Made by a program: the position numbers and the translations under genes. From Gammaproteobacteria bacterium (GTDB lineage Bacteria; Pseudomonadota; Gammaproteobacteria; Arenicellales; Poriferihabitantaceae), in contig WTGA01000067.1 of assembly GCA_011523765.1 (NCBI GenBank), positions 1 to 35,954 of the forward strand: DNA of 35,954 bases, written 5' to 3'. Under the pieces are notes generated by a model. That model did no database searches. It saw nothing but the letters and a program-made list of their open reading frames with translations, and had not been told where the DNA came from. Positions 1-35,954 of the stretch are shown here, piece by piece; the first letter of the stretch is position 1; every line of letters begins with the position of its first letter.

Positions 1-335
1 TCCCCCCGGATAAAATCCCTCACAACCCGCCGGATGGCGGACCCTCCAGGGGAAGAATGGAGTAAACTATTCCTGAGAAGGAACCTGGATACTGCAAAAA
101 CCCGAGCAACGCAAAACCCTCATTCGCGCCCGATGTTGCATCGCGCGGGCCATGGGAATAGAATCCATTGGTGGCCTGAAGCGATGGCGTCGCTCCATGC
201 AGGCCATGGTGAAACCCGTTTTCCGGCTGTCTGCCGATGGACCGGAAGCGGGGATCAAGACATCCTGCACGCCCGGATGAAACCACCCGGGTGAGGCGGC
301 CAGCATTCATCCGGATGAAACCCAGGTGAATGTCA
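1..335 (+). promoter_or_regulatory. Hairpin-rich leader upstream of creatinase, no gene
   Basis: I see no credible coding sequence in this stretch. It contains three consecutive potential stem-loops on the plus strand. The first pairs CCAGG (46-50) with CCTGG (84-88) and has an inner GAAT/ATTC stem (55-58 with 69-72). The second pairs GCCCGATG (128-135) with CATCG (139-143) and GGGC (147-150). The third pairs GGCCTG (173-178) with CAGGCC (200-205) around an inner AGCGA/TCGCT stem. It may be a structured 5' leader of the creatinase mRNA or chance pairing in GC-rich DNA. It matches no riboswitch class I recognise. Confidence 0.3.
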
Positions 336-1556
336 ATGCATACCCATCTTTCCCGCCCGGAGTTCTTCACGCTCCATAACGGGCCCAGGTCGCCCCTGCC
401 CTTTTCCGACCAGGAATACCGCAACCGGTTGTCTGCGCTCAGGCACCGCATGGCTGAAACCGGCCTGTCGGCGGTTTTGCTGACGTCCATGCACAATATT
501 GCCTATTTTTCGGGCTTTCTGTATTGCAGTTTCGGGCGGCACTACGGCTGTGTGGTGACCGACCGGGACTGCATCACCATTTCGGCCAATATTGATTTCG
601 GCCAACCGGGGAGGCGCAGCTACGGCGACAACCTCATCTATACGGACTGGAAACGCGGCAATTACTGGCGTGCAGTCGAACATGCCCTGGGAGGCAACCG
701 GTCGGTCGGGGTCGAAATGGACCACCTGACATGGCAGTCCGGGAAGGAATTGGAAAGCATGGCGGGCCGGTACCGGTTGCAGGACGTGAGCCGGGAGGTG
801 ATGCGCTTGCGGATGGTCAAGTCCGATGAGGAAATTGCCCTGATCCGGGGGGGAGCAAGAATCGCGGACCTCGGCGGCAGGGCGATCCGGGACAGCATCC
901 GGCCCGGCACGCGGGAAATCGATGTCGCCATGGCCGGACGGGATGCCATGGAGACCGCGATTGCCGAGGCGTATCCGGACAGTGAACTCAGGGATACCTG
1001 GGTCTGGTTTCAGTCGGGGATGAATACCGACGGAGCCCACAACCCGGTCACCACCCGGAAACTCCGACATGGTGATATCCTGAGCCTGAATGCCTTTCCC
1101 ATGATTTCGGGATACTACACGGCACTCGAAAGGACCCTGTTTCTGGGGGATGTGGACGAGGCCTCCCTGGAAATCTGGCGGGGAAACGTACAGGCCCATG
1201 AACTGGGTCTTTCGCTGGTCCGGCCGGGGATCCGGTGTTCGGAAATTTGCGAACAGATCAACCGGCACTTTGGATCAATGGGCCTGTTGCCGTACCGGAC
1301 CTTCGGGTATGGCCACTCGTTCGGCTTGCTGTCGCACTACTACGGCCGGGAATCCGGCCTCGAATTGAGGGAGGACATTGACACCGTACTGGAACCCAAT
1401 ATGGTGATTTCGATTGAGCCGATGCTGACCATTCCCGAAGGTCACCCGGGCGCGGGAGGATATCGCGAACACGATATCCTGGTGGTCACTGAAAACGGCT
1501 CGGACAACCTCACGGGATTCCCATACGGCCCGGAATCCAACGTGGTGCGCGGTTGA
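336..1556 (+). CDS. Creatinase (creatine amidinohydrolase)
   Basis: Hydrolyses creatine to sarcosine and urea in the cytoplasm, giving the cell nitrogen and a C1-bearing amino acid. The sequence follows Pseudomonas creatinase nearly end to end as I remember it: the N-terminal creatinase domain (about residues 25-155, with the FLYCSFGR and YTDW blocks) and the pita-bread M24 fold (about 160-400). The catalytic histidine lies in NTDGAHNP (His235 from this start), and the active-site glutamates are in ALERTLF and SIEPM. The length of 406 aa is normal for the family. The ATG at 336 is preferred because AGGTG (324-328) sits 7 nt upstream; an ATG at 330 would leave almost no spacing. Substrate specificity rests on overall similarity. 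No sarcosine oxidase operon is adjacent, although FAD oxidoreductases occur elsewhere in the window. Confidence 0.9.
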   Translation: MHTHLSRPEFFTLHNGPRSPLPFSDQEYRNRLSALRHRMAETGLSAVLLTSMHNIAYFSGFLYCSFGRHYGCVVTDRDCITISANIDFGQPGRRSYGDNLIYTDWKRGNYWRAVEHALGGNRSVGVEMDHLTWQSGKELESMAGRYRLQDVSREVMRLRMVKSDEEIALIRGGARIADLGGRAIRDSIRPGTREIDVAMAGRDAMETAIAEAYPDSELRDTWVWFQSGMNTDGAHNPVTTRKLRHGDILSLNAFPMISGYYTALERTLFLGDVDEASLEIWRGNVQAHELGLSLVRPGIRCSEICEQINRHFGSMGLLPYRTFGYGHSFGLLSHYYGRESGLELREDIDTVLEPNMVISIEPMLTIPEGHPGAGGYREHDILVVTENGSDNLTGFPYGPESNVVRG

Positions 1557-1598
1557 GGATTCCGCCGCTGCGGACCCGTATGACCGGTGTTTTCCCGG

Positions 1599-1604
1599 TA
1601 TAAT
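1599..1604 (+). promoter_or_regulatory. Possible -10 box upstream of the DUF457 gene
   Basis: A perfect TATAAT lies in the creatinase/DUF457 intergenic region about 100 nt before the next start codon. I find no good -35 hexamer at 16-18 nt spacing, so this is weak. It would let the membrane-protein gene be transcribed separately from creatinase. Confidence 0.25.
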
Positions 1605-1702
1605 CCGGCCCGGTTCCGTTCGCAAGGTTCGGAAGGAACCAACACCGGTCCGGCCGGTCTCACACAGACCCCCGGATTCACTTTCGATTTTGAATAAACA
1701 AT

Positions 1703-2704
1703 ATGGACCCCGTTACCCAGGGTGCCCTTGGCTCCATTGCCTCCCAAAACACTCCCCGTCCCGGAAACCTGTGGATCGCCGGTGTTCTGGGGTTTCTCTC
1801 CGGGCTGGCGCCAGACCTGGACATCCTGATCCGGTCGGACACCGACCCCCTGCTGTTCCTGGAGTATCACCGGCAGTTCACACATTCGCTGGTCTTCATT
1901 CCCGTCGGGGGCCTGATTTGCAGCCTTGTGTTTTACCTGCTGATTGGCAGGCGCTGCCAGCTTTCTTTCAAACAGGTCTTTCTGTATTGCACGGCCGGCT
2001 ATGCCACCCATGCCCTGCTGGATGCCTGTACCTTCTACGGCACCCAGCTGTTCTGGCCATTCAGCCAGACACGAGTCTCCTGGAACACCATTGCAATCAT
2101 CGATCCGGTCTTTACCCTTCCCCTGGTTGGACTGATTTTCCTTGCGGCCATCAGACGGAATGTTCGCTATGCCCGGTTCGCGGCCGCCTGGGTGTTCCTG
2201 TATCTCTCATTCGGAATGGTCCAGCGCGAACGGGTGGAAGCCGCCGGTCTGGAACTGGCGGCGTCACGCGGCCATGACCCGGTCCGGCTGGAGACCCAGC
2301 CAAGCTTTGGCAATCAAATCCTCTGGAACCTGGTCTACGAAGCCGGGGGCACCTTCCACGTGGACGGCATTCGTGCCAGACTGTCCATCCGGATTTACCC
2401 GGGAGAGTCCATCCCCAAACTGGATGTCTCCGCCTCCTACCCATGGCTTGACCCGGATTCCCAGCAGGCCCGGGACATTGACCGTTTCCGATGGTTTGCC
2501 GATGACTGGATTGCCGTGGACCCCCGTCATCCCAACCGCATCATGGATATCCGCAATTCCATGGTGCCCGACAAAATACAGGCTTTGTGGATGATTGAAC
2601 TGGACCCGGCGGCCCCGCCGGACCGTCATGTCGGCTATGTCCATGAACACGGGAAGCATGGCGGGACGATCAACCGGCTTGTCGAGATGGTCCGCGGGTC
2701 ATAG
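1703..2704 (+). CDS. YdjM-type membrane-bound metal-dependent hydrolase (DUF457)
   Basis: Predicted inner-membrane protein of the YdjM/DUF457 family, whose members are annotated as metal-dependent hydrolases without a well-established substrate. The N-terminus has the family signature: MDPVTQGALG, then GLAPDLDI (about residues 32-39) and an HRQFTHSL histidine motif (about 57-64). Four or so hydrophobic segments follow between about residues 65 and 180. The C-terminal 150 residues are soluble and rich in Trp and Asp. The 333-aa length is usual for the long form of the family. It is 146 nt downstream of creatinase on the same strand and converges on the hydroxyproline operon. It has no obvious functional tie to either neighbour. 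Confidence 0.75.
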   Translation: MDPVTQGALGSIASQNTPRPGNLWIAGVLGFLSGLAPDLDILIRSDTDPLLFLEYHRQFTHSLVFIPVGGLICSLVFYLLIGRRCQLSFKQVFLYCTAGYATHALLDACTFYGTQLFWPFSQTRVSWNTIAIIDPVFTLPLVGLIFLAAIRRNVRYARFAAAWVFLYLSFGMVQRERVEAAGLELAASRGHDPVRLETQPSFGNQILWNLVYEAGGTFHVDGIRARLSIRIYPGESIPKLDVSASYPWLDPDSQQARDIDRFRWFADDWIAVDPRHPNRIMDIRNSMVPDKIQALWMIELDPAAPPDRHVGYVHEHGKHGGTINRLVEMVRGS

Positions 2705-2790
2705 GTTCACCGGCCTGCCGGGCATGGGCCCGGGGGTCTCCCGCCAACGGTTTGCGGGCCGCAATGTGCAGGCCGGTGTTCCGGTTGGCG

Positions 2791-3792
2791 CTACATCAGG
2801 AGAAATCCCCGTGCATAGGGGTCACGCTCATCAATACTGATTTGGTTGTGGCCGGTAACCCGCGCCCACCCGGAGACGGTCGGAACGATGGCGCAATACC
2901 GGCCGACACGGGTCCTTTCAACGGCACAACCGGTAAAGAGACTGCCGATAATGCTTTCATGGACAAATTTCTGCCCGATTTCCAGTTCCCCCCTCGATTC
3001 AAGCTGGGCGACCCGCGCCGAGGTCCCGGTCCCGCAGGGTGAACGGTCGATACCGCGGTCACCATAAAACACGACATTCCTCGAATCCGCAGTCCGGTCC
3101 CTGGCCTCGTCTGTCCACATGACGTGACTGACCCGGCGGATGGTTTCATCCTCGGGGTGGACAAATTCCCCGGTCCGGTTGACTGCATCCCGGACCAGGG
3201 GACTGAACCGCCGGATATCATCCACCGTGAACCGGTCCAGCCCCCGGTAGTTTGCCTGGGGTTCCACGATGGCGTAGAAATTTCCTCCGTAGCTGACATC
3301 CATGTCCAGCCGGCCCAGCCCCGGCACCTCCACCGTGATCTCCGTGGAATGGACAAAGGAGGGAACATTCCGGATTTCAACCGAATCCACATAGTGGCCA
3401 TTTCGGGAATACCGGGCCTGCACAAGACCCGCCGGGGCATCCATTTTCAGGATACCGGGTGTTTTCGGGGTCACCAGGTTTTCCTCGATGGCGACCGTGA
3501 CCGTCCCCATGGTGCCGTGACCGCACATGGGAAGACATCCGCTGACCTCAATGAACAAAACACCGAGATCGCTTTCACTTTCGACCGGCGGATAAAGAAT
3601 GGAACCGGACATGGCATCATGGCCGCGCGGCTCAAACATCAGCCCGGTGCGTATCCAGTCGTACCGGGCAAGAAAATGCTGGCGTTTCTCGCTCATGGTC
3701 GCCCCTTCCAGGGTTGGCCGGTTGGAAGTCACCACGCGCACCGGATTCCCGCAGGTGTGGGCATCCACACAGTTGAATACCGTACCGTTCAT
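2791..3792 (-). CDS. 4-hydroxyproline 2-epimerase (proline racemase family)
   Basis: Epimerises trans-4-hydroxy-L-proline to cis-4-hydroxy-D-proline, the first step of bacterial hydroxyproline catabolism. Both catalytic cysteines of the proline racemase superfamily are present: Cys90 in MCGHGT and Cys253 in DRSPCGTGTSA. The Cys/Cys pair excludes the Thr-containing dehydratase subgroup. The 333-aa length is typical. Sequence alone does not cleanly separate the 4-hydroxyproline epimerase from proline racemase. The operon context (D-amino-acid oxidase and DapA-family deaminase) favours hydroxyproline. It is the last gene of the minus-strand operon, and its ATG overlaps the stop of the oxidase gene by 4 nt, which suggests translational coupling. 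Confidence 0.85.
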   Translation of the reverse strand: MNGTVFNCVDAHTCGNPVRVVTSNRPTLEGATMSEKRQHFLARYDWIRTGLMFEPRGHDAMSGSILYPPVESESDLGVLFIEVSGCLPMCGHGTMGTVTVAIEENLVTPKTPGILKMDAPAGLVQARYSRNGHYVDSVEIRNVPSFVHSTEITVEVPGLGRLDMDVSYGGNFYAIVEPQANYRGLDRFTVDDIRRFSPLVRDAVNRTGEFVHPEDETIRRVSHVMWTDEARDRTADSRNVVFYGDRGIDRSPCGTGTSARVAQLESRGELEIGQKFVHESIIGSLFTGCAVERTRVGRYCAIVPTVSGWARVTGHNQISIDERDPYARGFLLM

Positions 3793-5042
3793 GAATTGAA
3801 ACGATGAATGCCGAAAGGTTCAATATCGAAACCGGGGTGGCCGGCCGAGACCAGCTGTGCAACCAGTTTGCCCGTCGTCGCCGCCATGGTCAGGCCTGCG
3901 TGACCATGGCCAAAAGCGTAATACACGTTTCCAAACCGGCCGGAACGCCCGATGACCGGCAGCGAATCCGGGGTGGCCGGCCGCTGCCCCATCCATTTTT
4001 CTCCCCCCGTGTCATCCAGGCCCGGCAGGTATCGACGCGCGATCTCCACCAGCTTGTCGCTTCGACGATAGTTTGGCGGGGCCCGGAGGCCGGCAAATTC
4101 AGCCGCCCCTCCAATACGCAACCCCTCTCCAATGTTGGTCGCCACAAATTTCTCTTCCCCGAATATGACTTCACGATTCAGCCTGATGCCGGGTTTCGGC
4201 AAGGTCGTATTGTAACCCCGCTCGGATTCCAGCAACACGTTCTCCCCCAGTTGTTTGCAGAACTTCCCGGACCATACCCCCGCGGCAATGATGAAGTGGT
4301 CCGCGTGGACGGGTTCTCCTTCGCTCGTCGACAGGGTGTCCACCCGGGTGGCGGATGGATTCACCGAAGCGATTTCCGTTTGCCGGATCCTGCCGCCTGA
4401 CCGGCAGAAATAATCTGCGAGCGAAGTGGCCAGGCCATAGGGGTCCGGAGTGCTGCACCACTGCGGGGTATACATTCCGTACTGGGCGTTCCGTAGGGCC
4501 GGCTCGAATTCCCGGATTTCATCCAGGCTGTTCAGGACCTGCACGGCCACCCCCATGGACTGTTTCACCTCCCACTCGTACCGGTCCTTGTGCGCGCTTT
4601 TCCTTGACCGGTACACCGTGACGGCTCCGTTTTCCACAAACAGGTGATTCAGGCGGGTCCGGTGAAGAAGCGCACGCGTGTCGGTCATGCTGGACTTCAG
4701 GATATCCGCCAGCGCGTTCGCGGCCGCGGTCATCTGTTTCAATCCGCTGACTTTCCGGAAACGCCACAGCCAGGGAATCATCCCGGGGAAATGGGTCGGG
4801 CTGATGAACAGCGGTCCGCTGGGATCGAGCAGCCACCGGGGAACCTTCCAGAGTACTCCGGGCACCGACGCCGGCACCACATCGGTAAACCCGAACCCCC
4901 CGGCGTTGCCCCTGGAGGTCATGCTGCCGGGCGGTGCCGGGTCATAAAGGACCACCCGGTAACCCTGTTCCAGCAGGTGCAGGCCACAGCTGATCCCGAC
5001 GATACCCGCTCCGATCACGGCGCAATCCCGGGATTCACTCAT
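3789..5042 (-). CDS. FAD-dependent D-amino-acid oxidase/dehydrogenase, likely cis-4-hydroxy-D-proline oxidase
   Basis: DadA-like FAD enzyme of the DAO superfamily. In this setting it most likely oxidises cis-4-hydroxy-D-proline to 1-pyrroline-4-hydroxy-2-carboxylate. The dinucleotide-binding GAGIVG is at residues 11-16, with the acidic residue ending the second strand in VVLYD, and the C-terminal FAD-contact region reads GHGHAGLTMA near residue 385. The 417-aa length is normal for DadA-like proteins. It lies between the deaminase gene (113 nt gap) and the epimerase gene (4-nt overlap). A general D-amino-acid dehydrogenase is the alternative. The electron acceptor cannot be read from the sequence. 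Confidence 0.8.
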   Translation of the reverse strand: MSESRDCAVIGAGIVGISCGLHLLEQGYRVVLYDPAPPGSMTSRGNAGGFGFTDVVPASVPGVLWKVPRWLLDPSGPLFISPTHFPGMIPWLWRFRKVSGLKQMTAAANALADILKSSMTDTRALLHRTRLNHLFVENGAVTVYRSRKSAHKDRYEWEVKQSMGVAVQVLNSLDEIREFEPALRNAQYGMYTPQWCSTPDPYGLATSLADYFCRSGGRIRQTEIASVNPSATRVDTLSTSEGEPVHADHFIIAAGVWSGKFCKQLGENVLLESERGYNTTLPKPGIRLNREVIFGEEKFVATNIGEGLRIGGAAEFAGLRAPPNYRRSDKLVEIARRYLPGLDDTGGEKWMGQRPATPDSLPVIGRSGRFGNVYYAFGHGHAGLTMAATTGKLVAQLVSAGHPGFDIEPFGIHRFNS

Positions 5043-5155
5043 GGGCCGGCCTGCAGCGGGCCGGGAACCGGCTGAAGGAGCTCACCCTGAACGGGGCGTG
5101 GCCGGCGAAGGCGGGTTCCAGGCCGGGCATGGGGGTCCCTGTATCCTGCTCCGGT

Positions 5156-6037
5156 CTACAGCAGTTCTTCTGCGGCTTCCCGGAGCCGCGACAGCTCCTC
5201 ATCGGCCAGCGGCTGAACGGGACGGCGGCATTCCCCCAGGTCATGCCCGAGCAATCGGCACAATGCCTTCACGCCCGGGTTAAAGGGATGGTTCCAGACA
5301 AAATCATTCACCGGATAGATCCGGTGCCAAAGCGCCATCGCCTTGTCCCACTGACCTTCCCGGGCCCATTCGTACAACCGGACCGCCTCTTTTGGAATCG
5401 CATTGGATGTCCCCCAGAAACACCCTGCCGCATTGACCATGAGACCATGCAGCATCAGCGGGTCGGCACCGTTGAATACGTGGATACCGGCCCGGGTCAG
5501 TTGCTGGATGCGAATAAAATCCCCGGTACTGTCCTTCAGGTAGTTGATATTGTCGATGGCCATGAGCCGCCGGACAAAGTCCGGTTCCAGGTCAATGCCG
5601 GAATGAACCGGAATGTTATAGGCCATGATTTCCGTATTGACGGCCCGGGCAACTTTTTCATAGTGCTCGAATGTGCCTTCCAGGGTCGGCCCCTCAAAAT
5701 ACGGCGGCAACACCAGCAGGCAATCCGCACCCACCCCCTCGGCATGCCGGGCATACTCGATGGTCTCTTCCGTCATGACCGCCGAGACATGGACGATCAG
5801 CCTGGCCCTGCCTCGGATCTGCCCGGCAGCCAGTTCAGTGAGAGCCAGCCGTTCCTCCCGGGTCAGGAAGGAGAACTCCCCGGTCCCGCCGCAGATACAC
5901 AGGATGTGCACACCGGATTCGACCAGGGTGTCAATATGTCTTTTCTGGGCCGTTTCGTCGATGCCGCGGCCGTTCTCGGCAAAAACGGTACAAACCGGCG
6001 TGCAGACCCCCTTTAGCCGGTCACGGGTCTGTGTCAT
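5156..6037 (-). CDS. DapA/NAL-family lyase, likely 1-pyrroline-4-hydroxy-2-carboxylate deaminase
   Basis: A (beta/alpha)8-barrel enzyme of the dihydrodipicolinate synthase family. In hydroxyproline operons the member of this family deaminates 1-pyrroline-4-hydroxy-2-carboxylate to 2-oxoglutarate semialdehyde. The Schiff-base lysine is Lys168 in NYLKDSTGD, and the tyrosine of the catalytic motif is Tyr140 in AYNIP. The phosphate or carboxylate loop reads GGTGEF at about residues 50-55. The 293-aa length is typical. Its start codon overlaps the stop of the GST gene by 4 nt. It could instead be another DapA-family lyase. The neighbouring epimerase and oxidase support the hydroxyproline role. The next enzyme, 2-oxoglutarate semialdehyde dehydrogenase, is not in the window. 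Confidence 0.75.
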   Translation of the reverse strand: MTQTRDRLKGVCTPVCTVFAENGRGIDETAQKRHIDTLVESGVHILCICGGTGEFSFLTREERLALTELAAGQIRGRARLIVHVSAVMTEETIEYARHAEGVGADCLLVLPPYFEGPTLEGTFEHYEKVARAVNTEIMAYNIPVHSGIDLEPDFVRRLMAIDNINYLKDSTGDFIRIQQLTRAGIHVFNGADPLMLHGLMVNAAGCFWGTSNAIPKEAVRLYEWAREGQWDKAMALWHRIYPVNDFVWNHPFNPGVKALCRLLGHDLGECRRPVQPLADEELSRLREAAEELL

Positions 6038-6711
6038 GAATCTTTCTTATGGACCCGGGACGCGGTGGAATCGAATCGGGGACCGTCCGGGTAATACCGG
6101 TTCCATATCTCCCGAACCACCGGGCGGGCACAGACCTCCATGACCACCCTGGTCAGATTCCTGCGGTGCAGCAATACATCGTTTGCCCGCGGGCTCCACG
6201 TCACCATCATGGTCAGGTACGTGTCCGCAATGGACCGGGTGCTTCCCGCCAGGTACGACTGTTTGTCCAGTACCGATTCCAGCAGATCGAACCCGGCATT
6301 GATGTGTGCGATTGCACTCTTCCGGATTCCTTCCGCCCCGTCGATTTCCGTGGTAAACCGCTTGCTGTAATAATATCGCTGGTATCCCGCGTAGGGGTTT
6401 GTCGCCATGAACAGCAGCCAGCGATACGCCCGGGCCCTTTCCACCGATCCCGGGGCGGGCAGCAATTCCGCTTCCGGAAACGTTTCGGCCAGATGCAGGA
6501 CCATGGCGACCGACTCGGTGAGGACGGTACCATCGGGAAGAACCATGGTCGGAATCTGTCCCATCGGATTCATGGACCGGTAAGCCGCACTCCTGTGCTC
6601 CCGGTTCTCAAAATTAACTTCAACCAGGTCATAGTCCGCACCCGCTTCCTCCAGTGCCGCCTGGATCACAAACCCGGCGGTCAAGCTTGACCAGTACAGT
6701 TTATATCCCAT
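6034..6711 (-). CDS. Glutathione S-transferase family protein
   Basis: Cytosolic GST-like protein with an N-terminal thioredoxin-fold domain (residues 1-78) and an all-helical C-terminal domain. The N-terminus KLYWSSLTAG carries candidate Ser/Thr catalytic residues. The cis-proline segment GQIPTMVLPDG and the glutathione-binding LTESVAM are clear. The C-terminal domain contains IADTYLTMM, the usual N-capping region. The ATG at 6711 is preferred, since a GTG 9 nt upstream would place the GGAG Shine-Dalgarno inside the gene. It is the first gene of the hydroxyproline operon. That is an unusual partner, and its substrate is unknown; it may detoxify a reactive pathway intermediate, which is inference. 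Confidence 0.8.
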   Translation of the reverse strand: MGYKLYWSSLTAGFVIQAALEEAGADYDLVEVNFENREHRSAAYRSMNPMGQIPTMVLPDGTVLTESVAMVLHLAETFPEAELLPAPGSVERARAYRWLLFMATNPYAGYQRYYYSKRFTTEIDGAEGIRKSAIAHINAGFDLLESVLDKQSYLAGSTRSIADTYLTMMVTWSPRANDVLLHRRNLTRVVMEVCARPVVREIWNRYYPDGPRFDSTASRVHKKDS

Positions 6712-7121
6712 GATCTCCACACATTTTTTTCAGGAATCATATCGAATCAGGTGGCCCGGGGCGGGAGACCCCGCTTCCTTCCTGAACCGGTTTCAGCGGT
6801 CCGCCCAATGTTTGAATCCACGTTCCAGGTCCCGTTTGCGGGCTTCTCCGACGGTTTGCGTTCAACCGGTCTCCTGAATGATAAGCCATGCCGTTTCCCG
6901 GTTCTGTGGCGGAATGACTGGCACTTTCGTGTGGGCAAGCCGGATTCCCGGTCCCTTTATAACCCCTGCGACCATCCGTGTAAAGAGTGCCCGTGCCCGG
7001 AAGACAGCCATTTCCACCGGAAAGTGATTCCGGCCAGGCCGCGGTCAAAAGGCCGGATTTTCGGCCGGAAGGTTCCGGTCTGGAACCGCCCCCGGGCAAT
7101 GCGGTGATCTCCCACGGCGTT
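6712..7121. other. Intergenic region, promoter region of the hydroxyproline operon
   Basis: About 410 nt separate the GST gene from the methyltransferase stop codon. Open frames here have no recognisable protein content. The stretch must carry the promoter of the minus-strand hydroxyproline operon, but I cannot pick a convincing -35/-10 pair. No regulator gene is encoded here. Confidence 0.4.
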
Positions 7122-7955
7122 TCAGGCGGGCCGGACACCGGAAAGCAAACGGTAGGAGAACACGCCTTCCTGCAATCCGTGGTCATAGCTGATGGACGCT
7201 TCCATGAACTCCCGGGAGGCCTGGTTCACTCTGTCGGCCTGCGAATTCAGGAAGCAAAACAGCAACCAGCCTTTGTGGATCCTCCCGGTGGACTCCGCGG
7301 CCTCGGAGGACAGGTCCTGGTCCCGGATCTCCACAAATCCCGCTTTTTCCATGACGGCAAGCACCTCGCGCCATGGCTCAAGTGGCGGCATGCGCCAGCC
7401 GTGCTGCGCGGTGGCATGCATGGCTTTTTGTGCTTTGGACATCGTTTCACCGCTCAGGAGTCCTTCGAGTGCCCGCCAGTATCCTCCCGGCCGGAGTACC
7501 CGGCAGACGCCCCGGAGATAGGCGAGCTTGTCCTGTGCATAACAGAACGTCTCATGATTCAGGACCGCGTCGAAACTCGCATCGGCAAACGGCAGGTCCA
7601 TGAAGTCCCCGTAGTGGAACTCGACCAGGTGACCGACCCGGCGCTGTTGGGCATGTTGTGTTGCCACCGCGACATGAGATTCGCAGTTGGTCAACCCGGT
7701 GACCTGTACGCCATGGGTTTCCGCGAGCGTGATTGCCGTGCCGCCGACCCCGCAGCCGGCATCCAGCACCCGTTTCCCCGGCCGCAGACCGCACCCCTGC
7801 ACCAGGGTCTGGTTGGCCCGTTCCAGGCCTTCCCGATGGGTTTTGGTGTCCGGTCCCCACAGGCCGAAATGGCAGGCCAGCAAATCGCCGCCGAATTTTT
7901 CCATGCGCTCGGTCAAATCGGCGTAATGATCGGCAACCGATGTCAGCGTCTTCAT
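7122..7955 (-). CDS. Class I SAM-dependent methyltransferase
   Basis: A Rossmann-fold methyltransferase of the methyltransferase-11/25 type. Motif I is VLDAGCGVGG (residues 63-72), the acidic post-I region follows in VTGLTNCE, the motif II/III region is FYGDFMDLPF-like (HYGDFMDLPF), and CRVLRPGG is the usual post-motif III strand and turn. The substrate is not recognisable; the overall look resembles small-molecule and sterol/tocopherol-type methyltransferases. The ATG at 7955 is chosen because GGGGGG lies about 8 nt upstream and homology-like sequence begins there; a frame open to 8042 would add 29 atypical residues. It is transcribed divergently from the PhyH operon. Confidence 0.8.
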   Translation of the reverse strand: MKTLTSVADHYADLTERMEKFGGDLLACHFGLWGPDTKTHREGLERANQTLVQGCGLRPGKRVLDAGCGVGGTAITLAETHGVQVTGLTNCESHVAVATQHAQQRRVGHLVEFHYGDFMDLPFADASFDAVLNHETFCYAQDKLAYLRGVCRVLRPGGYWRALEGLLSGETMSKAQKAMHATAQHGWRMPPLEPWREVLAVMEKAGFVEIRDQDLSSEAAESTGRIHKGWLLFCFLNSQADRVNQASREFMEASISYDHGLQEGVFSYRLLSGVRPA

Positions 7956-8342
7956 CTCACAATCCCCCCGTTGGAACCCGTGGACCATGATACAACAATC
8001 CTGTCCGGTTTGCGGACGGGAACCGGATCGATTTCCGGCCACCGCCCGGTCAGCCCCATTTGGTCGTGCCGCGCTTGTAATGAGGAAGAAAATCCGGGTT
8101 GGGGATGAAAAACAGCGGAAAGGCCGCTTGAACCGGCTGTGAATTCAACCGGTTGCGGTCACCGAAAAACGCTCGTGAAAGCGGATTCACCCCGTTTTCC
8201 CCGGAACCCGGTCGCCCTCCCATCCGGCGGCCTCACTGGCAGACCCCGCTTTTCCAGCCGGGAGAACCGGCACCGTTCGCATGAAAAGATGATAGAATCC
8301 GGGCAGGCCTGTTGCCCTGCTCTGAAGTCCGAAAAATCAACC
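7956..8342. other. Divergent intergenic region
   Basis: The 387 nt between the methyltransferase start and the PhyH start should hold both promoters. Apart from the possible gene remnant at 8050-8205, I see no repeat, RNA or clear promoter. Confidence 0.35.
8050..8205 (-). pseudogene. Possible 3' remnant of an unidentified gene
   Basis: On the minus strand this stretch reads as a coherent protein tail of about 50 residues ending FLPHYKRGTTKWG and a TGA stop at 8052-8050. The composition and codon choice are like the neighbouring genes, but there is no start codon and no body of a gene upstream. I do not recognise the family. It sits between the divergent methyltransferase and PhyH genes. It may be the C-terminal fragment of a gene deleted from this locus, or a chance open frame. 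Confidence 0.3.
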
Positions 8343-9212
8343 ATGACCACATTGGCTGAAACCGTCGAAATCCCGGATTCGGGAATACCCGGCAAAGCGG
8401 GAAGGATATCCCGGTCCCAGATCGACGATTTCCGGCGGGACGGGGTCATTTGCCTGAGGGGCCGGTTCGACATTGAGTGGCTGGACAAACTTTCACTGGG
8501 AATGGAAAAAAATTTCAATGACCCGGGGCCCTATGCCACCCGGTACACCCGGCCCGGTGACCCGGGCGGGTTTTATGATGATTACTGCAATTGGCAACGC
8601 AATACCGAGTACCGGGAATTCCTGTACCGTTCACCGGCGGCAGAAATTGCAGGGAAACTCATGCAGTCCAATTCGGCACGTATTTACCATGAACATGTCC
8701 TGGTGAAGGAACCCGGAACCCGGGAAGAAACACCGTGGCATCACGACATGCCTTACTACGGGGTTGACGGCGATCAGGCCTGTTCCATCTGGCTTCCCCT
8801 GGACCCCGTTCCGGCAAACGCCTGCCCCGAATTTGTTGCCGGGTCCCACCGGACAGGTGTCCTGTACTACCCCCGGTTCTTCAGCAGCGGCGAAAACTAC
8901 CTGCAGGGCATTCATGGATTTGAACCGGTTCCGGATATCGATGCCCATCGTGCAAGCTACCCTATCGTGTCCTGGGCCCTGGAACCCGGGGACTGTATTG
9001 CCTTTCATATGCGAACACTCCATGGCGCACCCTCGACCATTGGGTCCACGTCAAAACGCCGCGGGTTCTCCACGCGATGGATCGGGGATGACGCCCGCTT
9101 CGCCTCAAGACCCTGGCAAACCTCCCCGCCCTTCCCGGAGGTGAATCTCTTCCATGGAGATGAGATGGCTCACCCCAGCTTTCCCGTACTTTGGTCCGAC
9201 GGCGCACCATGA
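8343..9212 (+). CDS. Phytanoyl-CoA dioxygenase (PhyH) family protein
   Basis: Predicted Fe(II)/2-oxoglutarate-dependent oxygenase. The metal-binding HxD is His133-His134-Asp135 in PWHHDMPYY. The distal histidine is His227 in MRTLHGAP, and the 2-oxoglutarate-binding arginine lies in RRGFSTRW. The FVAGSH segment is typical of PhyH proteins. The length is 289 aa. The start at 8343 is chosen because family-like sequence begins a few residues later; the frame is open to 8139 but upstream residues look non-coding. The Shine-Dalgarno is weak. It overlaps the amidotransferase gene by 4 nt (ATGA), so the two products probably act together. The substrate is unknown. Confidence 0.8.
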   Translation: MTTLAETVEIPDSGIPGKAGRISRSQIDDFRRDGVICLRGRFDIEWLDKLSLGMEKNFNDPGPYATRYTRPGDPGGFYDDYCNWQRNTEYREFLYRSPAAEIAGKLMQSNSARIYHEHVLVKEPGTREETPWHHDMPYYGVDGDQACSIWLPLDPVPANACPEFVAGSHRTGVLYYPRFFSSGENYLQGIHGFEPVPDIDAHRASYPIVSWALEPGDCIAFHMRTLHGAPSTIGSTSKRRGFSTRWIGDDARFASRPWQTSPPFPEVNLFHGDEMAHPSFPVLWSDGAP

Positions 9213-9916
9213 ACAATAAAATCATTCTCATCGACCACCACGACAACCCCGGAGACGATCGGGTCGCGATTCACCTCGACAAAACCGGGTTTGAACTGGA
9301 CCTGCGGTGCCCATTCAAGGGGGATGCCCTGCCTGACATTGACGACGGTACCGCCGGCGCGGTCATTTATGGCGGCGCCCAAAGTGTCGGAGACCTGGAA
9401 CGCCTGCTATTTCTGAGAGATGAAATCGACTGGATCCGCAGGGCAATCAAAATCGACCTGCCGCTGCTTGGGATCTGTCTCGGTGCCCAGCTGATTGCCC
9501 ATACGCTCGGGGCAAAGGTGCGCCCTCACAAGCAGGGATTGTGTGAGTTCGGCTATTATGAAGTCAGTCCCACTGAAAATGCCGGGGACTGGTTTTCCGG
9601 AAAAATGCTGGTTACCCAGGCACACTACGAACAGTTCGAACTGCCGGACGGTGCGGTGCTGCTTGCAACCGGGAAGACCTTTCCGAATCAGGCGTTTCGA
9701 TACCAAAACAATATTTTTGCATTGCAGTTTCACCCGGAAGTCACGGCGGATATTTTCAAACGATGGCAGAACTCGGACTGGGCATTTTTCAATGAGGCCG
9801 GAGCCCAGACACGCGAGGAGCAGGATGCCGTCATCCGGCAGGCCGACCCGGTCCAGGAACAGTGGTTTCATGGTTTCCTGGACCGATTGTTCCTCCGTCC
9901 CGCCATTTCCCACTAG
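9209..9916 (+). CDS. Class I glutamine amidotransferase-like protein
   Basis: A stand-alone class I (triad) glutamine amidotransferase domain resembling the glutaminase half of GMP synthase. The nucleophile is Cys90 in GICLGAQ, and the His/Glu pair is His175 and Glu177 in FHPEV, so the triad is complete. YGGAQSVGD near residue 54 is the expected oxyanion-side loop. The 235-aa length fits a single domain with no synthetase part. The ATG at 9209 overlaps the PhyH stop codon, which indicates coupling. Stand-alone members either hydrolyse gamma-glutamyl compounds or supply ammonia to a partner. Which applies here is not visible. Confidence 0.85.
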   Translation: MNNKIILIDHHDNPGDDRVAIHLDKTGFELDLRCPFKGDALPDIDDGTAGAVIYGGAQSVGDLERLLFLRDEIDWIRRAIKIDLPLLGICLGAQLIAHTLGAKVRPHKQGLCEFGYYEVSPTENAGDWFSGKMLVTQAHYEQFELPDGAVLLATGKTFPNQAFRYQNNIFALQFHPEVTADIFKRWQNSDWAFFNEAGAQTREEQDAVIRQADPVQEQWFHGFLDRLFLRPAISH

Positions 9917-9928
9917 CAGGCCCGGTGC

Positions 9929-10345
9929 ATGAGAACAGCCAGAGAAGTCGTTGACGATTATTACGTTTTCCTGAAGGACCGCGACCGCGAACAGTTGCTC
10001 GGCCTGCTGTCGCCCGATATTGTGGTCACCTACCACGGCCAGCCGGGCCAGCTGCCCTGGGCGGGCCGGTTTCACGGCATTGATGGCTTTGACCGGTTTT
10101 TTTCCCTGGTCAGGGAGCACCTGAATATCGTTGACATATCGGTGATCGACCGTATCAGTACGGAAAACAAGATGATCAACCAGTGTGAAGGCCTGTGGGA
10201 ATACAAGGAGTCGGGGTACATCGTCAAGGGCAGCATGATCAACGTGTTTACCGTGGTGGACGGGAAAATTTCGGGATACGATGTCTACGCGGATACCGCT
10301 GCGTTCGTAGCCGGACTGAATTCATTGCCGGAGCCGCTTTCGTAA
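9929..10345 (+). CDS. SnoaL-like / NTF2-fold protein
   Basis: A 138-aa protein with the look of the SnoaL-like NTF2 superfamily. The N-terminal helix REVVDDYYVFLKDRD is followed by LLSPDIVVTYHG and the substrate-pocket region WAGRFHGIDGFDRFF. A beta-rich C-terminal half includes VFTVVDGKISGYDVY. Such proteins are small isomerases, hydrolases or binding proteins, with no universal catalytic motif. It is 12 nt downstream of the amidotransferase gene and so is the third gene of the PhyH operon. Its role there is unknown. Confidence 0.7.
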   Translation: MRTAREVVDDYYVFLKDRDREQLLGLLSPDIVVTYHGQPGQLPWAGRFHGIDGFDRFFSLVREHLNIVDISVIDRISTENKMINQCEGLWEYKESGYIVKGSMINVFTVVDGKISGYDVYADTAAFVAGLNSLPEPLS

Positions 10346-10677
10346 GTTGCCCGTCGCGCCGCAAACCCTGCCGGGGCGGGAATATGGGCCCGGGTTGCGT
10401 GCCGGAAATGCCCATGGGCCGGATTCACAGGGCGCGCTGCTTCCACCACGGGATTCCGGCAGGACACGAACAGGGAGAATTCAGGGAAAGTGTGTTAGAC
10501 TTGGTTGGGCAATTACTGGTTGAACGGTCTCCTGCAGGCCAGACAAAATCGATTCAGGCCGGAACCAAGACCCGCTGCGACCCGTATCCCGTGAAAATGA
10601 GATGCCATTGATTCAGTCTATGCCGACACCGTCCCGATCATAAACCTGCCCGTATACAACCGCTTCCAGGCATTCCG
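10346..10677. other. Intergenic region, no gene seen
   Basis: These 332 nt separate the SnoaL gene from the DUF4149 gene. The left half is GC-rich and could include a terminator. The right half is more AT-rich and probably contains the promoter of the membrane-protein gene. I could not assign a specific promoter and I see no repeat or RNA. Confidence 0.3.
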
Positions 10678-11106
10678 ATGTTAAGTATGACCGCCATTCT
10701 CTCGACGATCTTGCTCGGAACCATGCTGTTTTTTGCAGTCATCGTCGCACCTTCCATCCACAAGAGCCTGGAGAAGGAAGAAGCGCTGACATTCAGCCGG
10801 TACCTGTTTCCCAGATATTTCCTGTGCGGCATTGTCCTGTCCGTACTGGGAATCGTCTTCTCTGTCCTGGATGGCTCCTATACCTTCATTTTACTGATTG
10901 TGATCCTGCTTGGCTTTGTTTACAGCCGGCAGATACTGTTGCCCAAAATCTCGAAAGCGAAAGACCAGTGGGCCACCAGCGAATCCCCCCAGGACAAGGC
11001 GCGATACAAATCCCTGCACCGGCGAAGCGTCATTATCAACGCGACCCAAATCACATTGCTCGCCATTATTGTCATCGCCACGCAACAGCCCTGGGTGGAC
11101 CTGTAA
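10678..11106 (+). CDS. DUF4149 (TMEM205-like) membrane protein
   Basis: A small integral membrane protein with four hydrophobic segments at about residues 3-23, 45-63, 66-84 and 118-138. The pattern FFAVIVAPSIHKSL, then SRYLFPRYFLCG, is the DUF4149/TMEM205-like signature. The length (142 aa) is typical. The family has no established function. A second in-frame ATG lies 9 nt downstream of the one chosen. The small DUF1289 gene follows 28 nt later on the same strand. Confidence 0.7.
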   Translation: MLSMTAILSTILLGTMLFFAVIVAPSIHKSLEKEEALTFSRYLFPRYFLCGIVLSVLGIVFSVLDGSYTFILLIVILLGFVYSRQILLPKISKAKDQWATSESPQDKARYKSLHRRSVIINATQITLLAIIVIATQQPWVDL

Positions 11107-11134
11107 CGCATCCCGCTCTTTCGAAACACCGGGC

Positions 11135-11386
11135 ATGCCAACCAACCGTTCAGGTCGAAGGAATCATCGCCGTCGCAGGCCCCGTCGACCGAAACCGTTC
11201 GATACCAGTGTCCCCTCGCCGTGTTTGTCGGTCTGCCGTTTCGATGGCGAACCATTCTGCCGGGGGTGTTATCGTGATGCCGATGAAATCCGTGAATGGA
11301 TCATCCTGAACCGGAAACAGAAACTGGCCATACTCGAAAAAACCGCCCAACGCAGGAAGGCGGAAACCGACGAACATTTCTGGTGA
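11135..11386 (+). CDS. DUF1289 family cysteine-rich protein
   Basis: An 83-aa protein whose C-terminal 60 residues match the DUF1289 pattern: PSPCLSVCRFDGEPFC, RGCYRDADEIREW, then a basic helix. The four cysteines (CxxxC and CxxC spacing) look like a metal or Fe-S site. The N-terminus (about 20 residues) is strongly basic, rich in Arg and His. The ATG at 11135 gives a normal-length member, while the longer open frame upstream overlaps the DUF4149 gene and is not protein-like. The family is widespread in proteobacteria and has no known function. Confidence 0.75.
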   Translation: MPTNRSGRRNHRRRRPRRPKPFDTSVPSPCLSVCRFDGEPFCRGCYRDADEIREWIILNRKQKLAILEKTAQRRKAETDEHFW

Positions 11387-11862
11387 CACGGAAACCGCTC
11401 CCACTGGTTTCACGGGAGCCCTGCAATCCTGACAATGGCGCCTCCGGATGCGCATCGGAAACCGTCATCGCAGCCCGGACATACGGCCCTTGAATGGCCA
11501 GCGGTTCATCCTCCCCGGTCTTCCGAACCCGAAAAGGACCTGATCCGAACCTTCTGGTCCCCTCGGCAATCGCAGCGTGCCCTGTCCAGAAATCCCCTGC
11601 CGCATTCTCTTTGTGGAGGAGGAATACCCTGTCCGGGTATTTCAGTAAAAGTTCATCGCGCCTGCACGGATAAAACCCGGACCCCGCCTCCAACGGGTGG
11701 TCGTATTTTTTCCTTTTCAATCGTCCCATCCACTGCACGGCCCGTCGGAACGGTTCACCAGACCTTCCTTATGTTGGCCTCCCCCGGCCAACCCGCAAAC
11801 CGGCAATCCCTTTTTCTGTCCAGCCTTCCCCCTTGGCAGGCGCTGCCGCTTCCCCTCCTGCC
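11387..11862. other. Intergenic region, no confident gene
   Basis: This 476-nt gap lies between the convergent DUF1289 gene and the PhyH gene of the hut operon. A minus-strand frame (11738 to 11301) has a protein-like piece (RDELLLKYPDRVFLLHKE) but degenerates and runs antisense into the DUF1289 gene. It may be a decayed gene. I see no repeat or RNA. Confidence 0.3.
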
Positions 11863-12696
11863 TTATGTCCGGCCACGACCCGTTTCGGGCAATCGGGGAT
11901 GCCCGATTTCAAAATCATTCCTGCCGCAGACATCGTTGCCCCGAACCAGGAACAACGGCCTGCTGCCATAGTCATGGCTTGCATTGTCCGCACCCATGGA
12001 TGCACCGAGTTGGTGGTCATAATGACTGCTGGCCGGCATCAGGCGAACCACCAGCGCCGCTCGTCGATTTCCGGTCCGGTTCGATCTTGATCCATGGATC
12101 ATGTAGACATCATGGCAGGAAACCTGCCCGGCCTCGATGATCAGATCCTGTGCCGTTGACGGATCAAAGTATTCGGCATCACAGACATCATGGATCGTGT
12201 ACCCCGGATTCTCTTCGCGATGATGCGGATACAGCCTCTTCTCCTTATGGGACCCGGGAATAAAGCGCATGGGCCCGTTTTCCGTCGACACATCGTCCAG
12301 TGCAATCCATAAACTCAGGGTTTCCAGTGGTCGTATGGGATAGTAATCGCCGTCCTGGTGCCAGGGCGTCCCCTTTCCGCAAGCGGCAGGCTTTCCAAAG
12401 ATGGTGGTGCCCCACAGGATGATATCTTCACCGATTAACCGTGCGGCCATGTCCATCAAATCGGGATGGGTGGCAAATTCCAGCCAGTCCGACGAACCCG
12501 TGACACCCTGGGCACCGGGAACCGGAAGATGCACCCCCAGCAGGAAATCCGATTCCAGGTGGGCGTTCCGGTCCAGCAGTGCATCATAGGCGCGGCGCAT
12601 TGCCTCCAGAATATCCCCGGGCAACCGGTAATCGGGGACGAGATATCCCTTTTCGCGGTATTGCGCAACCTGTTCGTCGCCGATCCGTGCATTCAC
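11863..12696 (-). CDS. PhyH-family Fe(II)/2-oxoglutarate dioxygenase in the hut operon
   Basis: Predicted phytanoyl-CoA dioxygenase-like oxygenase, about 277 aa. The metal-binding His-x-Asp is in [10 protein letters not shown] (His113 and Asp115 from this start), followed by [14 protein letters not shown] and FIPGSH, typical of PhyH. The distal His and the 2-oxoglutarate Arg are in [15 protein letters not shown]. The GTG at 12696 overlaps the hutH stop codon (GTGA), the usual arrangement for coupled translation; a TTG at 12705 is also possible. It is the last gene of hutF-hutH-phyH. The placement suggests a substrate related to histidine or urocanate, but that is inference. It is only distantly similar to the other PhyH protein in the window. 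Confidence 0.8.
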
Positions 12697-14264
12697 GGCC
12701 GGCAATCCGGATTTTCAGGCAAATGGTGGTGCAGTGCGGGCACCATGCCGTCACCCACTGCAGTGACCAGTGCACCCGTCCTGACCAGGTCGGTCGCCCT
12801 GGCAATCTCCCCGCCGATGTAGCGGTCATGATCCAGCCTGTCCACAACCTCCCGAACCCGGTCCATCACGCGCTGCAGGGCCGCGCTGGTTTTCACCGGC
12901 CGGCGGAATTCGGCCCCCTGGGTGGCAGCCAGCAATTCGATGGCGATCAAATGGGCCAGGTTCTGGTTCATTTCCATCAGTCGCCAGGCCCCGTGGCAGG
13001 CCATGGATACATGATCCTCCTGGTTGGCACTGGTCGGTGTCGAATCGACGGAACACGGCGCGGCCTTGTGCTTGTTTTCCGACATCAATGCCGCAGCGGT
13101 GATCTCGACCCCCATAAAACCGGAACTCAAGCCCGGGTCCGGAGACAGGAAAGGCGGCAATCCATGGTTCAGGGCCGGGTCAACCAGTGTGGCAATGCGC
13201 CTTTCGGCAATGGCCCCCATTTCAGCAATGGCCAATGCATTCTGGTCCGCCGCAAACGCAACGGGTTCCGCATGGAAATTGCCTCCAGACATGATCCGGC
13301 CTGTCTCAACCATGACCAGCGGGTTGTCGGTGACAGAATTGGCTTCAATCTCCAGGGTCGCGGCCACCTGGCGAAGTTGATCCATGCAGGCCCCCATCAC
13401 CTGTGGCTGGCATCGAATGCAGTACGGGTTCTGCACCCGTTCGTCGCCTTCCCGGTGGGAGTCCCGGATGGCGGACCCTTCCAGCAATGACCGCAGCGAC
13501 CGGGCCGCATCCATCTGGCCCCGGTGTTTTCGGAGCCGGTGAATTTCACCCTGGAAAGGAACGGTCGAGGCCATCAGCGCATCGCTGGACAATGCCCCGG
13601 CAATCAATGCCGTCTGGCAAGAACGCCAGGTGTCAAACAGGGCCGCGAGCGCCAGAGCCGTGGACACCTGGGTGCCATTGATCATGGCCAGCCCTTCCTT
13701 GGGGCCGAGCACCCATGGCTCCAGGTTATTTTGCCTTAACGCATCCGCCGCATCCAGGACACGGCCCTGGAACCGCACCGGCCCCTCACCAATCATGGCG
13801 GCGGTCAAATGTGCGAGAGGGGCCAGGTCTCCCGAGGCCCCCACCGACCCCTTCGCGGGAATCACGGGCAGAATACCGTTGTTCAGCATCGCCTGCATCA
13901 ACTCGATCAGTTCCCAGCGAACACCCGAGGCCCCCTGGCCAAGTGAAGACAGCTTCACCAGCATGATCAGCCGGACAATCTCATCCGGCAGGTCCGGCCC
14001 AACCCCGCAACAATGGGACAGCACCAGGTTCCGTTGCAATTGAACGGTTTGCCCTGGTGCAATCCGGGTACTCGAGAGCTTGCCGAATCCGGTATTGATC
14101 CCATAAATGGCGGTGTCCTTCCGGACTGCAGCGGATACGATCCCGGCTGCGGCATCCACCACTGTCCTGCAATGACGGTCGAGCCGGACGGACCTGGCTG
14201 ACCGGTAAACCGATTCCAGCAGATGCAGGGGAACCCGGCCAGGAATGATGGGGGTGCGGATCAT
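12693..14264 (-). CDS. hutH: Histidine ammonia-lyase
   Basis: Converts L-histidine to trans-urocanate and ammonia, the first step of the Hut pathway. The Ala-Ser-Gly that cyclises to the MIO electrophile is Ala143-Ser144-Gly145 in [14 protein letters not shown]. The catalytic tyrosine is in IYGINTGFG (Tyr54), the NGTQ motif is in MINGTQVS, and [14 protein letters not shown] carries the substrate-contact arginine. The 523-aa length is normal. It lies 6 nt after hutF and overlaps the dioxygenase gene by 4 nt. All key residues are present, so this is the functional lyase, unlike the variant paralogue at 23421-24932. Confidence 0.95.
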
Positions 14265-14270
14265 GGATGC

Positions 14271-15674
14271 CTAGGCTGAAAGTTCCCGCAGGGTATGGCT
14301 GAAGGCATCCCGGATGGACTCCTCCTGATTGTGATGGCCGCCGGAAATCACCTGTCTGCCCCCCACAAACACATCGGTCAGCGGATTTTCGTTGCCGGAA
14401 AATATCCAGCTGTCGATCCGTTCGTCTCCGGTCCGCCCGACCAGTCGTGAATGTTCCGCATCGAGCACAATGAAGTCCGCCCGGTACCCCCGTTCAATCC
14501 GCCCGGTTTTCCGTCCGCATGCCCGGCTGCCCCCGTGGACCGCAGAGGTCAGCAGGGTTTTCCCGGTATGGGGGCTGGACGGCCCGGACACCATGTTTCT
14601 TTGCCGGTACCGCAGCCTTTGACCATATTCCAGCCAGCGCAGTTCCTCCACCGGGCTGACAGAAATGTGGCTGTCGGAACCGATCGCCCACTGCCCGCCA
14701 TGCTGCCTGTACCGGCCCAGGTTGAAGAATCCGTCGCCCAGGTTGGCCTCCGTCGTCGGGCACAATCCGGCGATGGCTCCGCTTTTGGCCATTCCGAGCG
14801 TTTCCTCCTCGTCCATGTGCGTTGCGTGAACCAGGCACCACCGGGAATCCAGGTCGAACCGGTTGAGCAGCCACTGGACCGGACGTTCCCGGCTCCAGGC
14901 AAGGCAGTCCGCCACTTCCCGGGCCTGTTCAGCGATATGCAGGTGAATGGCGGCCAGTCCGGTCCCGGAAAGGTTCCGGAGAACCTCCCGCAACAGTGGT
15001 TCATCAATGGCGCGCAGGGAATGCGGGGCAATTCCTACCGTACCGTTGCCGCTGTCTGCCGAGGCCTTGACCAGGCCGTGTACAATTTCACAGAACGCCA
15101 TGACATCATTGATGAACCGCTTTTGCCCGTCCAAAGGGGGCCGGTTCCCGAAACCGCCGTAGCGGTATAGAACGGGCAGGGCAGTGAATCCGATGCCGAC
15201 ATCCTTCGCCGCCTGCATGCATTGCAGGGTCATCTCGGCGCGGTTCGAGTACGGTCTTCCGGACGGGTCGTGATGAAGGTACTGGAATTCACCCACACAG
15301 GTATATCCCGCCTTGAGCATTTCCGTATACACCTGGCGACTGATCGCGTACAGGTGTTCAGGTTGAATGCGCTCCAGGTAACGGTACATCACTTCCCGCC
15401 AGGTCCAGAAACTGTCGGCCGGCGTCTGTCGGCCATCGCGGCCCAGCCCGGCCTTTTCCCCAAGCCCGGCCATGGCACGCTGATGGGCATGTGAATGGCA
15501 ATTCGGAACCCCGGGCAGCGCCCATCCCGGAATCCGCTGCACACCCGGTTTTCGCACATCACCGGCCGGAGAGACCGCATGGATGTTGCCTTCGGAATCG
15601 ATCTCAATGACCATATTCTCAGCCCAGCCATCCGGCAACAGGATTGACTGGAACTGCAGAAGACCGGCGGACAT
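14271..15674 (-). CDS. hutF: Formimidoylglutamate deiminase
   Basis: Hydrolyses N-formimidoyl-L-glutamate to N-formyl-L-glutamate and ammonia. This marks the five-step histidine pathway that needs N-formylglutamate deformylase (HutG) next. It is an amidohydrolase of the HutF clade, 467 aa. Metal ligands are visible in NCHSHAHQRAMAG, HLHIAEQ, HATHMDEEE and GSDSHIS. FWTWREVMY and CVGEFQYLHHD are characteristic of HutF. It is the first gene of the minus-strand hut arm and starts 86 nt from hutI on the other strand, so a shared control region is likely. hutG is absent from the window. Confidence 0.93.
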   Translation of the reverse strand: MSAGLLQFQSILLPDGWAENMVIEIDSEGNIHAVSPAGDVRKPGVQRIPGWALPGVPNCHSHAHQRAMAGLGEKAGLGRDGRQTPADSFWTWREVMYRYLERIQPEHLYAISRQVYTEMLKAGYTCVGEFQYLHHDPSGRPYSNRAEMTLQCMQAAKDVGIGFTALPVLYRYGGFGNRPPLDGQKRFINDVMAFCEIVHGLVKASADSGNGTVGIAPHSLRAIDEPLLREVLRNLSGTGLAAIHLHIAEQAREVADCLAWSRERPVQWLLNRFDLDSRWCLVHATHMDEEETLGMAKSGAIAGLCPTTEANLGDGFFNLGRYRQHGGQWAIGSDSHISVSPVEELRWLEYGQRLRYRQRNMVSGPSSPHTGKTLLTSAVHGGSRACGRKTGRIERGYRADFIVLDAEHSRLVGRTGDERIDSWIFSGNENPLTDVFVGGRQVISGGHHNQEESIRDAFSHTLRELSA

Positions 15675-15759
15675 GGCTTGAAGCGGCTTTCGGTATGAAG
15701 GTTGGGATAAAATAGATGAAAAAGTATATAACTATTTTTTCAATGACGCTGGGTTTTTG
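15675..15759. promoter_or_regulatory. Divergent hutF/hutI control region with HutC-like half site
   Basis: This 85-nt gap serves two divergent operons and is much more AT-rich than its surroundings. A plus-strand promoter candidate is TTGGGA (15702-15707), 17 nt, TATATA (15725-15730), placed 30 nt before the hutI start. The -10 overlaps GTATATAA, close to the GTATATAC core known for HutC operators in Pseudomonas, which would allow repression by a HutC-type regulator. No hutC gene is present in the window. The operator assignment is inference. Confidence 0.5.
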
Positions 15760-16977
15760 ATGCTGCTGGTCAATGCCAATCTTGCCACCATGACGGACCA
15801 TCGGTATGGCCTCATCCACAATGGAGCCATCCGCCTGGCCGGGAACCGCATTGCCTGGACCGGACGCAGCGATGACCTTGACCCGGACGCACTCGACGCG
15901 GACACGGTGCTGGATCTCAAGGGGAAACTGGTGACCCCCGGATTGATCGACTGCCATACCCATCTGGTGTACGCGGGCAACCGGGCCATGGAGTTTGAAC
16001 AGCGCCTGCAGGGGGCCGGCTACCGGGAAATTGCCCGGCTCGGAGGCGGTATCCTGTCCACGGTCAGGGCCGTTCGCGGCGCATCCGAAAAGGAATTGGT
16101 CGCCCAGTCCCGTCCAAGACTGGCACAGCTCATGTCCGAAGGGGTCACCACGGTGGAAATCAAATCCGGGTACGGACTGGACACCCGGAATGAAATCAAG
16201 ATGCTGTGTGCCGCTGAATCCCTTGCCAACCTGTCCGGGGTACGGCTGCAGAAAACATTCCTGGGCGCCCATGCCCTGCCACCGGAATTTGCAAACCGCC
16301 AGGATGACTACATTGACCGGGTGTGCACCGAGATGCTGCCTGCTGCGTTTGAAGCCGGCGTCGTCGATGCGGTGGACGTGTTTGCGGAGGGCATCGCCTT
16401 TTCGGTGGAACAGGCGGCGAAAGTTTTGGACGCGGCCCTCAAGCTTGGCCTTCCCATCAAGCTCCATGCGGAACAGTTGAGCAACCTCGGCGGAGCCGCG
16501 ATGGCCGCGGCAAAAGGTGCCCTGTCGGTGGACCACCTGGAATACCTTGAAGCCGGGGATTGTGCAGCCCTTTCCCGGGCGGGCACCGTTGCGGTATTGT
16601 TGCCGGGAGCCTTTTACTGCCTGAGGGAAACCCGGTTGCCGCCCGTCCGGGCCCTGAGAGACCACCGCGTCAATATCGCCGTGGCAACCGACTGCAATCC
16701 CGGAAGTTCCCCGGTCTGTTCGCCACTGCTGGTGATGAACATGGCGTGCACCCTGTTTTCCCTGACCCCGGCCGAGGCGTTGCGCGGGATGACGGTCAAT
16801 GCAGCCCGTGCCCTGGGCATGGCCGACACGGTGGGCACGCTTTCCCCGGGGAAAAAAGCGGATCTGGCCATCTGGAATACTGCGAACCCGGCGGATTTGT
16901 CGTATCATGCCGGACTGAATTTGTGCCATGCCACCCTCCTCAACGGTCACTGGCACAAACCCTGTCACGAAATTTGA
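15760..16977 (+). CDS. hutI: Imidazolonepropionase
   Basis: Hydrolyses 4-imidazolone-5-propanoate to N-formimidoyl-L-glutamate, the third step of histidine degradation. It is an amidohydrolase with all the expected landmarks: DCHTHLVYAGNR (metal-binding HxH), EIARLGGGILSTV, IKSGYGLD, KLHAEQLSN, DHLEYLE and ATDCNPGSSP with the metal-binding Asp. The length is 405 aa from the ATG at 15760; a TTG immediately before it is also in frame. It opens the plus-strand hut arm and is followed 12 nt later by hutU. Confidence 0.95.
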   Translation: MLLVNANLATMTDHRYGLIHNGAIRLAGNRIAWTGRSDDLDPDALDADTVLDLKGKLVTPGLIDCHTHLVYAGNRAMEFEQRLQGAGYREIARLGGGILSTVRAVRGASEKELVAQSRPRLAQLMSEGVTTVEIKSGYGLDTRNEIKMLCAAESLANLSGVRLQKTFLGAHALPPEFANRQDDYIDRVCTEMLPAAFEAGVVDAVDVFAEGIAFSVEQAAKVLDAALKLGLPIKLHAEQLSNLGGAAMAAAKGALSVDHLEYLEAGDCAALSRAGTVAVLLPGAFYCLRETRLPPVRALRDHRVNIAVATDCNPGSSPVCSPLLVMNMACTLFSLTPAEALRGMTVNAARALGMADTVGTLSPGKKADLAIWNTANPADLSYHAGLNLCHATLLNGHWHKPCHEI

Positions 16978-16989
16978 GTTCAGGTCCCC

Positions 16990-18663
16990 ATGCGTTCAGG
17001 CCGCCTAGACAAATCACGGTCCATCCAGGCCCCCACCGGGACCCGGCTGAACTGCAAAAGCTGGCTGACCGAGGCTGCGTACCGGATGATCCAGAACAAC
17101 CTGGATGCCCGGGTCGCTGAAAAGCCCGAAGAGCTCATTGTGTACGGCGGAATCGGGCGGGCGGCACGGGATTGGGCATGCTTCGACAAAATTCTCGCTT
17201 GCCTCCGGGTCCTGGAGGAGGATGAAAGCCTGCTGATCCAGTCGGGGAAGCCGGTGGGGGTTTTCCGGACCCATGCCGATGCACCACGGGTTCTGATCGC
17301 CAATTCCAACCTGGTGCCCGCCTGGGCCAATTGGGACTGCTTCAATCGGCTGGACCGGGCCGGGTTGATGATGTACGGGCAGATGACGGCGGGCTCCTGG
17401 ATCTATATCGGCAGTCAGGGGATTGTCCAGGGCACGTATGAAACATTTGCCGAAGCCGGCCGCCGGCATTTCGGCGGCAAAACCCAAGGCAAGTGGATCT
17501 TCACCTCCGGTCTCGGCGGAATGGGGGGTGCACAACCCCTCGCCGCCACCATGGCCGGATATTCCATACTCTGCGTGGAATGTGATGAATCCCGCATCGA
17601 TTTCAGGCTGCAGACCCGGTACCTGGACCACAAATGCAAAACCCTGGATGAAGCGATGGACCGGATCGAAACGGCCTGCAAACAGGAAGCCGCCATTTCC
17701 GTGGGATTGCTGGGCAACGGTGCCGAAGTCATTGCAGAGCTGGTCAAAAGAGGCATCCGGCCTGACCTCGTCACCGACCAGACCTCTGCCCACGATCCGG
17801 TGAACGGCTATCTGCCCGCAGGATGGAGTCTGGACAAATGGCGGCGGGAAATCAAAAACAATCCGCAGCGGGTCGCCAGCGAAGCCCGGAAGTCCATGGC
17901 ACAACATGTAGAGAGCATGCTCACATTCCACAGGCAGGGCATCCCCACCGTGGATTACGGCAACAACATACGGCAGGAGGCCCTGAATTACGGGGTCGAA
18001 AATGCGTTTGATTTCCCGGGTTTTGTGCCGGCCTATGTCCGTCCCCTGTTTTGCCGCGGCATCGGACCCTTCCGGTGGGTGGCCCTGTCCGGGGACCCGG
18101 AAGATATCTACAAAACCGATGCGAAAGTCAAAGAGTTGATTCCCGGGGACCGCCATCTGCATCACTGGCTCGACATGGCCCGGCAACGCATCCGTTTCCA
18201 GGGCCTGCCGGCGCGAATCTGCTGGGTCGGACTGGGGCAGCGGCACCGGCTGGGACTCGCTTTCAATGAGATGGTGCGCAACAAAGAGCTGAAGGCGCCC
18301 ATCGTGATCGGCAGGGACCATCTGGATTCCGGCTCGGTCGCGAGCCCCAACCGTGAAACCGAATCGATGATTGATGGCTCTGACGCCGTATCCGACTGGC
18401 CGCTCCTGAATGCAATGCTCAGCATCTCGAGTGGGGCAACCTGGGTCTCACTGCACCACGGCGGGGGAGTGGGCATGGGGTACTCCCAGCACGCCGGGCT
18501 GGTCATCGTGTGCGATGGCAGCCACGCCTCGGACGCACGCATTGCCCGGGTATTGTGGAATGACCCGGGGTCCGGAGTGATGCGTCACGCCGATGCCGGG
18601 TACCGGGAGGCCAAGCAGTGCGCACGGGAGCACCATCTTGACCTCGCTGCCATCGAACTCTAG
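16990..18663 (+). CDS. hutU: Urocanate hydratase
   Basis: Converts urocanate to 4-imidazolone-5-propanoate using tightly bound NAD as an electrophile. The 557-aa length is standard. The sequence shows [27 protein letters not shown], the glycine-rich [11 protein letters not shown] and the NAD-binding VECDESRID. It also has [14 protein letters not shown] and the C-terminal [13 protein letters not shown]. With hutI it forms the start of the plus-strand arm. No truncation or missing block is seen. Confidence 0.95.
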
Positions 18664-18730
18664 GCAATGGGACCGGCTCCCCGGCCGTCCGGGCACACCC
18701 GCTAACTGAATCGCTTGCAATCCGACCGGC

Positions 18731-19732
18731 ATGGACCGCATCCATCTCACCTACCTCAACGGCCCGGACATTGAAGCGCTCGCAATGACCGACCGTGAAA
18801 TCCTGGATGCGGTCGAAGGCGGTGTGCGGGATGCGGGAAGGGGCCAAACCGTCCTGGAACCCCGCGTGCACCTGATCCCGGAACCGGAATCCAATGGCCA
18901 TTTCAATGTGTTGCGGGGCTATATCGCCACCCAAAATGTGGCCGGGGTCAAGATCGTCAGCGATTTCCTGGACAATTACCAGCAAGGGCTGCCATCGGAA
19001 ATGGCGCTGCTCAACCTGTTTGATCCACGGACCGGAGTTCCCGTCGCCGTCATCGATGCCACGGCCATCACGGAAATGCGGACCGGGGCGATGACGGCGG
19101 TGGGGGCAAAATACCTGGCGCCCCCGAACCCGAGAATTCTGGGACACATCGGGGCACGAGGGACGGCATACTGGAATGTGCGGCTGCTGGACCACCTGTT
19201 CCATTTCGACGAGATCCGGGTGCATTCCCGCCGCCGGGAAAGCCGGAATGCTTTCGCGGATACCCTGGCCCGGGACCTGGGAAGGCCGGTGACCGTCACC
19301 GGCAACTGGCAGGAATGCCTGGAAGATGCCGACATCATGGTGGAAGCCTCCCGGCTTCCGGAACCCGCTCCGCTGTTCAAGACCCGGTGGATCAAAAAAG
19401 GGGCGCTGGTGGTCCCTTACGGCACCATGAGCGCGCTGGAAACGGACCATACCGATGCAATGGACAAAATTGTGGTGGATGACCGTGGCCAGATGAATTC
19501 GGGGCCATTCGGGGCACTGCGGCCGCACATCAATGCCGGCAAGGTCAGCCCCGAGACCGTCCACGCGGAGATCGGGGAAATTGTTGCGGGGTCCTTGCCC
19601 GGACGGGAAACCGGGGATGAGACGATTCTTTTCTGGCACCGGGGCCTGGCCACCAGTGACATCGCTCTGGGCATGGCGATGCTGGACAAGGCCGCAAGGC
19701 TCGGTTACGGGCAAACCCTGCGTTATGCCTGA
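18731..19732 (+). CDS. Ornithine cyclodeaminase / mu-crystallin family protein
   Basis: An NAD(P)-dependent enzyme of the ornithine cyclodeaminase superfamily, 333 aa. VAGVKIVSDF carries the conserved substrate-site lysine region, ATAITEMRTGAMTAVGAKYLA is the typical helix after the substrate loop, and GHIGARGTAYWNV is the nucleotide-binding turn (G-x-x-G-x-A/G variant). Members include ornithine cyclodeaminase, alanine dehydrogenase-like enzymes and 1-pyrroline-2-carboxylate reductases. Sequence alone does not decide. It lies 67 nt after hutU on the same strand. A role in imino-acid reduction would fit the D-amino-acid and hydroxyproline genes nearby, but that is inference. Confidence 0.75.
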   Translation: MDRIHLTYLNGPDIEALAMTDREILDAVEGGVRDAGRGQTVLEPRVHLIPEPESNGHFNVLRGYIATQNVAGVKIVSDFLDNYQQGLPSEMALLNLFDPRTGVPVAVIDATAITEMRTGAMTAVGAKYLAPPNPRILGHIGARGTAYWNVRLLDHLFHFDEIRVHSRRRESRNAFADTLARDLGRPVTVTGNWQECLEDADIMVEASRLPEPAPLFKTRWIKKGALVVPYGTMSALETDHTDAMDKIVVDDRGQMNSGPFGALRPHINAGKVSPETVHAEIGEIVAGSLPGRETGDETILFWHRGLATSDIALGMAMLDKAARLGYGQTLRYA

Positions 19733-20073
19733 CGGCTCCCCGAGTCCGGCTGGACGGGAAGAACCGGTTTCCCCGGCCGATACCCGGACTCGCCGGACCG
19801 CCATCCATGGCTGGTTTGCCCGGGCGCAGGGGGCCGGCCATGCACCGGGGAAAGGGGGTTGCGGGATGCGGGGAGCCGCCGCGATGACTCCAGGACGCGG
19901 ACCCAAACGCCCGGGCCGTGGTTGGGGCCGCTGTTTTCTGCGACCGGGAGGACAACCGAACCGGCCGCCTGCCCATTGTATTGCACTGCCAAGGTATACT
20001 TGGCCCGCGTTTTTACCGGAACCGGGCCGGGTTGCAGCCTGAACCATCCAGACACCACCCAGTACTCATCGCC
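19733..20073 (+). other. Intergenic region with a palindrome before the enoyl-CoA hydratase gene
   Basis: No gene is seen in these 341 nt. The left part is very GC-rich. The right part, about 70-90 nt before the hydratase start, turns AT-rich and contains an inverted repeat, so the hydratase/synthetase pair may have its own promoter rather than reading through from hutU. Confidence 0.35.
19988..20004. promoter_or_regulatory. Operator-like inverted repeat
   Basis: GCCAAGGTATACTTGGC has perfect 6-nt arms (GCCAAG/CTTGGC) around GTATA and contains TATACT, which could be a -10 box. It ends 69 nt before the ATG of the enoyl-CoA hydratase gene. A repressor bound here would cover the promoter. The regulator is unknown. 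Confidence 0.4.
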
Positions 20074-20886
20074 ATGAACTACGAGACCATCGAACTTTCA
20101 CAACAGGGGCCGATTGCCCGGATCATGCTCAACCGGCCGGAAAAACTGAACGCCATCAACCATGCCATGCTCACAGAACTCGACACGGCCCTGGACGAGA
20201 TCGAGCAGGACGACCGCATTCTGGCCCTGGTCCTGAACGGCAATGGCCGGGCATTTTGTGCGGGGTTCGATTTGTCTGCCGGGATGGAAACCAACCGGAA
20301 AGGCGTGAACGACTGGCGACCGGCCCTGCAATACGACCTGGATATCATCATGCGGTTCTGGCGCTTGAGCAAGCCGACCATCGCCGCCGTGCATGGCTAC
20401 GTGCTGGCCGCCGGTTTTGAGCTGGCCCTGGCCTGTGATCTCACGGTCTGCGACGAGGAAACCCTCTTCGGAGAACCCGAATTGCGGTTCGGCAGCAGCA
20501 TCGTTGCCCTGCTTTTGCCCTGGTATACCAATCCGAAAAGGACCAAGAAACTGTTGCTGAGCGGACAGGACCGGCTCCCTGCCGAAGAAGCCCTGCAGAT
20601 GGGGATCGTCAATGAAATCGCCGACCCGGGGAAGGTGCTGGACCGCGGGATTGCCCTGGCCCGGGAAATCGCGCTGATGGACCCGGATTCCGTGAGGCTC
20701 ACCAAACAGGCCATCAACCGCACCTATGAAATCATGGGGATGAACCAGGCGCTGGACATGGGGGTGGACACCGCCGTGCAGATCGAATCCATCGAAACGG
20801 CCCTTCGGCGCGAATTCAACCGGGTTCACCGGGAAAAAGGCCTGAAAGCCGCCCTGAAGTGGCGGGAAGACCGCCTGGAGAAATAG
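20074..20886 (+). CDS. Enoyl-CoA hydratase/isomerase family protein
   Basis: Crotonase-fold protein of 270 aa. LNRPEKLNAIN (near residue 22), GNGRAFCAGFDLS (about 55-67, first oxyanion-hole region) and KPTIAAVHGYVLAAGFELALACDL (second oxyanion hole, about 98-121) are all clear. FGEPELRFGSS follows, with the glutamate positions expected for hydratases. The exact reaction (hydration, isomerisation, decarboxylation) cannot be fixed. The start at 20074 is where crotonase-like sequence begins; the open frame continues upstream without homology-like content. It lies 16 nt before an ADP-forming acyl-CoA synthetase gene. The pair probably activates an acid to its CoA ester and processes it. Confidence 0.88.
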   Translation: MNYETIELSQQGPIARIMLNRPEKLNAINHAMLTELDTALDEIEQDDRILALVLNGNGRAFCAGFDLSAGMETNRKGVNDWRPALQYDLDIIMRFWRLSKPTIAAVHGYVLAAGFELALACDLTVCDEETLFGEPELRFGSSIVALLLPWYTNPKRTKKLLLSGQDRLPAEEALQMGIVNEIADPGKVLDRGIALAREIALMDPDSVRLTKQAINRTYEIMGMNQALDMGVDTAVQIESIETALRREFNRVHREKGLKAALKWREDRLEK

Positions 20887-20902
20887 GCTCCGGACCGCCA
20901 CC

Positions 20903-22990
20903 ATGCCTGGACACCGACTCGATCCCCTGTTGAAACCGGGGTCCATTGCCCTGGTGGGTGCCTCCGCCCGGGAAGGCAGCCCGGGTTTTCAATTGGCGAA
21001 CATGGTGGTCCATTCCGGCTACCGGGGGAAAGTGTTTCCGGTGAATCCCGGATATGCGTCCATCCTGGGAAAACCCTGTTACCCGGATCTCAAGTCCCTT
21101 CCGCAGGCCGTCGACCATGTGGTCATGGCGGTTTCCAATGCACGGCTGGAGGCGGTGTTGACTGAAGCCATTGAGCAGGGTGCCAGGGCGGGAACCATTT
21201 ATGAAAACTGCTACCTGGAAAATGACCGCGAGCCGCCGCTCAAACAAAGACTGGCCTCCCGGGCCCGGGCTTCGGATTTTCAATTGTGCGGCGGAAACTG
21301 CATGGGGTTCTACAATGTCTGCGAGGAGTTGTATGCCGGCCTCTACCCCTTCTCCGGCAGCGTCCCCCAGGGCGGCATCAGTTTCATTGCACAATCCGGC
21401 TCCGCATTTGCCAGTCTGGCCCACAACGGCTGCCGCCTTCGGTTCAATCTCTGCGTTTCCAGCGGAAACGAAATGGTGACCACCCTGGCCGATTACATGT
21501 CCTGGTCCCTGGAACAGGACAACACACGGGTCATCGGGCTGTTTCTGGAAACGGTCCGCGACCCGGAAGGATTTACGGCCGCACTTCGGACCGCCGCCCG
21601 GAAAAGAATTCCAGTGGTGGTTCTCAAGGTGGGCAAATCGCCTCTGGGGGAAACCCTGGCGAATACGCACACCGGTGCGATCGTCGGCAATCACACCGCC
21701 TACCAGGCCCTCTTCAGAAAATACGGTGTCATCGAGGTCAACGACCTGAACGAGCTGGCCGCGACCCTGATGCTGTTCCAGGCCGACCGCCGTGCCGGCC
21801 CCGGAAAACTGGCCAGCATCCAGGAATCCGGAGGCTTTCGTGAGCTCGTTGCCGATGGTGCCCATGAGCTGGGCATTGAGTTTGCAGCCATCAGCCGCCA
21901 GACCAGGGAAACCATCCAGGAACAACTGGAGCCCGGGCTGGTTGCGGAAAATCCCCTGGATGCCTGGGGAACCAACCAGAATTTCGAAGAGCGCTTCTAT
22001 GCCTGCCTTTCGGCGCTGATGAAGGATGAGAACGTCGCGGCCGGCATGTTTTTCACGAATTTCAAGGACGATTACTACCTGACGGAAGCCTTTTACCGGA
22101 ACATCGAACGGGTCAGCCGGGAAACGGTCAAGCCCCTTGCCATGGTCAACTGTTATTCGGATCTGGTGAACCTCCGCCTGTGCCGACGCAGCAGTGCGCT
22201 GGGCATTCCGCTGCTCGATGGTTCGAGGGAGGCCCTGCTTGGAGTCCGGCACCTGTTCGATTTTCGCGACTTCATTCCCGAGGACGCACTCACGGCATCC
22301 CCCCCGGATTTTGATGAAAAAACGGTGGCCAAATGGAAAACCCGTCTTCGAGGCCGGGCTGGAGAGACCCTGGGAGAGGCGGAATCCATGGACCTGTTGC
22401 GCGATTTCTCCATCCCGGTGCCCGATCACGCCATGATCGACAACCGGGATGACCTGCTCAAGGCGGCCGGTGAAACCGGATATCCCGTTGCCCTCAAAAC
22501 CGCGGCGACTGGAATCCATCACAAAACCGACCACGAGGGAGTGGCCCTGGATATTGCCAATGAAGCCGACCTGGTCTTGCGCTATCGGGAAATTGCGGAC
22601 CGGCTCGGTCCCCGGGTGCTGGTATCCCGGATGGTCGACCGGGGAACCGAGGTTGGCCTGGGAATGCTCAACGATGAGAAGTTTGGTCCGGTGATCATGG
22701 TCTCCGCCGGCGGCGTGTTCATCGAATTACTGGCTGACCATGCGGTCGCCCTGGCACCGGTGACCCGCCGGGAGGCCGACCGAATGATCGCATCCCTCCC
22801 GCTCGACACCCTGATCCGGGGCACCCGCGGCCGGCGGCCTGAAGACCGGTCCGCACTCCTTGACGCCATCGTCGCGTTCTCCGGGATGGCTGACTGCCTC
22901 AGGGATCACATCGTGGAAATGGATGTCAACCCGGTCATTGTTGCCCGCAACGGGGCGGTGGCGGTCGATGCATTGGTGGTTGCCCGGTAA
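20903..22990 (+). CDS. Acyl-CoA synthetase (NDP-forming), fused alpha/beta
   Basis: Single-chain ADP-forming acyl-CoA synthetase of 695 aa. Domains in order: CoA-binding Rossmann domain (about 1-125, SIALVGASAREGSPG), succinyl-CoA ligase-like domains (about 150-450) and an ATP-grasp domain (about 475-695). The phosphohistidine region is THTGAIVG (His256). The ATP-grasp part includes GYPVALKTAATGIHHKTDHEGV, MVDRGTEVGLGM and a C-terminal VEMDVNPVIV, where metal ligands are expected. It activates a carboxylic acid with CoA and ATP, releasing ADP and phosphate. The acid is unknown. It is co-directional with the crotonase gene 16 nt upstream. Confidence 0.88.
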   Translation: MPGHRLDPLLKPGSIALVGASAREGSPGFQLANMVVHSGYRGKVFPVNPGYASILGKPCYPDLKSLPQAVDHVVMAVSNARLEAVLTEAIEQGARAGTIYENCYLENDREPPLKQRLASRARASDFQLCGGNCMGFYNVCEELYAGLYPFSGSVPQGGISFIAQSGSAFASLAHNGCRLRFNLCVSSGNEMVTTLADYMSWSLEQDNTRVIGLFLETVRDPEGFTAALRTAARKRIPVVVLKVGKSPLGETLANTHTGAIVGNHTAYQALFRKYGVIEVNDLNELAATLMLFQADRRAGPGKLASIQESGGFRELVADGAHELGIEFAAISRQTRETIQEQLEPGLVAENPLDAWGTNQNFEERFYACLSALMKDENVAAGMFFTNFKDDYYLTEAFYRNIERVSRETVKPLAMVNCYSDLVNLRLCRRSSALGIPLLDGSREALLGVRHLFDFRDFIPEDALTASPPDFDEKTVAKWKTRLRGRAGETLGEAESMDLLRDFSIPVPDHAMIDNRDDLLKAAGETGYPVALKTAATGIHHKTDHEGVALDIANEADLVLRYREIADRLGPRVLVSRMVDRGTEVGLGMLNDEKFGPVIMVSAGGVFIELLADHAVALAPVTRREADRMIASLPLDTLIRGTRGRRPEDRSALLDAIVAFSGMADCLRDHIVEMDVNPVIVARNGAVAVDALVVAR

Positions 22991-23026
22991 GCCTGGTCCC
23001 GGTCGCCAATGGAGTCCCGGTAGACG

Positions 23027-23365
23027 ACCATTCAGGCCGTGACACTCCTTGGACGCCGCATGGAACTCGACCTCATCCAAACTGCGCTCATCGTGGATTT
23101 TGCAGAAGATAATCTTCAGCAATTCCTGGAAAGCATCGGGTTTCTGCAACCTCTGGTTTCCGGCAATGTAATGGTGTCTGCGTCGGAACGCGAACAGTAG
23201 CGCATCGGACGAAGCCGCCTTGAGCTGGTCAAATCGTGGACGCTCAATTTCATCTTCCGTTCGCCCTTTGCCGGGGATGTCCGGGATCTCTTCGAATCCG
23301 ACCATTCCATCCGTGTTGACACGTCTCAGGAAAAATAGGGGCCAATCCATCGCGTTGGCCAGGGC
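23027..23365 (-). pseudogene. N-6 DNA methylase / restriction gene fragment
   Basis: About 110 residues on the minus strand match, from memory, an internal part of type I-like N-6 DNA methylase subunits: EIERPRFDQLKAASSDALLF, HYIAGNQRLQKPDAF, ELLKIIFCKIHDE and EFHAASKE. There is no start codon, no catalytic NPPF/SAM motif and no continuation on either side. It sits between the convergent acyl-CoA synthetase gene and the ammonia-lyase homologue. It looks like a deletion remnant of a restriction-modification gene that once occupied this gap. Confidence 0.65.
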
Positions 23366-23420
23366 GCCGCTCCGGCGGGTTCCGGAAATTCCCGAGCCCG
23401 GGCCGGACCGGACTGAAAAA

Positions 23421-24932
23421 TCACTTCCCGACATGGGGGATTTCGGCCCGTTCGATCTTCTGCGCCAACACCTCGATCTCTCCCCCCATGGGCCGGTCAT
23501 CTCCAAGCCTGGGAACCACCTCTCTCACGGCGCTGTACAATTCGGCGATCGCCGAAGAGGACGGGGCCAGCTGTCCACTCAGTTCAAGAGCCTGGGATGC
23601 AAACATCATTTCCATGGCCGCCAGGTGCCGGCACCGTGCCAGTGCCTTCCTGAGCGACTGCGCCGCCAGTGGAGAGTGGGGTTGTATATCCTCCATACCA
23701 TCTGCATTGACCCCCGGCCAGTGGCCGACCGGAGCCGTCAGCATCTTGATTTCGGCCAGCGTGGATTCGGCGAGCTTCATGATCGGGGCAAAGCCGTTTG
23801 AATTCGCTCCCGGGGAGGCCAGGAACTGGGGCAGGCCGCTGAACCGCTGGCTCAGCAGTTTCTCCATCCTGGCCAGTTGGGTTACTGCCAGCTGCAATAC
23901 CGACCGGCTGACCGTTTCCACGGCAACGGTGAGATGGGCGGCATAAAAACCGCCGCTCGATACGATTGCCTGCTTCTTGACATCGACAACCGGACTGTCT
24001 GAAGAGGCGTTCAACTCGGCATTCACGGTCTCCCGTGCAAATTTCACCGCCGACAGCGCGGCACCATGCACCTGGACGGCATTGCGGATGGACAACGGGT
24101 CCTGGACGCTCCGGGCCCGGTCACTGTCGACGGATTCACTCCCCAGCAACTGCCTCAACCGGCCCGCAACTTCGATCACCCCGTCCTGCCCGCTCAGGCC
24201 GGCAACAAACGGGTCGATGGGAGAAGGGTTTGCACGGAAAGCCTGCAGGGTCATCGCCGTCGCCGCCTGGACCGCATCCATGAGCACGGAAGCCTCGTAC
24301 ACGGCAAAGGCGGACAGCGTGGCCGAGAAACCGGAATGGTTCGCAAGCACCAGCCCATCCTTCGGCCCGAGATCCAGGGGCCGCAACCCGGCAATCCGCA
24401 GGGCGTCCCGTGCAGGCACAATGTGATGCCGGGCATCATACATCCGGCCTTCGCCAATGAATGCCAGCCCCATGGTTGCGCCCCAGCACAAGTCGCTGGC
24501 ACCGATGGACCCCCTGCATCCAACGACCGGCGCAAGATGACGGTTCAGGCACTCCCGGATAAACTCCCCGATATGCGGCGAGGCCCCGGAGACACCGATT
24601 GCCAGGGAATTCAATCTGGCGATCATGGCCCCGCGGATGATCTCCACGGGCATGGGTTCACCCAAGGAATGCCCCCGCCCGCGCAACACCTGGTAGGAAA
24701 ATGTCGACTGTTCCTCGTCACTGAGCCGGTGGGTCACCTTTGCTCCCAACCCGGTGGTCAGGCCGTATACCGCCTCGCCTCCAGCGGCTGCTTTTTCAAC
24801 CACCTGCCGGGCATCGGCGATTCTTGTTTTCGATTCCTCCGAAAGATCAAACCTGAATTCCCGGCCCCGGGAATAGCGGACGAGCCGGTATATCCCGAGA
24901 TTGGTGCCGTTCAGGACAATGGGCACGCTCAT
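23421..24932 (-). CDS. Histidine/phenylalanine ammonia-lyase homologue with altered MIO triad
   Basis: A 503-aa protein of the HAL/PAL/TAL family by overall layout: VYGLTTGLG with the catalytic tyrosine (near residue 56), the MIO region at about 141-150, VQDPLSIRNAVQVHGA with the conserved arginine, and SSDSPVV. The MIO region reads RGSIGASDLCWG. Where HutH has Ala-Ser-Gly-Asp-Leu, this protein has Ala-Ser-Asp-Leu, as if one glycine were lost. NGTQ is replaced by ANHSG, and the HAL substrate residues are not conserved. It may be an unusual lyase or aminomutase, or a MIO-free enzyme. Start is the ATG at 24932. It probably shares an operon with the desaturase gene, 15 nt away. Confidence 0.75.
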   Translation of the reverse strand: MSVPIVLNGTNLGIYRLVRYSRGREFRFDLSEESKTRIADARQVVEKAAAGGEAVYGLTTGLGAKVTHRLSDEEQSTFSYQVLRGRGHSLGEPMPVEIIRGAMIARLNSLAIGVSGASPHIGEFIRECLNRHLAPVVGCRGSIGASDLCWGATMGLAFIGEGRMYDARHHIVPARDALRIAGLRPLDLGPKDGLVLANHSGFSATLSAFAVYEASVLMDAVQAATAMTLQAFRANPSPIDPFVAGLSGQDGVIEVAGRLRQLLGSESVDSDRARSVQDPLSIRNAVQVHGAALSAVKFARETVNAELNASSDSPVVDVKKQAIVSSGGFYAAHLTVAVETVSRSVLQLAVTQLARMEKLLSQRFSGLPQFLASPGANSNGFAPIMKLAESTLAEIKMLTAPVGHWPGVNADGMEDIQPHSPLAAQSLRKALARCRHLAAMEMMFASQALELSGQLAPSSSAIAELYSAVREVVPRLGDDRPMGGEIEVLAQKIERAEIPHVGK

Positions 24933-24947
24933 CACGGGTCCCGCGGG

Positions 24948-25850
24948 CTAACGACGGTCGATGGAGTGCAGGATTTGGCGATTGACGGCAACATAACCGG
25001 TGGCAAGGAAGTGGAGGTGCGGCCCGGCAAGGCGATGGGCGGCTGCCAGCTGATGAAACGGAATCGACGGCCAGACATGGTGCTCCACGTGATAGCACAT
25101 GTTCCAGCACAGGAACCGTACCAGGCGATTCGTGACGGTCGTCCGGGTATTCTCAAGCATGCTGGCCACCCTCGGGCAAAGCGTATGTTCCGCAAGCAGG
25201 AACCCTCTGAGGAATGGCTGTCCGACCAAAACCGGAATGATCCAATACCTGAGAATTTCCGCAAAGCCGACAAGCATTCCCCCGGTCAATACCGCCGCGT
25301 ACAGCAGCAGGAACCACCGTGCCTCCCGGACGATGGCAGGACGTTTGTCCCGGTGGATATAATGGGCATTCGCATCCCCCGATGCGAAACGGCACAGGAG
25401 ACCGGCCTGCCCGATCCAATAGGGCAGCCCGGAAACCTGCCACAGGTACCGGGACCACGTTTCCGGCTTACCGGTATCCAGTTCCGGGTCCTTGCCCTCC
25501 ACTTGCGTAAAGCGGTGATGGGCCATGTGAAAGGCCTGGAAATACCGCGGCGGTAGCAGGATGAGAAAACCGCAGACCCCGCCGACCGCCGCGTTCAGGC
25601 GTTGGGTCCTGAATGCCGTTTTATGGATCGATTCATGCAGTGGCGCGAAAACGAATACCAGCAGGATACCCAGGACGATGCTCAGCAAACACTGCAATGC
25701 CCAGTGGGTGGCGGCTCCCAGCGCCCACCCGGCCAATCCGATCAGCGCGACGTGTATTGAAAACTGGAGCAGCCCCCTGATATCATTTTTCCGCATCAAC
25801 GGTTTCAACTCCGCCGGACCGGCCAGCGGGCTGGATTCATGGGTTTTCAT
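24948..25850 (-). CDS. Membrane fatty acid desaturase family protein
   Basis: An integral-membrane di-iron enzyme, 300 aa. The three histidine boxes are HESIH (72-76), HMAHH (108-112) and HVEHH (254-258), with an extra EHT at 221-223. Hydrophobic segments lie at about 28-48, 52-70, 90-105, 180-200 and 203-220. The family includes acyl-lipid desaturases, carotene ketolases or hydroxylases and other hydroxylases, and the substrate is not evident. It is upstream of, and co-directional with, the ammonia-lyase homologue. Divergent from the GTP cyclohydrolase gene, with 81 nt between starts. No good Shine-Dalgarno is seen at the chosen ATG. Confidence 0.82.
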   Translation of the reverse strand: MKTHESSPLAGPAELKPLMRKNDIRGLLQFSIHVALIGLAGWALGAATHWALQCLLSIVLGILLVFVFAPLHESIHKTAFRTQRLNAAVGGVCGFLILLPPRYFQAFHMAHHRFTQVEGKDPELDTGKPETWSRYLWQVSGLPYWIGQAGLLCRFASGDANAHYIHRDKRPAIVREARWFLLLYAAVLTGGMLVGFAEILRYWIIPVLVGQPFLRGFLLAEHTLCPRVASMLENTRTTVTNRLVRFLCWNMCYHVEHHVWPSIPFHQLAAAHRLAGPHLHFLATGYVAVNRQILHSIDRR

Positions 25851-25931
25851 TCAAAAAATCGGCAAATTTCAATATCGTTTTGTGTCCTGCTGGAGTACGC
25901 TTAACCTAAATCACAGGAATCCCAATATACC

Positions 25932-26771
25932 ATGTTTACCTATTTGAACCCGGCCGTCCGTGAACGGCTGGTTGCATCCGGAACCCTGTTTCGTATCGAC
26001 CGCCGGGGCGATCTCCTCTCCATGGATGATTCCCTGCCCACAGACGAGTGGGTGATCAACCTGCTCGGGCCCATCCCCCTGCCCATGAAACTGCACGGGT
26101 GCCCCCATGAAGCCCAGTGGTATGCCGCCGTAAGGAGTACCGAACTGGACAAGGTGGAATCGCTGGCCAATGAATTGAGAAAGACCGGAGGTCAAAACCT
26201 GTTTTCCAGACTCGCCTCCTTCATGGCGGTGAACAGCGTACTGATCATTGGAGACCCGGTCCAATCGCACAACCCGCTCGTCCGGGTGCATTCAAATTGC
26301 CTGACCGGAGATGTGTTCGGTTCCGAGCGTTGCGAATGCGGCCCCCAGCTTGCCCTGGCAATGGAACGCATTTCCGCCGACCCGGCAGGCGGGATGGTGG
26401 TCTACATGGCGGGACACGAAGGCCGGGGGATCGGGCTGTGGGCCAAAGCGGCCACCTATCTCCTGCAGGATGCCGGTGAAAACACCTACCAGGCCAACGA
26501 ATCCCTGGGCCTGCCCACCGATTCCAGGGATTTTTCAGAAGCCGCTGCACTCATCCTGCATTTTCTCGGGAACCGGCCCTTTCGCCTGCTCACCAACAAT
26601 CCGAAAAAGATCCAGGACCTGGAAACGGCCGGGCTGACCAAAATCTCCGTGGAACAGCATATCGCCGGGGTATCGAAATGGAACCGGCAGTATCTGAGTG
26701 CCAAGCGGAGCTGGGGCCACATCATTGGAGAAATCGACGCCACACCGGATTCCCAAACCGGTTCAAGCTGA
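25932..26771 (+). CDS. GTP cyclohydrolase II (RibA-like)
   Basis: Homologue of GTP cyclohydrolase II, which opens GTP for riboflavin synthesis. The zinc cysteines are Cys123, Cys134 and Cys136 (HSNCLTGD and RCECG). EGRGIGL and TDSRDF (candidate catalytic Arg199) are present, as is LTNNPKK near the C-terminus. An N-terminal extension of roughly 85 residues precedes the core compared with E. coli RibA. The loop before EGRGIGL reads MAGH rather than the usual HRQ. It is a single gene without other rib genes, so it might serve another pathway, as some RibA homologues do in pyrimidine catabolism. Those differences make a specific role uncertain. Confidence 0.8.
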
Positions 26772-26803
26772 GAAAACAACCCGGAGCGGCGTGCTCCGAC
26801 GGG

Positions 26804-27694
26804 TCAGGGCCTTTTCCCGGGAAATGCCGACGCTTTTTTCATCGCCAGTACGGAATGCACGGCCAGGGTTGCAATGACAATCGTGCCGCCCAGCAGGGTC
26901 AGGTTACCGGGTTGTTCCTTCAGCATGATCCAGACCCAGAGCGGTCCGAACACGGATTCAAGGAGCATCAGCAGCCCCACCTCAGGCGCCGAAATGTATT
27001 TTGGACCGAGAAACATCATGGTCGCCGCGACGGGTAACATGATGAATCCCATCAGGAACAGATACAGCAGGTCCCGGTCTGTAGTCTGGGAAGGCAGGAC
27101 AAACGGCTCCAGGACCAGTGCCATCAGAAAACCGCCCAGGACAAATGAAGGCAACAGGTCCCGGTCCCGGTAGTGGGCCACCAGGGTGAAACTGACCGCC
27201 AGGGTAAACGCCGCCACCAGTCCCGCCAGATTTCCCAGATGCGCATCCGGCATCACGTTTTTCCCGGAACAGATAATGGCAATTCCGGCCGAAGCGGCAC
27301 TGATCGCAATCCAGGTCCGCCGGTCCACCTTCTGCTTGAGGAACAGCCAGGCGATCAACGCCGCAAAAAACGGGGTGGTGCTGATGATAAACAGTGTATT
27401 CGCCACCGTGGTGTGAGTAAGGGAATAGATGAAGCTCAGATTCCCCAGAAAATACAGGGTGGCCATCCACAATCCCGGTATGCCGATGTTGAAAAAGGCC
27501 TCGACCACCCTTTTCCGGTAATACAGCACAAGCAGCACAAGCATGCCGGTGCTGTAGAACAATCCCCGCCAGAATGAAATGGTCAGCACATCCGTAGAGA
27601 TCAAGCGGACCAACAGTCCATCCGGGCTGATCACCAATACCCCCAGGCCGGTAATCAGCAATCCCTTGGCCTGATTGGAAAATGAAGAAAACAT
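26804..27694 (-). CDS. EamA/DMT family transporter
   Basis: A 296-aa drug/metabolite-transporter superfamily protein with about ten hydrophobic segments arranged as two EamA repeats (about residues 10-140 and 150-285). Family-like features include SFWRGLFY in the first repeat and ISTTPFFAALIAWLFLKQ at the end of it. The second repeat ends SAPEVGLLMLLESVFGPLW, typical of EamA proteins. Direction and substrate are unknown; many relatives export amino acids or metabolites. It is the last gene of a minus-strand operon, 18 nt after the YcaQ-type gene. Confidence 0.85.
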   Translation of the reverse strand: MFSSFSNQAKGLLITGLGVLVISPDGLLVRLISTDVLTISFWRGLFYSTGMLVLLVLYYRKRVVEAFFNIGIPGLWMATLYFLGNLSFIYSLTHTTVANTLFIISTTPFFAALIAWLFLKQKVDRRTWIAISAASAGIAIICSGKNVMPDAHLGNLAGLVAAFTLAVSFTLVAHYRDRDLLPSFVLGGFLMALVLEPFVLPSQTTDRDLLYLFLMGFIMLPVAATMMFLGPKYISAPEVGLLMLLESVFGPLWVWIMLKEQPGNLTLLGGTIVIATLAVHSVLAMKKASAFPGKRP

Positions 27695-27712
27695 GGTATT
27701 CGGCCGTGTCAG

Positions 27713-28903
27713 TCAGGAAAATTCCGATACCAGAAACTTTTTCAGCGATGAATCCGGAACCCGCTCGACCGCGAGCATGGAACATTCGTTGAAACCCATA
27801 AAGTTTTCCAGTTCCCGGGCTAGGGCAAGGGCAAAGGCCTCTTTGCAGCGTACTGCGGGCTCAAGCACCAGGTTCCGGATTTCCAGCGTCCCGGTTTTCC
27901 GGTCCGCCCTGCAGTCAATCCGGGCGGCAAATTGCGCATTCCACAGGACCGGGAGGCAGAAATAGCCGTACTTTCTCCGGTTTGCCGGCACATAGCACTC
28001 AATCTGGTAATCAAACCCGAACAGCCGCTTGAGCCGCCCTCTATGGATCACCAGGTTGTCAAACGGGGACAGGATTCTGAGCCGGGAAAGAGGGAGCGGC
28101 CGGTCCAGCAGGTCCAGGCTGGAGACCTTCGCGAAACCGGACCAGTCCTGGATGGCCACCCGGACCAGTTCGTTGTCTTCGGCCATGTGATCCAGGTGAC
28201 GCTGGATGTTTTTCTTCACTCCCTTTCTCAGGTACGCGATTTCAGCGGCATCCCCGAAACCATGGGCATCCAGGTATCGATGGATCAGTTTGCGGCAGAA
28301 TTCCTCCTCCGTCGGCCTGGATACATCCAGGCCGTCAGGCAGGACCCGTTCGGTCAGGTCATACACTTTCCGGAAATTGTCCCGCCTTGCCACCATCAGC
28401 CGGCCTTCCATGAACAGCTGTTCCAGGGCGTATTTGGCCGGCTTCCATTCCCACATGGGCAATCGGGTCCATCCGTGGTGTTCAAAATCCCTGGACTGCA
28501 GGGGTCCTTCATCGCGGACCCGTTTCCATACCGCCTGTTTCACGGCCGGGTCGCAACCAAACCAGAGCTGCCTTCCCCCGGCAATGGATTCCTTGTTCGG
28601 CAGGGAGAAACGGTACTCCTCCATGGGCAAGTAGGCCGCGGCATGGGACCAGTACTCAAACACCTTTTTCTGCTGCAGGAGTTTGTCCAGGTGGTCCGTC
28701 CGGTAGCGGGGATTGCGGTTCCAGAGGGTATGATGATGTGCACGCTGAATCACCGATATCGTGTCAATCTGGATATAACCCAGATGGGAAATGGCATCCA
28801 GGGTGACGTCCAGCGCCTTGCCGGTTCTTGGCAACCGCAATACCCGCTGGCTCAACAACGCAAGCTTGCGCGCCTGCCTGGACGAAAACGAGAGGGTTTC
28901 CAT
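27713..28903 (-). CDS. YcaQ/AlkX-type DNA glycosylase (winged-helix HTH_42)
   Basis: A 396-aa winged-helix protein of the AlkZ/YcaQ superfamily. E. coli YcaQ (AlkX) unhooks interstrand DNA crosslinks; the distant AlkZ group protects producers of DNA-alkylating toxins. The catalytic motif is QxD here (Gln45-Ile46-Asp47 in YIQIDTISVIQRAHH), which is the YcaQ type; AlkZ has QxQ. WSHAAAYLPM and the C-terminal LLxPFDNLVIHR-like block (ILSPFDNLVIHR) support the family. It lies between an FAD oxidoreductase and a transporter gene on the minus strand, with gaps of 18-27 nt. Confidence 0.82.
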   Translation of the reverse strand: METLSFSSRQARKLALLSQRVLRLPRTGKALDVTLDAISHLGYIQIDTISVIQRAHHHTLWNRNPRYRTDHLDKLLQQKKVFEYWSHAAAYLPMEEYRFSLPNKESIAGGRQLWFGCDPAVKQAVWKRVRDEGPLQSRDFEHHGWTRLPMWEWKPAKYALEQLFMEGRLMVARRDNFRKVYDLTERVLPDGLDVSRPTEEEFCRKLIHRYLDAHGFGDAAEIAYLRKGVKKNIQRHLDHMAEDNELVRVAIQDWSGFAKVSSLDLLDRPLPLSRLRILSPFDNLVIHRGRLKRLFGFDYQIECYVPANRRKYGYFCLPVLWNAQFAARIDCRADRKTGTLEIRNLVLEPAVRCKEAFALALARELENFMGFNECSMLAVERVPDSSLKKFLVSEFS

Positions 28904-28930
28904 GGTTTCCGGTCAGAAAGCCGTCCAGAA

Positions 28931-30325
28931 CTACAGTTCGCCGCCCGCCCGACGCTGTCCCCACCACAACCGGGTGTTCACCCCCAGGCTCATGAAGGGT
29001 TCGGGAAACAGTTTTTTCGGAGGGGCACACTGCAACAGGTCACGGACCATGGAGTGGTGGTCACCCACCGCGTGATCGACGATCAACATTCCCGAGAGGG
29101 TGCCCTGGGTGGCCCCCAGGCCATTCTGGCAACCGGCCGCATACACTCCTTTTTCAATTTCGCCAAAGGCCGGAACGGAATTTCGTGCCAGGCACAGATG
29201 CCCGCTCCACCGATACTCCATGCCGACCTTGCCAAGCATGGGGAACCTCGCTGCAAAGGATGCCTCCTGCCTCTTCCCAGCCGCCGAAATGAGCCGTCGG
29301 GTGGTTTCCCGCTGCGGATTGTAGGTAATCGAATTCCGCACCAGTATCCGGTGGTCCCGGGTTCTGCGTATGGTCGAGCCCATGGCATGTGCCGGCGTGA
29401 TCCCCCATTCCGGTTCCCCGCCCAGGTCCCGCTGCTCCCGGACTGTCAGTTCCCGGGTCATGCTGGCATACAGGAAAATATGCATCAGGCGCCGTTTGAA
29501 CAGCCCGAAGGACTCCAGATGGCCATTGACGGTGAGAATCACCTTGTCCGCCGCCACGGACCCTTTTGGCGTCCTCACGCGGTGGGGACTGCCGGTTTCA
29601 ATCCTGATCACCGGGCTGTTTTCGAAAATATCCGTTCGGTTGCCCTCGCCACACAGTCCCCGGGCAATTCCCCGGATATACCCGGCGGGCTGGACCAGCA
29701 GGCATCCGGGCAGGTGAATGCCGCCCGAATAGTAACCGGAACCGATAACCGCTTTCAGTTCCTTTTCATTGTATTTCGTAAACGGCTCGCCCAGTTTTTC
29801 CAGGTGCCTGGAATAGGAAAGCAGTGCATCCAGGCCCGCCTGGCTGGTTGCCGCATTGATTCGGCCCACGGAGGATGAACAGGACTGCAGGCCAAATTCG
29901 TCAATCATCGATTTTGCATAGCTGATGGCGAACCGGTTCCTTTGAATCTGCTTCCGGTCTGCTGTCAGGTCGCTCACATAATCATGGTTTTGCAAATGGT
30001 GGGGAAGGTCGATGAAAAAACCGCTGTTGCGCCCGGACGCTCCCCAGGCGATGGGTTGCGCATCCAGGACCGCGACCGTATCCGAAGGTGATTTTTCCTG
30101 AATTCGCCTGGCGGCACTCAGGCCGGCGAAACCGGCACCGATGATGACCCAGTCCACCCGGATGTCCCGGTCGAGAATGCGCGGCGCGGGAGGCGGCGGC
30201 AGCGTTTGATACCATCCCGACCCCGCCAGGTCAGCAGGTAATTTAGAAGCGGTAAACAGCAATGGCCGGCAAAATCCGGGATGGGGTCCTGCAAAACCAT
30301 GTCTCGGCTTTTGGGATTTCCACAA
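28931..30325 (-). CDS. FAD-dependent oxidoreductase (DAO family)
   Basis: Amine or amino-acid oxidase-like flavoprotein. FAD binding is seen in DWVIIGAGFAGLSAARR (near residue 58), then LDAQPIAWGASGRNSGF, the PuuB-like ASGRNSG block. The C-terminal region has AGCQNGLGATQGTLSG. Relatives oxidise gamma-glutamylputrescine, sarcosine-type or other secondary amines. Substrate unknown. No ATG lies near the likely N-terminus; the longest frame opens with TTG at 30325, and a TTG at 30262 (giving LLFTASKLP) is a more family-like start. It is the second gene of the minus-strand operon. The N-terminal assignment is uncertain; the body is clear. Confidence 0.82.
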   Translation of the reverse strand: MWKSQKPRHGFAGPHPGFCRPLLFTASKLPADLAGSGWYQTLPPPPAPRILDRDIRVDWVIIGAGFAGLSAARRIQEKSPSDTVAVLDAQPIAWGASGRNSGFFIDLPHHLQNHDYVSDLTADRKQIQRNRFAISYAKSMIDEFGLQSCSSSVGRINAATSQAGLDALLSYSRHLEKLGEPFTKYNEKELKAVIGSGYYSGGIHLPGCLLVQPAGYIRGIARGLCGEGNRTDIFENSPVIRIETGSPHRVRTPKGSVAADKVILTVNGHLESFGLFKRRLMHIFLYASMTRELTVREQRDLGGEPEWGITPAHAMGSTIRRTRDHRILVRNSITYNPQRETTRRLISAAGKRQEASFAARFPMLGKVGMEYRWSGHLCLARNSVPAFGEIEKGVYAAGCQNGLGATQGTLSGMLIVDHAVGDHHSMVRDLLQCAPPKKLFPEPFMSLGVNTRLWWGQRRAGGEL

Positions 30326-30352
30326 AACCGGTGTTTGCCCGAAATAGGCCTT

Positions 30353-30739
30353 TCAACGACTTCTTCCTATCCAGCGCTGAACAGCATCCACCGAATCAGT
30401 GGGCCCGGTATTGAAACAGATCTTCGCGGAGGGTGCGGATTCGTGTACCACATTGACCAGCGCCTCGAACATGACAAGGTGCGCCTCATCCTTGCGTACC
30501 CCGGCCCCGATCAGAACACAGTCCCAGGCCCGTTGGTCCAGTGCGGCCGCCACCTCCCCTGCAGCACTGCTGCCGTCATGGATGAAGCACAGTTCAGCCT
30601 CATAGCCAAGCGCATTGAGCCGGTCTCGATCGGCATTCAGTGCGTGGCGTACTTTTTCGGCAGTGAGACCCGGCCACCTGCTGTAATCGACGACCTCCGG
30701 GTTCCAGCCCACCATCAATACCGTTTTGTTGTCTGTCAT
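30353..30739 (-). CDS. Conserved hypothetical protein
   Basis: A 128-aa soluble protein, with a pattern I recall from conserved hypothetical proteins in many bacteria: VLMVGWNPEVVDYSRWPGL, LNALGYEAELCFIHDG, DCVLIGAGVRKD and VVHESAPSAKICFNTGP. It looks like an alpha/beta (flavodoxin- or response-regulator-like) fold. The function is unknown. The ATG at 30739 is chosen because AGG lies 7 nt upstream; an in-frame ATG at 30751 is possible. It is the first gene of the operon with the FAD oxidoreductase, the YcaQ-type glycosylase and the EamA transporter (27 nt to the next gene). Confidence 0.7.
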   Translation of the reverse strand: MTDNKTVLMVGWNPEVVDYSRWPGLTAEKVRHALNADRDRLNALGYEAELCFIHDGSSAAGEVAAALDQRAWDCVLIGAGVRKDEAHLVMFEALVNVVHESAPSAKICFNTGPTDSVDAVQRWIGRSR

Positions 30740-30769
30740 GTCAAACCTCATGAATTAAACTGCTCCGTA

Positions 30770-30801
30770 CCGGACCCCGGTCGAATGCTGACCGGGTCCG
30801 G
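30770..30801. repeat. Strong inverted repeat at the metabolic/defence boundary
   Basis: The arms CCGGACCCCGGTC and GACCGGGTCCGG pair over 12 bp with one bulged base around a short loop (GAATGCT). It lies just upstream of the minus-strand operon and at the left edge of the degraded region. There is no T-tract on either strand, so it is not an obvious intrinsic terminator; it could be an operator or a recombination end. Confidence 0.4.
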
Positions 30802-30819
30802 GACAAAATGAATCTCCGC

Positions 30820-30836
30820 GGTCGTATTCTACGACC
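30820..30836. repeat. Perfect 7-bp stem, 3-nt loop, inside duplicated CCGCGGTCG
   Basis: GGTCGTA pairs perfectly with TACGACC around TTC. The nonamer CCGCGGTCG occurs at the left arm and again about 30 nt further on. It is next to the previous inverted repeat, between the last metabolic gene and the broken higB. Confidence 0.35.
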
Positions 30837-30938
30837 AGTAACGGCCGCGGTCGAGTCTTTGTGAACAGGATGCTTGAACAACGCGGATACCACTGCTAAG
30901 ATGCCAGCAATGCGGTTGCAGCGGGGAAGCAGACTGCC

Positions 30939-31216
30939 GTGATCGTCGGCTTTTCCGGCAAGAGGACAAAGCGTTCTACCGGGACGGTCGGGTTTCGGCC
31001 TTCTCCGGCTTTTCCCGCAGCACCTCGCGCAAGCTCGACCCGCTTGATGCCGCCACCCGCCTAAGCGACCCGGCAGGACCCAGCAATCGTCTGAAGGCGT
31101 TCAAGGGTCGTCGAGGGGCCGTGGAGCCTTCGCATCAACGACCCATGGCGGATTGGCTTCAAATGGCCCGAAGGAGGCTTTGGGCGACCGAAGTCGAAAT
31201 CATCGATTACCATTGA
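30939..31216 (+). pseudogene. Broken higB-like (RelE superfamily) toxin gene
   Basis: Pieces of a HigB-type mRNA interferase can be read only by changing frame at least three times. From the GTG at 30939 the first frame gives MIVGFSGKRTK. A second frame gives GRVSAFSGFSR, LDPLDAATRLSDPAGPSNRL and KAFKG. A third gives WSLRINDPWRIGFKWPEGG. The tail EVEIIDYH with stop at 31214-31216 is back in the second. The order is that of intact HigB proteins (about 92 aa). The gene cannot make a functional toxin. It is followed 13 nt later by the broken higA. Confidence 0.75.
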
Positions 31217-31229
31217 GAGGAGACTTGAC

Positions 31230-31504
31230 ATGCGTGACCCTATTCATCCCGGCGAGACGCTACACGAGGATCTCGACGCACTGTGCATGAGTGAGGCGGA
31301 GTTGGCGCGGCAGATCGAAGTGCCGGTGAACCGCATCACCGGCGACACGGCCCTGCGCTTGGGCATTTTTTCGGCACGTCGGAGGGGTTCCGGGTGAACC
31401 TCCAGATACTCCATGAACTGCGTCTTGCGGAACAGAAGAACGGCACGACAATCGCCCGACTGCCGACATTGGGTGCGGGAATGGACCTGCATGCCACCGG
31501 TTGA
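31230..31504 (+). pseudogene. Broken higA-like antitoxin gene (XRE family)
   Basis: From the ATG at 31230, with AGGAG 5-10 nt upstream, the frame reads MRDPIHPGETLHEDL and SEAELARQIEVPVNRIT, the HigA N-terminus and first half of the helix-turn-helix. It then jumps directly to DTALRLG, so roughly 10-15 residues of the family's loop (INGKRGIT-like) are missing. After a run of six T the frame is lost. The other frame carries FFGTSEGFRVNLQILHELRL and ends at 31504. Both an internal deletion and a frameshift inactivate it. Confidence 0.8.
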
Positions 31505-31599
31505 CTGACGACACCCACCGACCAGCCAGCGATTCAAGTGATGGGAAGGACGCTCGTTGATTGCGGAGCGAACGGCTGGCCGGACGCGCGCGTCGCGGA

Positions 31600-31725
31600 A
31601 GACGGATCAAGGCAGCAGGCCTTTTCGTGCCGACTGCCCGGGGCGATGAGCCAACCGGTGTTTTTGCGCTCGGTGTCGAATTCGATGAATACGGCTTGGA
31701 GCCTCGTGTGGTGTTGCGGTTATGA
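31600..31725 (+). pseudogene. Possible 3' end of an unidentified gene
   Basis: A plus-strand frame reads RIKAAGLFVPTARGDEPTG, then VFALGVEFDEYGLEPRVVLRL and a TGA at 31723-31725. The tail looks like real protein, and its stop overlaps the next ATG by 4 nt (ATGA at 31722), as in an operon. There is no start or body of the gene upstream; the region before it is the broken higA. I do not recognise the family. Probably a C-terminal relic of a gene that preceded the restriction-type gene below. Confidence 0.4.
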
Positions 31726-31958
31726 CTGAAGCACAAACCAGCCTCGATCTCGGGGGAAGACCAACCGCCTGTGCTATTCTTGACCGCATTCGTTCCGAGA
31801 GCTGCCACGAGTTCGAGAAGGGACGCTGGTTCGAGCAATTGTACATGTGCATCGCGCTTGAGAAGCTTGAATTCAAGACAGACGAAAAAATTGCATTAAG
31901 CGGATTTCCGTTTGTCCATTGCATAAGGTTGCCACGGCAGGGTGCTCGGCGGCGATGA
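31722..31958 (+). pseudogene. Truncated 5' end of a restriction-type helicase/methylase gene
   Basis: The first 55 residues (to about 31886) resemble the N-terminus of large type ISP-like restriction or DEAD-box helicase proteins: ILDRIRSESCHEFEKGRWFEQL, then LEKLEFKTDE. The family would continue for a thousand residues or more, but similarity stops abruptly at 31886. The frame runs 23 unrelated residues to a TGA that overlaps the DruA-like ATG. I read this as the stump of a gene cut off where the next operon's upstream region was joined. A small intact ORF in the operon is a less likely alternative. Confidence 0.5.
31891..31927 (+). promoter_or_regulatory. Candidate operator/promoter of the DruA-like operon
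   Basis: TTGCATTAAG (31891-31900) is repeated as TTGCATAAG (31919-31927). Between them lies the dyad AAGCGGA-TT-TCCGTTT (6 of 7 positions paired). It lies immediately upstream of the DruA-like start and begins exactly where the truncated gene's similarity ends. WYL-type regulators of defence operons bind similar inverted repeats, but none is encoded here. This is a suggestion, not a proven site. Confidence 0.35.
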
Positions 31959-34027
31959 TCGTACCGATTTATCCCCCTTTGGACGGTGAAGCAGCCGAAC
32001 GATTTCACGGATTTGTGATGAAACTCGCAAGTGCCCAGCATATGCGAAGAAAGGAAGGCATGACTCGTGCGCTGGAGGCAGAGATTGGCTGGTGCCAGTC
32101 GGAGCAAGGCATTAATAAGAGGCGGTTAGCTTACGAGGCGTGTGTCAGGGTTCTATACGACCTCGCACGGCTGCGCTGGCGTATCGTCGAGCAGGGGTAT
32201 GGATTCGCCTTGGAGAATCGAAAGGAAAGAGGAGGAGGAGGTCCGACAGAGGAGATTGTAGTCAAGAAAGAGATATTACGTAGCGAATTGCGGTCTGTCG
32301 TCGACGAGCAAAAGCGCCAACCTGCCGTGCTGAAGTTTATTGCCCGCATGGAGGACGAGGACCGTTTAGGTCAGCGCAGCGTGAAGTTGCTCATGGCGGA
32401 TGGGGCGGAGTTGGCAGCAAGACTAGCGCCTGCGCGGGACCTCGAAGGAGAAAAAAGGATTGCGGCTCTGGGTGAGGCCGTCAAACCCTATCTTCAGGAA
32501 GCAGATGGCAGTATGGATCTAACGACAGGACGCCGGCTCCGCGAGATCTGGCGCTATTTTCGGTACAGCTGGTCGATACCTCAGGTGCCTACGCCGGGAC
32601 GGCAGTTGCTCTATCTCGTGAGGGACAGTGCCCACCCTGCGCATCCGGTGATCGGTATCGCCGCGCTCAACAATTGTCCTCTCGAAATGGGCGAGCCACG
32701 CGAGAGATATATCGGCTGGCATCTCTCAGCGATAACAGAACGATTTGGTGCCGCTACGAGGAATGGCAAGGCAGCATTGGAGGAGGAAGTTCGATGGTTA
32801 GAACGGCAGTTGGAGGCGTCGCTCTCCGAAATCGACTGGAGCAATCTCGTAACTGTGAAAGAAGTCGAATCTCCCGATGACGCCGTCGTCCGCCGGCTGG
32901 TGCTGCGCAGTCAGGAGTTTTCGAAGCTGCGCGAAACCCTACTCAAGGAAATCGCCGACTCGACGGAAGATACATTCGATGCTAGCCTTTGGGACGATAC
33001 GAACGCGCCCCCGGTCGACGACGACATCCTTAGGCTCGAGGCCAAGGCATCGGTCGATACTCGCATGCACATTGCCCGCCGGCAACTGGTGGCGAAGAAG
33101 CGGGCACTTGCATTGTCACGTCTACTGTCGGCCCGGCTCGCGATTGCCAAGCACCGAACAAAACTCACCAATCCGGAGACGGCGTCGACGACGCTTGAGC
33201 GAGACGACTTGAGGTGTGCAGTGAACATTGTGCTGGAGGCACTGAAAGGACGACGGGCTGGCGCTAACCTGCTTGAAATCACGACCTGTGGAGCGATCGC
33301 GCCGTACAATCGAATTCTCGGCGGCAAGCTAGTTGCCCTGCTGATGCTCAGTCCGCAAATTAGCGCTGACTATCAGCGACGTTATTCCCATCCTTCGATC
33401 ATCTCCTCGCAAATGAAGAATCGTCCGGTAATTCGCGATAACGCGCTCGTTTATCTCGGGACGACCAGCCTCTATGTCCACGGTTCGAGCCAATACAACC
33501 GGCTACGTCTGCCTGCTGGCACGATCGCACCGGACCAGGAAACTATTCATTACAACGCGATCGGTCAGACCTCGGGTTTCGGGACGGTACAGTTCTCATC
33601 CGAAACAAGCAGGGCGATCGAGGCCTATCTTGCCCACGATGAAAAATTCAGGGACGTGAACAGCATCTTCGGGGAGGGGACTAGTCCGAAGCTCCGCAAG
33701 CTAAAGATGGGCCTACACAAGCTGGGATTCGATCCCAACAAGTTGATCCAGCATCGGCATCACCGCTTAATCTACGCAGCCCCGTTGTTTCCGAAGGCTC
33801 GGGACTGGCTACAGGAACGCACCTCGAAACTACCGGACTATGTCGCGGTGCCTGAGAGCTACGAGGACGGAACCGAACGCATAGCATCGTATTGGCGTCG
33901 GCGCTGGCTCGCGAGCCGGCTTCGTCATCGGTCAAGTATGGCTGCCTTGCCACGGGACATTTTCGTGCCCCTAGGCAAGACCAGCGAACAAGCACGAGAG
34001 AATCGAGCGGATGAACGAGGGGGATAG
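31955..34027 (+). CDS. DUF4338 (DruA-like) protein, candidate anti-phage defence component
   Basis: A 690-aa protein with the two halves of the DUF4338 domain found in DruA of Druantia defence systems. Block one (about 196-258) is IWRYFRYSWSIPQVPTPGR, YLVRDSAHPAHPVIGIAAL and RERYIGWH. Block two (about 440-550) is ITTCGAIAPYNRILGGK, ALLMLS, GTTSLYVHGSSQYNRL and TSGFGTVQFS. A helical insertion of some 180 residues separates them and the N-terminal 190 residues are also helical. Its end overlaps the ATPase gene by 17 nt. The start is uncertain: the ATG at 31955 lacks a good Shine-Dalgarno. The role in defence follows from family and context. Confidence 0.7.
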   Translation: MIVPIYPPLDGEAAERFHGFVMKLASAQHMRRKEGMTRALEAEIGWCQSEQGINKRRLAYEACVRVLYDLARLRWRIVEQGYGFALENRKERGGGGPTEEIVVKKEILRSELRSVVDEQKRQPAVLKFIARMEDEDRLGQRSVKLLMADGAELAARLAPARDLEGEKRIAALGEAVKPYLQEADGSMDLTTGRRLREIWRYFRYSWSIPQVPTPGRQLLYLVRDSAHPAHPVIGIAALNNCPLEMGEPRERYIGWHLSAITERFGAATRNGKAALEEEVRWLERQLEASLSEIDWSNLVTVKEVESPDDAVVRRLVLRSQEFSKLRETLLKEIADSTEDTFDASLWDDTNAPPVDDDILRLEAKASVDTRMHIARRQLVAKKRALALSRLLSARLAIAKHRTKLTNPETASTTLERDDLRCAVNIVLEALKGRRAGANLLEITTCGAIAPYNRILGGKLVALLMLSPQISADYQRRYSHPSIISSQMKNRPVIRDNALVYLGTTSLYVHGSSQYNRLRLPAGTIAPDQETIHYNAIGQTSGFGTVQFSSETSRAIEAYLAHDEKFRDVNSIFGEGTSPKLRKLKMGLHKLGFDPNKLIQHRHHRLIYAAPLFPKARDWLQERTSKLPDYVAVPESYEDGTERIASYWRRRWLASRLRHRSSMAALPRDIFVPLGKTSEQARENRADERGG

Positions 34028-35621
34028 TCGATTGGCGAGGGTTGATGGAGCAAAAGACGGTGCCCGATTGTGGCGCACGCTTGCTTCGGCAGGCAGAGAA
34101 GCAATCGCGGAAGCATTGACCGAAGAAGATTTCGAGCGGCTACATATCGAGAGCAACATCGAACGGTTTCTCGGCGAGCAAGTACGGGCGGGCAGGAGCG
34201 TTGTTGTGACCGGGAATGCCGGCGATGGAAAAACGCATCTGCTACGGCGCGTGAAGCAAGATCTCGAGAGTGCCGGCGCAGTCGTGGTTGAGGACGCGAC
34301 CGCTAAAATGCGGGGCAGCGATCCAAGTCCGATCCTAGAAAAGTGGCGCAAGGCCATCGAAGACGGGCAGCCCTTTTGCCTCGCAGCGAACGAGTATCCT
34401 CTTTACCAGATGAGGATGGCCGATATGTCGGCCTCGCACTTGAAAGAAGTCAGGCGACAATGTAAGAACCGCCTCGCTTACGGGGACGATGAAGACTCCG
34501 AGCGTGCTGGTGACGTTGTGGTTATCGATCTTAGTCTTCGGAACCCGCTTGGCGGAAATTTCTTCGATTCCATGCTGAACAAATTGCTCGACGACGACGG
34601 ACTGAGGGCAGTCTTGAGAAGTCCGGCGGAATCAGTTGTGCGAGGTAATGCCGAGCGTCTCGCCCATCCCCAAGTGCGCATCCGACTGAGGGCGCTGGCC
34701 GAGCGCATGGTTGCGCTCGGCCATAGGGCCACGCTGCGAGAGATGTGGATTCTGTTCGCACGAATGGTGTTCGGAAAGGGAAATCACCGCGACTACCAGC
34801 GGACAGAATGGTATTCGGAGATTCTATTTCAGCAGGACGACCGCTTCGACCTGACGGAGACATTACAGGCGGTTGATCCCGCCGAATGCAGCCATCCAGT
34901 GTGGGATGCCATGCTCGATTCGCGTGCACCCGAGGTGCGGAAAGGATGGGTGTTGAGTGCCCCAGTGCCAGCACCGCATCCGACGCTCGACTGGGAGCAT
35001 TTCGCTGCACTGAAGCGCCGGTTCTATTTCGAGCACGAGAAGGGTGAAGAAGTGTTCGATCTAGCCGATGAGGATGCGAAGGAGTTCGAGAATCTCGTGC
35101 AGGGCAAAAAGGGATCAAGCCGGACGCTGGTTGCGAAACTGGTCAAGGCCATCAACTCTGCATACTGCCCGATGCACTTCGATTCGCGTGATCAGTACCT
35201 GTATCTGTGGAACGGTCATCGCTTTCACGAGCAGCCGTCGCGGTCCTTCATCGCGGTCGAACGTGTGGCAACGGATGATCTGGTCACCGAAGTTCCACGG
35301 CTACCAGAGCGTTTGGCAGGGTGCTTCGATTATCGTCCTGACCACATCGCATTGACGGCCCACAGGCGCCGTGGAACGCCACGGCTGAGAATCGATTTTC
35401 CGCTTTGGCAGACACTGCGTCGTCTGTCGCGTGGTCTACCGCGGAAGTTGATTCCAGAGCGGGACGTTCACCGACTAGATGCCTTCCTACAGAAGTTCGA
35501 GGCGCGCTCGCCAGATAAGAGCGACACCCTGTGGTCGGTCCACCTCGAGAATCTCGAACTCATTCAGGTCAACCTCAGTACTGACAGGAACCGCTTCGAG
35601 AGGGTACACCGCTATGGCTAA
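34011..35621 (+). CDS. P-loop ATPase in the DruA-like operon
   Basis: A 536-aa protein of unknown family with a clear Walker A, GNAGDGKT (residues 68-75, Lys74), followed by HLLRR. A Walker B-like VVVIDLS lies at about 169-175, and PFCLAANEYPL (about 121-131) resembles the sensor strand of AAA+/STAND-type NTPases. The C-terminal two thirds is helical with FEHEKGEEVFDLAD near 340. No nuclease, helicase or membrane motif is seen. It overlaps the DruA-like gene by 17 nt and the third gene by 8 nt, so the three are probably translated together. Confidence 0.75.
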   Translation: MNEGDSRLARVDGAKDGARLWRTLASAGREAIAEALTEEDFERLHIESNIERFLGEQVRAGRSVVVTGNAGDGKTHLLRRVKQDLESAGAVVVEDATAKMRGSDPSPILEKWRKAIEDGQPFCLAANEYPLYQMRMADMSASHLKEVRRQCKNRLAYGDDEDSERAGDVVVIDLSLRNPLGGNFFDSMLNKLLDDDGLRAVLRSPAESVVRGNAERLAHPQVRIRLRALAERMVALGHRATLREMWILFARMVFGKGNHRDYQRTEWYSEILFQQDDRFDLTETLQAVDPAECSHPVWDAMLDSRAPEVRKGWVLSAPVPAPHPTLDWEHFAALKRRFYFEHEKGEEVFDLADEDAKEFENLVQGKKGSSRTLVAKLVKAINSAYCPMHFDSRDQYLYLWNGHRFHEQPSRSFIAVERVATDDLVTEVPRLPERLAGCFDYRPDHIALTAHRRRGTPRLRIDFPLWQTLRRLSRGLPRKLIPERDVHRLDAFLQKFEARSPDKSDTLWSVHLENLELIQVNLSTDRNRFERVHRYG

Positions 35622-35954
35622 TCCGCCTCGATTCGGCGCTCAAAAGAGTTCGCGCACAGTCGCGCTAAACCAGGTGCACGGCGCGGCTCTCGGTTATCAA
35701 CCCTTCCGCATGAAGCCCGTTCACTTCGCCACGAACTTTCTGTTGGCGTTAACCGGCCGCTACTACAGACTCGAATATCTGAACAAGGCTTCGGTGCCGA
35801 AGACGGCGCCAAAAGACAAGAAAAATTGTTCTGATGAATATCCGTCGGATCGGCTTTATCCGCTGCTGATCGATCGCGGCACATTGGATCCGTCGGTGGG
35901 CCTAGGAGGTCGTCCGAGAACAGGGCTTCAAATCGCCCTGACCGTCCCGGTCCC
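35614..35954 (+). CDS. Unknown protein, third gene of the DruA-like operon (3' end outside window)
   Basis: An ATG at 35614 overlaps the ATPase stop by 8 nt (ATGGCTAA) and opens a frame that stays open to the window edge, giving 113 codons so far. The visible part begins MANPPRFGAQKSSRTVALN and includes FRMKPVHFATNFLLALTGRY, YPSDRLYPLLIDRG and GGRPRTGLQIALTVPV. I recognise no domain. The tight overlap and open frame make it a real gene of this operon. Its size and any catalytic motif must be read from sequence beyond the window. Confidence 0.65.
   Translation, partial: MANPPRFGAQKSSRTVALNQVHGAALGYQPFRMKPVHFATNFLLALTGRYYRLEYLNKASVPKTAPKDKKNCSDEYPSDRLYPLLIDRGTLDPSVGLGGRPRTGLQIALTVPV

Follow-up and report, generated by a model that had tools for sequence, protein, structure and literature searches.

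The question raised by this locus is whether a gene for a DruA protein (DUF4338), followed by genes for a P-loop ATPase and a third protein, belongs to a Druantia-like system or to a different one. The window analysed, 35,954 nucleotides in length, is the entire contig C143 of a draft genome (G000; 3.09 Mb in 177 contigs, 96% complete). The original prediction had described three co-directional plus-strand genes at its right end, overlapping by 17 nt (genes 1 and 2) and 8 nt (genes 2 and 3), as a translationally coupled operon in a defence context, and had left the ATPase without a recognisable family and the third protein unknown. The coordinates and overlaps were confirmed (Table 1), with the frame of gene 3 open from 35614 to the contig end, and the coupling and the defence context are judged right; the second and third proteins can now be placed. 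The probable answer is a four-gene anti-invader operon, composed of DruA, a DndF/SspF-like protein, a DndG/SspG-like protein and a giant DndH/SspH-like protein with a RuvB motor, of which the copy in this genome is apparently broken.

Table 1. Coordinates of the features in the window and in the related loci discussed in the text
Feature	Sequence	Coordinates	Strand	Description
Gene 1, druA (DUF4338)	window	31955..34027	+	690 aa; PF14236, PADLOC DruA
Gene 2, dndF/sspF-like P-loop NTPase	window	34011..35621	+	536 aa; Walker A GNAGDGKT
Gene 3, dndG/sspG-like 5' fragment, interrupted	window	35614..35900	+	~95 codons; 71% identity to L013 protein 3
End of multi-copy repeat, probably insertion-sequence terminus	window	35901..35954	.	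contig breaks here inside gene 3
Intact operon	L013	DruA ends 5887; NTPase 5884-7494; protein 3 to 8845; protein 4 8847-13625		protein 4, 1592 aa
DruE1, DruD-like and unknown genes	L132 (Halalkaliarchaeum plasmid), also L129, L130	307-8796		divergent to DruA-FGH operon
Truncated protein 4, HATPase_c_4 gene, SWIM/DUF6880 gene	L126 (G002:C98)	1149-7869
Viral DruA two-gene context	L057	8513-11950
Viral DruA two-gene context	L058	8237-11881
Viral DruA two-gene context	L059	8736-11950
Viral DruA two-gene context	L060	7826-11914
Compact DruA/DUF4338 relative	L069	9518-10732		~400 aa
Compact DruA/DUF4338 relative	L091	9518-10729		~400 aa
Compact DruA/DUF4338 relative	L121	9476-10669		~400 aa

The closest relative of the locus, L013 in a Bryobacterales MAG (genome G398), was found by a scan of genome contigs and carries the operon intact. 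Its DruA backs the ATG at 31955 as the druA start (MIVPIYPPLDGE / MIVPIFPPLDGE), and differences from it per codon position amount to 0.17/0.12/0.46 for druA and 0.16/0.08/0.38 for the NTPase gene. From this pattern the two complete frames are judged to be real genes under constraint, and chance open reading frames are ruled out by the codon-position substitutions together with the homologues. The predicted departure of codon use from that of the metabolic genes holds but is modest (GC3 of 0.62-0.64 in the defence genes, 0.68-0.73 in the metabolic genes). The surroundings had also been described as a graveyard of restriction and toxin-antitoxin fragments; the latter part stands, with HigBA-like remnants in shifting frames read by eye at ~30940-31500 upstream of druA, while the short 'restriction' fragment at 31722-31958 had no family match in profile searches.

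It is clear that gene 1 encodes the DruA protein expected of Druantia type I, as had been proposed: it matches Pfam PF14236 at 1.6e-30 in two stretches, and the PADLOC DruA model at 3.9e-124 over residues 60-667. The large helical insertion anticipated between these stretches is present in the AlphaFold model (pLDDT 81, built from 12 sequences) at about residues 243-438, with strands flanking it on both sides. In a second structural search with this model GNAT enzymes lead, among them GCN5, Eis2, PanZ, AtaT and KacT, over residues 176-640 and thus spanning the insertion, at Z scores of 6-7.8 that all lie below 8 and are moderate. Foldseek returned no GNAT match at E < 0.001 in PDB and, across PDB and BFVD, a single match to an uncharacterised giant-virus protein; sequence searches of PDB with DruA and with the NTPase yielded nothing useful. 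There is thus moderate support from the model for a GNAT-like fold split by a helical insert, in line with the published assignment of DUF4338 to the GNAT domains (PMC10853773). A compact relative of about 400 residues, without the helical insertion, is found in three of the loci in Table 1, and this form (phrog_19197, function unannotated) is common in marine viral contigs.

The remainder of the unit is related to a different group of defence systems. Gene 2, 80% identical in L013, matches the PADLOC model for SspF at 6e-18 and that for DndF weakly, at 2e-5. A profile of six NTPase homologues (A1), compared with MAD6 and Dnd/Ssp F cores drawn from loci L049-L052 (PADLOC labels L049 as MADS6-8-like and L052 as Dnd/Ssp-like), aligned over nearly its full length (hhalign 99.8%, E 5.8e-28). 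By these profile matches gene 2 is placed as a divergent DndF/SspF; a novel ATPase was rejected on the SspF match and the hhalign result. Gene 3 is present in the window for just ~95 codons, and its fragment aligns with residues 3-99 of L013 protein 3. In the relatives protein 3 matches SspG (6.4e-5 in L047 and 2.9e-12 in L011) and also MAD7, and in profile-profile comparison with MADS and Dnd/Ssp modules it aligns at hhalign 96.6%, E 4.8e-10, so that a DndG-like protein can be recognised there. A DUF1998 helicase had been considered as a possible next gene; instead, the intact relatives carry as gene 4 a nuclease joined to a motor, of DndH/SspH-like type. The N-terminus of protein 4 aligns with a DndH-type profile over 554 columns (hhalign 93.4%, E 2.5e-7) with the nuclease motif IEVK in register, and a DndH core with its REase is recognised in the relatives by profile, the eight-domain architecture aside. 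The PADLOC DndH models gave no match to protein 4, and the DndH link is significant by profiles alone. Genes 3 and 4 of the intact relatives are accordingly named here, from their profiles, DndG/SspG-like and DndH/SspH-like. The profile matches of proteins 2, 3 and 4 therefore make the unit DruA plus F, G and H, and the locus is classified by homology as a DruA-coupled DndFGH-type restriction operon rather than as Druantia, its function being a predicted one. The genome of L013 also encodes a second protein 4 (L043, on G398:C52), 34% identical and with a HerA/VirD4-like C-terminus.

The label 'Druantia-like' had been proposed with the reservation that a locus without DruE would be a different system, and the reservation proved well placed. 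With the DruE1 model at E <= 1e-10, DruE1 was not found in G000 or in the related genome G037 (99% complete), nor in two Hymenobacter and one Halobaculum plasmid records, all complete, nor in two viral records. DruE-like matches do occur elsewhere in genomes G398 and G002, and three closely related haloarchaeal plasmids (L011, L129 and L130) are an exception, in that next to druA, in divergent orientation, they carry DruE1 (E = 0 in the one plasmid scanned), a DruD-like gene (1.7e-6) and one unknown gene. These neighbours give some weight to the view that the locus is a true relative of Druantia type I, with the F-G-H genes as accessories and DruE located elsewhere, yet six loci fuse DruA to the NTPase and not to Druantia proteins, and with DruE1 not found in the genomes and records listed above this view is quite improbable. 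On these results DruE is not a constant part of the unit; apart from the DruD-like gene of the haloarchaeal lineage, no DruB, DruC or DruD was seen within the intact loci. Druantia proper was rejected on the DruE1 result, and of the original label the DruA protein is the part that survives, the other genes being Dnd-type. No co-encoded phosphorothioation genes were found either; DndC (TIGR03183) has no match in G000, G037 or G002 and does have one in G398.

Relatives of the NTPase were sought without reference to DruA, in plasmids, genome contigs, 398 genomes of the phylum and viral contigs. DruA lies directly upstream of, or is fused to, an A1-type NTPase in all 14 loci, from bacteria, haloarchaea and viral contigs, although L011, L129 and L130 are close relatives of each other. 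The druA gene is separate in the window, L013, L011, L012, L129, L130, L131 and Hymenobacter HDW8 (where it crosses the plasmid numbering origin and is unannotated), and is fused to the NTPase gene in L047 (the locus of G037), L048, L055, L056, L061 and L009. More distant NTPase matches (L049-L054) show no DruA, and at least some of these are MADS or Dnd/Ssp loci. A tblastn search of phage records with the NTPase and a scan of viral contigs with protein 4 returned nothing useful, and a survey for protein 4 in the phylum of G398 found it in one genome of 396, G398 itself.

These data bear on what DruA may do. DUF4338 fused to DndF has been read as a GNAT back-up effector and not as a modifier (PMC10853773), which counts against a self-marking role. 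On that reading DruA would be a back-up effector or regulator that acylates host tRNA or protein when the restriction complex is blocked, and discrimination would come from DNA structure or another cue. It draws on the GNAT fold, on structural matches that include the toxins AtaT and KacT, on the position of DUF4338 in a DndF slot also taken by further candidate effector domains, HEPN and NERD among them (PMC10853773), and on an operon without modification genes. Set against it are the presence of DruA in 14 of 14 loci, while other DndF N-terminal domains vary, and a similar DruA beside a large ORF in four viral contigs with no F-G-H genes seen nearby; it is a possible but doubtful explanation. 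A role of DruA in self-marking or gating appears somewhat more likely on balance and is favoured. In the four viral contigs (L057-L060) DruA is 650-720 residues long and directly follows the large ORF, with no F-G-H module seen in the vicinity; in L057, the sole one of the four tested, that ORF encodes a GHKL/HSP90-type ATPase (PF13589, 1.2e-19).

The end of protein 4 sets the window's own clade apart. Haloarchaeal, Hymenobacter and viral members carry FtsK on gene 4 or on the gene after it, and residues 3-1108 of L013 protein 4 can be aligned (1.7e-31) with the haloarchaeal protein, the rest of which is FtsK. The remainder of the L013 protein differs: over residues 1259-1577 it matches RuvB models nearly end to end (PRK00080, 26-326/330, 6e-19; TIGR00635, 6-304/305, 8e-16; both NCBIfam), Pfam finds the P-loop domain of RuvB and, with a weak match, its winged helix, and the profile searched against PDB has RuvB proteins as its best matches (5e-13). 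In the window's clade the PD-(D/E)XK-like nuclease motif of protein 4 is therefore followed, at the C-terminal end, by a complete RuvB-like AAA+ domain with a winged helix, as seen in three sequences: L013, G037 and the fragment remaining in G000. All three keep the nuclease D, E and K, and all three keep Walker A, Walker B, sensor 1, the arginine-finger position after sensor 1 and the sensor-2 region; none of them bears the C-terminal HerA/FtsK ATPase of DndH, whereas the sister groups have FtsK. G037 and L013 share this architecture and are 40% identical along the entire protein, with 50% in the RuvB part. In the window's clade a RuvB-like AAA+ motor takes the place of the DndH-type one, and the grouping of the window, L013, G037 and G002 as one clade (support 100/100) fits a single swap. 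An AlphaFold model of nuclease plus motor reached a pLDDT of 40 (three sequences) and was not used.

The hairpin of RuvB docks on RuvA, and the corresponding stretch is ~7 residues shorter in the RuvB-type protein 4. In G002, protein 4 ends in the linker just ahead of the RuvB domain, so not every member of the clade has that domain; G002 may be able to do without the motor, or its copy may have decayed. (Behind the truncated gene in G002 lie a HATPase_c_4 gene and a SWIM/DUF6880 gene.) The shortened hairpin and the G002 protein would suit a RuvB domain that acts as a DNA-junction sensor or clamp rather than a motor, or a chance fusion without a role, but the retention of every ATPase motif and the better conservation of the RuvB part than of the whole protein between L013 and G037 make this unlikely. 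Taken as a motor, the RuvB ring would point to branched or replicating DNA as the site of action. Searches of the open-access literature for RuvB together with DndH, and for SspH, phosphorothioate and RuvB together, found no paper, RuvB is unmentioned in the main text of PMC10853773, and no earlier description of a replacement of FtsK/HerA by RuvB was found in that literature. The DruA-DndF coupling itself is not new, because DUF4338-DndF fusions were listed in 2024 (PMC10853773).

The copy in G000 is itself incomplete. Gene 3 had been supposed to run off the contig edge, an explanation rejected here since a repeat interrupts the gene: similarity to L013 halts at ~35898, at the onset of a 54-bp repeat, and this terminal repeat of 54-55 bp, 96-100% identical, recurs in contigs C87, C154 and C94, at their ends or close to them. 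The rest of gene 3 has no other match in G000. Of gene 4 the final ~670 codons remain on contig C104, at 75% identity to L013, and they begin right after a different 54-bp repeat with ~20 other copies. For the ~3.8 kb in between, from gene-3 codon ~97 to gene-4 codon ~914, G000 yielded no match. The operon is probably dead here, a relic left by mobile-element interruption and loss of its middle, to judge from the repeats; alternatively, the draft assembly may lack the piece in the middle. The RuvB-type protein was found in 0 of 59 further genomes from the same family and order, which is consistent with horizontal acquisition.

DndFGH damages DNA without a self mark, and MADS couples a homologous F-G-H-like module to methylation. 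With the DndFGH/DptFGH systems that carry a DUF4338-fused DndF (Rakesh, Aravind and Krishnan 2024, PMC10853773) the locus shares the F-G-H order, a P-loop protein, a DndG-like protein, a giant with an REase, the tie of DUF4338 to DndF, and the lack of any need for linked phosphorothioation genes, which the 2024 definition of DndFGH does not require; it differs in that druA can stand alone, in its far diverged sequences, and in the RuvB that takes the place of the HerA/FtsK motor in the window's clade. SspFGH, which damages unmarked DNA and is toxic without its marking genes (PMC8092258), is likewise a three-gene damaging module, and SspF, SspG and SspH are the best PADLOC matches; unlike it, the operon here has DruA instead of SspBCD, with no DndC family match in G000 or G037, and RuvB rather than FtsK in the window's clade. 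MADS mad6-8 offers a homologous module with a partner other than phosphorothioation, but no methyltransferase was seen in the DruA operons and their NTPase lacks kinase domains. Druantia type I shares the DruA family protein and, in one haloarchaeal lineage, the DruE1 neighbour, whereas G000 and G037 have no DruE and the effector genes are Dnd-type.

One plausible course of events is that an F-G-H-like complex would bind DNA, that its RuvB-type ring motor would travel along it, perhaps at forks or junctions, and that the PD-(D/E)XK domain would cut invader DNA by analogy with DndFGH and SspFGH; for DndFGH, DNA nickase and translocase activities are described (PMC11662687). DruA, which occupies the position where phosphorothioation or methylation genes normally stand, would most likely mark self DNA or gate the complex, and in G000 the whole would probably have been inactivated by mobile elements. 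A more specific version would have DruA label self DNA with an acyl-type mark and the RuvB-driven DndH-type nuclease recognise branched invader DNA, at forks and junctions, instead of intercepting it by an FtsK/HerA pump; it is tentative and rather unlikely as it stands.

In the broader context of defence, DruA connects families that are usually kept apart, Druantia on the one hand and Dnd/Ssp/MADS on the other. A recombination motor can replace the motor of a DndH-type machine, and the 'HerA/FtsK capture' may belong to a broader rule of motor swapping.
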